DNA of 64,000 nt from Lacrimispora indolis DSM 755 (GTDB lineage: Bacteria; Bacillota; Clostridia; Lachnospirales; Lachnospiraceae), in NCBI RefSeq assembly GCF_000526995.1, contig NZ_AZUI01000001.1, positions 1,550,001 to 1,614,000 of the forward strand, in the 5' to 3' direction. The notes under the pieces were generated by a model. It had not been told where the DNA came from. It did not search any database and was given only the letters and a program-made list of their open reading frames with translations. The position numbers were made by a program, and so were the translations under genes. This document shows positions 1 to 64,000 of the stretch, one piece after another. Position 1 is the stretch's first letter. Each line of letters begins with the position of its first letter.

Positions 1-507
1 GTCCTGGGCTGCCAGCACCAGACTCCAGCAGCGATGGACAGGATTCCAGAAAGCCTTGGGATCCCTGAAATCAGGAATGCCGGGATTTTCAATCACCGGA
101 TTCAAATAAGATTTCTCAAAATGCTTCCCCCCATCTACGCTGTAAGCAATGCTTTGCTGTTCCAGCCCTGTCTCACTGTCATGGCTGGTATAAACGGCAA
201 TGATAGGAGGACTTTCCTTGGTTCCGTAGCCTGAGGTATTATACTTATCATAAACACTGCTGCCTGAAAATATATAACCCAGTTCATCAGGATACAGCGC
301 TATAGGAAGATGCTCCCAATGCAGCAGATCCTTTGTCACCGCATGCCCCCAGTGCATTGGCCCCCATACGGTATCACCGGGGTATTTCTGGTAGCAAAAA
401 TGGTAAGTCCCGTTTATATACACCATACCGTTAGGATCATTCATCCAGTTATCGGTTGGAGCAAAATGAATCCTGGGCCGAAAATCTCTTATTCCTTTTG
501 TGCTCAT
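1..507 (-). CDS. GH32 beta-fructosidase (sucrose-6-phosphate hydrolase type), 5' part only
   Basis: N-terminal 169 residues of a glycoside hydrolase family 32 enzyme; the rest lies beyond the left edge. The nucleophile motif NDPNG (residues 23-27) and FRDP (about 147-150, transition-state stabiliser) are visible; the acid/base EC motif would fall outside. Family 32 enzymes hydrolyse terminal fructosyl bonds in sucrose, sucrose-6-P and fructans. No signal peptide, so it is cytoplasmic. The start is the ATG after a GAGGAGGAATATT ribosome site. It is a diverged tandem paralogue of the next gene upstream, with clear residue-by-residue similarity including start context, and is the last visible gene of the transporter operon. 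Confidence 0.93.
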   Translation of the reverse strand, partial: MSTKGIRDFRPRIHFAPTDNWMNDPNGMVYINGTYHFCYQKYPGDTVWGPMHWGHAVTKDLLHWEHLPIALYPDELGYIFSGSSVYDKYNTSGYGTKESPPIIAVYTSHDSETGLEQQSIAYSVDGGKHFEKSYLNPVIENPGIPDFRDPKAFWNPVHRCWSLVLAAQD

Positions 508-550
508 AATATTCCTCCTCTTTCCAGTCTACATTTTATTTTCTTAATTA

Positions 551-1921
551 TTACTGAAGCTGGTAAATCTGCACAGTCAAATCCCCTTGTACAGAGATTT
601 TCTCATAGGGAACATCCGGGTATACGGTCATAGATGCCGTTTCCAATCCCTTGTCTGCAAATACCTCCAGATAAGATACATCAAACAGTATTTCCATATC
701 AACCGCTCCGCTCAAAAGGCGTTTTGCTTCCGCCACAGAATGAAGCTTATCACAATATTTTTCTGAAAAATCACAGGCACCTGCCCTGGACCGGTCAATT
801 CTGATGTTCTCTTCTTCTATCTCAATTACCAGCTCCTGCTTCTTTTCATTCGAAAATGTTATTTTACCGGATCGCCCCTGCACTTTCAATCCAAAGCATT
901 CGCCAATCAGCGAATCCCCGTCAGCAACCGGGTAAGAAACAGCACGCAAATGATCCAATCCAAAAGGCTTAGCTGCCAGGCGGTGCCCCTTTTCTGTTTT
1001 TATCAGGGAAAGCTCTCTGGCTGCAGTCATCAACCCTGCAAATTCTCCCGTAGGCACCAGATTGGCGTATTCCGGACTGACTCCCCAGCCTAAATAAATG
1101 GATTTGTCGTAATTATGAAACGTCACCCCGGCATAATTGTCAAATCCAAAATCCAGCCAAAGCGGTTCCTTCCCCTGTGTTCCGGTCCGGAATGTATCTC
1201 CGTCAAACTCTCCAATAAAATATTGAATATTGGCGCAGCACCTTCCCGGAATTGCCATCATGCTGGCAAGCAGCACCCATTTTTCACCCTCTTCTGTCTG
1301 AAGAGGGAACAAGTCCGTGCATTCCCAGGTGCTATTCACCAGATTCTCTTCCCTGCCGAATTCGCCTGTCCTTTCCCAGCTTTTCAAGTCCTCAGATGCA
1401 TAAATATAAGCACAGTCTTTGGCCGCCAGGATCATGCTCCAGCAATTCCGCTTCTTGTTCCAGAACACCTTGGGATCCCTGAAATCTTCCAGGCCTGGAT
1501 TATCAATGACAGGATTGCCGTAATACTTCTCAAAATGGTATCCTCCATCCACGCTGTAAGCAATGCTTTGACATTCATGGCCGCCTTCCGGTCGATGGCT
1601 GGTATACATGGCGACTACAGGAATCTCTCCAGCTTTTCCAAAGCCTGATGTATTCTCTTTATCATAAGCCATACTTCCCGAAAAAATATAACCCAGTTCA
1701 TCCGGATGCAAGGCGATGGAATGATGCTCCCAGTGCAGCAGATCCCTGCTGGCAGCATGGCCCCAATGCATCGGCCCCCAGACCGGTTGTTCCGGATGAT
1801 GCTGATAATAAAGATGCCACAGACCATCCATATAGACCATTCCATTAGGATCATTGCTCCAGTTTCTTGGCGGTGTAAAATGTACCTTTGGCCTGAAATT
1901 ACGTACACCCCTTGTACTCAT
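551..1921 (-). CDS. GH32 beta-fructosidase / sucrose-6-phosphate hydrolase
   Basis: A 456-residue family 32 glycoside hydrolase. The three signature elements are present: NDPNG (23-27, nucleophile Asp), FRDP (147-150) and EC (Glu200-Cys201, acid/base), followed by a C-terminal beta-sandwich. It has no signal peptide, so it should split imported sucrose or short fructo-oligosaccharides in the cytoplasm. The start is set at the ATG preceded by AGGAGGATTAAAT; an upstream ATG at 1939 lacks such a site, and the paralogue begins at the equivalent residue. It follows the binding-protein gene by about 70 bp, a gap that holds a small hairpin. Exact substrate is inferred from family and context. Confidence 0.93.
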   Translation of the reverse strand: MSTRGVRNFRPKVHFTPPRNWSNDPNGMVYMDGLWHLYYQHHPEQPVWGPMHWGHAASRDLLHWEHHSIALHPDELGYIFSGSMAYDKENTSGFGKAGEIPVVAMYTSHRPEGGHECQSIAYSVDGGYHFEKYYGNPVIDNPGLEDFRDPKVFWNKKRNCWSMILAAKDCAYIYASEDLKSWERTGEFGREENLVNSTWECTDLFPLQTEEGEKWVLLASMMAIPGRCCANIQYFIGEFDGDTFRTGTQGKEPLWLDFGFDNYAGVTFHNYDKSIYLGWGVSPEYANLVPTGEFAGLMTAARELSLIKTEKGHRLAAKPFGLDHLRAVSYPVADGDSLIGECFGLKVQGRSGKITFSNEKKQELVIEIEEENIRIDRSRAGACDFSEKYCDKLHSVAEAKRLLSGAVDMEILFDVSYLEVFADKGLETASMTVYPDVPYEKISVQGDLTVQIYQLQ

Positions 1922-1948
1922 ATTTAATCCTCCTAGCAATATAGCAGA

Positions 1949-1980
1949 GGCTGCCGTACAGCCTATTCTGTGTGGCAGCC
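1949..1980 (-). promoter_or_regulatory. intercistronic hairpin between binding protein and GH32 genes
   Basis: GGCTGCC (1949-1955) pairs with GGCAGCC (1974-1980) across an 18-nt loop, with no T-run after it on the minus strand. Such hairpins behind binding-protein genes often stabilise the upstream mRNA or reduce read-through. The role here is inference. Confidence 0.4.
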
Positions 1981-1994
1981 CTGTTAATTTTTTA

Positions 1995-3770
1995 TTATTT
2001 TACAGCGTTTTTCGCTCTGTCTACAGCTCCCTGATAAATATCAACAATATCTTTTACTCCTGCTGATTCCAGTTCGTTCTTGTAGCTTGTCCAGCCTGCA
2101 TCATCCACACCTTCTGTAATCCATTTTGCTATGTAACGGTCAACAATATTGGAAACTGTAGGCTGAACCTGTGCAAGTCTTGTGATCTCGTCAGTTGTCA
2201 TCATTACTTTTGGAATTGTCTCATATTCCTTCAGAATATCCTCTTTGCCGTTGACCACCTGATACTCATAAAGCTTTACCGCATCAAAGGTATATTTTAC
2301 AACGGTGTCATAATAACCGTCTAATACAGCCATTGGCGTACGGGTAATGGTTGTATTGGCTCTCTGCTGTCCAAAATCTGTCCACGGATCCTGTGTAATG
2401 ATATGTCCATTTTCATCTAAAGGCGTTTCCATGATACCCTGGTCATTTTTCACATAGTTGTATCCCATTGCGCCCCAGTTGGTCTGGATAGAAACCTCCG
2501 GATTGCCATAGATATAGTCATAGAATCTGGCTACCAGGTGAGGGAACTTACAGTCTGTTGTAATCGCACCAATAGAAGAATCCTGCATCTCTGACTGGTT
2601 CAGGGCAAAGCCGGTCTTTCCTGCTTCCCCCTCTAATCTCGGAAGAGGAACGTATTCATCATGCACATCCAGGTTTACGATTTCCTGATCTGCCCAAACA
2701 CCGAAAGAGCCGATTCTAGCTACATCTTCTTTGATCAAAGAGCTCTTAAATGCAGCGCTTTCCGCATTTTCAAAGGAACCGTTCCATAACAGTCCTTCTT
2801 TGTAAAGCATGTTAAAGAATTCTGCTGTTTTCTTAATGGATTCATCCAATGCGGTAAAGGTCACTTTACCGTCAATAATTCTCAAATGGTCGGCATATGG
2901 ATTGCCGCCGCAGTAAGAATCCGCATTTCCGAAAGCTCCGGTAAATCTGTAGAACAGGTTATAAGAGCCGAAACCATCCTGGTTATGCTGACCAAACCAG
3001 CAGGCCATGGGAATCTCATCATCTTTGCCGTTTCCGTTTAAATCACCGGCATCACGGAACGCTTTCAGACAATCGACCCATTCATCCACGGTTGCAGGAA
3101 CATCCTTCCCAACCTTGTCAAGCCAGGTTTTGTTAATCAGGAAGGGCCCGGGAGTCAGGATTAAGCCTTTCATCTGCTCAATCCAGGGGAAGCCATACAT
3201 ATGACCGTCCGGGCTCTGTACTTCCATCATGTAAGATGGGTTATCATCCAGGATCTTCTTTAAGTTGGGCATGTAATCCTTTACGATTGTTTCTGTTGGG
3301 AGGAAAATGTTCTGATCCGCATACTGGGCAACCGTAATGCCGGACTGGGAACCCTCAAAATTCCAGAACACATCAGGAAGCTCATTGCCGGCCGTCAGCA
3401 TTAAATTGATCTTTTCTCCTGCATTTTCCGGCGGGATGGTGGTCCACTCAAAGGATACACCCGTATCTTCCGTCCATTTCTTCACCATTTCAATATCTTC
3501 AGGTTTTGTCACACGCTGAGCATCACCAACGTTTAATACTTTGATCTTTCCGTACTTTTCTTCAAACTTGGCTGGATCTTTGATAATCGGAAGAGAGCCA
3601 TCCAATTGGATGATGCCCGCATCTACGGCTTCCTGTTCCTCTGCCGTCAGCTCTACTGCTCCCTTTTCCGCATCGGCTGTATTGCTGCTGCCTTTGGAGC
3701 CGCCGCACCCGGAAAGCAGAGATGCTGCAATTGATACAGAAAGAATGCCTGCTGCTAATTTTCTTTTCAT
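1995..3770 (-). CDS. ABC transporter sugar-binding lipoprotein (LplA-type)
   Basis: A 591-residue extracellular solute-binding protein. Residues 1-22 form a lipoprotein signal peptide with lipobox LSGC (Cys22), then a Ser/Gly linker and a large alpha/beta ligand-binding body typical of the long LplA/YtcQ-like members (about 500-590 residues). It would be anchored outside the membrane and deliver an oligosaccharide to the two permeases encoded just upstream. The operon order permease-permease-binding protein-GH32-GH32 points to a fructose-containing oligosaccharide. No ATPase gene is present; transporters of this class usually share a MsmX-like ATPase encoded elsewhere. Confidence 0.93.
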   Translation of the reverse strand: MKRKLAAGILSVSIAASLLSGCGGSKGSSNTADAEKGAVELTAEEQEAVDAGIIQLDGSLPIIKDPAKFEEKYGKIKVLNVGDAQRVTKPEDIEMVKKWTEDTGVSFEWTTIPPENAGEKINLMLTAGNELPDVFWNFEGSQSGITVAQYADQNIFLPTETIVKDYMPNLKKILDDNPSYMMEVQSPDGHMYGFPWIEQMKGLILTPGPFLINKTWLDKVGKDVPATVDEWVDCLKAFRDAGDLNGNGKDDEIPMACWFGQHNQDGFGSYNLFYRFTGAFGNADSYCGGNPYADHLRIIDGKVTFTALDESIKKTAEFFNMLYKEGLLWNGSFENAESAAFKSSLIKEDVARIGSFGVWADQEIVNLDVHDEYVPLPRLEGEAGKTGFALNQSEMQDSSIGAITTDCKFPHLVARFYDYIYGNPEVSIQTNWGAMGYNYVKNDQGIMETPLDENGHIITQDPWTDFGQQRANTTITRTPMAVLDGYYDTVVKYTFDAVKLYEYQVVNGKEDILKEYETIPKVMMTTDEITRLAQVQPTVSNIVDRYIAKWITEGVDDAGWTSYKNELESAGVKDIVDIYQGAVDRAKNAVK

Positions 3771-3822
3771 ATTTATTCCTCCTCTTAAAATAATATTTAT
3801 TTTTCTTTTATACCTTGCTCCA

Positions 3823-4722
3823 TCAGCCCTTTACCGCACCAATGGTGACACCCTTTGCAAAATACTTCTGCAGGAATGGGTATACAGCCAGCAATGGGAA
3901 AGCTGAAACCACAACAATACAATACTTTAACTGCTCTGCAAGCTTCTGCTTTGCCACCAGCTCCGCCGCAGAAGCTCCTACATTTCCAGCCTGATTCATC
4001 AGCACCAGATTCCTTAATACGACCTGCAAAGGCATTTTATTTTCATCTCCCAGGAACATCAGCGCATTAAAGAACTGATTCCACATGGCCGTTGCATAAA
4101 ACAGTGTGATAACCGCGATGATGGTCTTGGATAGAGGAAGGGCGATCCTGAAAAAGAACCCGAAATCGCTGCATCCATCCAGCTTTGCCGCCTCCAAAAG
4201 CTCCATGGGAATTCCGCTTTCAAAGAATGAACGGCATACAATTAAGTTGTAGGCTGATACCGCCACCGGAAGCACCATTGCCCAGATGGTATTGTAAATT
4301 TTCAGCTGGGAAATGGTCAGATACAAAGGAATGATACCGCCGCTGAAGAACATGGTAAACGTAAACAGAAACATCAGCACCCTGTTTCCTACCAGGTCCT
4401 TTCTGGATAGGGCATATCCTGCAGGAATGGTGGAAACGAGGGATACAACGGTGCCAACCACCGTGTACTTGATCGTGTTCCAATATCCGCTCCAGATGGG
4501 CGCATAGCTCAATGTTTTCCTGTATCCGTCCAAATACAGGGATTCCGGAAACAAGAGCAGCTTGCCGGAGTTTACAATGACCGGATCAGTAAAGGAAGCC
4601 AGGACCACATAGTAAAGAGGGTACACAATTGCGATACATACCAGCAGCATTACGGACACATTCACTGCCACAAAAATTCTGTCGCCTGCTGATAACTTCA
4701 TCTTTTTCTTTTTTGGATTCAT
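3823..4722 (-). CDS. carbohydrate ABC transporter permease (LplC-type)
   Basis: A 299-residue inner-membrane permease with six predicted hydrophobic helices. The cytoplasmic EAA loop (EAAKLDGCSDFGFFFRIALP) that docks the ATPase is clear. It belongs to the LplC/YtcP branch of binding-protein-dependent permeases and ends in the family-typical GAVKG tail. The gene starts 18 bp after the stop of the partner permease, with a GGGGGAATAAGG ribosome site, and would form a heterodimer with that partner. Substrate is inferred from the two GH32 genes downstream. Confidence 0.94.
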   Translation of the reverse strand: MNPKKKKMKLSAGDRIFVAVNVSVMLLVCIAIVYPLYYVVLASFTDPVIVNSGKLLLFPESLYLDGYRKTLSYAPIWSGYWNTIKYTVVGTVVSLVSTIPAGYALSRKDLVGNRVLMFLFTFTMFFSGGIIPLYLTISQLKIYNTIWAMVLPVAVSAYNLIVCRSFFESGIPMELLEAAKLDGCSDFGFFFRIALPLSKTIIAVITLFYATAMWNQFFNALMFLGDENKMPLQVVLRNLVLMNQAGNVGASAAELVAKQKLAEQLKYCIVVVSAFPLLAVYPFLQKYFAKGVTIGAVKG

Positions 4723-4740
4723 CCTTATTCCCCCTTAACT

Positions 4741-5700
4741 TTAGAAGATGCTGATATCACTGGTTTTCTTGGAAACAAAGTTTGCAATCAGCAGGATAAC
4801 AAAATTCACCAGCGCATTAAACAATCCAACTGCAGTAGCAAAACTGTATTGTGCACTTTTCAAACCGACCTTGTACACGTAGGTAGAAATCAACTCGCTC
4901 ACCACCGTATTGGTTCCGTTCTGCATCAGGAAGGCCTTCTCATAACCTACGTTCATAATATTTCCTACCGTCAAAATCAGCATCAAAATAATCGTTGGCA
5001 GAATCAGAGGGATATCTATGTACAATACTCTCTGAAATTTAGATGCCCCGTCAATAATTGCCGCTTCATAGTAATCAGGACTGATCCCTATCAATGCCGC
5101 AATATATATGATGGCATTAAATCCCATGGTCTGCCAGATGTTTGATCCGATGAACAAAGTCCGGAACCAATCGGCAGAACTGGTAAACAGAATTTCCTGA
5201 CCCCCTGCCCCTCTGATTAAGTTGTTTACCAGACCATTCGCTGAGAACAGAACGGTAATAATGCTTACCACAACGACGTTAGACATAAAGTAGGGTGCAT
5301 AAGAGATCGTCTGAATTGCCTTTCTTGCTCCATTTTGGGTGATCTGATTCAGCAAAAGAGCAAAGACAATAGGGATTGGAAATGCGATCACCAGGCTTAA
5401 CAAACTGATAACAACCGTATTCTTAATCGCGGTCATGGCAATGCTGGTACTGAAAAACGTCTGTAAGTGTTTAAACAACGGCACCGCCCAGGGACTGTTG
5501 ATGATTCCCATCCTTGGCTTAAAATCCTTAAAGGCGATAATCAACCCATACATGGGATAGTAAGCAAACACTAAGAGCCAGATCACAGCGGGGATCAAAA
5601 GCACATATAGCTGCCAGCAGGCCAACGCTCTCCGCAGGTTCCCTTTCAAATCCCTCTTGCTTTTCAGCATGACTTTTGTTTCTTTACGATTTTTACTCAT
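4741..5700 (-). CDS. carbohydrate ABC transporter permease (LplB-type)
   Basis: A 319-residue permease, the first gene of the fructoside import operon. A basic N-terminus is followed by six transmembrane helices and an EAA loop (YYEAAIIDGASKFQRVLYID) before the last helices. This matches the LplB/YteP branch that pairs with LplC-type proteins. A strong promoter with an operator-like palindrome lies about 140 bp upstream. No further gene is found between it and the LacI-family regulator about 1.1 kb away. Confidence 0.94.
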   Translation of the reverse strand: MSKNRKETKVMLKSKRDLKGNLRRALACWQLYVLLIPAVIWLLVFAYYPMYGLIIAFKDFKPRMGIINSPWAVPLFKHLQTFFSTSIAMTAIKNTVVISLLSLVIAFPIPIVFALLLNQITQNGARKAIQTISYAPYFMSNVVVVSIITVLFSANGLVNNLIRGAGGQEILFTSSADWFRTLFIGSNIWQTMGFNAIIYIAALIGISPDYYEAAIIDGASKFQRVLYIDIPLILPTIILMLILTVGNIMNVGYEKAFLMQNGTNTVVSELISTYVYKVGLKSAQYSFATAVGLFNALVNFVILLIANFVSKKTSDISIF

Positions 5701-5812
5701 ACTTAACTTCTCCTCCTTTCCTTTTACGGAACTATGAATGGATAGCGGTTTCCTTTCCCCTAAGAAGTCTGCACATATCCCCTATATAGGATAACTTTTG
5801 TAATATTCTTTA

Positions 5813-5830
5813 TGTGAAACCCGTTCCACA
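5813..5830. promoter_or_regulatory. operator-like palindrome of fructoside operon
   Basis: TGTGAAAC-CC-GTTCCACA is an inverted repeat with one mismatch, lying just downstream of the -10 element, about where transcription starts. Such a position suits a repressor that blocks initiation. A second half-site-like TGTGAAAC lies near 5873. The LacI-family protein encoded at 6832-7809 is the natural candidate to bind it; this is inference. Confidence 0.5.
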
Positions 5831-5836
5831 TTTTGT

Positions 5837-5865
5837 ATTATAGTTTAATTTGTACAATATATCAA
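5837..5865 (-). promoter_or_regulatory. sigma-A promoter of fructoside import operon
   Basis: On the minus strand a TTGATA -35 element (5860-5865) and a perfect TATAAT -10 element (5837-5842) are separated by 17 bp. It reads towards the permease gene that starts at 5700, giving a leader of about 130 nt, and the palindrome at 5813-5830 overlaps the expected start point. Confidence 0.75.
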
Positions 5866-5961
5866 TATACATGTGAAACAAAAATTAATTTTATGTATTA
5901 ATACCAATTTTAATCTACCTTTATTATGCACTTCAGCCAACAAAGCGGCATGTTTAAGAGT

Positions 5962-6243
5962 TTGATTTTCCTTGTATTACTTTATCTGTTTTATATTTTT
6001 GTTTCACCACATTGATCTATTTTCTTGTTCCGCGTCAATGTTCCATATTTCCGTTCCATATTTTTGTTCTTTATTCTTGGTTCCTATCCCTGTTAAAAAA
6101 ATCACTTTCATAAACCTGTTTTATATTTCTACTTTATATTTCTTCTTTATATTTCTGCTTCATAACCCTGCTTCATATTTCCTCTTCTTTTTCCGGCTTC
6201 TTATTCCAGCTTTACAGCCTCGTTCCACATCTGTTCCATATCC
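5962..6243. repeat. degenerate 13-nt tandem repeat array
   Basis: On the plus strand about 21 consecutive units, nearly all exactly 13 nt long, follow the pattern TTYYATATTTCTG. Examples are TTCCATATTTCCG, TTCCATATTTTTG, TTTATATTTCTTC, TTTATATTTCTGC and TTCATATTTCCTC. Units begin with TT and usually end in G or C, and the strand is pyrimidine-rich. The array lies 100-400 bp upstream of the fructoside operon promoter and is not part of a convincing gene: a plus-strand open frame through it is just a low-complexity Phe/Leu/Ser run. Confidence 0.7.
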
Positions 6244-6714
6244 ATTCAGCATCTGCATCATCTATTTTTTAATTTGAGCATGATATTATAGTTCTCATTT
6301 CTATGAAAGAATATATTTTAACAGTGAGGCTTACATATCACGGACATATTGGGCGCGTATAATAAAGAGTCTGTTGGGAAGCTTGGTTTTGATTGAATTT
6401 ATCAACGTGTTTATTGGGTTTGAAGGCTAATATTTTATAAAAAAAGACATTTGTTCACAGGACCAATAACCTATGCAAATTCAAGGGCCTGTTGATAACT
6501 TTGACAAATGATCCAGTGCAATAAGGGACCTGCTGAAAAAGAGGCCTTTCTGCATACCAAACTCTTAAATATACCCAGCAAATGCATAAACCCAAAGCTT
6601 TCGATCAACATTTTATCCGTTATTATTGAAATACCCCTGCCAAAATATCCTTTATCTGCAGACCCTTCATTCCAAAGCATTCAGTTATAGGCAGGCAGAA
6701 AAATCCCAAAACAA
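6244..6714. other. intergenic stretch without a recognisable gene
   Basis: AT-rich sequence between the 13-nt repeat array and the LacI gene terminator. Short open frames on both strands around 6471-6690 overlap each other, have no ribosome site and resemble nothing I know. I see no RNA gene here. Confidence 0.5.
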
Positions 6715-6760
6715 AAGCCGCCTCATGAAGAAATATCACGACTTCTTCATGAGGCGGCTT
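6715..6760 (-). terminator. intrinsic terminator of LacI-family gene
   Basis: A perfect 18-bp stem (6715-6732 with 6743-6760) and 10-nt loop, followed on the minus strand by TTTTGTTTT. It lies about 70 bp after the regulator's stop codon. Confidence 0.88.
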
Positions 6761-6831
6761 CACTATATAATAACGGTATACTGTATTATGTAAAGCACCG
6801 CCATACTTTCAATTTTATGTTCCCGGTCTTC

Positions 6832-7809
6832 TTAAACAGTTCCACCTTCCTGGAAGCTTATTTTCACAATCTGGTCCAGCTCTATTTGCTTGGCGCCTTC
6901 AATTTCCTGCATAATGGTATTTACGCACCTCTTGGCTATTTCCGGAAGGTTCTGGCATATGGTTGCTATGGTTGGATGTAACATTCTGGTGAGAGGGATC
7001 CCGTCATACCCTACGATTTTAAGCCTCCCGGGTACATCAATCTGATATTCTCCGGCTACCTTCAAACAGGTGATTGCTGCAATATCATCTGCAAAAATCC
7101 CATCCGCATATTCAATGAACCTAACGCATTCCCGCCTCACCCATTCACTGTATTCAAAAATCATACGATCTCTGGGAGTATATACCTCCAGCACTTTATG
7201 CCCTTCCTCCTCCATTCTCTCCCGAAATGCTTTATGCCTTTCTAAAAAAAACCAATTGTCGTATGGCATGGGCATGAACTGCACCACCTTCCGGCAGCCT
7301 CCTTTTAATAAGACTTCCGCCGCCATCCGGCCTCCCTGGCGATGGTCAGAATGAATATTGGCAACATCAGGCCCCCAGCTTCTATCCATACATACAATCG
7401 GACGCCGTATATTACTTATATCTGTATCAACAGCCATATCTACACAGCTGATCAGCCCATCCATAACATTTCTTTGCAGCATCTCCAAGTACTCTTCCTG
7501 TTTTAAGAATTTCTTATCAACACCGCAGATCATGCATTTATAGCCATGTTTATACAGTTCAATCTCTATGTGTTTTGTCAAGCCTGCAAAAAAAGGATGT
7601 TCCAAGTCCGGAACCATGACCCCTACAAAACCGGAGCGCTTGCGGTACAGATTCTGAGCCAATTCATTTGGCACATACTCCAGTTCCTTTACCGCATCAA
7701 GGATCTTTTTCTTGGTCTCTTCCGCTATATAACCAGTTCCATTCAAAGCCCTGGAAACCGTCCCTATTCCAACTCCAGCCTTTAACGCAACATCTCGAAT
7801 ACTGGCCAT
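6832..7809 (-). CDS. LacI-family transcriptional regulator
   Basis: A 325-residue repressor of the LacI/GalR family. Residues 1-50 form the helix-turn-helix plus hinge (SIRDVALKAGVGIGTVSRAL), and residues 60-325 a periplasmic-binding-protein-like sugar sensor. The gene is monocistronic with its own terminator, in the same orientation as the GH32 operon about 1.1 kb downstream. That operon's promoter overlaps a palindrome, so control of fructoside import is the likely role. The effector is unknown. Confidence 0.93.
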   Translation of the reverse strand: MASIRDVALKAGVGIGTVSRALNGTGYIAEETKKKILDAVKELEYVPNELAQNLYRKRSGFVGVMVPDLEHPFFAGLTKHIEIELYKHGYKCMICGVDKKFLKQEEYLEMLQRNVMDGLISCVDMAVDTDISNIRRPIVCMDRSWGPDVANIHSDHRQGGRMAAEVLLKGGCRKVVQFMPMPYDNWFFLERHKAFRERMEEEGHKVLEVYTPRDRMIFEYSEWVRRECVRFIEYADGIFADDIAAITCLKVAGEYQIDVPGRLKIVGYDGIPLTRMLHPTIATICQNLPEIAKRCVNTIMQEIEGAKQIELDQIVKISFQEGGTV

Positions 7810-8141
7810 ATTTTTTTACTCCTTTCATTTTGCATCATAGTTTTTTACAAATTATTTTTATCTTATCTTATCCTGGAGTAAAATGCAAGACAGCATTTGA
7901 AATGCAGTTCTGAAAGCTTCCAGTTCATGCCTCTTCTAAAGGATGAGGACTTTCTGACTTTCTCAAATTCGAATATGGTCATATATATAGACAATACCAT
8001 AGAGAGCCTGAATTCTACCTATGGAAAGCTGAATCACCAAAGAAACAATAATGAACAATATCAATCCAAAGCCAGGGCAAAATAAACAATAGTTGAATAT
8101 CGTGTGTGAAAGATGGATCCCGAAATAAAACAATTCAGAAC
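7810..8141. other. intergenic region upstream of LacI-family gene
   Basis: AT-rich stretch carrying the ribosome site of the LacI gene (GAAAGGAG before its ATG) and presumably its promoter. I see no gene; short open frames on both strands lack start signals. Confidence 0.45.
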
Positions 8142-8177
8142 GTCTAGAACCGGCAGATTTTCCTGCCGGTTCTAGAC
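8142..8177. terminator. strong perfect hairpin, terminator-like
   Basis: A 15-bp perfect stem (8142-8156 with 8163-8177) with a 6-nt loop. Neither side has a good T-run, so it may be a relict terminator or a protein-binding or RNA-stability element. It lies between the LacI gene and the DUF6171 gene. Confidence 0.5.
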
Positions 8178-8236
8178 ATACCCATAAATCTGGCTTATAA
8201 ATAACCAGAAAGCTATAATTTTTCACCCAAATAAAC

Positions 8237-8440
8237 GGTGTTATATCTGTTCCGGTCTATGCGGCGGTAACGGCATTTATCATCTCTCCCCTTATGAAGA
8301 AGACCATCAGTTTAAAGGGTTCGAATCAGGAGCAGCCAGACGGTCTCAGCATGCATGAGTACGGAATGAACCTTTATTCAGACTTCCACATTGGTAAATC
8401 AAGAAGCCAGGCCTTCAGCACTTACTGCCAAGATGGCTAA
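8237..8440 (+). pseudogene. remnant resembling the C-terminus of an ammonium transporter (Amt)
   Basis: One frame reads through a transmembrane-like segment (GVISVPVYAAVTAFIISPLM) and then a tail containing DGLSMHEYGMNLYSDFH, which recalls the conserved GLD..EHG.. tail of Amt proteins, to a stop at 8438-8440. Nothing matching the missing 350 or so N-terminal residues is found before it. I read it as a degraded 3' end left by a deletion. Identification rests on a short motif only. Confidence 0.35.
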
Positions 8441-8455
8441 ACTTCCATACAATGT

Positions 8456-8716
8456 CTACCATCTGGCAGGAGTATCCGCACAATAATGAAACTTCTTTGC
8501 TGCCCGCAATGCCACAAAACAACCGCATAGCCTGCAGATGCCATTTCTCAGAAATTCACATTGCCCGCAAAGGAGCAGCCGTTTCTCATAGATATCTCCA
8601 GGAGTCCTTATCTCCTCATCCATACATTCAATATATTGCTTCAAAATCTTCTCATATTCTTCATCTGACAGGCCTTTTGGCAAACAGGAGAAACAGTTCC
8701 CGCGCAACACTTCCAA
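8456..8716 (-). CDS. DUF6171 family cysteine-rich small protein
   Basis: An 86-residue protein with three Cys-pair motifs (GNCFSC; CGQCEFLRNG; CRLCGCFV), suggesting zinc or Fe-S binding; it matches the DUF6171 pattern common in Clostridia. The start is taken as TTG at 8716, which has AAAGGAGGA at optimal spacing; the ORF's upstream ATG lies inside the preceding gene. It begins 13 bp after the GH51 stop, so it is probably cotranscribed with the arabinoside operon. Function is unknown. Confidence 0.75.
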   Translation of the reverse strand: MEVLRGNCFSCLPKGLSDEEYEKILKQYIECMDEEIRTPGDIYEKRLLLCGQCEFLRNGICRLCGCFVALRAAKKFHYCADTPARW

Positions 8717-8729
8717 CGAAGCTCCTCCT

Positions 8730-10268
8730 TTATTTTTTAACCGAAACCAGAACAACTGATTTTGGCGGCATCTTAATATGGATGGTACTGCCTTCAATCA
8801 CAAAGTCAGTAAATTTCTTGGGACGGATCTGGTCAGGCTGCTCAAATGTATTCATGATATTCATAGTATCTGCCGTAAGCACGGTTCCCTCTATCACATC
8901 AATCATTCCAAAGTCAGCTATATGGCATGTCACCTCAGCAGCATGACCGGGATCAATATTTACCAGGGTTGCATTGATATTTCCCTTGCCATCCTTGGAA
9001 ATGGAGCCATTAATCTGCTTTAGCAGCTCTCCGCCGCACTCATAGTCATCTGAAAGAATGGCAAAATCAAGCAGCTTCGCATCCTGGTGAACTTTATACA
9101 GATCATAAACATGGTAGGTCGGGGTAAGGATCAGCTTATTCCCTTCCGTAAGCACCATTGCCTGAAGTACGTTTACTGTCTGGGCAATATTCGTCATATG
9201 GATGCGGTCGGCATGGTTATTGAATATATTAAGGCTGGTTCCGGCAGAAACCGCATCCCGCAATGTATTCTGCTGATATAAGAAACCTGGATTCGTTCCG
9301 GGTTCATTGTCAAACCACGTTCCCCACTCGTCTACGATTAATGCGACTTTCTTTGCGGGATCATATTTATCCATAACTGCAATATGCTTTGACACAAGCT
9401 CCTCTGTAAACAGGGCCGCCTTCATAATGCCGAACCACTGGCTCTCATCGAAATCTGTAGCAGACATCCGGGACTTGGAACTATCTCTCAAATAACGCTC
9501 ATTTCCATCCGGAAGATATTCGATTATTACTTTATCTCCGATCCTGGTATAATAATGAAGAGCAATCGCATCCAGGAACATGGCTGCATCCCTCATCATC
9601 ACCTCAGTCCATTTATAATTCGCTCCTCTTGGGCCTGCTCCGATGCGATAAAGCTTATTATCTCCGTAGTCCCGGGCATATAGGTTGTAGCGGGTCAACT
9701 CGTCTGCGTAATATTCAGCCCTCATACGCCCTCCGCAGCCCCAATTTTCATTTCCGATTCCAAAATATTTTAATTTCCATGGCTTCCCGCGTCCATTTTT
9801 CTTTCTTAATTCAGTCACTGGAGACTGTCCGTCAAAGGTCATATATTCAACCCATTCTGACATTTCCCGGACCGTACCGCTTCCCACATTGCCGCATATG
9901 TATGGTTCCGTATCCAGCATTTCACATAAATCAAAGAATTCATGTGTCCCAAAATGATTGTTTTCCACCACCCCGCCCCAATGGGTATTAATCATAGACG
10001 GCCTCGATTCTTTCGGGCCGATGCCGTCCCGCCAGTGGTATTCATCGGCAAAGCAGCCCCCCGGCCAGCGTAAGCAGGGGATTTTAATCTTCTTCAATGC
10101 GTCAATAATATCTGTCCGCATTCCCTTTACATTGGGGATTTTCGAATTCTCTCCCACATAAAAGCCATCATATATGCACCTTCCCAAGTGTTCTGCGAAA
10201 TGTCCATAAATCATTTTGTTAATAGTGGACTTTTCTGTCTTTGCATTGACAATAATCTGATTTGCCAT
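8730..10268 (-). CDS. abfA: alpha-L-arabinofuranosidase, GH51
   Basis: A 512-residue family 51 glycosidase, the usual length. The acid/base Glu174 sits in GNENWG (172-177) and the nucleophile Glu314 in VDEWG (312-316); a TIM barrel is followed by a C-terminal beta-sandwich. It has no signal peptide and removes alpha-L-arabinofuranosyl groups from arabino-oligosaccharides in the cytoplasm. The gene lies 40 bp after a permease pair and binding protein, in the same order as the Bacillus subtilis araNPQ-abfA cluster. The symbol is by family resemblance. Confidence 0.95.
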
Positions 10269-10310
10269 ATTGCAATCCTCCTAAATAGATTTAATTATAT
10301 TGATTTTTAT

Positions 10311-11150
10311 TTATCCTTTTACACCGCCGCTTGTAAGACCGGCAATGAAAAACCTTTGATTGAATAAGAACAGAAGCAGGATGGGAAATATTGCAGTAAC
10401 AGAACCCGCTATCATGACATCATAATTCGCACTGTACGGATTAATTAACGATGCAATTCCTATTGTTAACGTAAACTTTCCGCTGTCCCTCAAAACAATC
10501 AGAGGCCAGACAAAGCTGTTCCAGTTCTGCATAGCAAGAAGTATAGTCATTGCACCGTAAGCCGGCTTCATCAGCGGCACCATGATCCGGAAGAATATAC
10601 CAAACTCCGTGCAACCGTCAATCCTGGCTGACTCCATGAATTCCTGGGAAATTCCGGATACAAACTGTCGGAAAAAGAATATGGCTACCGGAGCGACCAT
10701 AAAGGGAAAAATAATGCCTCCGGCCGTATTAATCAGCCTGATTTTTACAATCAGCTTGTAAAGAGGGAGCATTAATATCTCCAGAGGAATCATCATGACT
10801 GCCAGGACAAGCACGAATATCAAATTTCTGCCCTTAAAGCTGTATGCTCCCAAACCATATCCTACGAGCGAGGACAGTGACAAGGCACATACCGTAAAGG
10901 CTGCAGCATAAAAAACGCTGTTTTTGAACCATTTGGGATAAATACCATTGTTATATGTAAAAAGGTTGGGATAATTTGACCACTTTATATCCTCCGGCTT
11001 AAGAAAGAACTTCATGCCTGCCCGGAAAATCTCCTGTCCATCCTGCAAAGAACCGATAAGCAGATAATATACCGGAAACAGCATGATCAGGGAAACCAGC
11101 AAGAACAATATAAAAACAAATACGGACATCATTCTTCTATGCGCTCTCAT
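10311..11150 (-). CDS. carbohydrate ABC transporter permease (AraQ/MalG-type)
   Basis: A 279-residue permease with six transmembrane segments and an EAA loop (FMESARIDGCTEFGIFFRIM) in the MalG/AraQ position, ending in the usual GGVKG. Its start codon shares bases with the stop of the partner permease (ATGA-type overlap at 11150), indicating translational coupling. With that partner and the binding lipoprotein it should import arabinose-containing oligosaccharides for the GH51 enzyme encoded next. Confidence 0.94.
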   Translation of the reverse strand: MRAHRRMMSVFVFILFLLVSLIMLFPVYYLLIGSLQDGQEIFRAGMKFFLKPEDIKWSNYPNLFTYNNGIYPKWFKNSVFYAAAFTVCALSLSSLVGYGLGAYSFKGRNLIFVLVLAVMMIPLEILMLPLYKLIVKIRLINTAGGIIFPFMVAPVAIFFFRQFVSGISQEFMESARIDGCTEFGIFFRIMVPLMKPAYGAMTILLAMQNWNSFVWPLIVLRDSGKFTLTIGIASLINPYSANYDVMIAGSVTAIFPILLLFLFNQRFFIAGLTSGGVKG

Positions 11151-12064
11151 TATGCTTCCTCCTTTTTAAACAAACCAAAGAAGTTTAATTGGAACATGTT
11201 TACAGTCAATACGATTGCCAACAATACCACACCGATCGTAGACCCCATTCCAAAGTCATTTCTCTGAAATGCCTGCTGGTAAATATAGCGGACAATGGTC
11301 AGGCCGATATCGCCAGGATTTGTTTCATTCCAATAAACATAGCCCTCTGTAAACATCCGATAACCGTTGAGAATGGTCAGCGTAAGTATATAAATAATAA
11401 TGGGCTTCACCTGAGGGATGGTCACATAAAAAAACTTCTGAACCGCATTGGCCCCATCAATGTTTGCCGCCTCATAAAGTTCCTCCGGAATGCTCTGCAG
11501 TGCAGACAGACAGTATACCATATTGATCCCTAATTCACGCCAGGCCGCCAGTGTAACCATCATTATCATTCCAGTGACATAACCTGTTTTCCATGCAATG
11601 ATCCCTCCCCCCAGTTTCAGGATAATGGAGTTAAACAAACCGGCTTCTGTTTCTCCGTACATCAGCCGGAAGGCGATGCCTGCAACAATTACTGATGTTA
11701 GGGTTGGCACAAATATGGCAGACCGGAAGAAGTTTTTAAACTTCAGTATTTTCGAATTTAAAAAAGCAGCAATTGTAATCGGAAGAATCAGCATAATGGA
11801 AACCATGCATATCATATAGATCGTACTGGACTTTAAAGCATTGTAAAAATGAATGTTAAACAGACGTTTATAATTACCCAGCCCGATCCATCTTACGTTA
11901 TTAAATCCTTCTATCTTCTGAAAGCTCATCAATAACGTATTAACAGTCGGATAAAGGAAAAAAACCAAAAACGAAATAATAAATGGTAAGCAGAATATAT
12001 ATGGTGCTGCTTTCCTGCTATATAAAACCTTTCGCAGCCCCCTGATCTCCTTGTCTTTATTCAT
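11150..12064 (-). CDS. sugar ABC transporter permease (AraP/MalF-type)
   Basis: A 304-residue permease with six transmembrane helices and an EAA motif (LYEAANIDGANAVQKFFYVT). It is the MalF/AraP-like half of the heterodimer with the overlapping downstream gene. It is separated from the binding-protein gene by 120 bp holding a GC-rich hairpin. Confidence 0.94.
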   Translation of the reverse strand: MNKDKEIRGLRKVLYSRKAAPYIFCLPFIISFLVFFLYPTVNTLLMSFQKIEGFNNVRWIGLGNYKRLFNIHFYNALKSSTIYMICMVSIMLILPITIAAFLNSKILKFKNFFRSAIFVPTLTSVIVAGIAFRLMYGETEAGLFNSIILKLGGGIIAWKTGYVTGMIMMVTLAAWRELGINMVYCLSALQSIPEELYEAANIDGANAVQKFFYVTIPQVKPIIIYILTLTILNGYRMFTEGYVYWNETNPGDIGLTIVRYIYQQAFQRNDFGMGSTIGVVLLAIVLTVNMFQLNFFGLFKKEEA

Positions 12065-12119
12065 ATTTGCTTAAACCTCCTTATGCCATCGAAGGCATTT
12101 CCCCATACATTTTATGCAA

Positions 12120-12156
12120 GCTGCCGCCCGAAGCAGGAGCCCCTTGATGCGGCAGC
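12120..12156 (-). promoter_or_regulatory. intercistronic hairpin after binding-protein gene
   Basis: GCTGCCGC (12120-12127) pairs with GCGGCAGC (12149-12156) across a 21-nt loop. There is no T-run, so it is more likely a partial attenuator or mRNA stabiliser that gives the binding protein a higher dose than the permeases. The role is inference. Confidence 0.45.
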
Positions 12157-12184
12157 CTCAGTCCCTATCATTTTAATCAGAAAG

Positions 12185-13540
12185 CTACTGCTGCGCCCTC
12201 AATTCTTCCGCCGCTGCTTTCAGTGCCTCGGCCGGAGTCTGTGACCCATCCACAAATACGTTGTACATAACAGAATTGTTTACAAGATCCTGGGCTGCAA
12301 CAGAAAGATCTGCGTTTACAGGAGACGGGCAGCCGTCCACATATTTACCCATAATCTCAAAGAAGGATTCATTATAAAAATATTCCATTGGCGCCGTCAG
12401 CTTTTCATCGGTCCATACATCGGTCCTGACAGGGTCAAACTGAAGGCATTCCCATATGTTCACATTCGCATTATAAGTGAGCTTTGATTCATATAGTAAT
12501 TCCTTTGCTAACTCAACGTTCTTGCATTGTGACGTTATTGCTGTTCCCGTTCCTCCAATTCCTACGGTCCTTGGCTGCCCCTCCTCAAATACAGGCATTG
12601 GACGAATTGCAATCTTGCCCTTTAAGTCCGGCATATAATTTGTAAAGCGTGACATATACCAGGACGGCATAATCAAGGATGCACAACCTCCCTGGTTAAG
12701 CCAAGTCCAGAATTCTTCCACAGATGTAGAACCGCCCGGTGCAGCAACAACTGCTCCCGTATCCCAAAAATCCTTCATCCATTCGAGAACCTTAATGTTG
12801 GAATCACTGTCCATGGCAACAGTCCCGTCTGTGTTGAGATAGTCGCCTCCCTGCTGTACAATCATGGGCCAGAACGGGCGTTGGTTGGACACCTCGAAAA
12901 CGGTCATGGGGATTCCCGTCTTTTCAAACAACTGAAGACCCATTTCCCTGTATTGATCCCAAGTCTCAACCGCATTCACATCCTCGATCGTAAATCCTGC
13001 TTTTTCAATGATTTCCATGTTATAATAAACAACAGTGGCTCCTACATGGGTTGGAAGGCCATAGTAGTCACTGTCTTTCTTATAAAGGTCAAACCTGGAC
13101 TGTACACCGTTGCCAATTTCCTTCTCTACAATGTCATTTAAGGAAACCAGCTGGATATCACCTTTTAGGAAATTGGAAAAATAATTGATATTGATATCTG
13201 CTATATCCGGTGCTCCTACGCCAGATTGCAAAGCAATTAGCAGCTTATTTGACATCTCTGCATTGGGATAGACCTCTATCTTCAGCTCTATGGGGCTGTC
13301 CTTATGTTTTTCGTTGTATGCATTTTTTCCGAATTCAAACATCTGATTATGTAGTTCATTGGATGTCCAGATTGAAATCACACTACCTTCTCCTGAGCTC
13401 TGCCGACTTCCTGAATCTTCTGTATGTGAGGTCTGTGTTTCACCGGAAATCCCTCCCCCAGTCTGTTCCGTGGAACCGCCGCACGCTGCCAGCGACAGGG
13501 CCGCTGCCATTGCCATTACCGTTGCCAATAATTTTTTCAT
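12185..13540 (-). CDS. ABC transporter sugar-binding lipoprotein (family 1, AraN-like)
   Basis: A 451-residue extracellular solute-binding protein family 1 member. The N-terminus is a lipoprotein signal ending in the lipobox LAAC at Cys20, then a Ser/Thr/Gly-rich linker. The start is set at the ATG preceded by GGAGGTATTACT; an in-frame ATG 14 codons earlier has no such site and would spoil the signal peptide. It is the first gene of the arabinoside import operon, downstream of a sigma-54-type promoter. The ligand is inferred from the GH51 gene. Confidence 0.93.
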   Translation of the reverse strand: MKKLLATVMAMAAALSLAACGGSTEQTGGGISGETQTSHTEDSGSRQSSGEGSVISIWTSNELHNQMFEFGKNAYNEKHKDSPIELKIEVYPNAEMSNKLLIALQSGVGAPDIADININYFSNFLKGDIQLVSLNDIVEKEIGNGVQSRFDLYKKDSDYYGLPTHVGATVVYYNMEIIEKAGFTIEDVNAVETWDQYREMGLQLFEKTGIPMTVFEVSNQRPFWPMIVQQGGDYLNTDGTVAMDSDSNIKVLEWMKDFWDTGAVVAAPGGSTSVEEFWTWLNQGGCASLIMPSWYMSRFTNYMPDLKGKIAIRPMPVFEEGQPRTVGIGGTGTAITSQCKNVELAKELLYESKLTYNANVNIWECLQFDPVRTDVWTDEKLTAPMEYFYNESFFEIMGKYVDGCPSPVNADLSVAAQDLVNNSVMYNVFVDGSQTPAEALKAAAEELRAQQ

Positions 13541-13720
13541 AGTAATACCTCCATTTACATAATACGTTCCTACACCCACCACGCAGGATACAACTCCTCC
13601 GCAGATATTCTGTTAATCATCTTTCACATCAATACGATAGGGACTGTATGTGATGATTCTTAAACATTACTCTGCATCGCTGACATATACCTGCTGTTTG
13701 TTGTTACATAACTAATAATA

Positions 13721-13737
13721 AGCAAACATTGTTCCAA
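13721..13737 (-). promoter_or_regulatory. sigma-54 (-24/-12) promoter of arabinoside operon
   Basis: The minus strand reads TTGGAACAATGTTTGCT: the invariant GG and GC are separated by exactly 10 nt, with only two departures from TGGCACGNNNNTTGCT. It lies about 180 bp before the binding-protein start and directly after the gene for a sigma-54 activator. No comparable -35/-10 pair is visible in the same stretch. Confidence 0.7.
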
Positions 13738-13817
13738 CTTTTAAATTTTATTTTATTTTTACGATAAATGCTTTAAAACCCATTGGTTTTTCAACACTTT
13801 CCAAAAATAACAAAAAA

Positions 13818-13843
13818 GAGAGAATGGCTGGAAGCCTTCTCTC
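13818..13843 (-). terminator. intrinsic terminator of sigma-54 activator gene
   Basis: GAGAGAA (13818-13824) pairs with TTCTCTC (13837-13843), with an inner GGCT/AGCC stem, followed on the minus strand by TTTTTTGTTATTTTT. It lies 66 bp after the activator stop and isolates it from the arabinoside operon. Confidence 0.82.
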
Positions 13844-13908
13844 CTTTTCATTAATGTGTTGCTTTTTCTGTTGCCCTGAACGTTGCCCACCCCACGTGAA
13901 CATATGGG

Positions 13909-15798
13909 CTAAATCAATCCCAGCTTTCCCATTTTTCTCCACAAGGTCGTCCTGTTGACTCCAAGACGCCTTGCAACCTCGCTTTTATTATAGCCACACT
14001 CCTTTAACAGCCTTACAATTTCATCCTTCTGAACCGTATTGATGCATACAGGAGCTGCTTCCTGTTCCTCCATATTGCCAGGCCCTAATGATTTTTCTAC
14101 ATCTGTATAGTGCACCGTTTCCTCCACCACAGTAACGCTGAGACGTTCCATAATATTGCGCAGCTCCCGTATATTTCCCATAAACGGATAACTACAAAGA
14201 AGTGCCATGGCATCTTCCGTAAAATGGTCCGCACTTGTTTCAAACTGTTCTTTGTACTTCAGCAGATAGTGCTTTGCCAGCAATTCGATATCTTCTTTTC
14301 GTTCTCTTAAGGGTGGGATAGAAAGGTTCAAAACATCCAGCCGGTACAGCAGATCTTTCCGAAAAAGACCTTCCATGGTCAGTCTTTTCAGGCTTTTATT
14401 GGTAGCCGCAATAATTCTGACATCAATCTTAACTACTTTTTTGCCTCCTATACGCCGCACTTCCCTTTCCTGCAGAACTCGAAGAAGCTTTCCCTGAAAA
14501 CTGACCGGCAGTTCCGATACCTCATCCAAAAACAGTGTACCATTATGAGCCTGCTCAAACAGGCCTGCCTTCCCCCCCTTGACCGCTCCGGTAAAAGCAC
14601 CTTCTTCATAGCCAAACAGCTCACTTTCAAGCAGATTCTCCGGAAAGGATGAACAGTTGACAGCTACAAAGGGACCGGTTTTCCGTTTGCTTGCATTATG
14701 TATACTTTGGGCGATGAGTTCTTTTCCTGTTCCCGTTTCACCGTATACCAGAACATTGGAGGTAACGGAAGCAAATTTTTTCGCACGCTCAATTACCTGT
14801 CCCATCACAGGACTTGAATAGATGATATCAAAAAATTCGTACTTTGCATAAAGCCCCATTTCATTTAATTTCGCCCTGATCTGTACTTCTCTCTGCTGTA
14901 AATGTCCAATATCATGAATGGTAATAACCATCCCCTTATAAACACCGCCTATCATTACAGGTGCAAAATCAACGGCGATATTCCTATCACAAGTCCTGTA
15001 AATCTCATTATCCAGTTGTTGCTTTTCTCTGCATGCCTTTAAATAATTCCGGGCCATAAACGGAAACTCCTGACAGAAACTTCTTCCCCCAATGAGTTTT
15101 CTATCTGAAAATATCCTGCTCACGCTGGCATTGATTATCCTTATAAGCTCTTTATCATCTACAAATATAAGTCCATCCGTTACATTTTCCGCGAGAAGTC
15201 TAAGGAGTTCCATCTGATTGGTCTCATATTCCATATTTTTAATCAGGCCTGCTGCCGAATCCAACGCCCTCATAATTGCCTCCTCGCTATTCTCAATAAT
15301 GCCGGAATAGACCTTAAAGCCATTTTTTATCACGCATTTATTTGCATGACTGCCGCTGATCAGGGCATCGCATCCTTCCTCTATGGCTCGCTTAACCATA
15401 TCTTCAATCTGGTCTGGATTGTCAATCATATAAACAGCAAAATCAATATTAAAAAGGCAGCTCATGGATTCAATATCTTTCATATTTGAATAATCTCCAA
15501 TCAGCCCTATTTTCTGACAATCCGTATTTCTTCTGCACTGTGCAATCGCATTGGCTATATCACTGCCTGTTATGGGTATTTCAACAATAGGTCCATTGAA
15601 TCTCTCTCTTATTACATGAATGGAATAGCCCCTGGCAATTACCAGATCACAGTCATCCGCCACTTTCACATCATACATTTTGGGAAAATACTCTATGGAT
15701 GCATTCGTGAATATTCCTTCATAGCGAGGCTGGTCCATAATTCTTCGTACAACAGGGACCAGCCTGGAATACGGAACAAAATATGTGATTTTTCTCAA
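13909..15798 (-). CDS. sigma-54-dependent activator with PrpR-N and PAS domains
   Basis: A 629-residue enhancer-binding protein. Residues 1-170 resemble the PrpR_N sensor domain, about 195-310 a PAS domain, and 320-560 the AAA+ domain with Walker A GETGTGKE (353-360), the sigma-54 contact motif GAFTGA (400-405) and Walker B TLFLDEVSEL. A Fis-type helix-turn-helix ends the protein (NKSEVARRLGVNRTTLWRKM). It hydrolyses ATP to open sigma-54 promoters. A -24/-12 site lies 170 bp downstream in front of the arabinoside operon, its likely target. Its start overlaps the DUF624 gene stop by 4 bp. Confidence 0.94.
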   Translation of the reverse strand: MRKITYFVPYSRLVPVVRRIMDQPRYEGIFTNASIEYFPKMYDVKVADDCDLVIARGYSIHVIRERFNGPIVEIPITGSDIANAIAQCRRNTDCQKIGLIGDYSNMKDIESMSCLFNIDFAVYMIDNPDQIEDMVKRAIEEGCDALISGSHANKCVIKNGFKVYSGIIENSEEAIMRALDSAAGLIKNMEYETNQMELLRLLAENVTDGLIFVDDKELIRIINASVSRIFSDRKLIGGRSFCQEFPFMARNYLKACREKQQLDNEIYRTCDRNIAVDFAPVMIGGVYKGMVITIHDIGHLQQREVQIRAKLNEMGLYAKYEFFDIIYSSPVMGQVIERAKKFASVTSNVLVYGETGTGKELIAQSIHNASKRKTGPFVAVNCSSFPENLLESELFGYEEGAFTGAVKGGKAGLFEQAHNGTLFLDEVSELPVSFQGKLLRVLQEREVRRIGGKKVVKIDVRIIAATNKSLKRLTMEGLFRKDLLYRLDVLNLSIPPLRERKEDIELLAKHYLLKYKEQFETSADHFTEDAMALLCSYPFMGNIRELRNIMERLSVTVVEETVHYTDVEKSLGPGNMEEQEAAPVCINTVQKDEIVRLLKECGYNKSEVARRLGVNRTTLWRKMGKLGLI

Positions 15799-16409
15799 GA
15801 CTCCCTCTCCCTTCTTTCATCTGCATACCTGCTAAAAACCTGTTCAAGAATCAAACTGAAAAATACGCCAACACAGGAAGGCATGATCAAAACAGCCCAT
15901 GGCACCATGTGGGTCAGGCATATGGCGGCCAACAATATGAACACCAGAAGAAGGGTCCACGGAACATTTAATATGCTCAGATACACACAATTCTTAATCA
16001 CCTGGATTAATTTCATTTCATATTTTGCAATATACGGATATACATAAACACACACCATCAGAATTAAAAATCTGGCTGCAATAAACACGATCTGGAATAC
16101 CTTCATGGTCTCCTTCCCGCTGGCCAGCTTCATATCCAGGTGTATGGCCCCAAGCAAAACAGCCAGGATCACAGACACAACAGCAGACTGTCTGAAGCTA
16201 TCCTTAAAGCTTTTCCAGAACGTCCTAAAAATATAGCCTTTGTCACACCTCAAGCAATGATTGGAGGTATAATAAAGAGCTGCCGCTGCAGCGCCTGCCG
16301 TAATCAGGGGTAAAGAAAACACCAACCACAGAAAGCTTACATATACATAATCCATCCATTTGCTGATTCCTCTGAATATCATATTATCTGCATGAAAAAA
16401 CGGCTTCAT
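15795..16409 (-). CDS. DUF624 (YesL-like) membrane protein
   Basis: About 204 residues with five hydrophobic segments and the DUF624 N-terminal pattern (KPFFHADNMIFRGISKWMDYVYVSFLW). YesL-like proteins are commonly encoded next to oligosaccharide ABC transporters in Firmicutes; their function is not known. The start at 16409 is chosen because AAGGGGGATTCAT precedes it; the ATG 14 codons earlier lies inside the AEC gene. The gene overlaps the sigma-54 activator gene, so the two are translationally coupled. Confidence 0.8.
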   Translation of the reverse strand: MKPFFHADNMIFRGISKWMDYVYVSFLWLVFSLPLITAGAAAAALYYTSNHCLRCDKGYIFRTFWKSFKDSFRQSAVVSVILAVLLGAIHLDMKLASGKETMKVFQIVFIAARFLILMVCVYVYPYIAKYEMKLIQVIKNCVYLSILNVPWTLLLVFILLAAICLTHMVPWAVLIMPSCVGVFFSLILEQVFSRYADERRERES

Positions 16410-16420
16410 ATGAATCCCCC

Positions 16421-17365
16421 TTATATGATTCCCACTGACTTGATAAGCCATATGCCAACAGGCATGGTAATGACAGAAAGGAGCATGGTAGCCACAATCA
16501 CAGCCGCCCCTAACTCATCATCTCCGCCCATCTTTTTAGTCACTATATATGCATTCATAGCTGATGGAACCGAAAACAGGACAAAGGCTGTCGCAATCTG
16601 CTCTGACTCAAAGCCTGCCCATACCATAGGTATGACAAAGATAAGGGGAGTCATGACAACCTTATACAAAGAACCTAACACAATCCACTTCATCCTTCCT
16701 GCAAAAGCAGAAAACCGTATGCCGGCACCGATAAACAAAAGTGCCATGGGAGTAGAAATTTGTCCCAGGTAAGATAATGCCTTTTCCACCGAATACGGAA
16801 GCGTTATCCCCAGCAGCGAAAAAGGCAGAGCAAGTAAGATGGCGGCAATCATAGGATTCGTAACAATATCCTTTAACAGCCTTTTCCAGCTGACCTTTCT
16901 GCCCGAAGGATCATAGCAGGACAGGACAATGGTTGCCAATATATTATAAAAAGGAAGCACAAACGTAATTACCATTATGGCCGAAGGAATTACCTCCTTT
17001 CCCAGAATATTCTGGCAAATGGGAAGTCCTACATAAACAAAATTTCCCCTGAAAGCACTATGTACAAACGCACTGACCGCCGACCTGTCCTTGACAAATA
17101 AAAGTGCCAGCAGCCACGCTCCGGCAAAGGCCCCAAAGGTACCTCCTAATAAATATGCCGTGTAGCTCAAATCAAGGCTCTCCGCCAAGTTACTGCCGGA
17201 AACATCCAGAAACAGCTTGGCAGGAAGTGCAACATAAAACACAAGGGATGTGGCCTGATTCACAAAGGACTGGGTGGCAATTCCCTTTTTTGACAGATAA
17301 AAACCTACAGACATTACAAGAAATACTGGCACTACAGAGTTAAGGCTGAAAATCAAATTATTCAT
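16421..17365 (-). CDS. AEC family (auxin efflux carrier type) transporter
   Basis: A 314-residue integral membrane protein with about ten hydrophobic segments and the inverted-repeat layout of the AEC family. Typical sequence marks are FRGNFVYVGLPI in the first half and FSVPSAMNAYIVTKKMGGD in the second. AEC members export or import small organic acids and similar solutes; the substrate cannot be read from sequence. It is the first gene of an apparent three-gene operon with the DUF624 protein and the sigma-54 activator. Confidence 0.9.
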   Translation of the reverse strand: MNNLIFSLNSVVPVFLVMSVGFYLSKKGIATQSFVNQATSLVFYVALPAKLFLDVSGSNLAESLDLSYTAYLLGGTFGAFAGAWLLALLFVKDRSAVSAFVHSAFRGNFVYVGLPICQNILGKEVIPSAIMVITFVLPFYNILATIVLSCYDPSGRKVSWKRLLKDIVTNPMIAAILLALPFSLLGITLPYSVEKALSYLGQISTPMALLFIGAGIRFSAFAGRMKWIVLGSLYKVVMTPLIFVIPMVWAGFESEQIATAFVLFSVPSAMNAYIVTKKMGGDDELGAAVIVATMLLSVITMPVGIWLIKSVGII

Positions 17366-17614
17366 AAATACTCAATCTCCCTCAATTTTATCATAGCGGT
17401 TGGTACCATGCAAGGTTATAGGCCCCTGCAAAAGTGTACTCCGGTACTCTCACTAATTATTCAAGCAAATATTATGCCAGAGTAGATTTTGTCTTTGAAT
17501 TTCATTTACTTAGTATGTTTCTACTGTATTTACGGCAGATTTATATAAATGAAGTCATTTGCAATATGTTCATTCTGTTGCACGCTTTAAACACTATGAA
17601 CAGATTGTGTAACA
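17366..17614. other. intergenic region upstream of AEC operon
   Basis: Should hold the promoter of the AEC-DUF624-activator operon; no confident -35/-10 or -24/-12 pair is seen. No gene is visible. Confidence 0.4.
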
Positions 17615-17653
17615 CTTTATTGCATGAATAGGGCTGGTTATGGTTGTTTTTTC
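17615..17653 (+). repeat. 39-bp direct repeat, left copy, flanking IS66
   Basis: Identical over 39 bp to 20191-20229 on the other side of the element. It starts CTTTATTGCATGAATAGGGC and ends in GTTTTTTC, abutting the left inverted repeat exactly. Confidence 0.9.
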
Positions 17654-17779
17654 GTAAGCGCTTAATAAAAGAGTGCCTTATATAATGATTAAGATCCATG
17701 TCATAATTAATTCCATATAATTAGAGCTTTTTGAGTTATAGTTTTTCAAATTTTTCAAGCTCTAGGAATGGAGGCATTT

Positions 17780-18139
17780 ATGGATCAAGTTACTCAAACA
17801 AAAGTTTTATTCCGCAGAGAACAATGGAAAAAGATCATTGCGGAATGCCAGGCCAGTGGCCTTCCCGTTAAGACCTGGTGTGACCAGAATGGTTTCAAAG
17901 AACAGTCCTATTATTATTACCTTAAGAAGATTCGTGAACAGGAAATCGAAAAGATTCCTGTAGCACTGCCTGATCCAATGGAGAAACCGGTTTTATTTAA
18001 AAAGTTGGAGGTGCAAACACCTATTCATACACAAGCTGCTGTAATCATACATCTTCCGGCTGCATCACTTGAAATACACAATGGTGCCACGCAGCAGATC
18101 ATTGAGACTGTGCTCCTTGCACTGAACTGCTTATGTTAG
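17780..18139 (+). CDS. tnpA: IS66 accessory protein TnpA
   Basis: A 119-residue IS66 OrfA-type protein with an N-terminal helix-turn-helix (QWKKIIAECQASGLPVKTWC, then NGFKEQSYYYYLKKIRE). It is required with TnpB for transposition of this family. The start is the ATG after GGAATGGAGGCATTT; an in-frame ATG four codons earlier overlaps that ribosome site. The stop overlaps the tnpB start. Confidence 0.9.
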   Translation: MDQVTQTKVLFRREQWKKIIAECQASGLPVKTWCDQNGFKEQSYYYYLKKIREQEIEKIPVALPDPMEKPVLFKKLEVQTPIHTQAAVIIHLPAASLEIHNGATQQIIETVLLALNCLC

Positions 18140-18489
18140 GAGATATTACTATTGCAAAGGACATTTACATTGCCTGCGGTTATACCGATATGCGTAAGTC
18201 GATTGACGGACTTGCCGCTGTCGTACAGGAGCAGTTTCACTTAAATCCTTTTACCCCATCACTTTACCTATTCTGTGGAAAACGCCGTGACAGGATCAAA
18301 TGCCTGCTGTGGGAAGGAGATGGATTCTGCCTTTTATACAAGCGCCTGGAGAATGGAAGCTTCCGCTGGCCGCGCTCGGAGGAAGACGTAAAGCCTATCA
18401 CATGGCAACAGTTCCGCTGGCTGATGGAAGGTCTTGAACTGGAACAGAAAACGGTTATTCTGCCAGCTAAACCGGCTTCGTTCTGTTAG
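18133..18489 (+). CDS. tnpB: IS66 accessory protein TnpB
   Basis: A 118-residue IS66 Orf2 protein. It matches the family pattern (YTDMRKSIDGLAAVVQEQF, FCGKRRDRIKCLLWEGDGFC, FRWPRSEE). It overlaps the end of tnpA by 7 bp, so translation is coupled. Intact, with no frameshift. Confidence 0.95.
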   Translation: MLGDITIAKDIYIACGYTDMRKSIDGLAAVVQEQFHLNPFTPSLYLFCGKRRDRIKCLLWEGDGFCLLYKRLENGSFRWPRSEEDVKPITWQQFRWLMEGLELEQKTVILPAKPASFC

Positions 18490-18579
18490 CTTCCAGTGCC
18501 AGAAAAGCCTGTATTTACTGGCTTTTTAGCTACTTTTGTGGTATAATTATTGTATCAAAAATATAGGGATGAAACTATA

Positions 18580-20121
18580 ATGGACAATAAAGAGGCTTAT
18601 ATCATGCACCTCGAAAACACAATACAAGACCTACAGAATCAGATAAGCAACTTAAATGAAATAGTCCTGTTTCTCCGTAAAGAGAAGTTTGGTTCTTCCA
18701 GTGAAAAAACTCCAAAGGAAGAAATCGATGGTCAGCTTTCTTTATTCAACGAAGCTGAAATGGAAGCAGATGCTTCTCTTCCTGAGCCTATAGTAAAGGA
18801 CGTCAAAGGTTATAAACGTAAAAATACAAAAACCAAACGCGAAGAACTGATCAAAGATCTTCCTATAAGAGAAGTTCCGTGTACACTACCAGAAGATGAG
18901 CAGTTCTGTGATCAGTGTGGTACACCATTAAAAGTACTTGGTACACAGGTTCTGCGTGAAGAGCTGGAATACATTCCGGCAAAACTTCGGATCGTCAGGT
19001 ACATACAGACTGTTTATGAATGTTCGAAATGTAAGCGCTCTGAGCATCCATATATTGTGAAGGCAGAAACTCCAACATCACTTATGAATCATTCCCTTGC
19101 ATCTGCGAGTTCCGTGGCAAATGTCATGTACCAAAAGTATGTCAATAGCATCCCTCTTTACCGACAGGAAAAGGATTGGGAACAGCTGGGGATTGCTCTA
19201 AGCAGAGCAACTATGGCTAACTGGATTATTCGATGCTCGGATGACTATTTTAAACCAATCATCGACCACCTTCAGCAAAAGCTGTTGGAACGCGATGTTC
19301 TCCATTGCGATGAAACGCCTGTCCAAGTCCTTAAGGAGGAGGGTAAGAAACCACAGACGAAATCTTACATGTGGTTATACTGTACCGGTAATGATGGAAA
19401 AGAACCAATTGTTCTTTACGATTACCAGCCTTCTCGAAACGGGGACAATGCAGTAAACTTCCTGAAGAACTTCAAAGGGTATGTCCATTCAGATGGATAC
19501 TCCGGATACAACAAACTTTCCGGAATAACCCGTTGCGGCTGTTGGGCTTACCTACGAAGAAAATTTGTAGAAGCCATCTCTACAAAAAAAGCCGAGGGGG
19601 CTTCATTGACTCAGGCTGAAATCGGAAGGGATTACTGCAATCAGCTTTTTAAAATCGAAGAAGGATTAAAAGATCTTACCACAGAAGAACGATTAAGCAA
19701 GCGTCTTGAACTAGAAAAACCAGTTCTTGAGGCCTTTTGGTGTTGGCTTGATAACCTTAATTATCTCAAGGGATCTGCCCTTGGAAAGGCAGTTGTCTAT
19801 GCAAAGAACCAGAAACCTTACATGGAGAATTATCTTCTTGATGGGAGATGTTCCATTTCAAACAATGCAGCTGAAAATGCCATTCGTCCATTTACCGTGG
19901 GGCGAAAAAACTGGCTGTTCGCAGACACTCCAAAAGGAGCGAATGCGTCTGCTGCTGTATACAGTATCGTCGAGACCGCAAAAGCAAATGGTCTTAATGT
20001 ATATACCTACTTAGAGTATTTATTACTTTACATGCCTGACACTGATTGGCGAAACCATCCAGAATTACTTGATGATCTGATGCCGTGGTCAGCGGATGTA
20101 CAAAGTGAATGTAAGAGGTAA
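18580..20121 (+). CDS. tnpC: IS66 family transposase (TnpC)
   Basis: A 513-residue transposase: N-terminal leucine-rich coiled coil, zinc-binding segment (CDQCG...CSKC), DDE catalytic core (HCDETPVQVL; VHSDGYSGYNKL) and the C-terminal signature SNNAAENAIRPF with the mobile-element tail. It cuts and joins the element ends. The ATG at 18580 is chosen over a TTG ten codons upstream. Full length, no frameshift. Confidence 0.95.
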   Translation: MDNKEAYIMHLENTIQDLQNQISNLNEIVLFLRKEKFGSSSEKTPKEEIDGQLSLFNEAEMEADASLPEPIVKDVKGYKRKNTKTKREELIKDLPIREVPCTLPEDEQFCDQCGTPLKVLGTQVLREELEYIPAKLRIVRYIQTVYECSKCKRSEHPYIVKAETPTSLMNHSLASASSVANVMYQKYVNSIPLYRQEKDWEQLGIALSRATMANWIIRCSDDYFKPIIDHLQQKLLERDVLHCDETPVQVLKEEGKKPQTKSYMWLYCTGNDGKEPIVLYDYQPSRNGDNAVNFLKNFKGYVHSDGYSGYNKLSGITRCGCWAYLRRKFVEAISTKKAEGASLTQAEIGRDYCNQLFKIEEGLKDLTTEERLSKRLELEKPVLEAFWCWLDNLNYLKGSALGKAVVYAKNQKPYMENYLLDGRCSISNNAAENAIRPFTVGRKNWLFADTPKGANASAAVYSIVETAKANGLNVYTYLEYLLLYMPDTDWRNHPELLDDLMPWSADVQSECKR

Positions 20122-20190
20122 GGCTCAGGGTTGGTTATTATAACTGATCCTGTTTTTAATTTTAAAGGCACTCTTTTATTAAGCGCTTAC

Positions 20191-20229
20191 CTTTATTGCA
20201 TGAATAGGGCTGGTTATGGTTGTTTTTTC
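20191..20229 (+). repeat. 39-bp direct repeat, right copy, flanking IS66
   Basis: Exact copy of 17615-17653, abutting the right inverted repeat of the element. Confidence 0.9.
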
Positions 20230-20904
20230 TTGGTATTCATTTTGCTTATGTTAGTGATGGAAATGATGGGGACGAAGGTATGGGAATGGGTATCTCTTAG
20301 TTTGTGGAGGTGAAATTTAAATTGATTTTTTGGCGATATGATTATTAATAGGATTATTCTTGTATTGAGAGGCGAAGAACATGGATTGTCAGGGTTTATA
20401 TTTTGTTATTTTTGTGGTAGCGCTAAAATGGGGGGGTTGAGGTGATTATTGTCACTTCTTTGATTAATTAAAATGGTGTAAACAAAATAAGGGGCGCTAC
20501 CAATCCAGGTAATATAAAAGCGGAAAAATTGGCAAACGGCAGTTATGCCAACCTGTTCCACGTAGTGAATACCAGAATATTCATTCTGAAATGCGGATGC
20601 CGTTCAAAAAAGGAAGCTACTCGCCTTTTGGGCGGGAGGCTGCACTGCAAGGGCTATGTTAATAAAGGGGTTATTGACTTTGTATTTCTAAGAGAAGACC
20701 TTGCATCCACATCTATGGTATATACTTTTGCAATTTCTTATGCCTATGAAGGACACGTCAAAAAAGGAGATCAGCCTGATGACTTTAAAGTATCCAGTCA
20801 TCCGGGATGACTAAGAAAGGGTCCAGCTCAGCCTGATGCTGACCATAGATGTGAAATTAAAGGAATTCTTCATGGTAATATTTAATGAGCTCGTTAATAT
20901 TACA
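20230..20904. other. stretch without a confident gene
   Basis: Contains a 9-bp inverted pair TGGTAGCGC (20415-20423) and GCGCTACCA (20494-20502). A 93-codon plus-strand frame (20529-20810) begins with TTG, lacks a good ribosome site and matches no family I know. Given the decayed transporter next door, the region looks like degraded coding sequence. Confidence 0.4.
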
Positions 20905-21360
20905 AAAGATCTAAGCCTTACAGGAGAGGAAACTTCCTTTTATTCACTCTGTGCTTTATTTTCTTTGCACTTGGATCTCTGATAACCAGCTTTTTGGTTC
21001 GAAAACTTCCATCAGCGATCCTGCTAAGGACCGCTGAAGTTATTTTTGCCTTAGGCGTACTTCCGCACGGAAAGACTGTGGCAGTCCTATTTTACATACG
21101 GCATATGCTGCGGTCTGACCATTGTAATTTCATATATTATAATGATCAGTCTTCTGCCCTTATATTTTGACGATCAATAGGTCTGGCTAACGGGGCGCTC
21201 CTCATTGGATTCGCCATGAACATAACTGTATTGGGCCACCTATTTGAAATAGGCCTGTAGACCAGAGACCAAAGGTGTATTTGTAATTCTCAGGATCCTG
21301 GGAGGAATAGTTCTTCTTGCTGGAAGCATGATAAACTATACCCCACAGGTGGTAAAATGT
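20905..21360 (+). pseudogene. decayed MFS-type transporter
   Basis: Fragments in shifting frames read as membrane transporter: FFALGSLITSFLVRKLPSAI and LLRTAEVIFALGVL, then a GMCCGLTIVISYIIM-like stretch, SIGLANGALLIGFAMNITVLG, and VFVILRILGGIVLLAGSMIN. Several frameshifts and stops separate them, and the N-terminus is missing. Pattern and hydrophobicity suggest a major facilitator superfamily protein; family assignment is tentative. Confidence 0.45.
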
Positions 21361-21506
21361 AATATTTTCCTAAAAAGATTTAAAAATAAACATCGTTACA
21401 GCGGTTAATATAAAAAATATTAAAATGCCCACACAAACAAGTGAAAGCAAAAAGCGAAAACCCCAAGAGCCCTTATTTTAACCGGTCTATAAGACATTCA
21501 TAAGAG

Positions 21507-21535
21507 AGGCGACAGCCAGATTTGAACTGGAGATC
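21507..21535 (-). other. tRNA-Cys-like 3' end fragment, possible attachment scar
   Basis: The minus strand reads CCAG-TTCAAAT-CTGG, a T-arm, followed by TGTCGCC and T, matching the acceptor end and the U73 discriminator expected of tRNA-Cys. The rest of a cloverleaf is absent upstream. A lone tRNA 3' end is what an integrase leaves at the distal end of an island; the AT-rich accessory region starts right here. The intact tRNA would lie at the other end and is not in the window. Confidence 0.4.
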
Positions 21536-21626
21536 GCTCAAAAAACGTAGGAAAAAGGAGGGTTTGGCGTGCCGGGATGGGTTTGCGCAAGCGGGGGGCA
21601 AACAAAAAAGCAAACTTCTATTGACA

Positions 21627-22424
21627 TTATAAAAAGCTTAATATAATAATAAATTTACAAAATTCATATATCTGCAACGCATGTCGAAAATTACGTACTA
21701 TATAATCAACAAATAAAATTGCCAAATAATTTTCATATATATATTCGTCCATTATAACTTTAAACTGGTTTATTGAAAACTCCTGGTTAAAATTTTCATA
21801 TAAATTTATGATAAATTCGCAAACTTTTATTATTGATTCAGATTTCATTTCACGGTTTAAGTGAAATCTTGAAATATGATTCCATATATAATCATCACAT
21901 TGTTTGTTTTTTCCCCAATACATAGGTTCATATGTATGCTTTACTAAATTATAAACAATCTGACATTGTATATTCTCGTACTTAACTCCGCCCGGCTGCA
22001 AAATAATATTATTATAATGACAATGCATTGTTTTTAGTCTTATATACTTTTTGCACGGTCGCGAACATTGTTTTGATAAGCATGTTTTTATGTCATAATC
22101 TTTTTCGTCTAATTCAATACTTTCCAGCATTCTAGTTTTATATTTTTGATTACACTTAGAACAAGATAAAGACATATTGAACTTACAATGAGTTAAAATA
22201 GACTCTTTTCCATTTTGTTCATATTGACCTTTTTTTTCAACAGAATGTTCTATATCTGAATAGATTTGATTATCAATATCTATCTTTCTGCCGCAGTACA
22301 TGCAAAAACCTTTAGATGATATCCATAAGATCTTTTTGATTTCACCAATGTTATTAGAATTGTAATATAATTTATTTTTTTTCGGATATCTTACATGAAA
22401 CAATGTTGGAAAAACAATATACAT
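21627..22424 (-). CDS. HNH nuclease-like protein, last gene of the BREX-like operon
   Basis: A 265-residue protein with a zinc-finger HNH core: CxxC at 41-44 (GFCMYCGRK), DIEH (57-60), Asn83 and CxxC at 88-91 (LSCSKCNQK). HNH domains cut DNA with one metal ion. It starts one base after the stop of the ATPase gene. The residues after about 100 are unfamiliar. With the DUF262 protein and ATPase it could be the effector arm of a restriction system; SspE and GmrSD carry DUF262 and HNH on one chain or in paired proteins. Function is inferred. Confidence 0.7.
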   Translation of the reverse strand: MYIVFPTLFHVRYPKKNKLYYNSNNIGEIKKILWISSKGFCMYCGRKIDIDNQIYSDIEHSVEKKGQYEQNGKESILTHCKFNMSLSCSKCNQKYKTRMLESIELDEKDYDIKTCLSKQCSRPCKKYIRLKTMHCHYNNIILQPGGVKYENIQCQIVYNLVKHTYEPMYWGKNKQCDDYIWNHISRFHLNREMKSESIIKVCEFIINLYENFNQEFSINQFKVIMDEYIYENYLAILFVDYIVRNFRHALQIYEFCKFIIILSFL

Positions 22425-22425
22425 T

Positions 22426-23382
22426 TTACTTGCATCCTTTAATGTATTCTAATAAAACATTTTCTCTTATTGACAGTTTTTCTAATTTTTCAACTTCACA
22501 AAAAAATTCAGCATTTACGTTTCCTAAGGCAATCTTTTGTGATAGTGCGTCAGTAAAAATCAGATCTCTTTTCTTTCTACCACTTTCAATATCAAATATT
22601 TTTGAATGAATGCTAGATAGCTCGTACAAATCATTACTATCAAAATATACACACTCATTCTGTTCAATTCTGTCATATTCCTTATATATTTTAAGTACAT
22701 CAAAATTTTCAAGTTCTATCAACGTATAAGCTGAATGCACGACTATTATAAACCTAATTGCAGTATACTTATTACATAAAGAATCTAAAAAAAATTTTGA
22801 GTCTTTAAAATCTAAGTGAGCATCATATTCGTCAATAATTATTATCTTACATCCTTGCTCTACAGCAAAATTGACCTCCATCAATATGCGAATTTGAGCC
22901 TGATACCCACTGGATATATGATTTAAATCTATATTATCCAATTTAAAAGATTCTATAGCATCTGTCAATTCACCAAATGGCAAATCTTCATCAAATGTTA
23001 ATCTCTTATTTATAACCTCTTTAAAAAGCTTTTTATAAAAAATCTTTTTTTTATTCAGCTCACTTAAAATTAATTCAGTTCCAATCTCTTCTGAAAAAAC
23101 ATCCTTTGCACCAAAATATTTTTCCTTATTCCTGCATGTTAAAACATCCTTCACCTTAAAATCCTCAAAGGAATTAAATGTTCCTATGGAAGTCTTTATA
23201 ACGCGATTTGGTGAATCAATAAAGTATATGTTTTCATCAAATAGCTTTTCTATCATATCTTTGAGTATTTTTGACTTCCCAGATGAACTCAATCCCACTA
23301 ATACTAAATTCTTATTATTTCTAAAATTTTTTTCTCCCTTAATGCTTTTAACTAGCTCAATAGTAGCTGTTTTAACATTCAT
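22426..23382 (-). CDS. ABC/SMC-like ATPase between DUF262 and HNH genes
   Basis: A 318-residue P-loop ATPase: Walker A GLSSSGKS (30-37), a signature-like HISSGYQAQIR (155-165), Walker B IIIIDEYDAHLD and a switch His in IIVVHSAYT. This order is that of ABC-type ATPases, as in OLD, RecF and SMC-like proteins. The start overlaps the DUF262 stop by 11 bp and its stop is one base from the HNH start, so the three proteins are translated together and probably form one complex. Its likely job is nucleotide-gated control of the nuclease. That is inference from gene order. Confidence 0.75.
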   Translation of the reverse strand: MNVKTATIELVKSIKGEKNFRNNKNLVLVGLSSSGKSKILKDMIEKLFDENIYFIDSPNRVIKTSIGTFNSFEDFKVKDVLTCRNKEKYFGAKDVFSEEIGTELILSELNKKKIFYKKLFKEVINKRLTFDEDLPFGELTDAIESFKLDNIDLNHISSGYQAQIRILMEVNFAVEQGCKIIIIDEYDAHLDFKDSKFFLDSLCNKYTAIRFIIVVHSAYTLIELENFDVLKIYKEYDRIEQNECVYFDSNDLYELSSIHSKIFDIESGRKKRDLIFTDALSQKIALGNVNAEFFCEVEKLEKLSIRENVLLEYIKGCK

Positions 23383-24667
23383 TTTTGAACTTGCCCCTCA
23401 CCAAAATAATTGCATTTTTTAATCTTTTTTCTACACTTCCCTTATTTGATAATGCTGACTTATCAAGTTCTAAATCTTTAGATAAATCCAATCCAAGAAT
23501 CCAATTATAATCTATATACAGATTTTCATGTGTAACATCTAGATACCCCAATTTGCTAAAAGCAACATATAATGCTTCCATTATTAGAATACTACAAGGT
23601 GGACATTTTTCTGTTGGAAACTTAATCATGCTTAAAAATAATTCTATCGAAGTAACAGCTTTTTGTGCCATTATTTTTTTATCTTCATTAACAACACCAT
23701 TATTTTCATCTAAATTAAATAATTCAGAATACTCATCTATTATGGAAGCCAAAGAAAATGCTTTTTTAAAATTTATAATAACAGCACTATCTTTATAAAT
23801 AGAAAAATTATCTAATGCCAAAAATCTAATCAGAGCTTCCATATCATTTCTAACTGCACTATTCCCGAAAATTTTACGCCAATTTTCATTATTATCATTT
23901 AAATTATAAATCAAATCATACAAACAATTATTTATATAAACACCATTTCGTATCTCTTGACTGCTTAATAATTTTCCCCCACTATTTAATAATTTAAAAA
24001 TTTCAGAATATGCTCTTTGTGTGTTATTTCCTCTACATTCTACGTAAACCACATTTAAAGATTTTCTATATAATATACGTTGTGCCTTTTCTGAAAGATT
24101 AGAAAATGTGATTTCTTGTTTTGTTGACTCGTCAATATATTGTTCCTCTCGCAAATTATAATCACGATTTAATTCAAGTACAATTTCTTTTTTTCTTCTT
24201 TTATCTTCTTTGTCTGTACTATTTTCAATTATCCTTTTTTCCTTCATCAACGCAGAGACCTTTTTAAAATCAATTCGTTTATATACCCGATTGCGAATAT
24301 ATCCTAATCCATAAAAATATAAAAATATTGATGTGATCCTTTGTTGACCATCCAGTATCATATATTTTGCATTTTGTTCATTAAAGTAAACATAAATAGG
24401 TGGTATTGGTATAGACTTTATCAAAGAAATAATTAGATTAGTAATTTTAATCTTATCCCATTCAAATGGTCTTTGATACTTAGGAATTTCGTAATTATCT
24501 CTCTCTAGATTGATTATAATTGTTTCTACATCCATAGCTGAAATTCTATTGGCGATACGTGTATCCGTTAATTCACTTAATGCTATTTCTTTTGAATCAA
24601 TATCATTATCACTTATTCTAAAATCCATGTCATCCATCTCCAGCCCAATTTGCTCAATTATATTCAC
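23372..24667 (-). CDS. DUF262 domain protein (SspE/GmrS N-domain type)
   Basis: A 431-residue protein with the DUF262 hallmarks: IPKYQRPFEW (61-70), LDGQQR (105-110) and the later FKLLNSGGKLLSSQEIRNG. DUF262 is the nucleotide-hydrolysing sensor domain of GmrSD type IV restriction and of SspE, which reads phosphorothioate DNA. The DUF1524 HNH domain that SspE carries on the same chain is absent; a separate HNH protein is encoded two genes on. It sits 57 bp after the cysteine desulfurase, inside the BREX-like operon. Confidence 0.82.
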   Translation of the reverse strand: MNIIEQIGLEMDDMDFRISDNDIDSKEIALSELTDTRIANRISAMDVETIIINLERDNYEIPKYQRPFEWDKIKITNLIISLIKSIPIPPIYVYFNEQNAKYMILDGQQRITSIFLYFYGLGYIRNRVYKRIDFKKVSALMKEKRIIENSTDKEDKRRKKEIVLELNRDYNLREEQYIDESTKQEITFSNLSEKAQRILYRKSLNVVYVECRGNNTQRAYSEIFKLLNSGGKLLSSQEIRNGVYINNCLYDLIYNLNDNNENWRKIFGNSAVRNDMEALIRFLALDNFSIYKDSAVIINFKKAFSLASIIDEYSELFNLDENNGVVNEDKKIMAQKAVTSIELFLSMIKFPTEKCPPCSILIMEALYVAFSKLGYLDVTHENLYIDYNWILGLDLSKDLELDKSALSNKGSVEKRLKNAIILVRGKFKNEC

Positions 24668-24724
24668 TATTTTACCCTCTTCCGTAAAAAATATTATAAC
24701 AACTCAGCAACAACCAAGTTAGCT

Positions 24725-25849
24725 TCATGACAACATATGATGTATATTTTCAATCTCATCACATAATTTACTCATTTCATCTAACGTATTATATTTTCCA
24801 ATAGAAATTCGTATTGTACTACTAGCTAAATCTTCTGAGAGTCCTATTCCTCTTAATACATGAGAAATTTCATCCAATCCTTCATTACATGCTGACCCTG
24901 CTGATACACAAATCCCCCTTAGATCCAGTAAATTAATTATAGCCTCTGCCTCTATAGATACAAATGTTACACTTATATTTCCTGGCATATGTTTATCTAC
25001 ACTACCATTAAACAAAATATCACTTATTTGTCGCTGCAATCTATTTCGAACGTAACTTTCCAATTTCATAATATGTGCTTTAGTATCATTTAACTTTTTT
25101 ATATTATTTTCTAGAGCAGCCGCCATACCAACTATTGAGGCAACATTCTCTGTTCCACCTCGCATATGGTTTTCTTGTTTTCCTCCATAAATAATCGGTT
25201 CTATATCTATATTCGCTCTTTTAAATAAAAATCCAATACCTTTCGGGCCATTAAACTTATGTGCTGATGCAGATAATAAATCTACTTCCAAATTATTTAA
25301 ATCAACATTTTCGTGACCAACCACCTGCACGGCATCTGTATGAAAAGTCACGCCATATTGATGTACTATTTCTGATAGCAAATTTATGTCTTGTATAGTT
25401 CCAATTTCATTATTTGCATATGCAATAGATACTAAAGAGGTTTCATTCATAAGTTCTCTCTTAAGTTCCTCTTTATCAACTATTCCATCTTTATCAACAC
25501 TTAGATATATTACTGGTACAGCCTTTCGTTTAGCCGCCTCACAAGAATTAATAATAGCATGATGCTCAATTACCGTTGTTATTATTTGCTTCTTGCTTGG
25601 TATATTGGCATATCCATTAATAACCCAACTATCTGCTTCACTTCCTCCTGAAGTAAAAATTATCTCATTTTCCTTGGCACCAATAATATTAGCTATTCTT
25701 TCTCGCGCTTTGCAAATTGCCTTTCTTGCTTCTACAGCCAAGCGATAACTACTAGAAGGATTACCGTATAAATCTGTCAAATATGGAACCATTTCTTGAA
25801 AAGCCTCAGGGTCCAATTTTGTCGTCGCCGCATTGTCCACATAAATCAT
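24725..25849 (-). CDS. cysteine desulfurase (IscS/DndA/SspA type)
   Basis: A 374-residue PLP enzyme that takes sulfur from cysteine as a persulfide. Visible are the PLP lysine in SASAHKFNGPKG (Lys198), the TGG/HH region (TTVIEHH) and the persulfide Cys321 in VSAGSACNEG. The start at 25849 follows AAGGAATGATATT and overlaps the previous gene's stop. No IscU or tRNA-thiolation partner gene is nearby; the only sulfur-chemistry neighbour is the PAPS-reductase-like BrxP in the same operon. A role as its sulfur donor, like DndA/SspA in phosphorothioation, is therefore likely but not shown. Confidence 0.92.
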   Translation of the reverse strand: MIYVDNAATTKLDPEAFQEMVPYLTDLYGNPSSSYRLAVEARKAICKARERIANIIGAKENEIIFTSGGSEADSWVINGYANIPSKKQIITTVIEHHAIINSCEAAKRKAVPVIYLSVDKDGIVDKEELKRELMNETSLVSIAYANNEIGTIQDINLLSEIVHQYGVTFHTDAVQVVGHENVDLNNLEVDLLSASAHKFNGPKGIGFLFKRANIDIEPIIYGGKQENHMRGGTENVASIVGMAAALENNIKKLNDTKAHIMKLESYVRNRLQRQISDILFNGSVDKHMPGNISVTFVSIEAEAIINLLDLRGICVSAGSACNEGLDEISHVLRGIGLSEDLASSTIRISIGKYNTLDEMSKLCDEIENIHHMLS

Positions 25850-25853
25850 AATA

Positions 25854-26447
25854 TCATTCCTTCCAAACAAAATTTTGAATTTTTTTATCTATCCACCCCA
25901 CTAATCTTTTTCTGTTATTATTAATATAACTTAGCCATTCTTCTTTTATCTCGATACTTTTCTGGTCAGTTGAATTTGAAAAAATCATATATAGATTCCG
26001 CTCAGCACTTCTTGAATACTCTTCAATAAGTTGATTTTTTTGAACGTCTGTTTTCCCTTTCAAATCTTCTGGCCAAAGATAAGCCAGCAATCGATATGGT
26101 ACATAATTGCATAGTGACAAAACATTTCTACGAATTTTTTTATTTAAAGTATTTTGAACAACATCGAATACCTCTGAAACTTTAGATGATTCCATCAAAT
26201 CTTCCTCTTCAATAATCATCACAGCAGTATCAAAAAGTTTATCTAATGGCCGAATCCGATGCTTTATGGCACATACGTCTGAAAATGAATAAGCACACAT
26301 CCAACATGCTAATTCATAAAACTCCAATGTCCTTCGATCCTTTGAAGCATTAATCAAAATAGTTTTTAGGAAATAGAGCTTGTAGCTATTCATTAAATTC
26401 TTACTACAGACCATCTCTTCTAACTCTTCTTCAAAATTTACCATCAA
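25854..26447 (-). CDS. uncharacterised 197-residue protein in BREX-like operon
   Basis: I do not recognise a named family. The protein is helical and charged, with NSYKLYFLKTILINAS near the N-terminus and RRNVLSLCNYVPYRLLAYLW near the middle. The first motif recalls the N-terminal module of some clostridial HNH endonucleases, but no nuclease residues are present. Its start overlaps the BrxL stop by 4 bp and its end overlaps the desulfurase start, so it is surely part of the operon. It may be a subunit or adaptor. Confidence 0.65.
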   Translation of the reverse strand: MMVNFEEELEEMVCSKNLMNSYKLYFLKTILINASKDRRTLEFYELACWMCAYSFSDVCAIKHRIRPLDKLFDTAVMIIEEEDLMESSKVSEVFDVVQNTLNKKIRRNVLSLCNYVPYRLLAYLWPEDLKGKTDVQKNQLIEEYSRSAERNLYMIFSNSTDQKSIEIKEEWLSYINNNRKRLVGWIDKKIQNFVWKE

Positions 26448-27877
26448 AAATCCCTCACTTTAATGTCCGGCATTTTAGGACTGTATTCCATATCCATTAT
26501 TGAAAGTTGTGTTCTGATGATTTTTCGTTTTTCATAAGAAGGCTTAAAACAATATGTTTCAAAATCTTCCCTCTTTATATCTCCAACAGACTCTACATAT
26601 GGAAATAATATTTTCATATAAGCAGTCGCCATACGAATTATTGCAGTAGTATCCCTTATATCAGCATTCTTAGGAATATCAAGCAAATCAGTGACAACTG
26701 AAGCATACCTTGCCATAGCTCGTTGCATAGATAAAATTTCCGAAAAATATTCAACATTTAAAGAATAACCGTCTAGTTTTAAATCTTCTGTAATTCTAGG
26801 TAAATACCATCCTTCAATCATACCATGAAACCTATCAAGAAGTGCTGTGTCATGAAATACTTCCGGCAGTTCCTGGAAATACTTTTTACTAACTGGTCGC
26901 CTGTTATTATCCAAATCAATATTGCCAAGTAAAATCAAACCCGCCGTTGATGTTTGTTTTGCCTGCCCCATAGTAAATGTTCCTTGCTCAAGGTAACCTT
27001 TTAATGCGCCCTGTAATTCTTCCTTATTCTCGAAAATTATGGTCTTTATTTCATCCATTGAGACAAATTCATAGTTAGGAATTATTCCAGGCTTGTTCGC
27101 CGCCATATCATAGAATAATTTTGCTCTAGTTATCTTGCCTCCGCTAATCTGCCAACCATATTTGCTTAAATTGTTAAATATATAAGATTTTCCCGTTCCC
27201 TTAGGTGCCAATTCTACGATATTTAAATTAGGCTCACAGAATACCAGTAAACGTGAGATAAATAATAATTTCTGCGTATATGAATCAAACTGAGTTGAAT
27301 ATGGATTATACTCCATACATTTTATAATAAAATCAATCCAGTCTTTAATAGAAAACCGTTTTCTTGCCTCGCAGTAATATTCAAAGTCCGGAGTATAAGG
27401 CTTAAAGGGTTTGAATTTAACCAATTCAGCATATCCTTTTTCTTTGCCTTCAGGTTGGACATAGTCCAATGTAACGATCCCCCAGTTTTCACCTTCTTTA
27501 ATTACACCATGTTGAGATCGCATAACATAATCATTAATGCGCCCCTCGTTGCTCTTAATACCAATATCCGGTATTGAAAATTTAAACAACCCGGTTTTTA
27601 AATCTGACTCTACAATGATTCTAGCCAAAATTTGGATTGTTTCTCCTTTCATAAGCCGACTTTTAATATCACTGTCTTTTGACGGTATATGCTTATCCAG
27701 AAAAGAAAACAACGCCTGTTTATCAACATTTTCATTCTCATCTGAATACCGTTTGATAAGCCAGTCCTTGATAAAAGAAGGAATATTAATCCCATTAAAC
27801 ATATTATAATGAGTTGCAGTTTTATAAATAGATTCTTCCGGAAAAATATCCCGAATCTTTTGATCTAACTCAGTCAT
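26444..27877 (-). CDS. brxL: BrxL-like AAA+ ATPase of BREX
   Basis: A 477-residue protein with Walker A APKGTGKS (224-231), Walker B FVSMDEI (271-277) and the BrxL-specific pattern around them (NLNIVELAPKGTGKSYIFNN, SGGKITRAKLFYD). BrxL is a DNA-binding AAA+ ring needed for phage exclusion. The protein stops soon after the ATPase region and lacks the C-terminal Lon-like protease domain of longer BrxL. The start chosen (27877) overlaps the PglZ stop by 8 bp and has GGGAGATG before it; a longer frame to 27940 would overlap PglZ by 71 bp. Confidence 0.88.
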   Translation of the reverse strand: MTELDQKIRDIFPEESIYKTATHYNMFNGINIPSFIKDWLIKRYSDENENVDKQALFSFLDKHIPSKDSDIKSRLMKGETIQILARIIVESDLKTGLFKFSIPDIGIKSNEGRINDYVMRSQHGVIKEGENWGIVTLDYVQPEGKEKGYAELVKFKPFKPYTPDFEYYCEARKRFSIKDWIDFIIKCMEYNPYSTQFDSYTQKLLFISRLLVFCEPNLNIVELAPKGTGKSYIFNNLSKYGWQISGGKITRAKLFYDMAANKPGIIPNYEFVSMDEIKTIIFENKEELQGALKGYLEQGTFTMGQAKQTSTAGLILLGNIDLDNNRRPVSKKYFQELPEVFHDTALLDRFHGMIEGWYLPRITEDLKLDGYSLNVEYFSEILSMQRAMARYASVVTDLLDIPKNADIRDTTAIIRMATAYMKILFPYVESVGDIKREDFETYCFKPSYEKRKIIRTQLSIMDMEYSPKMPDIKVRDF

Positions 27878-30323
27878 CAAACAAATCATCTCCCATCTTA
27901 GTTGGCGGTATTGTCTTGAAGCAAAAATATTGATTTTCAATACAAACTTCTATTGTCTGTTCTATCCCACGCTTCAATTTTCCAATCCAAATTTTCTTTT
28001 CTTGGTCATAAATCATATTTATATTCGTTCCATCCTTGGCCATTAGTTGAGCACTATCTGGCTTAGGGCTTATTTTAAACTCCAACTCTTTTTTCATTCC
28101 ACTCACTTTAAGATCTTTCGGGTTAACTTTGTAAGTCCTACTTTTTTTATTACTCTTATGTGCAATGATCACTGGAACTATAATTTCTTCGGGGGTTGCA
28201 CCACCATGAACTTCATACTTGGATGTATTGAAAAGCGATTGCTCATTTAACGAAATTACCCATTGACGAGATCGTTCATCAGTATATAATACATAATCAA
28301 CAGATGATGGGATACTTTGATTGCCTTTCACCAAATAACATCGCCCGTCATGATCAGACTGATCATAATTATATTTCTTTTCACGTTTGAATAGCTTATG
28401 ACCGACACTCGATCCATGATCAGCAATTATAGCAAAGCTTTCGTTTTTATGCTCATATATAATCCGCTTAACAATTCTTTCAATGACAGATAATGCTCTT
28501 TCCAAATTTGCAGCATGATAATAAATTTCTCCATGAATAACATCTCTATCATAATCTACTACCCAGTGATATTTTGAATCATAAAATTCCTTTGCGATAG
28601 AAGTAACTGATGGTAAATGCGATTTCGCATAATTACAATACTCCACTTCGTAGCATTCATGTTCTAACAAAGCCAAAAGATAATCTAAGAATTCTGCACC
28701 AACACCATCTAAAACATATACCGGACCGACAAAATTCTGTTTTTTCAATGTGCTTTCCGGAAACTCTATCTGTCCACTAGTGTACCACTCATAGAATGAA
28801 CCCTCATTCTTATTCCATTCTAATAAAGAGTCATTATATATATTCCCGCTATTTTTTCCTAATCTGCACCTTCTATATAAATCAAAATAAGCAACAAATC
28901 TAGCCGGATAATCCCCTTCAGAAGCAATAAATTCACTTTTACTTAGGTATTCCCATAAATTAGAATATACTTTATTAAGTTCCTTTTCTTCTACTAATCC
29001 TGATCGGAAGAGCCAAATAATCAATTGGCGCTCATAGCTACTGCAATCCGTTAAAATAGGCAACAGTCTTTTTTTTACCTCCAAGGACATTTTCTCAATA
29101 TTTTCCGCTGAAAAATCTGATTCCTTAGTCATATTAATGCTTTCCAATGCTATGGTTGTCTGCCTTCTTATAAGTTCACAAAGAAACTTTTCAAAATACT
29201 CCTCTATTTGCTTTGTGCATCTGATATCATGTTCTATTTTTTTAACTGATAAAATTAATCTTCTTCTCTCTTCATAGATTGTATCATCTAAATTCACCAA
29301 AAAACAAACATAAGCTTTTTCAACAAATTCCTCTACAGATAGTTGTGTCATTGATGACATCATATAAGTAAGATATGATTCTTTATTATTAAATAATATT
29401 ACGTAATTCTGGATCAACCATTTTTCAAAGATTCCTGCAACTTTCCACAAAGAATAAATATTGTCTACTGTAATTTTTTGGGCATTCACTACTTGCAGAA
29501 TTATAGATTTAAGCTGCATTCCATGTGAGGAACGCAGGAGCATCATAAGACGCCTAAAGTACTCATCCGAATCAACTTTATAGGAAACAATATTTTCTAT
29601 TCCATACAAATATAATAATAATTCCTCATAAGTTGAAATTCTCTTTATATTATAAACATTGTCTGGACTGGCTTTTTCATAAAATAGTGAAAGGACTTTG
29701 GAAGTGCAAATAATAGGTTTAGTAACATCTATATTAGATTTTCTCCACATTCCAAACCACTCACTTGAATTAGTAACTTCATTTTCATAAGCTGAATTAT
29801 CCAAGTTATCATCAATAAAGAAAATACGTGGCAAATCTTCAAAATCCATTTCATTTAAGAAAGGATTATACACATCCATGCGCCGATTATTGGCTTTCAC
29901 AATCTTTCTTACTTGACTATAAATTGCAAAGCAAGGAATATATATTCGCCTTTTAACATAATTTCCACTATTCTCCAATTCAAGCAAGCCTAATAATAAA
30001 GTAATAAATTCCGCATTTGATAAAAATCGAGCATATTCTGAAAAACCTACAATAATATAGCTTTTATCTGAGTCTAATGCATATACTTTTTTACGAAATC
30101 TATCAATTGTAATCCAACCATCATCGTGTAGTAAAAAGTTTTGAAAATCCAAAATTTCTACACAATTTTTTGCTAGAGCCTCTACTTTTGTACGAAGCTT
30201 CATTAGATAATTCGAAGTTCCATTTGATAACTTCATGCTAAAAAATCTTATTGGATAGCGATCATATGATCCTTGGCGATTTAAATCACTTTGAATAATG
30301 TCAACCATACTATCTATATCCAT
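27870..30323 (-). CDS. pglZ: PglZ, alkaline-phosphatase-superfamily BREX protein
   Basis: An 817-residue protein with the PglZ domain in its C-terminal half: VYVLDGVGAEFLDYL (535-549), the metal-binding IIADHGSS (632-639) and SDHDGRC (656-662), and a C-terminal beta-rich region. PglZ is the hallmark of every BREX type; its target is unresolved. The N-terminal 500 residues are helical, as in type 4 members. It starts 15 bp after the BrxC stop and overlaps brxL. Confidence 0.9.
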   Translation of the reverse strand: MDIDSMVDIIQSDLNRQGSYDRYPIRFFSMKLSNGTSNYLMKLRTKVEALAKNCVEILDFQNFLLHDDGWITIDRFRKKVYALDSDKSYIIVGFSEYARFLSNAEFITLLLGLLELENSGNYVKRRIYIPCFAIYSQVRKIVKANNRRMDVYNPFLNEMDFEDLPRIFFIDDNLDNSAYENEVTNSSEWFGMWRKSNIDVTKPIICTSKVLSLFYEKASPDNVYNIKRISTYEELLLYLYGIENIVSYKVDSDEYFRRLMMLLRSSHGMQLKSIILQVVNAQKITVDNIYSLWKVAGIFEKWLIQNYVILFNNKESYLTYMMSSMTQLSVEEFVEKAYVCFLVNLDDTIYEERRRLILSVKKIEHDIRCTKQIEEYFEKFLCELIRRQTTIALESINMTKESDFSAENIEKMSLEVKKRLLPILTDCSSYERQLIIWLFRSGLVEEKELNKVYSNLWEYLSKSEFIASEGDYPARFVAYFDLYRRCRLGKNSGNIYNDSLLEWNKNEGSFYEWYTSGQIEFPESTLKKQNFVGPVYVLDGVGAEFLDYLLALLEHECYEVEYCNYAKSHLPSVTSIAKEFYDSKYHWVVDYDRDVIHGEIYYHAANLERALSVIERIVKRIIYEHKNESFAIIADHGSSVGHKLFKREKKYNYDQSDHDGRCYLVKGNQSIPSSVDYVLYTDERSRQWVISLNEQSLFNTSKYEVHGGATPEEIIVPVIIAHKSNKKSRTYKVNPKDLKVSGMKKELEFKISPKPDSAQLMAKDGTNINMIYDQEKKIWIGKLKRGIEQTIEVCIENQYFCFKTIPPTKMGDDLFDD

Positions 30324-30338
30324 GCAATCCCCCCCTAA

Positions 30339-33300
30339 TTAGAGCAAATTATCTACCTCTTCTGCAATATTACTATATTTCTTCATCAATACTATAAGAA
30401 CATTATACAATTTCTCTCCATTAGACTTAACTGCAAGAAGTTTGTCTCCAACACGCTTCATGACATCATCTTGCGAAGTTATTCCGCTATTATTATCCGT
30501 GTTACTACCAACTTCATCTTCTTGTTCTAAAACTTTTCCATCTTCACTTGTCTGACTAGACTGATTATTTGATTGACTTCCTTCCTCTGCTTTCTTCTTA
30601 ATTTTCCAAAGTAATATTTGCTCATGAATATCACTTTCTTCCCAAAAAACGATGTCTCCAGACATTTTTCCATTTAGAAATGATTTTACAGCAGGTAATG
30701 AAATGCCATCTTCTTCGATTTTCTTTAGTTCAGACAAAATATAAGCATCCAAACACTTCTCACTCTCAACGCTTGAAATTGCATTGGATATTTCAACATC
30801 AAAAGTTTTTATCCCTTCCAAGAGATCTATAATAAACGCCTGTAAAATATTCTCGTCTGTGCTTTTAGAAAATTTAAACAGTTTATCAATGAATTCACAA
30901 TACTTATCAGTATTATTACCAACGTGTTTCAACGCCCATAGAGGAGCCTTATTCTTACTTTTGAATTTATCGCGGATTGCCCATTTAGTTCCCAGCAATC
31001 CATCTTTATCTTTTATACCAAAAATGGCATTAAGTTTTTCAGTAAGTTCTCGTTCTTCCTCCGTACTCATTCTAACAATAAATTTGTCATTAAACTTACC
31101 TCCTTCCCAATATATAAAAATTGAGACAATTACCTCTTTCATCACCGTCTTATCGATCCTCTGCCCATTTCCAGAGGTATATAATCGGTCGCAATAAGGC
31201 TTCAAAGCAAAAGCTAATGCCCCCATAAATAATCTATTCTGATAGTATCCATATTCTGGTCTTGTAAGAAACTTAAGCTCCTCAGCCAAATTTATTGAAG
31301 GCTCATTTTTCTTTGCTTCAATTTTTCGTTGAACTTCCTTACACACTTTAACAACAGGAATTTTTTCATCATCAGAAATAAGTGTTAGTGCCTCATCAAA
31401 AAGTAGTGTATTATCAAATGAAAGCAAATATTTTACTGCTCCATCATTTCCTTTTGCTTCCTGCTCTAAACTCGATTTGCTAAGTGAATAGAGCACAAGC
31501 TCAACTGCCTTCTTACTAGTCTGGTGATTCCAGACAGTGTTTGGAACCGCCAAGCTGTCAAGGCCATATCTAAAGATAGTGTTTATATAATTATCTTTCA
31601 AATATTTATTACACTGTAAAAAAGGTACATGAAGAATATCCCCCCGGAAAATCAAATCAACCATTCCAGAAGTAATAATTTCATCAACCCACTGCGTTAT
31701 CCATTTTTCTGCATTTTTCTGTCCCTCGATACGTTCTTCATCCATTTGCAGGGAACGTGCTACTGCCTCTTGAGCCAAACTATCCATATATGCTTCAAAA
31801 CGTTTATTGCCTAATTCCGTATTGGTTGCGACAAAAACGATGTTTTGAAATTCTGGTTCTTTAGATATTCTCAAAATCATGTTTTGGGATACATCTAACT
31901 TGGATTCTGTTCTTCCTAAAATCTCATCCAAATCATGTGTCACACCTCTATACACAATTAGAGCGACATGAAGGTTATATGATGCTTTAAATTTTGCTTC
32001 AACACGTCCTTTTAAAATATGCTCTTTTTCTCCGCCCCAAAATACTTGCACATCAACTTCTCTGGCAATATTCCTAGATATACTATTCTTTAATTTTCCA
32101 AGACACTTAATAGAATATTCCTCAAGGACTTTGCTTACATCCTCTTTATTTGGATATAGCTTTTTCTTTTCCTCCAATATCTTCTTTTGGGGAAGAGCTG
32201 ATGAAGCAACCTCAAAAATCCCATCTGGATTTCTATGGAGAATCTGGGCATCATCTATATCATCCAAAATTTCTTTAACCCTAGCCTCAGCAAGTGCACC
32301 ACTAAACGCAGCTATAATATTACCCGTGCTTGGATTGACCATATTCTTCTCAGATGAATCTGCATCTGTAGTCGTCATGCGGTATAAAATATTCAGCAAA
32401 AGAATAGTTTTAAATACTGATACATAGCTTTCCCCTTTCGCTTCTACAGACTCAATCGCTAACTTATATTTATTTGTAATTGCATCAAAATGACCAGCTG
32501 GACTAGTCTCAAATGTATTATAGAAAAAATCCCAAACATAATCCGCGGTCAGGAACATTGGATTATCAATTTCATTTTTAATAAATTTCTTAAAACCATT
32601 ATCCTCATCATTTAAGAATCCAAAGATACTTCTTTCAGCCTCTCCTACTACCCTTGAAACAAAAGTAGCCAAGTAAGAAGTATATGGATGAAACGGATAC
32701 AAACTGATGATTTTATTTTTGACCTCCGTTGCATTTGGTGCATCACCATCAACAACTTGATCTACTACTTTTATTACGCTAACAATATCTAGCAAATTTT
32801 TCTGTCGTAATTCATCAAGTACAACCGGTTGCTTTCTATCTAATGCCCCCGCCAGTATGTGATAAGTAGTCGTTGGCTGCATGTCATAATCTAACTCAAT
32901 GAATCTGGCCTTAGCCATGGTCCTCTCATCTTCTTTAAGTTCCTTATAGCTTTCTGTCTGTTCTAATCTCTTATGTGTTATAATAAGAAGATATACTCCG
33001 AGAGTATCCGTTCCTTGCTCCACCTCTGTTTTGCTTAATTCAGCGATATCCTGCATAACATTAAGTATACTTCTTCTTGCCGGTATATCTAAAAGAGAGG
33101 TGAATTCATCCCAGAAAATCATTAAATAATCTGCAATTCCACGTTCTGCTAGTTCTTTCTTAATTTCTGTCAACCACTCAACAATGCTATGTGTTCTAAA
33201 TCCGCCTAATCCTGCCCTCTTTAATTCATCTGCAATAATTCTAATGACCTTAGTTTCATAATCTTCCAACACCTGTATGAGCTGTGCCTTATTTGAAGCA

Positions 33301-33845
33301 TAACTATGTAACTCAATATTATTAGCCAACAGATTATCAAAAAAAGAATCTAGCGTCCCATTATTTAGGATTTGAAGCACAGATTGAAAATCCGTCTTTG
33401 TCGATATTTCAATGCCTTTATCTTTCAAAGCAGCTAAAACACGTTGTTGAATCACATATGTAAGATCTGCTACATCAGTAATTGCATATATGCCCTTAAG
33501 TACAACAGGAAATACTTTTTTTTCTTTACGAAAATTTGTGATGCTACTTCTAAGCTGGGTCTTGTTAAGTCTTGGTAAATAATCTTCTATTGTATCAAAA
33601 TCGTCACATAATAAATGTTTAATCACAGCCAGAGAATGACTTTTTCCTGTTCCATATGTGCCCTGAATCCAAACAGAATTGCGGTTGTTATAAACAGGTG
33701 AAGTGAAACAATTTATGATTTTCCTCATGTTGTTTTCAAACTTCTCATTGGATATAAATGTTTTCCAAGCATCGCCACGATCTGAGGTAATATCGAAAGC
33801 AGACTTAAAATGTTTTTCTACACCTACTATATCTGAGTATCTCAT
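30339..33845 (-). CDS. brxC: BrxC/PglY-like large P-loop ATPase of BREX
   Basis: A 1168-residue ATPase with Walker A GTYGTGKS (62-69) and Walker B LMIFWDEF (241-248), in the size range and layout of BrxC (about 1200 residues). A low-complexity Ser/Gln/Glu-rich linker lies near residues 1085-1120. BrxC is essential for BREX protection and probably acts with PglZ. The gene starts 8 bp after the small zinc-ribbon gene, inside the operon. Confidence 0.9.
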   Translation of the reverse strand: MRYSDIVGVEKHFKSAFDITSDRGDAWKTFISNEKFENNMRKIINCFTSPVYNNRNSVWIQGTYGTGKSHSLAVIKHLLCDDFDTIEDYLPRLNKTQLRSSITNFRKEKKVFPVVLKGIYAITDVADLTYVIQQRVLAALKDKGIEISTKTDFQSVLQILNNGTLDSFFDNLLANNIELHSYASNKAQLIQVLEDYETKVIRIIADELKRAGLGGFRTHSIVEWLTEIKKELAERGIADYLMIFWDEFTSLLDIPARRSILNVMQDIAELSKTEVEQGTDTLGVYLLIITHKRLEQTESYKELKEDERTMAKARFIELDYDMQPTTTYHILAGALDRKQPVVLDELRQKNLLDIVSVIKVVDQVVDGDAPNATEVKNKIISLYPFHPYTSYLATFVSRVVGEAERSIFGFLNDEDNGFKKFIKNEIDNPMFLTADYVWDFFYNTFETSPAGHFDAITNKYKLAIESVEAKGESYVSVFKTILLLNILYRMTTTDADSSEKNMVNPSTGNIIAAFSGALAEARVKEILDDIDDAQILHRNPDGIFEVASSALPQKKILEEKKKLYPNKEDVSKVLEEYSIKCLGKLKNSISRNIAREVDVQVFWGGEKEHILKGRVEAKFKASYNLHVALIVYRGVTHDLDEILGRTESKLDVSQNMILRISKEPEFQNIVFVATNTELGNKRFEAYMDSLAQEAVARSLQMDEERIEGQKNAEKWITQWVDEIITSGMVDLIFRGDILHVPFLQCNKYLKDNYINTIFRYGLDSLAVPNTVWNHQTSKKAVELVLYSLSKSSLEQEAKGNDGAVKYLLSFDNTLLFDEALTLISDDEKIPVVKVCKEVQRKIEAKKNEPSINLAEELKFLTRPEYGYYQNRLFMGALAFALKPYCDRLYTSGNGQRIDKTVMKEVIVSIFIYWEGGKFNDKFIVRMSTEEERELTEKLNAIFGIKDKDGLLGTKWAIRDKFKSKNKAPLWALKHVGNNTDKYCEFIDKLFKFSKSTDENILQAFIIDLLEGIKTFDVEISNAISSVESEKCLDAYILSELKKIEEDGISLPAVKSFLNGKMSGDIVFWEESDIHEQILLWKIKKKAEEGSQSNNQSSQTSEDGKVLEQEDEVGSNTDNNSGITSQDDVMKRVGDKLLAVKSNGEKLYNVLIVLMKKYSNIAEEVDNLL

Positions 33846-33853
33846 ATGTCCTC

Positions 33854-34045
33854 CTATAGGAACAACGTACAGCCCTCTTCCTTAAATTGAACTATCTTGT
33901 CCTCAAGTATTTCTCTATCTGTGTTTAAATAGTTGCTAAGACAATCCAAGCAAAGAAATTGTTTCGTGTTCTTCCCAAGTAATTTTTTATTTAGGGAAAC
34001 CTCATCTTTGCTGAGGCCCTTAGTACATTCAATACATCTTTTCAT
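33854..34045 (-). CDS. small zinc-ribbon protein between brxP and brxC
   Basis: A 63-residue protein with two Cys pairs (RCIECTKGLS and LCLDCLSNYL), a likely zinc ribbon. It starts one base after the brxP stop and ends 8 bp before brxC. The tight spacing and an AGGGTATAGG-like upstream sequence support it as real. It could be a DNA-binding or bridging subunit of the BREX-like complex. I know no characterised relative. Confidence 0.7.
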   Translation of the reverse strand: MKRCIECTKGLSKDEVSLNKKLLGKNTKQFLCLDCLSNYLNTDREILEDKIVQFKEEGCTLFL

Positions 34046-34046
34046 C

Positions 34047-36494
34047 CTATACCCTCTTTAAAAACCGCTTTAAGACAGCGAAAGAAGTAAACTCACTTAT
34101 TAAGTGGATATTTTCTAATCCTCCTAATAGATCTGCTGATAATACTTCATTTGTAGTCAGGCCTCTAAGTGCATTCATAAAACTTACACTATCCATGTTA
34201 AAAACATTGTATACTCCCATACACCCCTTTTCATAGATATCTGAAACAGTTAATTCGTACATATCATTAATTTCTGCATTTTTATATAGTAAATATGCCA
34301 CCGAAGCTGAAGATATTTTTGAAGTACCATACCTCCTAATAGTTTTAACTGCAACCCCCTTTTTGGTGAGTAGCCCAATTTTTAGGCTGCTATCATCTCC
34401 CCTATCAATAGTTCCTAATGGAGAATTTGTAAAGGTATTTACCAATGCATCAACCGGATTTCTCAAAGTGGCCCCTTTAAGCGTTGGGTAATTTTCCTTC
34501 AGCAATTCTACCAGTTCAACCTTAGAATACTCCATCTCGTTCTTAGTATTATTAACATACCAATTAGCAATCGAAGAATTGAAAGACAAATTAATCCAAA
34601 TGATCTGCCATACTTGCAACGGATTTGAATCATAAACTGAACTCAAAAGCTTGGCCAAATCTGTCACTTTTTTCTCTTTTAAATCCACTAGTTCTGCTTC
34701 TCGAAGCCAGTTAATCATTGCGGTAATCTGTTTGGGTCCTAGATCACTATATCCATCAAACCAACCATCCATTAATTCGAAGAAAGCCGTCAGCCACTCA
34801 GCTCTCAAACCGAATGTTGAATACCTATCTATACCTGATGTTTTTGTAGCTGTTCCCATCGTTCCTCCTCCTTCATACATTAGCTTTCTAGTGGCAATAA
34901 TACAGCCCTTAGTATTAATACCGAAACAATTATTACAATGGATACATCTCTCTCGATCTATCTCGACAGAATCACGGATTGTCAATGCACCAGTCGGGCA
35001 TTCAATCTCACACACACCACACAGCTCACAATATGCTGTCTTTGTAAAAACTTTTGTTAAATAGCTAACAAGAAGAATCTTATTAGTTGTACCCATTGCC
35101 TTAAATCTGATAGAATTCTTTCCATACCTGACATCAAATTTAACAACAGTTCCTTTAAACTTCAATTCTCCTTTATAATAATTCTCGTCTATTTTCTCAA
35201 GGAAATATTCTCCCAATGTGAAAAACCATTTTTCCCAATCTACCTTAGGATTCAAGACAATACATTCAAAATTAGGTTCTTTTGATAAGACATCTACTCT
35301 TGAGGCATCAGGAATAAGACCCTTTCCTCCAGCGTTCTTCTTCCAATTACCAGAAGAAATGTACTCATTAATTTTCGTTTGAGATGTGATTCCTATATTC
35401 TTGGCCATATCTTCAACTACACTAATATAGTTTTTAGCCACTTCAGGGTAACGCTTTCTAATTACATATTCAGACCAATCAGATGCAAATGGGCAAACAC
35501 CACAGCCAACACGGGTCAGCCCCATTGTATATGCAGGATTAATCCTAATATCATTCTTGTACATGTACAGATAAATTTCTGTAGTATTCCATTTGAGAAT
35601 TGCACGGCAGTTAATCAAATTGACATGCTTTACGCCATCACCAACTCGACCATATGATTCTCGTCGCGCACTCTCATCATTTCTAACTCCCTCAAACACA
35701 ACTAGCTTAGGTTGTAAATCTGTTTCAAGAAGTTCCTTCATCTTTCGTCCAAATAATGCCGTTTTTAAAACAGAACAGCACCATCTATTCAAACGACTTG
35801 GGGGCCCATAGTCTTTCCATAGATCCAATGCATCTTTTTTACTTTTTGCATGTTCTAACTTAAACTCTGGATATCTCTGTTTATAAAATTTTTCAGTATT
35901 TTCAACCGTTTCAATAGTACATGGCAATTCCATACCCGTATTAGTAAAAACAACCTTATATTTTTCAGAAGGAATCACTCTACTTACCAAATCCAAAATT
36001 ACTTGTGAATCCTTGCCTCCACTAAATGCAACTACATAACCAGAAATATTTTTCTCTTGGTAAAACTCATACTTTTCTTTTATAAAATCCATCGCCTCAT
36101 TTTCAGCAACTGTTATCTGATCTAAATTGGCCTTCACTAAAACTTCCAAATCAATTGGATTCAATACCATTTTATAAGCTTCAGGATTTACAATAACTGT
36201 TGGGTCGTCATAAATGTTTCCTTTTTTAGTCTCTGCGATAACTCCTCCACAATAGTAATACTTCCTATCCATCTCCCAACAAATAGGAACATTTTCCTGT
36301 GGTAATTGAAAAGCCTCATCTAGCCCCAACATTCTAAATTCTTCTACATATACAGGTCTGGGGGAATTAAGCGCATCTTTTTCTTCTATATACTCGGATA
36401 ATAGTATCCCATTGTTTTCGCTGTCCCACTTTATCTTAAACATCGCGAATGTATCTCCTAACTGCGCTATTTGGCTCCATTGTTTTTTACCCAC
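34047..36494 (-). CDS. brxP: BrxP-like PAPS-reductase/ferredoxin fusion of type 4 BREX
   Basis: An 815-residue fusion. Residues about 140-345 are a PAPS-reductase/ATP-pyrophosphatase domain with the PP-loop SGGKDS (158-163) and cysteines at 239-240, 331 and 334 that could hold an Fe-S cluster, as in DndC/SspD. Residues 489-531 form a ferredoxin domain with two 4Fe-4S motifs (C489, C492, C495, C499; C517, C520, C523, C531). Residues 545-815 resemble DUF4007. PAPS-reductase-like BrxP defines type 4 BREX. The desulfurase in the same operon suggests sulfur transfer to DNA. It overlaps the HTH leader gene by 28 bp. Confidence 0.88.
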   Translation of the reverse strand: MGKKQWSQIAQLGDTFAMFKIKWDSENNGILLSEYIEEKDALNSPRPVYVEEFRMLGLDEAFQLPQENVPICWEMDRKYYYCGGVIAETKKGNIYDDPTVIVNPEAYKMVLNPIDLEVLVKANLDQITVAENEAMDFIKEKYEFYQEKNISGYVVAFSGGKDSQVILDLVSRVIPSEKYKVVFTNTGMELPCTIETVENTEKFYKQRYPEFKLEHAKSKKDALDLWKDYGPPSRLNRWCCSVLKTALFGRKMKELLETDLQPKLVVFEGVRNDESARRESYGRVGDGVKHVNLINCRAILKWNTTEIYLYMYKNDIRINPAYTMGLTRVGCGVCPFASDWSEYVIRKRYPEVAKNYISVVEDMAKNIGITSQTKINEYISSGNWKKNAGGKGLIPDASRVDVLSKEPNFECIVLNPKVDWEKWFFTLGEYFLEKIDENYYKGELKFKGTVVKFDVRYGKNSIRFKAMGTTNKILLVSYLTKVFTKTAYCELCGVCEIECPTGALTIRDSVEIDRERCIHCNNCFGINTKGCIIATRKLMYEGGGTMGTATKTSGIDRYSTFGLRAEWLTAFFELMDGWFDGYSDLGPKQITAMINWLREAELVDLKEKKVTDLAKLLSSVYDSNPLQVWQIIWINLSFNSSIANWYVNNTKNEMEYSKVELVELLKENYPTLKGATLRNPVDALVNTFTNSPLGTIDRGDDSSLKIGLLTKKGVAVKTIRRYGTSKISSASVAYLLYKNAEINDMYELTVSDIYEKGCMGVYNVFNMDSVSFMNALRGLTTNEVLSADLLGGLENIHLISEFTSFAVLKRFLKRV

Positions 36495-36643
36495 TCATCG
36501 ATTTCATTAGTATTAAATCTCCAAAGACGTTCAATCTTGTGAGCAGGCATTCCTCTTTTATTAATCCACTTTAAAGCTGTATCTCTGCTAATACCTAGAT
36601 GTACACAAATTTCTTTCATTGACAGCCATCTATCAGTTCCCAC
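36467..36643 (-). CDS. excisionase-like helix-turn-helix protein, operon leader
   Basis: A 58-residue protein with a MerR/excisionase-type HTH: WLSMKEICVHLGISRDTALKWI, then a wing (MPAHKIERLWRFNTNEIDEW). The start is GTG at 36643, with GAGAGG eight bases before it; an internal ATG would lose half the HTH. It is the first gene of the BREX-like operon, and its last 28 bp overlap brxP in another frame. A promoter and a 22-bp palindrome lie 50-110 bp upstream, so it may autoregulate the operon. This is inference. Confidence 0.8.
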   Translation of the reverse strand: MGTDRWLSMKEICVHLGISRDTALKWINKRGMPAHKIERLWRFNTNEIDEWVKNNGAK

Positions 36644-36695
36644 TCTACTAACCTCTCAAGCATAATTTACTTTATGTAAAAAGTACCATTTTATC

Positions 36696-36724
36696 ATTGT
36701 AGCATAGGTATTATTAAATGACAA
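36696..36724 (-). promoter_or_regulatory. sigma-A promoter of the BREX-like operon
   Basis: On the minus strand TTGTCA (36719-36724), a 17-bp spacer and TACAAT (36696-36701). Transcription would start near 36689, giving a leader of about 45 nt before the HTH gene. It is the only good promoter seen before the 15-kb operon. Confidence 0.72.
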
Positions 36725-36732
36725 TATTCCTT

Positions 36733-36754
36733 CAGATTAATATATATTAATCTG
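36733..36754. promoter_or_regulatory. 22-bp perfect palindrome upstream of BREX-like promoter
   Basis: Two perfect 11-bp arms (CAGATTAATAT and its complement) meet without a spacer, 8 bp upstream of the -35 element. A further half-site AGATTAATAT lies at 36774-36783. The arrangement suits a dimeric regulator; the HTH leader protein is a candidate. Confidence 0.6.
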
Positions 36755-36783
36755 GAATTATGATATTTTTTAGAGATTAATAT

Positions 36784-37017
36784 TATACTTCTATATGTTT
36801 ATATTGTTTTATACTGTTTTACAAAGGTTTTTATAGAAAATCATACTCTTAGCAAAACAATTGACTTAGTAATTTTTTTGATTTAGGAAACAACTGTACT
36901 TTTTATTTCGCAATATAGGTATCTAATCTTTTTATTCACAAAAAATAAGCCCTTTTTCACTAGTTGCCCCTATGGACCTCAACCATAGGAGCAATTAACC
37001 ATACAATGAATTTGATT
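36784..37017. other. intergenic region between BREX-like operon and DUF5688 gene
   Basis: AT-rich, with no gene seen. At 36964-36994 there is a hairpin (TTGC-C-CCTATGG with CCATAGG-A-GCAA, 7-nt loop) just after the DUF5688 stop, which probably ends that transcript although a T-run is lacking. Confidence 0.45.
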
Positions 37018-37944
37018 TTATTCTATAAAACTAATACTACAATCATGCCGAGAATACTTATAAATCATATCTGACAATACATCCTCCTTGGGCACTTCAC
37101 TTTCATTTATCTGATCAACCGTTTTCTGCAGCTCCCCATAATCCAAATTCCCATCATCAGGAACCAATATAACTTCGTGCGTACTCGACGGCAATATAAT
37201 AATATCTGAATTTAGAGAATCGGCAAAATCCTTCAAGCAACCATCGTATAAAATGCACCCGGCGCCGTTAATCTGCTTTTTATTTGAAAGCACATACAAG
37301 GGCGGTCTCTGAGAATCAAAATCCAGCAAATCATTTACCAGCCCAGCCATTTCTAATTCCTCTAAACATCCCTTTAAAATATCACACACAATCTCTTTCA
37401 TCGTTTTAATTTCCGGCGGCAGCAACATTGGAGTATTCCTCTTTGCAAAGCGATACAGTTCCTCTTTCTCCACTCCCCACGGCTCCATGTGTGAGTTATG
37501 GATCAAAGTCGTCATTTGTCCTCCTCTATGTTCATCCAGAATTAGATAAAACACCATTGCCAGGTCCAGAAATTCAAAATATGGAACATCCTTTAAAAGC
37601 TCCTTATTCTTTTCTCTCTGGATCAGTTTGAAAGCCACCTTACCCTTCAGATTATTAAAATCCAGAAGCTCTCTCATATCACCAAAAACTACATCATTAT
37701 TTTCCTTATATGCAGATATAATATCTTCCAGAATTTCCTGCAGTGACATACCATGGGTAAAATGCATATAGTATGAATTCAAGTAAATTGTGGGAGCGAT
37801 ATTTTTACTTACTTTCCCAATAATCAGCCCATCCAGCACAATTCCATTATTTTTCGTAATCTTCTGAATGCGAATCTCATAATCTCTTCCTAATCTTTCC
37901 TGCACTGCTGCTCTGACTTCCACTAAAAACTGATTGTAATTCAT
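37018..37944 (-). CDS. DUF5688 family protein
   Basis: About 308 residues, matching the DUF5688 pattern seen in Lachnospiraceae (MNYNQFLVEVRAAVQERLG, APTIYLNSYY, VKNDLL-like C-terminal half). Function is unknown; many copies occur on clostridial mobile elements. The start at 37944 is preferred because AGAGGAAGAACAA precedes it and the family begins there; an ATG 33 codons upstream at 38043 has no ribosome site. Confidence 0.75.
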   Translation of the reverse strand: MNYNQFLVEVRAAVQERLGRDYEIRIQKITKNNGIVLDGLIIGKVSKNIAPTIYLNSYYMHFTHGMSLQEILEDIISAYKENNDVVFGDMRELLDFNNLKGKVAFKLIQREKNKELLKDVPYFEFLDLAMVFYLILDEHRGGQMTTLIHNSHMEPWGVEKEELYRFAKRNTPMLLPPEIKTMKEIVCDILKGCLEELEMAGLVNDLLDFDSQRPPLYVLSNKKQINGAGCILYDGCLKDFADSLNSDIIILPSSTHEVILVPDDGNLDYGELQKTVDQINESEVPKEDVLSDMIYKYSRHDCSISFIE

Positions 37945-38137
37945 TTGTTCTTCCTCTACTTTCTTACTCTTATTTTTAACAACAAAAAGAAGCATCTCCT
38001 TAGAAATGCCTCTGACAGAAAAATCACTTATTCTTTTACCCACTTCACATAGCCAATCTCACGCTCATTTACCAATGCAAAATAAAGCAACATAAATGAA
38101 GCTATAATCTCAACTCAAACTACAACTTCTATCCTAT

Positions 38138-39442
38138 TCAAGACTTCTCTTCATTCCCTCTTTCATAATCAAACCGAACTCTTCCCACCAGATAAATAGG
38201 CACGGTTATCTTTCGGTCTGCTATACCGCCATAAGTATCTCCTTTCAGCAAATAAACAGCCTCTACCTTTTCATCTTTTAAAAGCTGACGTACTGTCTCT
38301 GTTTCTGATATCCCATCCTTTACCCCCACGCCATAGCTATTATCATTTTCCCAGCGTTTTATAAGGAAATCAATCTCCCCTTCCTTGTACGTTCCATTAC
38401 TTATCACTCCCCTAAGAGTTGGCAAATCAGCTCCTGCCACATCCAGAAAATATCTGCATACTCCAACATCCAGAAAATAAAAACGGTTGTGCAAATATAC
38501 GTTCACGGGATCACATTCATTGGCCTTGCCACAATAACCTATAATATCTGCACGATATAGCCAGTCTATAACTGCATTGATACTTTTCCTTATGGTTCTA
38601 TTGCTTTTTCCATTATAAATAATACGGGATAATTCTGTAATTAAATCATCTTGTTCCTTTTTCTCCCGGACAGAAAGCTGTGCAATCGCAGGAAATATCT
38701 GCTCCAGTAAAATCATTTCCTGTATACCGCCTAAGCATCTTGTTGATTCTTCTATAAAAGTCCTAATAATCTGTTTCAAAATCTTTTTGCATTCTTGTGT
38801 ATTCTGTGTTTCCAAATAACAATTTACGACATCCGGATAACCACCTATTTCACAATATATCTTATAATACTCTTTTAATTCATCATATTGTAAGGGATTA
38901 CTGGAACCAAGCAGATCAACGTCATTATAAAGCTCCCGTTTTCCAAATGCCTTTACAAATTCTTCGAATGACAATGTATTAAGTGTCAAATTCTCTGTAT
39001 CTCCTGCTGAAATAAAATACCCCTTTTCCAATGCCTTCCCTAAGTAACTGCTTGCAACTACAAAATGACATACAAACTCTCTTGAAAATTCCCTGATTTT
39101 GGAATACACTTTCGCCGATTCCTGAATCTCATCTATAACAATAATAGTGTCTTTGTTATCCTCGAACCGGGAATCGAACAATCGGAAAGCTTCATATAGC
39201 TTCCTTTCTATACGCGGTTCTCCTGGATTCCAGGCAGATGCCTGTTCCATACAAACCAGAAATTGTTCCCCGGACAACTGAGCCATATTGATATAGATAT
39301 AAATTTTGTAATTTTCTCTAGCAAATTTATCCAGAATAAATGTCTTTCCAGTTTGTCTGGCACCTTTTAGTTCCAGGACCTTACCGCTGTCACGTTGCTT
39401 CCAGCAAAGCAGATTATTATAAATATTTCGCTTCAGTTCCAC
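38138..39442 (-). CDS. AAA_14/DUF4143 ATPase
   Basis: About 434 residues: N-terminal AAA domain with Walker A GARQTGKT (27-34) and Walker B TIIVIDEIQES, then the DUF4143 PD-(D/E)XK-like C-terminal domain (GEIDFLIKRW). Such proteins are common and poorly understood. GTG at 39442 is taken as start because GAGGAGG lies just before it; an ATG at 39487 is the alternative. A second family member lies at 61138-62430. Confidence 0.82.
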   Translation of the reverse strand: MELKRNIYNNLLCWKQRDSGKVLELKGARQTGKTFILDKFARENYKIYIYINMAQLSGEQFLVCMEQASAWNPGEPRIERKLYEAFRLFDSRFEDNKDTIIVIDEIQESAKVYSKIREFSREFVCHFVVASSYLGKALEKGYFISAGDTENLTLNTLSFEEFVKAFGKRELYNDVDLLGSSNPLQYDELKEYYKIYCEIGGYPDVVNCYLETQNTQECKKILKQIIRTFIEESTRCLGGIQEMILLEQIFPAIAQLSVREKKEQDDLITELSRIIYNGKSNRTIRKSINAVIDWLYRADIIGYCGKANECDPVNVYLHNRFYFLDVGVCRYFLDVAGADLPTLRGVISNGTYKEGEIDFLIKRWENDNSYGVGVKDGISETETVRQLLKDEKVEAVYLLKGDTYGGIADRKITVPIYLVGRVRFDYERGNEEKS

Positions 39443-39561
39443 CAGAGTCTTCCTCCTCTTTCCAACACTTCCGCTATAGCGTACCATAACCTTGATTCAA
39501 ATTCCTTTCAATAAAATATATTCCTGAAATCCTTATCTTTCATTATTGCTGCTCCCCTTTC

Positions 39562-39822
39562 TCATAACTTTAAAATTATTTCTAAAATCCTGACTCCATC
39601 TTTCACACCGGCAAGGTACAGATAACGGCTTTCTTCTGCCGATCGCATGACCCATTCTTCCCAAAACTGCTCTATAGCAACTTTTGACTCCCCATCCAAC
39701 CGTTCAAGAATTTCTTCCATCTTATGGTTAAACTTCTTTTCATCATGACTGGTTTCATCAGAACGTACATTTAGTAGCATCTCAATACGTTCACAAATAA
39801 TCTGTTCCAGTAAATCTTCCAT
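39562..39822 (-). CDS. DUF6809-like small protein
   Basis: An 86-residue acidic, helical protein (MEDLLEQIICERIEML; VAIEQFWEEWVMRSAEESRYLYLAGVKDG). The pattern is that of DUF6809, frequent on clostridial integrative elements near DUF932 and RadC genes. It has a strong GAGGAGGAG ribosome site. Function unknown. Confidence 0.7.
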   Translation of the reverse strand: MEDLLEQIICERIEMLLNVRSDETSHDEKKFNHKMEEILERLDGESKVAIEQFWEEWVMRSAEESRYLYLAGVKDGVRILEIILKL

Positions 39823-39849
39823 GCCTTATCTCCTCCTCTCTGATCGCAA

Positions 39850-39886
39850 AAAATACCCTTGCAGACTCATACTGCAAGGGTATTTT
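39850..39886 (-). terminator. intrinsic terminator
   Basis: A perfect 15-bp stem (39850-39864 with 39872-39886), 7-nt loop, then TTTTTT on the minus strand. It ends the small-gene/P-loop pseudogene transcript. Confidence 0.85.
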
Positions 39887-39889
39887 CTA

Positions 39890-40436
39890 TTATATACGTT
39901 GAAACCAGCTCGGCACATTATGGGAAATACGAACAGGAATCCCATCTTTATAAATGGCAATTCTTCTAAATTTCACCGTGTTATCATACAAAGAAGCTAA
40001 ATTACACATAGGAAAAACATGCCTTAAATTCAGGAATATTTCCTAATACCGTTTTCCACATCCTCATCAGGTATTCCATGACCTCCCTTGGATACTCGGT
40101 ATACGATTCTCTGTTTTGCCAGTTCTACTGAATCAACTCCTGCATATTAAAGTTCGATGTAATACCCCTGACTCCTGGCCTTTTCAATGTTTCTGAATAA
40201 GGACTTTCCATAGAGTGTTGTTTCCTGGTTAAAGGAAATACCTGACGACAGACAATAGTTCAACTCCTAGATCACCAGTATACCTTCATAACGTCACTGA
40301 TGATTTTCCAATCTCCAAACGTTCTAAGAATTTCATCTGTATTGATTCTAGGCATCTGATGATACCGCGGGAATGTTTGATACAAAGTAGACTTCCCCGC
40401 TCCGTTTACCCCGGCAAAGATAACATATCGTTTCAT
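39890..40436 (-). pseudogene. broken zeta-toxin-like P-loop ATPase gene
   Basis: The N-terminus is clear: MKRYVIFAGVNGAGKSTLYQ with Walker A GVNGAGKS, then MPRINTDEILRTFGDWK. After that the frame breaks several times, but GISFNQETTLYGKSLFRNIE, KARSQGYYIEL, GVDSVELAKQRIVYRVSKGG and a C-terminal VKFRRIAIYKDGIPVRISHN are recognisable. It represents a predicted ABC/zeta-toxin-type P-loop kinase inactivated by frameshifts and a deletion. Its ATG overlaps the stop of the intact small gene upstream. Confidence 0.8.
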
Positions 40437-40615
40437 CAAAAACGATTCTCCTCAATTACTTTTCTCTGTCTCTGCTGAAGAATGAAGTCGCTGACAATGG
40501 AATAAAACTCCTGTTCTTCCTCAGTCTCCGCCCCAAGAATTAACTGTGTAGCCTCATCAGGCTCTAATTTCAAACACTCTTCATATAACATTTTCAAGGC
40601 ATCATTGGTTGACAT
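40436..40615 (-). CDS. small acidic protein paired with broken P-loop gene
   Basis: A 59-residue protein (MSTNDALKMLYEECLKLEPD; EEEQEFYSIVSDFILQQRQR) whose stop overlaps the ATG of the P-loop pseudogene (ATGA). The acidic, helical, antitoxin-sized product translated just before a zeta-like gene suggests an antitoxin or partner. Ribosome site is weak (GAGGAAAG, long spacing). Confidence 0.6.
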   Translation of the reverse strand: MSTNDALKMLYEECLKLEPDEATQLILGAETEEEQEFYSIVSDFILQQRQRKVIEENRF

Positions 40616-40704
40616 ATCATCACTCTTTCCTCTTAAGTAAGACCATTATATCATAGGCACGTCATGGAATACAATTGAGTAGAGCAAACATTTGAACAAG
40701 ATAT

Positions 40705-41514
40705 TTATGCAACTTGTTCCGTCAACTCTCTATCAATCACTTCCTGATTGGAAACCTCACTCATATCTACAGATAACTCCGTTTTAATCGTCTCATCCAT
40801 AGTGACAGCCTTCTGAAATTCGGACTTCATGGGGGCATACTTTAGCAGCTGTTTAATAACCGTCTTTTTTGCCATGCCTTCATAATTACTTTTCCATGGA
40901 CTGAAATCCGAAGTAAATGCTTTTGAATACCGGGCTGCATAGGCATCTACATAGCTTTTACTCATCACCTCAAAACGGAATCCACCGTTGTCCAGTCTGA
41001 AAATAGCATAAAAGGCCCGGATCTCCCCCGGTTCATCAAAAGAAGGGCGATGAATCAAAGAGGGATGAAGGCCCAGTTCATAAGAAAACTCATCATTTTC
41101 ATATACTACCTGTGCTTCAACGCTTTGCATTCTTTCATTTCGATAGGCTAAATCAATGAGGCCCCGATATCCCAGCTGAAACTGGCACTCCAACACTCCT
41201 TTGTTTTTATAAGGGATTAAATATGCTTGTCCTAAGGGTGTATTCGGTTCCAAACCCAATTGTGCTGCATTCATCAAAGCCGCAATAAAACTCATAGGAG
41301 TACATTCTCCCAGCTTGGGAGTATTATTAATCGCCGATAATGCCATACGCGTAAATCGTTCCGGCGTAAGAATACTGGGAAGCGCCCGTTTGATTTCCGG
41401 TTCAAGAGCCTTAACCATATCAACGATTGTCATATTTTTTGTCAGTCTGACGGATTGACTTTGACCTCCGCCGCCTGCTGCCCTCTTCTCTAATTCCTGT
41501 TTTACATCTGACAT
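40705..41514 (-). CDS. recT: RecT family single-strand annealing protein
   Basis: A 269-residue phage-type recombinase. It matches RecT throughout: PERFTRMALSAINNTPKLGE, GLEPNTPLGQAYLIPYKNKG, LGYRGLIDLAYRN and YEGMAKKTVIKQLLKYAPMK. RecT anneals single strands produced by its exonuclease partner; a YqaJ-type exonuclease is encoded 640 bp upstream on the same strand. This is a mobile-element recombination module. Confidence 0.96.
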   Translation of the reverse strand: MSDVKQELEKRAAGGGGQSQSVRLTKNMTIVDMVKALEPEIKRALPSILTPERFTRMALSAINNTPKLGECTPMSFIAALMNAAQLGLEPNTPLGQAYLIPYKNKGVLECQFQLGYRGLIDLAYRNERMQSVEAQVVYENDEFSYELGLHPSLIHRPSFDEPGEIRAFYAIFRLDNGGFRFEVMSKSYVDAYAARYSKAFTSDFSPWKSNYEGMAKKTVIKQLLKYAPMKSEFQKAVTMDETIKTELSVDMSEVSNQEVIDRELTEQVA

Positions 41515-41557
41515 TTTCTCATCCCTTTCATTTTAGTTCATTTAATTAATTTGAAAA

Positions 41558-41586
41558 GGACCATCCTGCATCCAGCAAGACGGTCC
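41558..41586 (-). terminator. terminator-like hairpin after Phd-type gene
   Basis: GGACCATCCTGC pairs with GCAAGACGGTCC allowing two G-U pairs; on the minus strand TTTTCAAATT follows. It separates the antitoxin-like gene from recT. Confidence 0.65.
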
Positions 41587-41729
41587 CTCTCCTCAATACT
41601 CAAAATATTAAATTAACATAATTACATCTGAAATTAACAACTGAATATACAATTTTGTATGATTCCTCTCTCTCATCTCACAAAAAACCAAATCATTTAC
41701 CTGACTGTCCGCCTTTATATTATATTACA

Positions 41730-42011
41730 TCACAGGTCGTGAGACTTCCCCACTAAAAGATTTTTGCGGATATCCGAAAATGTATCCTCTATAGAAGCAG
41801 TTCTTTCATTTTCCACATCACCCTGAGCTTCCGCCAACATTTTCCACAATTCCAACTCGGTTTTCATTTTTTCATACTGGACATGGCTCATCAAAACGGT
41901 ATCCTCCCGACCATCTACTGTAATAAAAACTGGTTCTTGGGATTCCCGTGTTAAGGCTGATATCTCCAAATACTTATTTTGTAAATCAGATGAAGGTATG
42001 ATTGCTTCCAT
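41730..42011 (-). CDS. Phd/YefM-type antitoxin, no adjacent toxin
   Basis: A 93-residue protein with the Phd/YefM fold pattern (PSSDLQNKYLEISALTRESQ, EPVFITVDGREDTVLMSHVQ), which binds DNA and a RelE- or Doc-like toxin. The next 215 bp hold a terminator and no toxin gene, so it is an orphan here and may act as a regulator. Ribosome site GAGGAGGACGC is good. Confidence 0.8.
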   Translation of the reverse strand: MEAIIPSSDLQNKYLEISALTRESQEPVFITVDGREDTVLMSHVQYEKMKTELELWKMLAEAQGDVENERTASIEDTFSDIRKNLLVGKSHDL

Positions 42012-42152
42012 TATGCGTCCTCCTCGTCATGATTTTATGGCATTATTATAACGTGATAACGATACACGTACAATCTGCATTTTTTCATTGAGCAAAACAA
42101 GCATCCTGTGAAGTGTTAAACTCGAGCCTTTACATCTTTAAACCTCAAACCA

Positions 42153-43082
42153 TTACGCCGCCTTAACAGTAAATCGTCTTGACTGGCTGCATTTAGCAAA
42201 ATCCCGGTAAAGATCTGGCCGTTCCTCCTTTAATCGCTTGCTGTCAAAACGGACTGTATCCACATTGCTCCAGGAAACTCTATAGTGCTCATTAAATGCC
42301 ATTTCATATTCGCCCATATAAAGCTTAAGCTGCTGTTCAATCTGATTCTGCTCCTGTGTCAACTTCTTTGCCAGAAGAATGATTTCTTCCCTTCTTTTTA
42401 ACTGCTCATTTAAATGAGACGGAAGAGGAATCGTCTTTTTACGGGCCGTTGGAAAATACCGGTTAATCACTTCATTTGAAATATCACTGCCGTCCGGGTC
42501 TGGCATATTTCCTGACAAAACATGATCCTCCCAGAATTCCTTTTCTATGGCAATCAGATTTTGAATCAGCTCCTCATCACGTTCAATCTTCTTATACTTA
42601 AATTCCCTTCCCAAAATCACAACAGCCAGATACCAGGCCTTCGCCCCGGTCACCGCCATATAATGATGACATTGGATTTCATAATGGGCAGGGACAGATT
42701 CTCCGGTCCATTTATCTGCATTATAGGCACTGGCAGTTTTGCATTCAAGTCCCATGTTTTCCCCTGAAATAAGGCGGTCAACATTTGCCAGCATAAAGGG
42801 ATATTCTTCGCTCTGATACATGACATTGGACCGTCGTACCTTTAAGCCTGTCTCTTCCATAAAGCGCCGGGCCACATATTCTTCTAGGTCTCGCCCCTGT
42901 CTCATGGATTCATTATCATGATCTTCTACTTCTGAGCTTGTTTTTTCATAGAAAATACTCATAGGGCTGACATAGGGATTAAGACCACAGATTGCACCTG
43001 CATCAGACCCACCGATTCCCTGTTTTCTGTATTTCAGCCAATCTTCATGAGATAAGCCGTTTGTTGAAATTAACTTTTTCAT
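42153..43082 (-). CDS. YqaJ-type viral recombinase exonuclease
   Basis: A 309-residue lambda-exonuclease-fold protein: WLKYRKQGIGGSDAGAICGL at the N-terminus and catalytic ANVDRL...LECKTAS (D, then E-x-K). It resects 5' strands to give RecT its substrate. Its start abuts the stop of the RadC-like gene without a gap. Confidence 0.92.
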   Translation of the reverse strand: MKKLISTNGLSHEDWLKYRKQGIGGSDAGAICGLNPYVSPMSIFYEKTSSEVEDHDNESMRQGRDLEEYVARRFMEETGLKVRRSNVMYQSEEYPFMLANVDRLISGENMGLECKTASAYNADKWTGESVPAHYEIQCHHYMAVTGAKAWYLAVVILGREFKYKKIERDEELIQNLIAIEKEFWEDHVLSGNMPDPDGSDISNEVINRYFPTARKKTIPLPSHLNEQLKRREEIILLAKKLTQEQNQIEQQLKLYMGEYEMAFNEHYRVSWSNVDTVRFDSKRLKEERPDLYRDFAKCSQSRRFTVKAA

Positions 43083-43604
43083 TCATGCCACACCCCCAAT
43101 TCCAAAAGGCTCAATCCTTTCTTCCCGGAAGCTTACATATCTGCCCTCTGAACCAATCACAATATGGTCAAGCAATTCGATTCCCAGCAATACTCCGGCT
43201 TCCTTAATCCGACCTGTAATAAGAGAATCCTCTCGACTTGGCTTCGGCTCTCCAGAAGGATGATTGTGAAAGCAAATAATTTTTGAAGCATTTGAAAGAA
43301 TGGCATGTTTAAATAAATCCCTTGGATCTATCCCACATGAGCTCAAGCCTCCCACTGCGATGATTTCCAAAGCGATGGGCGTCATTGCTGAATCCAATGA
43401 CATTACCATCATCATCTCACGATCTGAATATTCAAAGAGAGGCCTCACCATATCCACTGCCTCTTTTGCTTCATGAAAACGTTCAGTTCCATAAACGGCA
43501 GTTCCATCCCGAATCATTTTAAGCTTTATGATTCCTACTCTCTTCTTAGGAATAGGTCGCTTCATCATACCGATTACCTTTTCTTCCTGCGTTGCATTCT
43601 TCAT
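43083..43604 (-). CDS. RadC-like JAB domain protein
   Basis: A 173-residue protein with the MPN+/JAB metal motif HNHPSGEPKPSREDS and GIELLDHIVIG. It lacks the N-terminal HhH region of chromosomal RadC, as usual for mobile-element copies. The activity of this family is unresolved. AGGAGGCGTGATTATTT precedes the ATG. Confidence 0.9.
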   Translation of the reverse strand: MKNATQEEKVIGMMKRPIPKKRVGIIKLKMIRDGTAVYGTERFHEAKEAVDMVRPLFEYSDREMMMVMSLDSAMTPIALEIIAVGGLSSCGIDPRDLFKHAILSNASKIICFHNHPSGEPKPSREDSLITGRIKEAGVLLGIELLDHIVIGSEGRYVSFREERIEPFGIGGVA

Positions 43605-43625
43605 AAATAATCACGCCTCCTTGCA

Positions 43626-43667
43626 AAAACGGAAGCTTCCAATATTTAAGAAAGAGGCTTCCGTTTT
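43626..43667 (-). terminator. intrinsic terminator after the 93-residue gene
   Basis: AAAACGGAAGC (43626-43636) pairs with GCTTCCGTTTT (43657-43667); TTTTTGC follows on the minus strand. Confidence 0.65.
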
Positions 43668-43834
43668 CTATATAATTATTTTATTTTTAATAACTTGCAC
43701 AAAACACTCTCTTCACATCAAGACTTCTGTACTACCCTTTCACAGCATAAGAGAATATTGTATCAACGAACTTTCTGGAACAGCATTCCTCCGGAAATAG
43801 GGAATGTACTTTCATGTTAAAAACAAATTCATTT

Positions 43835-44116
43835 TTACAGCACTCCCCACCCTTCGATTTCCATCAACAACATCGCAGTATCAATGAGTCCCTCGTACCA
43901 GCATACACTTCTGGGAACTTCATTCAAGTAACATTCTGATAGCTCACCCATATTCAGATATTCCTTAATCTGCACTTCAAACAAATCAAGTATATCCGGA
44001 TTCGCATTCTGAACCAAGAATGGAAAATCTCTGCAATTACTTAAAGCTTCCCATCTCTCCTCACCCCCTCCTTCCGGCTCAACTGGGATACCTTTTTTCT
44101 GGCTCTGCTTTTTCAC
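43835..44116 (-). CDS. uncharacterised 93-residue protein cotranscribed with DUF932 gene
   Basis: An acidic small protein (PFLVQNANPDILDLFEVQIK; SECYLNEVPRSVCWYEGLID) with no family I can name. Its start overlaps the stop of the DUF932 gene by 4 bp, so it is translationally coupled and very likely real. Confidence 0.65.
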   Translation of the reverse strand: MKKQSQKKGIPVEPEGGGEERWEALSNCRDFPFLVQNANPDILDLFEVQIKEYLNMGELSECYLNEVPRSVCWYEGLIDTAMLLMEIEGWGVL

Positions 44117-45045
44117 CTTGCCCTCACTAGCTCATAGGCTTTATCAATCATAGCGTTCCCTTCTACTGTGCGCGCAAAAAGACTTTCCTTATAATTTGCC
44201 CGTTCTCTTAAAGGTTTCGCATGAGTGGCAAAATCCGATACAGCATTCAGGAATCGCCAGCCATGCTTTCCAGCAAATTTTAAATCCGGCGCTTCAAAAT
44301 ACCTCATCTTCAGATCCTCTTTCAGTCTCATCAGATTCTTCTGCTGCTGTTCCGTAGGGTTATCAAGCAAAGGAAACAATGCATCAATATATTCATACAC
44401 CTGATGGTCTGTCATCTTAATTCTGCTTAGTTCATCAATGGCCTTACCAAGCTCTCCCATGTACCTGTTGGCATAAAGGAGCGTGTTTCTTGCATCTTCC
44501 ATCTTTCCCTCTATATTTCCGGTATGGTTTGCAGACCAGGATCTCTTTGCTGTCGCCAGGGCCAGGTTTAAAGTATTCTGGCAAACCACCCGAATAGGTG
44601 TCACTGCAGCCTTTATACCGCCTGTTCCATCGTGAGAATTCATAAACACAAGGTAAGGTTCGATTTCATCCCCGCTTATAATATAATGCTGAGGAAGCTT
44701 TGCAAGCAGCCAGGTCTTTCGCCCTTCCTGAAGAGAACCCGCCGTTTCATAGGTAACACCTTCACCAAGTAATTCATCTGTAAAAGCAAAAGCTTCCTCA
44801 TTCTGAACCACTTTGTAACGATCGGAAACAACTCCTAGAACCTTTTCATCCATATCACGGATATTGGCTTTGAAGCCAGTAATCGGTATACCATCTTCCG
44901 TTTCAATGGACTTTTGAATTACCTGCCAGTCCAATCCCGCCAAAGCCAGAGCTTCTGCAGATGCAGGTGCTTCCATCACCATTGTTCCTAGTCCATGCCA
45001 GGGCTTCTCTCTTGTGTAAAACATTGTTTCTACATTTGCTGCCAT
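44113..45045 (-). CDS. DUF932 phage/plasmid-like protein
   Basis: A 310-residue DUF932 protein (MFYTREKPWHGLGTMV near the start; VVSDRYKVVQNEEAFAFTDE; MNSHDGTGGIKAAVTPIRVV; NTLNLALATAKRSW). Members are found on plasmids, phages and integrative elements and have no known biochemical role. AAGGAGGTAATCTTT is a strong ribosome site. Confidence 0.93.
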   Translation of the reverse strand: MAANVETMFYTREKPWHGLGTMVMEAPASAEALALAGLDWQVIQKSIETEDGIPITGFKANIRDMDEKVLGVVSDRYKVVQNEEAFAFTDELLGEGVTYETAGSLQEGRKTWLLAKLPQHYIISGDEIEPYLVFMNSHDGTGGIKAAVTPIRVVCQNTLNLALATAKRSWSANHTGNIEGKMEDARNTLLYANRYMGELGKAIDELSRIKMTDHQVYEYIDALFPLLDNPTEQQQKNLMRLKEDLKMRYFEAPDLKFAGKHGWRFLNAVSDFATHAKPLRERANYKESLFARTVEGNAMIDKAYELVRAR

Positions 45046-45289
45046 AAAGATTACCTCCTTAAATAATTTATTGATTCACATCCAAGGAGATAATATATAA
45101 ATACATATTCTTTTTATTACATATCCCACACCAAATTAAGATTATCATTTACCAAAGAATCTTTTACAAAGCTATATCGAAAATATTTAAAAGCTCTAAG
45201 GGAGCACGCACAACTACTGATTTCTCAATACTTACAGAAATATATGAGTTACCTTTTCTTTCATAAAGCTTTTAGTAAAATTCAGGCTG

Positions 45290-45466
45290 CTATTTTCCAA
45301 GTAAAGCCTTAATAATTGCTATTGGAATCAATAACCATCCCAAGATAAGCGCCAGGGTCATTTTTTGAATAATAATCCTCCCCCATGTATCAAACACAAT
45401 TCTATTTGCGTAAACAGTTCTTCCAACAGCCCAATATCCGGCAATCCAATAAATTATTAACAACAT
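45290..45466 (-). CDS. 58-residue small membrane protein
   Basis: A short gene with a good GAGGAGAAAAGGAA ribosome site. The product has two hydrophobic stretches (MLLIIYWIAGYWAVGRTVYA; MTLALILGWLLIPIAIIKAL) separated by a charged loop, so it probably spans the membrane twice. I recognise no family. It lies alone between the DUF932 operon and the DnaJ-MORN gene. Confidence 0.6.
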   Translation of the reverse strand: MLLIIYWIAGYWAVGRTVYANRIVFDTWGRIIIQKMTLALILGWLLIPIAIIKALLGK

Positions 45467-45564
45467 TTCCTTTTCTCCTCCAGGTATTTTAAAAACTTAT
45501 GTATCTTTTATTCAATTCGTATTTCCACTATTTTTTCTATAATAATATTTTTTTCCACATTGCA

Positions 45565-45910
45565 TTAGTTCAACAAGATCAGATCATTTACATATGCATA
45601 CGGAATATCATACGGAGTAGAATAATAGTCCTGGCCTGGAGCAATATCTCCCTCCATAAGTGTACTCTCATTTAGCATACCATTTTTGATTATAATTCGA
45701 GTTACCACTTGATATCCCATGTATCCAGAAACAGAAATGATCGCATTTTGATCGGGTTCACCATAAATCATACTATGTCCTCCTGAAATGCTTCCCACCT
45801 CCCGAACCGTTCCATTGTAGGTATAAACAACATACATGAAATCGGCCTCACTGGTGCCTTCTTGTACAATTAATTCTGGGATTCCATTTTGCTCTATATC
45901 ATAAACAAAG
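45565..45910 (-). pseudogene. frameshifted C-terminal part of the DnaJ-MORN-YARHG gene
   Basis: Directly after the frame break near 45911-45917 the other frame continues [20 protein letters not shown], a motif found at the C-terminal end of such clostridial proteins, and runs to a stop at 45565. Removing two bases from the TATATAT run joins both frames into one protein. Either a real mutation, slippage or a sequencing error. Confidence 0.75.
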
Positions 45911-47708
45911 TATATATTTCCCCATACTGACCATATGCCCGGTTAATGATCTCTCTATATGCTTCTAAATATCCATCAGAAGAACCCGCTCCACCATCAG
46001 TCTGACCATTTTCAATAGCTTTGAGTAAATCCAAATTTTCTCTTTCATATTCGTTTAATACACCATCGTCAAACTCTTCCTGTGACAGATAGCCATTATA
46101 CCATGGCTGGCTTTCAAAATACTGTCTTAAATCTTCTGATTCAAATTTGCGTCCATGTCTTGCATAAATCTCATTCCGTGCCAATCGAAGTGCCTCTTTA
46201 GAAAATGAGGTTATTTCTTCCCTCGTTATATAGCGTAAATTACTATCTGGCAGAATATAGTTATCTGCATCAGTACTTGTTTCAGGAACTATTTTATCTA
46301 CAACACCCTGGGACACATCTTTGACGGACATTATTTGCGTCATTTCAGGCGACTGGTAATCTTCAGCATTTATAAGGCCGCACATATTATTCTTCCATTG
46401 TCCAGAGACTACTATATTTCCATCGTAATCATACAAAATCCCCTTTCCTTCTATTTCTCCATAGAAAAAATCTCCCTCATACTTTATATGGTCACTGCCT
46501 TTATAATACAGTTTCCCCTTTCCATCCATTGTGTCTTTTTTAACTTCCCCATCATATGACAGATAATCCGCATAATATAGCTTTGCTTCTCCATTCATTT
46601 CTCCCTTTTTGAAATTGGAGGAAACAATCCCTAATGTGTAATATTGAGGATCTTCATCTGCCCTCATTGATATTCTTTTTGAATATGTTGATGTATACAA
46701 TTTGTCTGGATAAGTTATAAAAATACCGTTTCCTTCAAATTGCCCATTTTCAAAATACCCTACATATTCTAATTCATTAAAATAATCATTCACACATTTT
46801 TGTGCATCTCCCGATTGCCCAACAAATTCTCCAAATTTCCACGCTTCATTTTCATCCTGAAAGAAAAAGTATGACTTCCCAAACCCGGAATACTTCCCTT
46901 TTTTAAACATGCCCTCATAAACCACCTGTCGTGCAAGCATAGGCTCATAATCAGAGCCATAATTTATCAACTTATAAAGCATCCCATATCCATCAGGTTT
47001 CTCATCTTTGATTTCGCCCATATAAACGAAGTCCGTTTCTTCATCCGTCTTTTTGTAGGTTATAATTGAATTATTTAAAAATCCCCCTGAACCTTTTATA
47101 TAGCATTGTTCTGGTTTCACTTTATTTGCTATTACAGAAGCATTCTTTTCTTCTTTGCTGAAATCATATATTTCCAATGACTTATTTTGCAAATAAAAAG
47201 ATAAATACTCTGTTGACCATACCGATACATTGTCAGCCTGGACTTCACCGGATTCCGATTCTCCTGCAGGTGTTGTAGTTGATGCTGTAACATTGGTTTC
47301 TGTTAAAGCTTCCACAGAATCAGAATTGGAATTCCCACTAAACCACGAAATTCCTAAATATACGATATAAATAAGAACGCCTGTCTTTATTATTCCGAAC
47401 TTCTTCTTTGGCCTTTTAATATAAGAAGCAGGAGAAACTGAAGCTTCTTCTTTTTCTTCACCAGTTTGACTAAATGATATATCCGGCTGTGGAGCCTCCT
47501 CATTAAACCATTTATCATAAACAGCTCTTTTTTCCAGATCAATAAGTGTTTCATATGCCTCATTGATTAATTTCATTTTTTCATTTATAATTTTTTTATC
47601 TTTACATACATCTGGATGGTATTTTTTCGCTAACGCTTTGTATGCAACCCTAATTACTTCTTCTGATGCGTCTGAACTTACTTCCAATACTTTATAATAA
47701 TTTATCAT
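45894..47708 (-). CDS. DnaJ-MORN-YARHG membrane protein (frameshifted at 3' end)
   Basis: A 604-residue protein with an unusual domain order. Residues 1-63 are a J domain with HPD at 31-33; one transmembrane helix lies at about 104-123; six or more MORN-like repeats follow ([32 protein letters not shown]); a YARHG domain ([20 protein letters not shown]) lies near the end. The J domain would be cytoplasmic and the MORN/YARHG part outside. The start follows GGAGAGAACAAG; an ATG five codons earlier has none. The frame breaks near the end, truncating a C-terminal domain of about 110 residues. Confidence 0.8.
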
Positions 47709-47865
47709 ACTTGTTCTCTCCATAAATATTAAAGAGGACTCTAATGCTCTATTCCTCTTAATATAGCATCCACTCTAAGCTTCATAACAAAAGAAGGACT
47801 TTTGTAATCTTGTTTAGACCTTTAATTACCATTTAAAGATATATGCAAAACAACTACATTGATCG

Positions 47866-47898
47866 AAAAGGGTATGGCCGATTAAGCCATACCCTTTT
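47866..47898 (-). terminator. intrinsic terminator of cell-wall-binding protein gene
   Basis: A perfect 13-bp stem (47866-47878 with 47886-47898), 7-nt loop, ending in TTTT on the minus strand, 20 bp after the stop codon. Confidence 0.75.
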
Positions 47899-47918
47899 CA
47901 ACCGGTCAGCAAGGCTAG

Positions 47919-49931
47919 TTACTGAATCCATACTCCATTTTCATCTACAGAATAACCGTCAGGAGTGGTTGCAGAAGAGAGCATATGTCCATCTGCCCCC
48001 AGATAGTACCACTTTTCTCCTACATTAACCCAGCCAGTCTGCATCACACCATTTCCATCTGTATAATACCAATTTTGTCCGTCTAAAATCCAACCAACCA
48101 GCATTTCTCCCATAGCAGGCATCAGATAATATTTCTTTCCATTCAATTCTTTCCAGCCCTGTGCCATGATTCCATCAGGTTCAATCCAATACCATTTTCC
48201 TTTAACGTAAATCCAGGTATTCTGATATAAATCCCCATTGGGCTTTTTAAAACTCCATCCGCTTTCTGTCTGTTGCCATAGTCCAGATGTTTCGGGAATA
48301 GAGCTTGTGCTGCTGGATTTCTTATTAAAACCTGATCCACCGGAAGAACCACTGCCTGAACCTCCGCCAGAATTATTTGAACCGCTTGAGTCTTGGACGG
48401 CTTTACCTGCAAATACAAAATTGCTGAAACTGTCTGTAACGAGATAAACCATATTTCCGTCAATTTTTGTATTCAGCAATTCAGGTGAACCGTCCTCCCC
48501 AATATGGAATACTTTAAGACCCTCTGCACTCATTCCACTAGGAACCGGCACACCTACAATTACTGGAACATCAAGCTCATGGATTTCATCGCCGCCTTTG
48601 TACAAATCAAGTTCGACGGAGAGCTGCTTTTCAAAGGCTTCCGGAAGAGCTGCCACAGTACCTTTTGTCGCGGAAAGACTGATTTCCTCTCCCTGAGCAG
48701 CATTTAAACTTCCTCCAATTAAGTCTAACTCCCCTGTTCCCAAAAGTGATTTCACCCCAGCAGCATCTATTGAAACCATATTTCGATTGAGCATTGCAAA
48801 AGAATTATCCATAACTCTCAATTCTCTGATTTTATTAATCCAGGTTTCTTTAATCTGACTGTTATCGTCTAAACTTTGACACAATGTTTTTATAGAAGCT
48901 ACTCTATTCGATACATCCCAATTTCCTGATAAGGTATCTCCTATCCCTCCGATTTTATCTGAACCTGAACTCCAGTCAGATGTTATTGTTACCGGGTCAG
49001 ATTCAATTCCATCAATCACTAATTTTAATTGAAATGTCTCTATGGCATACGGTATATAAGAAATGGTATATTCATTCTTTCCTCCATCAAGGGATTTTTC
49101 CCACCCTCTTTTATAAGTTCCGGAGGAGCCCACCTCTTCTATCCAGAAATCATGATCCCCAGTTAATGTTTGTTTCTTCGCATTGCTGTCAGTCGCAAGT
49201 TCTACATTAAAGGTTACCTTTAACTCTTTTCCGATAGTTCCATTCCTTTCATTGCTGCCTTTCACTTTAATATCTTCAATTGTGCGGCAGGGAGTCGTAT
49301 CGGAAATCAATCTTCCCTCTTCATCAAACTCATCCATAGAAGCATTAGAATCAGATGCTTTTGAAGCTTTCTTACAAGAACCATCCGTTTCAAAATAATA
49401 CCAGTCACCATCGATGTTCAGCCATTTATCCTTTGCCATCTGTCCATCGTACTCATAATAATACTTCTTTCCATCCTCCAGGAAAGCTCTTGACAGCATT
49501 TTCCCATCTTCATCAAAAGCATACCTATATTTACCGATCCTGGGTGTGGAGTTTTCCATCCGTATCCCATTGTTATCGAAGTAATACCAATTACCGTTCT
49601 GCAAGTCAGGAAGCTGATGTCCTTCATCATCCAAATAAAGCCACCATCCGCTTGCTATTTTGCCTTCTGGAAAAGCATACCGGGTTCCCCCATCATTCGG
49701 CTGAAAGAATTCGTCACTAGCCATGATTCCATCTTCTTTTATATAATACTTTTCACCATTGTATTGGAGAATTTGGTTCTTTATAATCTCACCATTTTCT
49801 CTATAATTCCATTCCCCGTTGTTTAATTCCCACTTCCCCTTATTCTCAGCTGCTATTCCATTAAAACTAAAGCTACTGACCATCATTGTGGTAACCAAAG
49901 CGACCGCAAGCTGTTTTCTAAAGCGTTTCAT
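47919..49931 (-). CDS. secreted protein with choline/cell-wall-binding repeats
   Basis: A 670-residue protein with a Sec signal peptide (1-28, ending near FNGIAA). Residues 32-190 and 575-670 are CW-binding repeats of the W-Y-Y-x-x-x-G type (GNWYYFDNNGIRM, GEKWYYLGADGHMLSSA). The centre holds a beta-rich domain (215-320), an unknown region, and a Gly/Ser-rich linker near 520-550. Such repeats bind choline or glucan at the cell surface. No catalytic domain is recognised, so it may be an adhesin or wall protein. It probably forms a single-gene unit. Confidence 0.85.
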   Translation of the reverse strand: MKRFRKQLAVALVTTMMVSSFSFNGIAAENKGKWELNNGEWNYRENGEIIKNQILQYNGEKYYIKEDGIMASDEFFQPNDGGTRYAFPEGKIASGWWLYLDDEGHQLPDLQNGNWYYFDNNGIRMENSTPRIGKYRYAFDEDGKMLSRAFLEDGKKYYYEYDGQMAKDKWLNIDGDWYYFETDGSCKKASKASDSNASMDEFDEEGRLISDTTPCRTIEDIKVKGSNERNGTIGKELKVTFNVELATDSNAKKQTLTGDHDFWIEEVGSSGTYKRGWEKSLDGGKNEYTISYIPYAIETFQLKLVIDGIESDPVTITSDWSSGSDKIGGIGDTLSGNWDVSNRVASIKTLCQSLDDNSQIKETWINKIRELRVMDNSFAMLNRNMVSIDAAGVKSLLGTGELDLIGGSLNAAQGEEISLSATKGTVAALPEAFEKQLSVELDLYKGGDEIHELDVPVIVGVPVPSGMSAEGLKVFHIGEDGSPELLNTKIDGNMVYLVTDSFSNFVFAGKAVQDSSGSNNSGGGSGSGSSGGSGFNKKSSSTSSIPETSGLWQQTESGWSFKKPNGDLYQNTWIYVKGKWYWIEPDGIMAQGWKELNGKKYYLMPAMGEMLVGWILDGQNWYYTDGNGVMQTGWVNVGEKWYYLGADGHMLSSATTPDGYSVDENGVWIQ

Positions 49932-50085
49932 CCTTTGTCCTCCTGGATATAATTGTTATAACTCAATCAGCATATGTAAAAACATTTCTGGCCTGTCCCT
50001 ATTTATGGAGGAACACCTCTCTCGCAAATAGAGACTATTACTTCACGCAGTTTTCCTGCCCCCACATATAACCACCCACCTTTAA

Positions 50086-50244
50086 TCATTCACATTTACA
50101 GTCCTGCTTTTTTTCTATTCCATTTTTTGTTTTTAGGTCTTCCCCGGCCTCCAAACCTGCTATAAAAATTAAAACTTTGGATACTTGCTCCGGTTCCAAT
50201 TCCATAATCTTTTTTATTACAATATCTTTCTCTGTTGGCTCCAT
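50086..50244 (-). CDS. 52-residue protein divergent from XRE regulator
   Basis: A small acidic protein (MEPTEKDIVIKKIMELEPEQ, VSKVLIFIAGLEAGED) with a good ribosome site (GGAGGGGAAT). Its motif L-E-P-E-Q-x-x-K-V-L-x-F-x-x-x-L-E resembles the C-terminal segment of the divergent XRE protein (LNPGQIKAVLAFVKALEE), suggesting a shared oligomerisation helix. It may antagonise that regulator; this is inference. Confidence 0.55.
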   Translation of the reverse strand: MEPTEKDIVIKKIMELEPEQVSKVLIFIAGLEAGEDLKTKNGIEKKQDCKCE

Positions 50245-50271
50245 ATTCCCCTCCATTTTAATCACGTTAAT

Positions 50272-50339
50272 CTAAATTGAATTTAGTTTATCATGATTGA
50301 ATTTAGTTGTCAATATTACATTCTTGACTGAATTTAGTT
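50272..50339. promoter_or_regulatory. operator repeats between XRE and 52-residue genes
   Basis: Three copies of TGAATTTAGTT lie at about 50278-50288, 50298-50308 and 50329-50339. The first forms a perfect palindrome CTAAATT-G-AATTTAG (50272-50286). The third lies inside the spacer of the XRE promoter, as expected for an autorepressor site. Confidence 0.65.
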
Positions 50340-50352
50340 ACTATGATATTAT
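50324..50352 (+). promoter_or_regulatory. promoter of XRE regulator gene
   Basis: TTGACT (50324-50329), 17-bp spacer, TATTAT (50347-50352). The spacer contains a TGAATTTAGTT repeat. Confidence 0.7.
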
Positions 50353-50376
50353 TTTGAACAAAGGCGGTGAGCAATT

Positions 50377-50736
50377 TTGAATCTAAGCGAAAGAATCAGA
50401 TTACTACTTGAGGAAAACCATTTAAAACAAAAAGATTTGGCCAAAGAAATCGGGGTAACAGAGAGCTATATATCTGCCCTCTTAAATGGAAGAAACTCCA
50501 ACATATCTCAAGCGCTTGCTACATTAATTGAGGAAAAATACGGGTACAATAATTCTTGGATTCTGTATGGAACAGAACCCAAGTTAAAAATGGTAGGGAA
50601 AAACAAGTCCTTATCAGACATCCATAAGAAAGCAATTTTACAAATAGAGAAACTGAATCCGGGGCAAATAAAAGCCGTACTGGCCTTTGTAAAAGCATTG
50701 GAAGAAATAGAAGATGATTTCAAGGAACCGTCTTAA
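50377..50736 (+). CDS. XRE-family helix-turn-helix regulator
   Basis: A 119-residue phage-repressor-like protein. The Cro/CI-type HTH is at 5-40 (HLKQKDLAKEIGVTESYISA), followed by a helical C-terminal region (IEKLNPGQIKAVLAFVKALE). It starts with TTG at 50377, supported by AGGCGGTGA before it; no ATG fits. Three repeats upstream suggest autoregulation. It transcribes away from the recombination genes and probably controls the element. Confidence 0.9.
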   Translation: MNLSERIRLLLEENHLKQKDLAKEIGVTESYISALLNGRNSNISQALATLIEEKYGYNNSWILYGTEPKLKMVGKNKSLSDIHKKAILQIEKLNPGQIKAVLAFVKALEEIEDDFKEPS

Positions 50737-50807
50737 GACCCACAGTATGTACTCACAGCAAGCCATCCATAGATAGAATGCTTATATGGAACTAACATCC
50801 AGGACAG

Positions 50808-50852
50808 AGGATGCCTGAAAATGAGTCAAGGCTCATATGAGGCAGCCTCTCT
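50808..50852. terminator. terminator-like hairpin between XRE and Mor-like genes
   Basis: GAGG-x-TGCCT near 50808 pairs with AGGCA-x-CCTC near 50852, with an inner ATGAG/CTCAT stem. It lies between convergent genes and may serve both strands. Confidence 0.5.
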
Positions 50853-50887
50853 TTACTTATGTTTTTCCTTGCCTCAATTTTTTCATT

Positions 50888-51154
50888 TTATGGCATTAAA
50901 TCCTCGCTCCGATTTGAGGACACTAAGATTTTTTTGAAATATCGCTCCGTATATCCAAGCTCCTTCGCTAAAACCTTTCCATTTGTTCCGTCATAACGTT
51001 CTTTTATCTGCTTCTCAATATATGACTTGCTGTATAGTTTCACTGGAAATGTAATCTGTAATCCATGTAGATGCTCATAGATACGGATTGTAGTTTCCAC
51101 TCCCAATTGCTCTGCCAGATCCCGGTAAATACCATAAAAATCCTTTGCATCCAT
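50888..51154 (-). CDS. Mor transcription activator family protein
   Basis: An 88-residue protein matching the Mor family (FYGIYRDLAEQLGVETTIRI, YEHLHGLQITFPVKLYSKSY; then a C-terminal HTH KVLAKELGYTERYFKKIL). The founding member activates the middle genes of phage Mu. Here it likely regulates element genes; its target is unknown. AAAGGAGGAAGATTC precedes the ATG. Confidence 0.88.
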   Translation of the reverse strand: MDAKDFYGIYRDLAEQLGVETTIRIYEHLHGLQITFPVKLYSKSYIEKQIKERYDGTNGKVLAKELGYTERYFKKILVSSNRSEDLMP

Positions 51155-51771
51155 GAATCTTCCTCCTTTGCCTTCCTATTATAAGGGTTTCATGAATACT
51201 ATTTCTTCTGTCAATATCCTTATTTTTTCTCTTATAATTCTTCATATTACATTTCTACGAACCTCCCTATCCATAAATTTAACTTCTGGCATCAACTATC
51301 AGCACCACTTCAATAATATATAATTGGCCGTAGTCAACTTTACATAATAGCAATAAAAAATCATTGCCAAATTTACTAATTAATAGCATAAAAGGTGCCA
51401 TAGCTTCTGTACACTATGGCTTTCTATGTTCCTATGTTCCCCTCATACAGCCATGCTGCAGATTAACATGGATATAATATATATCTGAAAATAAAAAAAA
51501 GACTTTTTTATCTTACTAAGTTATATATGAGAGCCCACTATATATAACCATCATATCCAACACTACAGTTTTGCCTGCACTCACATTAAAAGCATATAGA
51601 ACAACCTATACCCCGTTTTTTCGCTCTCTATATAATATGATCGGAATTTTCAGAATCAAGACCGATCACCCCAAACTATATGCTATATTCTATTATTCTT
51701 TTTATTAAATTTAAAATCAAAAAGAGTAAGATACTATAATACGGCGCGTAAACACCTTATTTTAAAATACC
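51155..51771. other. 617-bp AT-rich region with hairpins, no gene seen
   Basis: Two inverted repeats stand out: GCCATAG/CTATGGC (51397-51420) and GATCGG/CCGATC (51639-51667). Either could end the primase-helicase transcript. An origin is conceivable next to a primase-helicase gene, but I see no iterons. Stop codons are frequent in all frames. Confidence 0.45.
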
Positions 51772-54315
51772 TTACTGCTCTATCTCTTTTATATATTCTT
51801 CCTGCACAAGCTCAGCCTGTTCACACGGAAAATCTGAAAACAAGTAAACTGTACTAGGAAACCTTAGTAGCCTGGCACGTCCGATACTCTGCTCTAGTTC
51901 ACTTTTTATAAAATAAAGCTGTATCTCTCGTAACATCGGATTATTGTATGTGGTAAACCCAAATTTATAGCCTCTATATTTTATTATTTGCCAATGCAAT
52001 GCATCAGAAGCATCAATTCCTAAATGGAATGCAATCAGCTTATAAACTGTTTCTGCATAATGTGGAGTGCCTACTACAGCAATATCCTTACCTGTAAAAG
52101 CATTTATCCCCTCAGTATTTCCAAAATGAAGTTCATATTCATTAAAACCCTTTCCCATTTTGCTGAATGTTATTATTGGAATATCTCCACAAATATCCTT
52201 AATTGAATCCATTGCCTTGTCACCTCTCTTAAAAATATCTTTACGGCTCATGGAATGAGCTGAATATTGTATAAGACGACCCAAATAGTTGGCCTCCTTC
52301 TTAGAATACTCTTTAACATACCAGCCACAGAAATATTGTCTGTACAATTCTGGTGATAATGAGGCTGATAAAATTATATATTTTGCTTTAGGCAACATCT
52401 TAGGGCAGAAGTACTGTATATCACCATTTTTTTCTTTATAATAGACGGAGGCCTGTACTAAATCATTAACGTTTTCCGATATGCCATATTGATATAGGTC
52501 ATCTTCTGATATTATAGCTTCTTCTGACATCGGGGTCACAGTTTTATATGTATTGTCCTTTGTACCTTTAATCTGTGACAATAATGCCTTTAACGCCAAA
52601 GGGCAATGATCCAAGCACAGTACCTTTTCTATAGTTCTTAGGCTGACTTTCTTTATATTTTTAAATAAATATAACAAAATATCCTCATCAATAATGACGG
52701 TATAACCCTTTAAGTCATCATCTGATAAGGTAAGTAGCCTTGCATGAGTCGTAACAATATATTCAAATCTTTTTATATTCGAATAAAAACTCAAATACTC
52801 TTTGCATTTTTGAACTGCCATGATTATTTCAGGGTTCCTTTCCTCCTCATGATCAATAATAAATTTTCTTAGAACCTTGGCTGCCATTCTGTTTATTCCA
52901 ATATCATAATAATACTTAACTTCATTAACCAGTTCCTCGGGCACTTTCATTTCATCAATAGAAGGGGTAACTACAGCATTGATTCCTCGTATATGTAATT
53001 CTTCTACAACCTGTTGTTTTAATAAGTTTGTAGGAACTGCAATTATAATCTTCTCATTTTTTAAAGATTGTACAAAATCGCAATATGCCTTGGTCTTACC
53101 GGCAGCGGTCTGGGCTGGGATTAGATATAGCCCATCTCTAATCTCACTCATAGCATCTTTTAGACAGCTTTCAATATGAGCATACACATTTTCCACGCTA
53201 ACATATCCTTTAGAATCATCTAACCTCTGAATCTTTTCTCTTTCTGCTATTGTCAGCAGCATATTTGCTTTATGATTACAATAGTTGCAATACTTGCAAC
53301 CATTCTCACAAAGCTGCGGTTTATATCCCATGGATTTAGCATATCCAAAATAAAAACTCCAATCTTTGAGATTATCGCCCCTCTTTTCAATATATGAAAG
53401 AAACTTACTCCTTCCCCCTCTTATATTAACAAAATTGGTCAACAGCAAAAACTTTTCATTATGTTCAAGCTCCACACCATTTAGAAAATCCTTATATAAC
53501 GCACATTTTTTTCCGTTCTCTGACCATTTAACCCTAATTTGATCATTTAATACCTTATTATCGCGCTTACCAGTCTGGTAGGATGCCATTTTAATAAAAA
53601 ATGAAGATTTTACGTCATTTCCTATTATAATATAAATAGGTTTTTCCGAAAAATCTTCAATCCTACCAAGTTGTGATGCGCGGCCAATTTCTAAGTATGA
53701 ACCGTTTAAAGCCACTTTGTTCTTTTTTGCGAATCCTTTTATTTTTCTGGAATAATTAGAATAATTAGTAATGTATTCGTATTTCTGATATTGTAGGGCC
53801 AAACTTGCTATATTAAACGTTTCTTCATGAAAATATATCAGACCTTTACCTCCCAAGAATATTCTAGAAACATCTTTACATTGTCCATCAGCATCCAAAA
53901 ATACTTCATGTAATAATGCAAGTATTACCTTTGCTGCAATAGCATTATTTACAGGACATTCATGAATAAATACAACTCTAAATCGTTCCGATAACTCTGT
54001 AGAGCTAAACGTATGATAGGCAAACGCTATTGGCAAGTCATATTTTTCTGCTCTGGTTCTTATCATTTCAAAGGTAACCTTTGAATCAAAATCAAGAGCA
54101 AATATTTGCATTTCACTAAATGCATCTGACTTTCTTTCTCCATTATTAAATACTGCCGGACAAAATGAGCAACCATAATTACCCACATATGAAGCCAATT
54201 CCTCCAGCGGCAAATTAACTGGCCTCTTTGCAATTCTTATACTTATTTTAGCCATTTCTATTTTATCTGGCTTTACTTGATACTGTGTACCGTCTAAGCT
54301 CACGCTGACATTCAT
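51772..54315 (-). CDS. primase-like/SF2 helicase fusion (element replication or DNA processing)
   Basis: An 847-residue protein. Residues about 60-170 resemble an archaeo-eukaryotic primase core: FALDFD (Asp75, Asp77), RFRVVFIHE and DVSRIFLGGKG (148-158). A Cys cluster (C336, C340, C343, C346) follows. The C-terminal half is a superfamily 2 helicase: Walker A AQTAAGKT (401-408), IIDED near 543, and motif VI QSIGRARLLRF near the end. This order suits a self-contained replication protein of a mobile element. Another possibility is a TOTE-type conflict protein. No strong ribosome site is seen. Confidence 0.7.
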   Translation of the reverse strand: MNVSVSLDGTQYQVKPDKIEMAKISIRIAKRPVNLPLEELASYVGNYGCSFCPAVFNNGERKSDAFSEMQIFALDFDSKVTFEMIRTRAEKYDLPIAFAYHTFSSTELSERFRVVFIHECPVNNAIAAKVILALLHEVFLDADGQCKDVSRIFLGGKGLIYFHEETFNIASLALQYQKYEYITNYSNYSRKIKGFAKKNKVALNGSYLEIGRASQLGRIEDFSEKPIYIIIGNDVKSSFFIKMASYQTGKRDNKVLNDQIRVKWSENGKKCALYKDFLNGVELEHNEKFLLLTNFVNIRGGRSKFLSYIEKRGDNLKDWSFYFGYAKSMGYKPQLCENGCKYCNYCNHKANMLLTIAEREKIQRLDDSKGYVSVENVYAHIESCLKDAMSEIRDGLYLIPAQTAAGKTKAYCDFVQSLKNEKIIIAVPTNLLKQQVVEELHIRGINAVVTPSIDEMKVPEELVNEVKYYYDIGINRMAAKVLRKFIIDHEEERNPEIIMAVQKCKEYLSFYSNIKRFEYIVTTHARLLTLSDDDLKGYTVIIDEDILLYLFKNIKKVSLRTIEKVLCLDHCPLALKALLSQIKGTKDNTYKTVTPMSEEAIISEDDLYQYGISENVNDLVQASVYYKEKNGDIQYFCPKMLPKAKYIILSASLSPELYRQYFCGWYVKEYSKKEANYLGRLIQYSAHSMSRKDIFKRGDKAMDSIKDICGDIPIITFSKMGKGFNEYELHFGNTEGINAFTGKDIAVVGTPHYAETVYKLIAFHLGIDASDALHWQIIKYRGYKFGFTTYNNPMLREIQLYFIKSELEQSIGRARLLRFPSTVYLFSDFPCEQAELVQEEYIKEIEQ

Positions 54316-54447
54316 TGTTGTCTGTACCTTTCTTATAAAATTATCATAGGGATTTTTATAGCTTTTTATTGCTTCCCAATGATTTATTAAATTGTTAGAA
54401 GATTTATAACTATTTAATAAAATAAATTTTAAAGGAGATTACCGACT

Positions 54448-54630
54448 ATGTTAGAACAATATGATGATGTTATTTCTGCAAATGAACTATGTGAGATATT
54501 AGGTATCGGTAGGAACCGTGCTTATGAATTATTACAAACAAACCAGATCAAAGGATTTCAAATGGGACGGCCTTGGAAAATACCTAAAGTTTCGGTCGAA
54601 GAATATCTGAAAAGAAAATCTTCTCTATAA
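54448..54630 (+). CDS. excisionase-like helix-turn-helix protein
   Basis: A 60-residue protein with HTH (VISANELCEILGIGRNRAYE) and wing (GFQMGRPWKIPKVSVEEYL), typical of excisionase/MerR-like small regulators. AAAGGAGATTACCGACT precedes the ATG. It is divergent from the primase-helicase gene and has its own terminator. It could be the directionality factor for the integrase encoded 5 kb away, or a regulator. Confidence 0.88.
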   Translation: MLEQYDDVISANELCEILGIGRNRAYELLQTNQIKGFQMGRPWKIPKVSVEEYLKRKSSL

Positions 54631-54642
54631 ACACCTATGCAC

Positions 54643-54676
54643 AAACCCCCTATGAAACTTAATTCATAGGGGGTTT
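54643..54676. terminator. bidirectional terminator hairpin
   Basis: A perfect 14-bp stem (54643-54656 with 54663-54676) and 6-nt loop between the convergent HTH gene and the 533-residue gene. T-runs are weak on the plus strand. Confidence 0.75.
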
Positions 54677-54744
54677 ACCCATAATTTAAAAAAATTATTT
54701 TATTAATCCTTATTATAGGAGTACTTTTTATTACCTTTTTTATT

Positions 54745-56346
54745 TTATTTTTTCAGATCAGGGTAAATCTTCCTATTCTTGCTTCCTTTTATAAAATCCG
54801 TATATTGCTTTGTTTTAGGAAAATCGTTTGAGCGCTGAATTAAATCATACTCAAGCATGGCTTCTTCTATTTTCTGGTGTATAAATTCATCAAAAGTTCT
54901 ATTCACCTTGGGTCTACGTTCCATAATTTTGCTAAAATCCATATCAGCATAACGCCTACATTTTTCCACAAAATTATCACGCCTTATAAAATAAAAATAA
55001 TACGCTATATTGAATTCTAATTGCTTCTGATAACCCCCACCTTTATTACCCTTTTTTTCTTTATCGTCTTTACTGTACGTACTCTCTATTTTCCCAACAT
55101 CTTCACTTAAATGCTTCAAATATCTCCTATAATCCTTAACTCTTTCATTTTCTACCGAATTATCCACTAAATCATGATAGTATGAAAAGTCCTTATTATT
55201 AAGTATATATTTTTCTAACCTTATGGCAACCTTCTGCAAAGACGGTTCCAGGTTCTGAAGCGTAGCATTTTCATTCATAAGCAAATATTTTGAAAATATT
55301 GTCTGAATAACTGGCACTAAGCAGGAATTAATAAAAACGTACTTTGAAATATAAGGCTCTAATATCTTCCATCGACATTTACAATTATCACTTTGGAAAA
55401 ATTGGTCAATAGCATTATTATATCCGTCCACTTCACTCTTACATATCTCATATGGTAATGGGAAAAGGAAATTATAAAAATATAAAGCAGATTGAGCCTG
55501 TTCAGGTGAATAACTCTGTTTATAGGTAGACAAATTTGTAAAGCGCTCTAAATAATGAGTGCTCAAATAATCCAATGTAGAAAATGACAGGAAATTATCT
55601 ATCATAAATGTATCCTTAATCTTTTCAATCGAATACCCTTGATCTTGATAAATGTTTTTTAAAAGGCTAAAACAATCATAAATTTCATCATAAATCTTAT
55701 TAATATACATACCTCGCTGAGCAATGTAGGTAAAAGGAAGTCTGTTTCTAGTCTTGAGAAGAGTATAAAACAATTCCGCATTCATATATTCAAATTTATA
55801 TTCCTCTTTTTCCTCATCAGCCCTTAAGTGGTACCTTGAAAACTGCCTCACATAGATATACAATTCCTTAGTGGGAATCATATTATTTTCTGTATCTAAA
55901 AATAATAGTGCAGCTTTATCTATGGTATCCAGTATCGCTTTTCTTCTTTGCGACCACTTATATCCCAAATCAGTTTTTAAATTAGGCGTCTTTATAAGTT
56001 GCTTTAATATCTCTTCATCTTTAAAGTCCGGGTCTCCTTTCAGAACATCAATAACAAATTCTCCTATATTCTTTTGCGGAATTATTGCAAAATTGAAAGA
56101 AATACAAGCAGAAAGAATAATATCATATTTTATTAGTCCCATTACTTTTTCAAGATTATATCGTTCATTTTCTTCAACAAACCAACTATTCAAGCAATTC
56201 TTCACCAAAAGATTCCATATATCTTCAATAGAAGAGCCATTACATAATCTTGATGCCTCTTCCCATGATTCCCCTATACGTCTTTGTAAGTCATTGGGAA
56301 ACCATCTTTCATCTTCCAGAAATGTGTTAAGGTCTATTACTCTCAT
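54745..56346 (-). CDS. uncharacterised 533-residue protein
   Basis: I do not recognise it. The protein is helical, rich in Tyr, Phe, Lys and Glu, has no signal peptide or transmembrane segment, and shows a lysine/glutamate-rich patch near 425-440 (DDKEKKGNKGGG). No nuclease, ATPase or HTH motif is visible. It is divergent from the 619-residue/HerA pair across a 273-bp region full of palindromes, suggesting joint regulation. AGGAGGAAATTAA is its ribosome site. Confidence 0.75.
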   Translation of the reverse strand: MRVIDLNTFLEDERWFPNDLQRRIGESWEEASRLCNGSSIEDIWNLLVKNCLNSWFVEENERYNLEKVMGLIKYDIILSACISFNFAIIPQKNIGEFVIDVLKGDPDFKDEEILKQLIKTPNLKTDLGYKWSQRRKAILDTIDKAALLFLDTENNMIPTKELYIYVRQFSRYHLRADEEKEEYKFEYMNAELFYTLLKTRNRLPFTYIAQRGMYINKIYDEIYDCFSLLKNIYQDQGYSIEKIKDTFMIDNFLSFSTLDYLSTHYLERFTNLSTYKQSYSPEQAQSALYFYNFLFPLPYEICKSEVDGYNNAIDQFFQSDNCKCRWKILEPYISKYVFINSCLVPVIQTIFSKYLLMNENATLQNLEPSLQKVAIRLEKYILNNKDFSYYHDLVDNSVENERVKDYRRYLKHLSEDVGKIESTYSKDDKEKKGNKGGGYQKQLEFNIAYYFYFIRRDNFVEKCRRYADMDFSKIMERRPKVNRTFDEFIHQKIEEAMLEYDLIQRSNDFPKTKQYTDFIKGSKNRKIYPDLKK

Positions 56347-56447
56347 TTAATTTCCTCCTTAGTTTTATCTATGTTGTAAGTAATATTAAACCAACTCCTC
56401 CTTAAAAACAATATAAAACATGTCCTTGGAGATATTTATAGCTGTTA

Positions 56448-56531
56448 TTCAATTCAAATTGAAAATCATAACTGTGATGATAATCACAATATTGGTTTTA
56501 ATGAAATTCATAACCGTTATTCGATTCGAAT
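56448..56531. promoter_or_regulatory. cluster of palindromes in divergent intergenic region
   Basis: Three perfect inverted repeats: TTCAATT-CA-AATTGAA (56448-56463), TGTGAT-GATA-ATCACA (56473-56488) and ATTCGA-T-TCGAAT (56519-56531). The surroundings of the first and third share GTTATTC-A/G-ATTC. They lie between the divergent 533- and 619-residue genes and are likely operators. Confidence 0.55.
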
Positions 56532-56619
56532 GCTAAATTGAAACTATTGTGGTAGCCTACATTTGGGGAAAATATGCCCTATTATTCAGACCAACTCATT
56601 TTGAGAAAGGAGAACTACC

Positions 56620-58479
56620 ATGCCATATGAATCCATTCCGTATCAAAACTTCCTTTACCCTCCAAGCGCTGTTTATTACGAAAATACTCAGCTATCAATT
56701 TTAACTGATAATCAAAGGAAAGAAATCGAGTCTTTAAAAAGGCAATTAGCCAGTAGGGGTAATAACCTTGAATATCTCATCGAAAATACTCCCTTTAATA
56801 GTCTTCTCATATGTAAAACAAAGGGATTGAAAAATGAGACAGTTATGAATCAGCCTTTTGCTAATTTTATCATCACCCAAATAATTATCGTTGAGTTTCC
56901 TGAGTTCGCATCACTTGATACCATTTATTTAATGGTATTGAAAGTAGGGACAGAATGCGGAGAAAAAGTATGCGCAATGAAGCGTAAGGATTTTACCCCA
57001 GGCAGGGCGATAACCTTCTTGCGTAATATCTCCATTTCTTTTCTTATTGACAAGAGCGATTCACGCAAAGGAGAACTTGTAAGTGATTATATTAGCCAAA
57101 AGTTATCAAAAGCTACATCTATTTGTCTCCCGTATTTCGCTGGCTGGTCCTTTAGTAATGCATCTCCAAGATTTCTTACTTCAGATTATGAAATCTTTTC
57201 ATTGCTTCCTAAGGATTTACTTAAAATGCCAGTTAACAGCAGACAACTTGCACTTTCCAATATTACAGAGCCAACTGAGATAATAGCATCATATTTCCAC
57301 CGATTGTCCTTATTAAAAAAGGAAACGACTATTCCGATTAGTCTATTTTTTCATATGTCTATTTTGCGTGGAGTATTGGACAAAGCAGATATGTGGGCAT
57401 TAGACAAATTTTTATATCTCCAAATGACCAATGGCCCCATAAATATTGAAAAAGTTTCACAGTCATTACTCCAGGTCTTTAACAATGATAAAGGTACCAG
57501 TACAACCCTGGATTTGCCTTTCAAGACACTGCTGCGCAACGTTCTTACAAACCAGGATGAACCATTTATATTACGAGTGGATAATCCTACATGTAATACC
57601 TATAAGCAAAAGCTGAGGGTCAGCAATTGGGATATGATACATAACGTATGTCTAGAAGGAGTCAAATACAATTATGACGGTTTTGAAATTACATCACGAG
57701 CCTCTCTTGTTTGTATATCAAACCAAAATATCGTAGATATTCCTATGGAAAATGCGCTGTCGATTTATATTGAAAGCAGTGATATTAACATTGGTGTGTT
57801 AAAAGAGGCATTATGCAACCCCTGTGCAATGGGAAATTACATTAATCTCTTGTGCCAATACATAAGTAGTAACTTTAATACTACAATTAAAATGCTTTCA
57901 GACGCATGGAATGAAAACCTTCAAACTGGTTTGGGAACCTTCGAAAAAAACGGAGTCGCATATTCTATTTTTATGACAGTATGTGATTTTATGGAAAAGT
58001 TTTTAAAACACTATAACTTTAGAATTGAAGACTTTTGGGGTACACGTAATGAAATAGAATCACTACTGGTAGACTTTCTATACCAAAATGAAATGTCCAG
58101 TGATATGGAAAGTATACCGGAACTCTTTATTGAAGGATTAAGATCATTGATATCTGGCTGTACATTAATCAACCGGTTAAGGGACGATACTTTACTGGAA
58201 GGGGGCAATATTACCCTATACTGTGATGATAATTTCTTATACGTCTCTGAGCAAGATTTAAGAAATTATATCATACCCTCCATATTCCCTTTTCATATTA
58301 CAGTGAACCAGTTACTTAAAAGTCTATCGGAGGCTGAAATAATCACCTCAGATCAGACACGGGTAAAAACATACTTAAAAACAGTATATTTTCCCAAGCA
58401 TACCCCACCAACACAGAAAAAAATGGTAGCCTTCAATCGAACCAGAATCTGGAGCTTAGGAGATGATATTTATGATTAA
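56620..58479 (+). CDS. uncharacterised 619-residue partner of HerA-like ATPase
   Basis: No family is recognised. It is a soluble protein with an N-terminal coiled-coil-like stretch (LTDNQRKEIESLKRQLASRG), a central region with YFAGWSFSNASPRFLTSDYE and a C-terminal winged-helix-like end (FHITVNQLLKSLSEAEIITS). It has no visible nuclease or ATPase motif. Its stop overlaps the HerA-like gene by 8 bp, so the two products should act together, by analogy with other HerA pairs. GAGAAAGGAGAACTACC precedes the ATG. Confidence 0.78.
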   Translation: MPYESIPYQNFLYPPSAVYYENTQLSILTDNQRKEIESLKRQLASRGNNLEYLIENTPFNSLLICKTKGLKNETVMNQPFANFIITQIIIVEFPEFASLDTIYLMVLKVGTECGEKVCAMKRKDFTPGRAITFLRNISISFLIDKSDSRKGELVSDYISQKLSKATSICLPYFAGWSFSNASPRFLTSDYEIFSLLPKDLLKMPVNSRQLALSNITEPTEIIASYFHRLSLLKKETTIPISLFFHMSILRGVLDKADMWALDKFLYLQMTNGPINIEKVSQSLLQVFNNDKGTSTTLDLPFKTLLRNVLTNQDEPFILRVDNPTCNTYKQKLRVSNWDMIHNVCLEGVKYNYDGFEITSRASLVCISNQNIVDIPMENALSIYIESSDINIGVLKEALCNPCAMGNYINLLCQYISSNFNTTIKMLSDAWNENLQTGLGTFEKNGVAYSIFMTVCDFMEKFLKHYNFRIEDFWGTRNEIESLLVDFLYQNEMSSDMESIPELFIEGLRSLISGCTLINRLRDDTLLEGGNITLYCDDNFLYVSEQDLRNYIIPSIFPFHITVNQLLKSLSEAEIITSDQTRVKTYLKTVYFPKHTPPTQKKMVAFNRTRIWSLGDDIYD

Positions 58480-59560
58480 TACAAAACAAAAAGAAATGTT
58501 ATTAGGACACACTAGATTAGGAGATCCCGTAACGATTTCTCTGAATATACAGGAAATGCCTAATTACCACATGACAATCCAGGGTGCATCAGGAAGTGGG
58601 AAAACTCATGCGCTAAAAAATTATGCGCTACAAGCTGCGGCTTTAGGTTTTCCTGTAATAATAATAGACTCTTCCGGAAGTTATAAACTTTCGGAAGAAG
58701 AAAAAGCATGGGGGTTCTCATCCGCAATCACTCCCGTAACTATAAATGTATACCAGCATGGTATTGATATAAATCCTTTTCAATCTTTGCAATTAGATAC
58801 TGACTTAGAGGAAAGGAAGGTTGATACAGCTCTTAGAGTTACAGAACTTTTTTCCCATGTTCTCTGTCTTGGAAGCCGTCAAGAAAATACGTTGTATGAG
58901 GTAATGCTATCCATGATGACTATAATGCCTGGCAATATTGAACATAAGATTCAAACTTTACTTGAATTAATACATGACACCAGGGGAGCACATGCTAATA
59001 GCTTATATGGAAAACTCAAGCCGCTTTTTGATCAAAAAATTTTCACGGTGGATAAGAGTAGCTTCAATGCTTATAAACCTGGTTATGTTTATATCTATGA
59101 CCTGCAATTTTTCACCGATGAAACAAAGCAGTTTTTATCTGATATTATATTGTGGCATATCTGGAATCAAGCCACGTTAAGAGGTAACATAAATCATAAG
59201 ACCTTTATTATTTTAGACGAAGCTCAGCTCTTTAACCATTCCTCTCACTCTCCAATTGCCCGGATGCTAACTGAAGGGAGAAAAGTAGGCATTGGTTTAT
59301 GGCTTGGAACACAGTTCATAAATAATAATTTTTCAAAGACTGCTATAAGCCGAATACAACAAGCCTCAACAAAGATATACTTCAAGCCAAATGATTGTGA
59401 TATTAAAGGAATCGCTAAAGAAATCGATCCAAATAATAACAATTGGACCCAGTTATTGAAAAACCTGAAGCTTGGAGAATGCATTGCGGCATACACCAAA
59501 AACACTTCGGCCGGAATGAGGTCCAAGCAGATATTATTAAAGGTTCCAGCAGACATTTAA
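58472..59560 (+). CDS. HerA/FtsK-like hexameric ATPase
   Basis: A 362-residue P-loop ATPase: Walker A GASGSGKT, Walker B FIILDEAQLF, and the HerA/VirB4-like arginine region RMLTEGRKVGIGLWLGTQF. Such ATPases pump DNA or drive a nuclease. The second in-frame ATG is used, as AGGAGATGATATTT fits it; the first lies inside that site. It pairs with the 619-residue protein. Neither NurA, SIR2 nor relaxase genes are next to it, so the role (defence, excision or transfer) is open. Confidence 0.85.
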   Translation: MINTKQKEMLLGHTRLGDPVTISLNIQEMPNYHMTIQGASGSGKTHALKNYALQAAALGFPVIIIDSSGSYKLSEEEKAWGFSSAITPVTINVYQHGIDINPFQSLQLDTDLEERKVDTALRVTELFSHVLCLGSRQENTLYEVMLSMMTIMPGNIEHKIQTLLELIHDTRGAHANSLYGKLKPLFDQKIFTVDKSSFNAYKPGYVYIYDLQFFTDETKQFLSDIILWHIWNQATLRGNINHKTFIILDEAQLFNHSSHSPIARMLTEGRKVGIGLWLGTQFINNNFSKTAISRIQQASTKIYFKPNDCDIKGIAKEIDPNNNNWTQLLKNLKLGECIAAYTKNTSAGMRSKQILLKVPADI

Positions 59561-59665
59561 CAGTTATTGTAATAGTCAATTCTTTCATTCAGATATTATT
59601 ATTATGATCTATTGAAACAACCAAACAAAGATTAGATGTATCCAAAGGAAAGGAGGTGATGGCGG

Positions 59666-60910
59666 ATGTGCCGTTCCGTAAGCCCATACAAAAAACAGAA
59701 CGAAATAATTGTAAGAATACTGACAAGCAATCCGTCAGCACCTCTTGCAGAATTAAATGACACTATCTCAGAACTGCAAAAGCAAATTTTCTATCCAGAC
59801 GGAAAACTAACCACTGCAGCATGTCAGGCAATCTTGGAGTTCAATCAAAAAGAATCCCAAGTAAAAGAAGTCTGCGACCTCAGAAAAATAAAGCTCAGGC
59901 CGGATGACAGCAGAATCTACCTGATTATTAAACGGAAACCCATAAGTAGTACCAACTACATAGGTCTGGTAGAAAAACTCTATGACCACCTTTTTAGCAC
60001 CAACGCAATTACTATGAAAGAGTACTTTGAGACCTGGATGCAATGGCGGTCATCTGAAAGCAGTGTTACAGAAAAGACTATAAAAGAAAACCGTTTTCTG
60101 TGGAATGCTCTCCTTAAGGATCAGGAAATAACTAAAGTCCCTTTAAACAGCCTGTCTGTTAAGGACTACATCCGTTATTTCCGAATTATTACTAAAGACC
60201 GTCAGCTCACCCGAAAACGCTTCAATGATTTAAAGAGTATAATGAATGGCATACTCTACCTGGCCGTAGAAAACGAAGTCATTGACCATAATTGCCTAAG
60301 AGATATTAATTTTAAGCAATTTGCCTTTAAAGCAGAGGAAAATAACATAAAACCTTATACAGAGGAAGAGCGACTGCAGATTATAAATCACTTGGGAGAT
60401 GATTTCTACGATCTGGCCATCAAGCTTGATTTTCATCTGGTGCTCCGCATCGGTGAGCTAAAAGGGTTAAAATGGGAAGACGTAAAGGGTGATACCATCT
60501 TTATACGCCGTTTTATCGATGATCAAAATAAAGTTATTGAGGATATAAAGGGACATACAAGCCAAGGAAAGCGCCAGATGCCACTTACCCCCAATGCGCA
60601 GAAGATATTGGAACAAATTCGTCACCAGAATCCGGGCAGCGAATATATCTTCATCCGCAACGGCCAGCCGCTGGCAACAGTAACCTTTAACCGCCACTTA
60701 AAAAAATGTTGCGAGGAATTAGGTATCGAGTACCGTTCCTCCCATAAGCTCCGCTTCTCCACCGCATCAATCATGTACAAAAATGGGATGGAGGATACTG
60801 AGCTCCAGAAACTTTTGGGTCATACCAGCCTAAACATGACCCATCACTACCTTCGAAGTCTAACTTCTCAAGAGGATACCGCTTCAAAAATGAGGGCAAT
60901 CCTTGGCTGA
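59666..60910 (+). CDS. tyrosine recombinase (integrase)
   Basis: A 414-residue site-specific integrase. Catalytic residues are visible: Arg261 (VLRIGELKGLKW), His360 and Arg363 (SSHKLRFSTASI), His386 (LLGHTS) and Tyr395 (HHYLR). The arm-binding and core-binding domains lie at about 50-110 and 113-205. The start follows AAAGGAGGTGATGGCGG. It is probably the integrase of the surrounding element; an attachment site is not evident within 200 bp downstream. Confidence 0.95.
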   Translation: MCRSVSPYKKQNEIIVRILTSNPSAPLAELNDTISELQKQIFYPDGKLTTAACQAILEFNQKESQVKEVCDLRKIKLRPDDSRIYLIIKRKPISSTNYIGLVEKLYDHLFSTNAITMKEYFETWMQWRSSESSVTEKTIKENRFLWNALLKDQEITKVPLNSLSVKDYIRYFRIITKDRQLTRKRFNDLKSIMNGILYLAVENEVIDHNCLRDINFKQFAFKAEENNIKPYTEEERLQIINHLGDDFYDLAIKLDFHLVLRIGELKGLKWEDVKGDTIFIRRFIDDQNKVIEDIKGHTSQGKRQMPLTPNAQKILEQIRHQNPGSEYIFIRNGQPLATVTFNRHLKKCCEELGIEYRSSHKLRFSTASIMYKNGMEDTELQKLLGHTSLNMTHHYLRSLTSQEDTASKMRAILG

Positions 60911-61137
60911 TTGTCCTCACTTTTTATAACTTTGTCTATTTTACCGAATAAATACAAGCTCCCATTTTTCATATATATAAACTGAATGATATTAATTCCA
61001 ATGTCGTTGAGCAACTCGAGATTATTCATCAAAAGCTTATTATTAACCTTTTAATCCATAAAAATATGTTATAATTTTATTTTTCTTGACATATAAATAT
61101 TAAAATCGTAATATACTATCATAGAGAGGTGTATGCT

Positions 61138-62430
61138 ATGCGTAGAAAAATTGAAGAAAAGCTCCTTACTTGGAGAAACAAAACCGAAAACCGGATGCCC
61201 CTGCTCCTCTATGGAGCCAGGCAGGTTGGCAAAACTTATATACTGACCAAATTCGGTGAAACACAGTTTGATAACACCGTTTACATTAACCTTGAAACCA
61301 ATCTTTCCGTTGCTTCTTATTTTTCCGATGATATCTCCCCGGAACGGCTCATTCGCTTCTTGGAAACAACCGTAAATGAAGTCATTACACCGGGCAGAAC
61401 CCTCATTATTTTTGATGAGATCCAGTCTTGTGAACGAGCATTGACCTCATTAAAATACTTCTGTGAAATGGCACCGGAATACCACATTGCTGCGGCAGGA
61501 AGCCTGCTTGGAGTTGCAATCCATCGGGAACATTACTCCTTTCCCGTTGGCAAGGTAGAAAGCATGACACTTTATCCACTGGATTTTGAAGAATTTCTTT
61601 GGGCAAACGGTGAAGAGCGACTATCACAGGAAATTCGCTCTGCCTTTGACCTGATGACTCCGCTGCCAGAGGCGCTCCATCAAAAAGCTATCGAATTTTA
61701 CAGGTACTATCTCATTGTCGGTGGAATGCCTGCCTGTGTCCAGACTTTTACAAACTCCGGAAAGTTGGTTCTTGTACCAACTGTACAAAATGAAATCGCA
61801 AACAACTACGTAGCGGACATGGCAAAATACGCTACTACAGCTGATACTGTTAAAATTCGCAGCTGTTTCAATTCCATTCCTGCTCAACTTGCAAAAGAAA
61901 ATAAAAAGTTCCAATACAAGGTTGTTCAACGTGGCGGCAGTGCAGCACTGTTCGGTGAATCAATCGAATGGCTGGCACAGGCTGGCATCGTGTTAAAATG
62001 TCAGAAGATTGATCATGGCACAAGCCCTATCGCTGTTTATGCAGATTTGTCCTCTTTTAAGCTTTATATGAGTGATGTGGGACTTCTTGTTATGAAATCT
62101 GGTGTGCCTCAACAAACGATCCTGACTGGAGAATCAAATGTGTTTATGGGCTCTGTTACCGAAAACTACGTTGCTCAAGCGTTGGCCTCGAATGGACACG
62201 CCCTCTTCTATTGGGCAAGTGAACACAGTGCCGAACTTGACTTTGTATTACAAAAAGGTTCCGAGGTCATCGGTATAGAAGTCAAAAAGGGGACAAAGGT
62301 TCACTCTAAAAGTCTCAGCGTATTTATTCAAAAGTATAAACCCAGCTATTCCATTCGCTTCTCCGAAAAAAATTTCGGCAAAACTGAGAATATGCTTTCC
62401 ATTCCACTTTATGCAGCATTTTGCATATGA
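61138..62430 (+). CDS. AAA_14/DUF4143 ATPase
   Basis: A 430-residue protein with Walker A GARQVGKT (26-33), Walker B LIIFDEIQSC and a DUF4143 nuclease-fold C-terminus (SAELDFVLQKGSEVIGIEVK, with E/D-x-K-like residues). It is the same family as 38138-39442 but clearly diverged. AGAGAGGTGTATGCT precedes the chosen ATG. Its biological role is not known. Confidence 0.88.
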   Translation: MRRKIEEKLLTWRNKTENRMPLLLYGARQVGKTYILTKFGETQFDNTVYINLETNLSVASYFSDDISPERLIRFLETTVNEVITPGRTLIIFDEIQSCERALTSLKYFCEMAPEYHIAAAGSLLGVAIHREHYSFPVGKVESMTLYPLDFEEFLWANGEERLSQEIRSAFDLMTPLPEALHQKAIEFYRYYLIVGGMPACVQTFTNSGKLVLVPTVQNEIANNYVADMAKYATTADTVKIRSCFNSIPAQLAKENKKFQYKVVQRGGSAALFGESIEWLAQAGIVLKCQKIDHGTSPIAVYADLSSFKLYMSDVGLLVMKSGVPQQTILTGESNVFMGSVTENYVAQALASNGHALFYWASEHSAELDFVLQKGSEVIGIEVKKGTKVHSKSLSVFIQKYKPSYSIRFSEKNFGKTENMLSIPLYAAFCI

Positions 62431-62446
62431 TTATGCAGAAAAAGAA

Positions 62447-62487
62447 CCCCTTACGGATTGGACTCAACTTCCAATCCTAAGAGGTTT
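62447..62487. terminator. terminator-like hairpin after DUF4143 gene
   Basis: GGATTGG pairs with CCAATCC, extended by CTTA/TAAG and AACC/GGTT with a mismatch. It lies just after the 61138-62430 stop. Confidence 0.55.
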
Positions 62488-62722
62488 CATGCACTTTCTA
62501 TAATGAAATTAAACAGATTAACAGCAAACTTGTATTCATACAATTTAGTATTACATTTTTGAATGGCAGTTCAGGCAGTTTGACAATTGGCATTAATATT
62601 ACAATTTCCCGAACTGCATTGCTATTTTGAAAAATAGAAATGATTCAAGCGAAGCATACATACTTTAGGGCCTCATATAATTTATTATTTTATCATAGAA
62701 GATCCTATATACAGAAAAAATT

Positions 62723-63229
62723 TTAAATGCAGTGGTTCTTTATAAGATGCAAAATCTGCTCTTTGGAAACACCCACATTTTCAACTGCATCAAGCTTTAA
62801 AGCGCCCATTCTATATGCAGGAACTGCCCATACATCAGACTTTTCAAAAGCAAGCTTGTTAGACTCGTCCAGCTTGCCGCGATAAGTTCCCAGCTGGAGT
62901 GACAACCGAAAGTCATCTGCATCAACCAAATCACTGACGCACTCACTAAGAGCATCAATATTTTCAATATTAATACTCTCCTTCTGAGCTGCCTGATACA
63001 TTCGTTCATGATATTCTAAAATATCAATCCCATGATTAACAGCATAAAAATATCCTTGTATGCACAGATCGCTGTGGGGGCCATACCGATCCGGTCTGGG
63101 ATGCGATTCGCATGGATGCCAGACTATAGTAACAGCCGAATACTCTGGAATAAGCTCCTTTAAATATTTATGTGCCTTCAGGCAATAAGGACAGATATAA
63201 TCAAAAAAGACATGTAATTCCTGTTTCAC
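62723..63229 (-). CDS. DsbA-family thioredoxin-fold protein
   Basis: A 168-residue DsbA/HCCA-isomerase-like protein with active-site CPYC (YICPYCLKAHKYLKEL) near the N-terminus and the cis-proline loop VWAVPAY near residue 135. It has no signal peptide, so it acts in the cytoplasm. Reductase, isomerase or detoxification roles are possible; the substrate is unknown. It lies alone. Confidence 0.85.
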   Translation of the reverse strand: MKQELHVFFDYICPYCLKAHKYLKELIPEYSAVTIVWHPCESHPRPDRYGPHSDLCIQGYFYAVNHGIDILEYHERMYQAAQKESINIENIDALSECVSDLVDADDFRLSLQLGTYRGKLDESNKLAFEKSDVWAVPAYRMGALKLDAVENVGVSKEQILHLIKNHCI

Positions 63230-63631
63230 TCTTAACCACCTCTTAATTAGTATAATTAAATTTACAATTTTCTTTTTATTGCTTCATAAGTGGTGGCTTT
63301 GGAGATCGTCACTACTCCTTCCGGCACCGTCTTATTTACTATTTCACATACACTATCCCTCATCCAAAAAAGAAAACGAAATCATTGTTTTACTTTTATG
63401 CTGAAATTGAAGCACAGAAAAGTAAGCGCCAAAGTGTTTTAGGATATTACTGCCGGCTATCCGAAGTGCATGATTAAGATCAAGCGTGATGATTATACAA
63501 CCGATATTGTCATCAGATACTACCCTTTGAATAATTTTCAGCAAAAGTATTTAATTGCGGAAATCCAAATTAGATTCCAACTCGTGCAATAAATAACTGA
63601 AGCTGCCTGGCGCATAAATTCGTTGCATACA
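63230..63631 (-). pseudogene. degraded coding sequence, identity uncertain
   Basis: The minus strand shows two short open pieces in different frames: a 63-codon stretch with DNIGCIIITLDLNHALRIAG, which recalls the end of an ABC-ATPase domain (DLNxALR), and further on VPEGVVTISKATTYEAIKRK to a stop near 63262. Neither has start signals. It looks like decayed coding sequence. Assignment is weak. Confidence 0.25.
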
Positions 63632-64000
63632 TCACTTTCTTGCCTGAAAACCACGCAAATACTGCTCCGGCCACGGATATTCAACTCCCAGATCACGGGC
63701 CGTATGCAGCACCCAGTAAGGATCACGCAGAAGTTCCCGGCCCAAAGCAACCAGGTCCGCCCGTTCTCCACCCAGAATTTCCTCCACCTGATGCGGGTCC
63801 GTAATCAGACCAACGGCAACCGTAGGCAACCCAGCCTTCTGCTTCAGCCACTCGGCAATTTTCACCTGATAGCCTGGATAGATTTTCGTCGGCGGTGTTG
63901 AAACAACTCCTCCTGTACTCACGTCCAGCACGTCAATATAGGGCTTCACAAGTTCAATAATTTCGGACATTTCTTCCATATGCATACCATTGGGTTCATA
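63632..64000 (-). CDS. namA: old-yellow-enzyme-type NADH:flavin oxidoreductase (NamA-like), C-terminal part
   Basis: The last 122 or so residues of an FMN-dependent ene-reductase; the gene continues past the right edge. Visible are LDVSTGGVV, YPGYQVKIAEWLK, the phosphate-binding AVGLITDPHQVEEIL and ADLVALGRELLRDPYWVLHT, all characteristic of the YqjM/NamA group. It reduces activated double bonds with NAD(P)H. The symbol is by similarity. Confidence 0.85.
   Translation of the reverse strand, partial: YEPNGMHMEEMSEIIELVKPYIDVLDVSTGGVVSTPPTKIYPGYQVKIAEWLKQKAGLPTVAVGLITDPHQVEEILGGERADLVALGRELLRDPYWVLHTARDLGVEYPWPEQYLRGFQARK

Follow-up and report, generated by a model that had tools for sequence, protein, structure and literature searches.

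The 64-kb stretch of DNA analysed here (the window) contains an operon at 21627..36643 whose eleven genes are all present on the minus strand without internal stops, and whose names are backed by Pfam and PADLOC profile matches (Table 1). The close packing noted in a preliminary description is confirmed, with a largest gap of 57 nt (desulfurase to NsnA). Reading from the DNA, the HTH gene overlaps the longest BrxP ORF by 28 nt; gaps of 1, 8 and 15 nt separate BrxP, the zinc-ribbon-like gene, BrxC and PglZ; PglZ and BrxL overlap by 8 nt (BrxL ATG at 27877), and BrxL and p197 have one base in common in TGATG (p197 ATG at 26444). The desulfurase ATG (25849) follows p197 after 4 nt, NsnA and NsnB overlap by 11 nt, and 1 nt separates NsnB from NsnC. 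Across 21300-37100, neither promoter-like patterns (76 versus 80.1 in shuffles) nor terminator-like patterns (5 versus 5.6) are in excess, and none of the five terminator-like patterns falls in the desulfurase–NsnA interval. A single transcript across all eleven genes is plausible from the sequence. The remnant of a tRNA-Cys 3′ end (21506-21535, with following DNA) lies 91 bp beyond NsnC, and its intact counterpart is found at G000:C1:1616427-1616511 (84% identity). The host is a gut-type bacterium.

Table 1. Features of the operon and its downstream flank, in window coordinates.
Feature	Position	Strand	Match or motif
HTH_17 regulator, 58 aa, operon 5′ end	36467..36643	-	Pfam HTH_17 7.4e-14
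BrxP, longest ORF	34047..36494	-	PADLOC BrxP 2.7e-233
Zinc-ribbon-like protein, 63 aa	33854..34045	-	two CxxC pairs
BrxC ATPase	30339..33845	-	PADLOC BrxC 1.8e-181; Walker-type motifs
PglZ, alkaline-phosphatase superfamily	27870..30323	-	PADLOC PglZ 6.6e-48; LDG, DHG, HGG motifs
BrxL, MCM-like ATPase, type 4 form	26444..27877	-	PADLOC BrxL 2e-199
p197	25854..26444	-	related to N-terminal domain of HNH_4 proteins
Cysteine desulfurase, sulfur donor	24725..25849	-	PADLOC DndA 5.9e-130, SspA 4.6e-129
NsnA, DUF262 NTPase, without HNH half	23372..24667	-	Pfam GmrSD_N 2.6e-29; PADLOC NsnA 1e-42
NsnB, small ABC-type ATPase	22426..23382	-	PADLOC NsnB 3.1e-13, PtuA 1.3e-7
NsnC, HNH nuclease, PtuB-like fold	21627..22424	-	PADLOC NsnC 2.3e-83
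tRNA-Cys 3′-end remnant and following DNA	21451..21535	-	84% repeat of intact tRNA-Cys region

By gene content the locus is an intact type 4 (phosphorothioate, PT) BREX operon. BrxC, PglZ and BrxL stand together, as type 4 BREX requires, alongside BrxP, and PglX or any other methylase is absent among the matches listed for the ten proteins scanned (for NsnB, the best 25 of 31 PADLOC matches), in agreement with the preliminary assignment to a BREX type lacking PglX. BrxP is of the PAPS-reductase type, with a ferredoxin-like cluster and a C-terminal BrxP/DUF4007-like region (Pfam PAPS_reduct 8.4e-27; PADLOC SspD 7.8e-15). This region scores 2.1e-23 against PDLC02511, a short BrxP model; Pfam DUF4007 reached no match in the operon proteins and a weak one (0.0014) in a Methanosphaera BrxP. 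Most BrxP relatives align from residue 17-18 of the longest ORF, so the true start may lie about 50 nt later, just past the HTH stop. BrxC also matches PADLOC SspC (3.8e-25), PglZ is without a Pfam match, and BrxL matches Pfam BrxL_N and BrxL_ATPase and has Walker-type motifs. The proposed DndA/SspA-like desulfurase is likewise upheld (Table 1). Further motifs are SGGKDS and CxxCxxCxxxC in BrxP and SAHKF and SAGSAC in the desulfurase; these and the motifs in PglZ, BrxC and BrxL and in the three Nsn proteins are read in their usual sense. The 63-aa protein has chance-level Pfam matches only (best 0.12), and its homologues sit between BrxP and BrxC in all seven other nearest loci; an HTH_17 gene keeps its place in six of the eight nearest loci, window included. 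The small 197-aa protein p197 probably binds DNA or a partner protein, as a module common to an HNH nuclease family, and is perhaps winged-helix-like. PT modification by type 4 BREX and membership of the desulfurase are in print, in PMC12839542 and PMC11931770 (the former giving the desulfurase in 56% of taxa), as are auxiliary nucleases beside BREX.

Behind the desulfurase, the split DUF262/ABC ATPase/HNH cassette of the preliminary description resolves into NsnA, NsnB and NsnC, adjacent in the order A-B-C and each matching its own PADLOC model. NsnA carries DGQQR, NsnB has ABC-type motifs (Walker A, SSGYQ, IIIIDE and HSA), and NsnC has CxxC, EH and CxxCN. The structural model of NsnC resembles PtuB, and Pfam gives it no GmrSD_C/DUF1524 match. 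Outside the PADLOC-DB models, nothing relevant to NsnABC appears among the literature matches listed.

Comparison with relatives covered 13 clostridial loci including the window, eight nearest and five more distant (one a 5-kb fragment), revealing a slot whose contents vary: NsnABC in four, a DndB-like DGQHR protein in three (with a GIY-YIG-like partner in two of these), an HNH protein related to p197, whole or in part, in two, DUF2971 in one and nothing recognised in three. The sample is small, and two of its four NsnABC loci (L047 and L048; the others are L050 and the window) are close relatives of each other. On the core-gene tree, NsnABC presence takes at least two changes. The order of BREX, desulfurase and NsnABC is found in four of the eight nearest loci, in the same place and strand with gaps of 13-67 bp, and in none of the five more distant loci. 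Elsewhere, five complete NsnABC loci have no BREX genes nearby. Independent drift from the BREX core, named beforehand as what would speak against a fixed linkage of the last three genes, is thus largely what we see: their position behind the desulfurase stands, and the case for them as the restricting part of a single, fixed system is weakened. NsnABC is most likely an exchangeable accessory rather than a fixed restriction half. We found no description of this pattern of slot occupancy. Auxiliary nucleases beside BREX, including ParB-HNH (GmrSD) and HNH-ABC dyads, are described (PMC12839542 section 35), and the main text of that source leaves DUF262, GIY, URI and DUF2971 unmentioned and names DndB once, away from BREX loci.

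We consider it probable that the locus is an intact type 4 BREX with an exchangeable nuclease cassette, NsnABC, which acts largely on its own as a second effector expressed together with BREX. Known members of these families suggest that the desulfurase draws sulfur from cysteine and that BrxP, aided by PglZ and the ATPase BrxC, builds it into the DNA backbone at sparse motifs; the BREX core would block phage DNA lacking the mark. The domains and the NsnC model suggest that NsnB and NsnC form a PtuA-PtuB-like ATPase–nuclease pair, with NsnA as a nucleotide-hydrolysing DUF262 switch that would hold or release them, in the place taken by the retron in retron-PtuAB systems. NsnABC would then be a second effector next to BREX and not its obligatory restriction half. 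Self-sufficiency is likely because the slot is filled otherwise in relatives and NsnABC also occurs without BREX nearby. Against it, the N-terminal region of BREX-linked NsnA is longer than in most unlinked copies (ORF starts were set mechanically), and in the tree the linked NsnC copies separate from the unlinked ones (with long-branch warnings). A single BREX-specialised lineage is compatible with the data (AU p 0.32, not rejected), and a real functional tie would give the same picture. Linkage is compared for NsnC copies other than the clostridial relatives P0003-P0027. Six family genomes carry unlinked NsnC; in one of them, G276, a different contig holds an operon of SspD/BrxP type, so this genome need not lack PT (the BrxP search covered these genomes other than G610). 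PglZ has been taken as the principal nuclease (PMC12839542) and type 4 BREX reported to act without restriction endonuclease activity (PMC11931770), so an extra cutter may be dispensable.

That NsnABC lies in this defence island by chance, with no working tie to the operon, is improbable. NsnABC does occur unlinked and has lower GC, and NsnC is rare and scattered (8/397 family, 1/398 phylum and 2/392 order genomes). Yet a gene set present in about 2% of family genomes recurs at one position, and two of three genomes with a close BREX type have it (p 0.001, window included; one of two, p 0.035, with the window left out), which makes coincidence unlikely. A doubtful but somewhat better placed alternative is a back-up device that would stay inactive unless BREX is disabled by a phage protein or some other trigger acts, and would then stop the cell. 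PMC12839542 section 35 lists HNH-OLD-ABC dyads and other ABC-linked nucleases as suicidal back-up effectors that recur in BREX loci, and NsnC resembles PtuB, part of PtuAB effectors; in PMC11555353, retron-Eco7 PtuAB acts by abortive infection with loss of tRNA-Tyr and Septu PtuAB degrades DNA. However, the sequence names no trigger, and the described dyads lack a DUF262 partner.

We rate as rather unlikely a PT-gated restriction arm, in which NsnA would read BrxP-written PT like the DUF262 of SspE or DndI and either restrain NsnC on self DNA or activate it. In the window NsnA, the DUF262 domain carries both DGQQR and the patch P-x-Y-Q-R. P-x-[YF]-Q-R seems to be common to DUF262 proteins at large, which counts against such gating. 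The patch includes the sensor tyrosine reported for SspE (Y30/Q31) and DndI (Y25) in PMC9646914 and PMC11662687; but this becomes phenylalanine in all three other linked NsnA (L047, L048 and L050), and is kept in six of seven unlinked copies, two of them from broken loci. On a Methanosphaera plasmid, the type 4 BREX has a DUF262-GmrSD_C protein behind BrxL, which favours gating, but it has isoleucine at this place. In the other type 4 group, where BrxC has about 1400 aa, the nine loci with a visible 3′ end show no such protein there within the stretches covered. The DGQHR protein of three slots favours gating; the known gates of PtuB are not PT. The SspE analogy of the preliminary description is unproven: its DUF262 part is present in NsnA, whereas the tyrosine does not track BREX linkage and the HNH protein is PtuB-like without a DUF1524 match. 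Less probable still is a dedicated, exchangeable reader–nuclease slot behind the sulfur donor of clostridial type 4 BREX operons, in which a DGQ[H/Q]R switch (the DUF262 of NsnA, or a DndB-like protein in other loci) would read the PT set by the core and license a separate nuclease (NsnB-NsnC or GIY-YIG-like) as the retron gates PtuAB, with p197, related to the HNH N-terminal domain, as a nuclease-less adaptor docking effectors onto the BREX complex.

Under the favoured reading of NsnABC as an accessory effector, a slot with differing nuclease cassettes behind the sulfur donor offers concrete candidates, open to testing, for an additional nuclease arm of this defence, and DUF262 and DndB-like proteins occupy the same position of PT-BREX operons.

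Among known systems, BrxP matches DndC of Dnd at no better than 2.2e-8, and DndD and DndE are absent among the matches listed (ten proteins; best 25 of 31 for NsnB). SspABCD has SspC-, SspD- and SspA-like matches in the operon, and SspABCD-SspE and IscS-DndBCDE-DndI have in common with it a PT writer, a DUF262 protein and HNH activity; in the window, however, HNH lies on a PtuB-like protein of its own, there is an additional ABC ATPase, and PglZ and BrxL are present. The union of DUF262 with DUF1524-HNH in a single protein, as in SspE/DndI-type effectors, is absent: NsnA matches GmrSD_N only, and NsnC lacks a GmrSD_C match and is modelled as PtuB-like. Compared with Septu or retron PtuA-PtuB, the cassette adds a third, DUF262 protein, is without a reverse transcriptase, and scores higher by sequence against the Nsn models; with three genes, DUF262 and these better Nsn scores it does not count as a two-gene Septu system, and the PtuB-like fold means that NsnC may still work like PtuB. 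The PADLOC NsnABC system has the same three proteins in the same order, here placed inside a BREX operon. Type 4 BREX as described in PMC12839542 section 34 shares with the window its four core genes, desulfurase and small zinc protein, to which the window adds p197, the HTH_17 gene and NsnABC.

The window (G000:C1:1550001-1614000 of a 6.38-Mb single-contig genome) encodes on its minus strand, in order, HTH_17, BrxP, a 63-aa zinc-ribbon-like protein, BrxC, PglZ, BrxL, a 197-aa protein related to the N-terminal domain of HNH_4 proteins (p197), a cysteine desulfurase and a cassette, NsnABC, of a DUF262 protein (NsnA), an ABC ATPase (NsnB) and an HNH protein (NsnC). All eleven ORFs are open, with expected motifs and lengths as in relatives, and adjacent genes overlap or lie 1–57 bp apart, bearing out the tightly packed, same-strand arrangement of the preliminary description. 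The sole intergenic gap above 15 bp, the 57 bp from desulfurase to DUF262 gene, shows no terminator pattern in a pattern scan. PADLOC identifies BrxP, BrxC, PglZ and BrxL as the core; SspD and SspC matches are weaker.

A BrxL scan of the genome collection gave 12 loci (13 with the window), of which 8, window included, are close by a criterion of BrxP ≥1400 bits. NsnABC directly follows the desulfurase in four close loci (the window, L047, L048 and L050); the remaining 9 of 13 have other genes, or nothing recognised, at this place. A DndB-like protein lies there in L045, L049 and L054 (PF14072; 2.4e-38, 1.7e-33 and 3e-26), with small partners in L049 and L054 that carry a GIY-YIG nuclease pattern, at Pfam values of only 0.038 and 0.021, under curated cut-offs. 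L052 has an HNH protein of p197–HNH kind, L053 (a 5-kb fragment) the N-terminal part of one, and L056 DUF2971. Nothing was recognised directly behind the desulfurase in L046 (a 172-aa ORF without match, 545 bp on), L051 (a 158-aa protein, by eye a low-molecular-weight phosphatase) or L055 (ribonuclease III farther along). NsnABC is an accessory nuclease cassette at a place filled differently in relatives, the phosphorothioation (PT)-type BREX itself being intact.

Another type 4 group has a BrxC of about 1400 aa. The 3′ end is visible in nine loci (L035, L036, L037, L039, L040, L041, L043, L044 and L081) and lies outside the view in L038 and L042. None of the nine has adjoining NsnABC, DndB or DUF262, although for L036 and L044 the sequence in view stops about 1 kb past the end. 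A 69-aa ORF 6 kb off in L035 gives a 12-bit NsnA match. A gene of 528–975 aa, related to that of L040, precedes BrxP in nine loci of this group (L036–L041, L043, L044 and L081); it had no PADLOC match in three tested and no Pfam match in two tested, and the L081 copy has a SAM-like integrase N-domain. L080 (MT835963.1) and L081 (MT835511.1) are type 4 operons on faecal contigs filed as phage; in L080 a RhuM-family protein stands behind BrxL. Ssp-like operons in L068 (genome G276), L069 (G340) and L079 (Treponema plasmid pTS1) comprise a short BrxP/SspD-type match, a protein of 270–300 aa that the Treponema record assigns to the DUF4007 family, another of 1190–1200 aa and a class V aminotransferase-type enzyme.

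NsnC occurs in 8 of 397 family genomes (counting the window's and G184), 1 of 398 in the phylum sample and 2 of 392 in the order sample. Three family genomes carry a BREX of the close type, and two of these have NsnC, linked in both (p 0.001, window included; 0.035 with the window left out). Around complete cassettes in L057, L058, L059, L061 and L070 and broken ones in L060 and L062, the 9.5–19.9 kb read contains nothing homologous to the BREX proteins of the window. Scanned neighbours are clostripain (L057), SpoIVB peptidase (L058), FTHFS and FtsK (L059), UvrC and FtsH (L060), a SIS/glutamine-amidotransferase enzyme (L061) and MatE (L062). One of these six family genomes (G276, L057) has an SspD/BrxP-type operon on a different contig; the other five give no BrxP-type match at 1e-40.

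In the NsnC tree, which carries long-branch warnings, all unlinked rows group together (100/100), as do the window and P0002 (100/99) and, in a third clade, L047, L048 and L050 (99/97); an AU test does not reject uniting the BREX-linked copies in one clade (p 0.32). NsnABC presence requires at least two changes on the core tree, and its GC is below that of the core in 4/4 loci. From these occurrence, tree and GC comparisons, the cassette is one that is gained, lost or swapped. BREX-linked copies may be a specialised lineage, since their NsnA N-terminal region is longer than in most unlinked copies.

PMC9646914 and PMC11662687 place SspE Y30 and Q31 in the DUF262 domain, the Tyr being the PT sensor, as is DndI Y25. 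At the corresponding position the window NsnA and 6/7 unlinked copies have Tyr (L070 has Phe), the linked L047, L048 and L050 have Phe, and a Methanosphaera DUF262–GmrSD_C protein has Ile; the residue therefore does not track PT linkage, and it speaks neither for nor against PT gating.

A tRNA-Cys remnant 91 bp beyond NsnC is 84% identical to its intact counterpart, part of a tRNA-Cys-Glu-Asn cluster 45 kb off and outside the window, an identity that makes it an old scar at best; no integrase was identified for the pair. Window 12000-21600 matches four congeners in scattered pieces only, consistent with a variable region.

Features in and around the window and in compared loci
Sequence	Coordinates	Feature
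Window	17768-20121 (+)	IS66-type transposase set just outside operon 3′ side (DDE_Tnp_IS66 5.8e-95 for 18550-20121; two preceding small ORFs presumably included)
Window	21451-21535	tRNA-Cys 3′-end remnant
Window	37018-38043	DUF5688 gene adjoining BREX operon
L035, distant type 4 BREX	5869-6819	DUF5688 gene, likewise adjoining BREX
Window	40705-45045	RecT, YqaJ, DUF932 genes (phage-type recombination set), upstream of operon
Window	45894-49931	DnaJ/YARHG/MORN protein adjoining choline-binding-repeat protein
G000:C1, outside window	1616427-1616553	Intact tRNA-Cys
L078, Methanosphaera (archaeal) plasmid NZ_CP118754.2	11266-23190	Type 4 BREX, then DUF262–GmrSD_C protein about 480-490 bp on
L058	6624-9593	AEP-TOTE primase-helicase near NsnABC or BREX
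L041	15512-17332	AEP-TOTE primase-helicase near NsnABC or BREX
L048	16485-19454	989-aa ORF behind NsnABC, equal in length to that of L058

A 2026 survey (PMC12839542) treats type 4 BREX as a phosphorothioation system, takes PglZ as the main nuclease and reports that BREX loci in general can be flanked by further nucleases, auxiliary or back-up, including ParB–HNH (GmrSD) proteins and HNH–ABC-ATPase dyads; neither the sulfur donor with BREX nor the extra-nuclease idea is therefore new. What the present analysis adds is the place behind the desulfurase, the genes that occupy it and the resemblance of the cassette to PtuAB.
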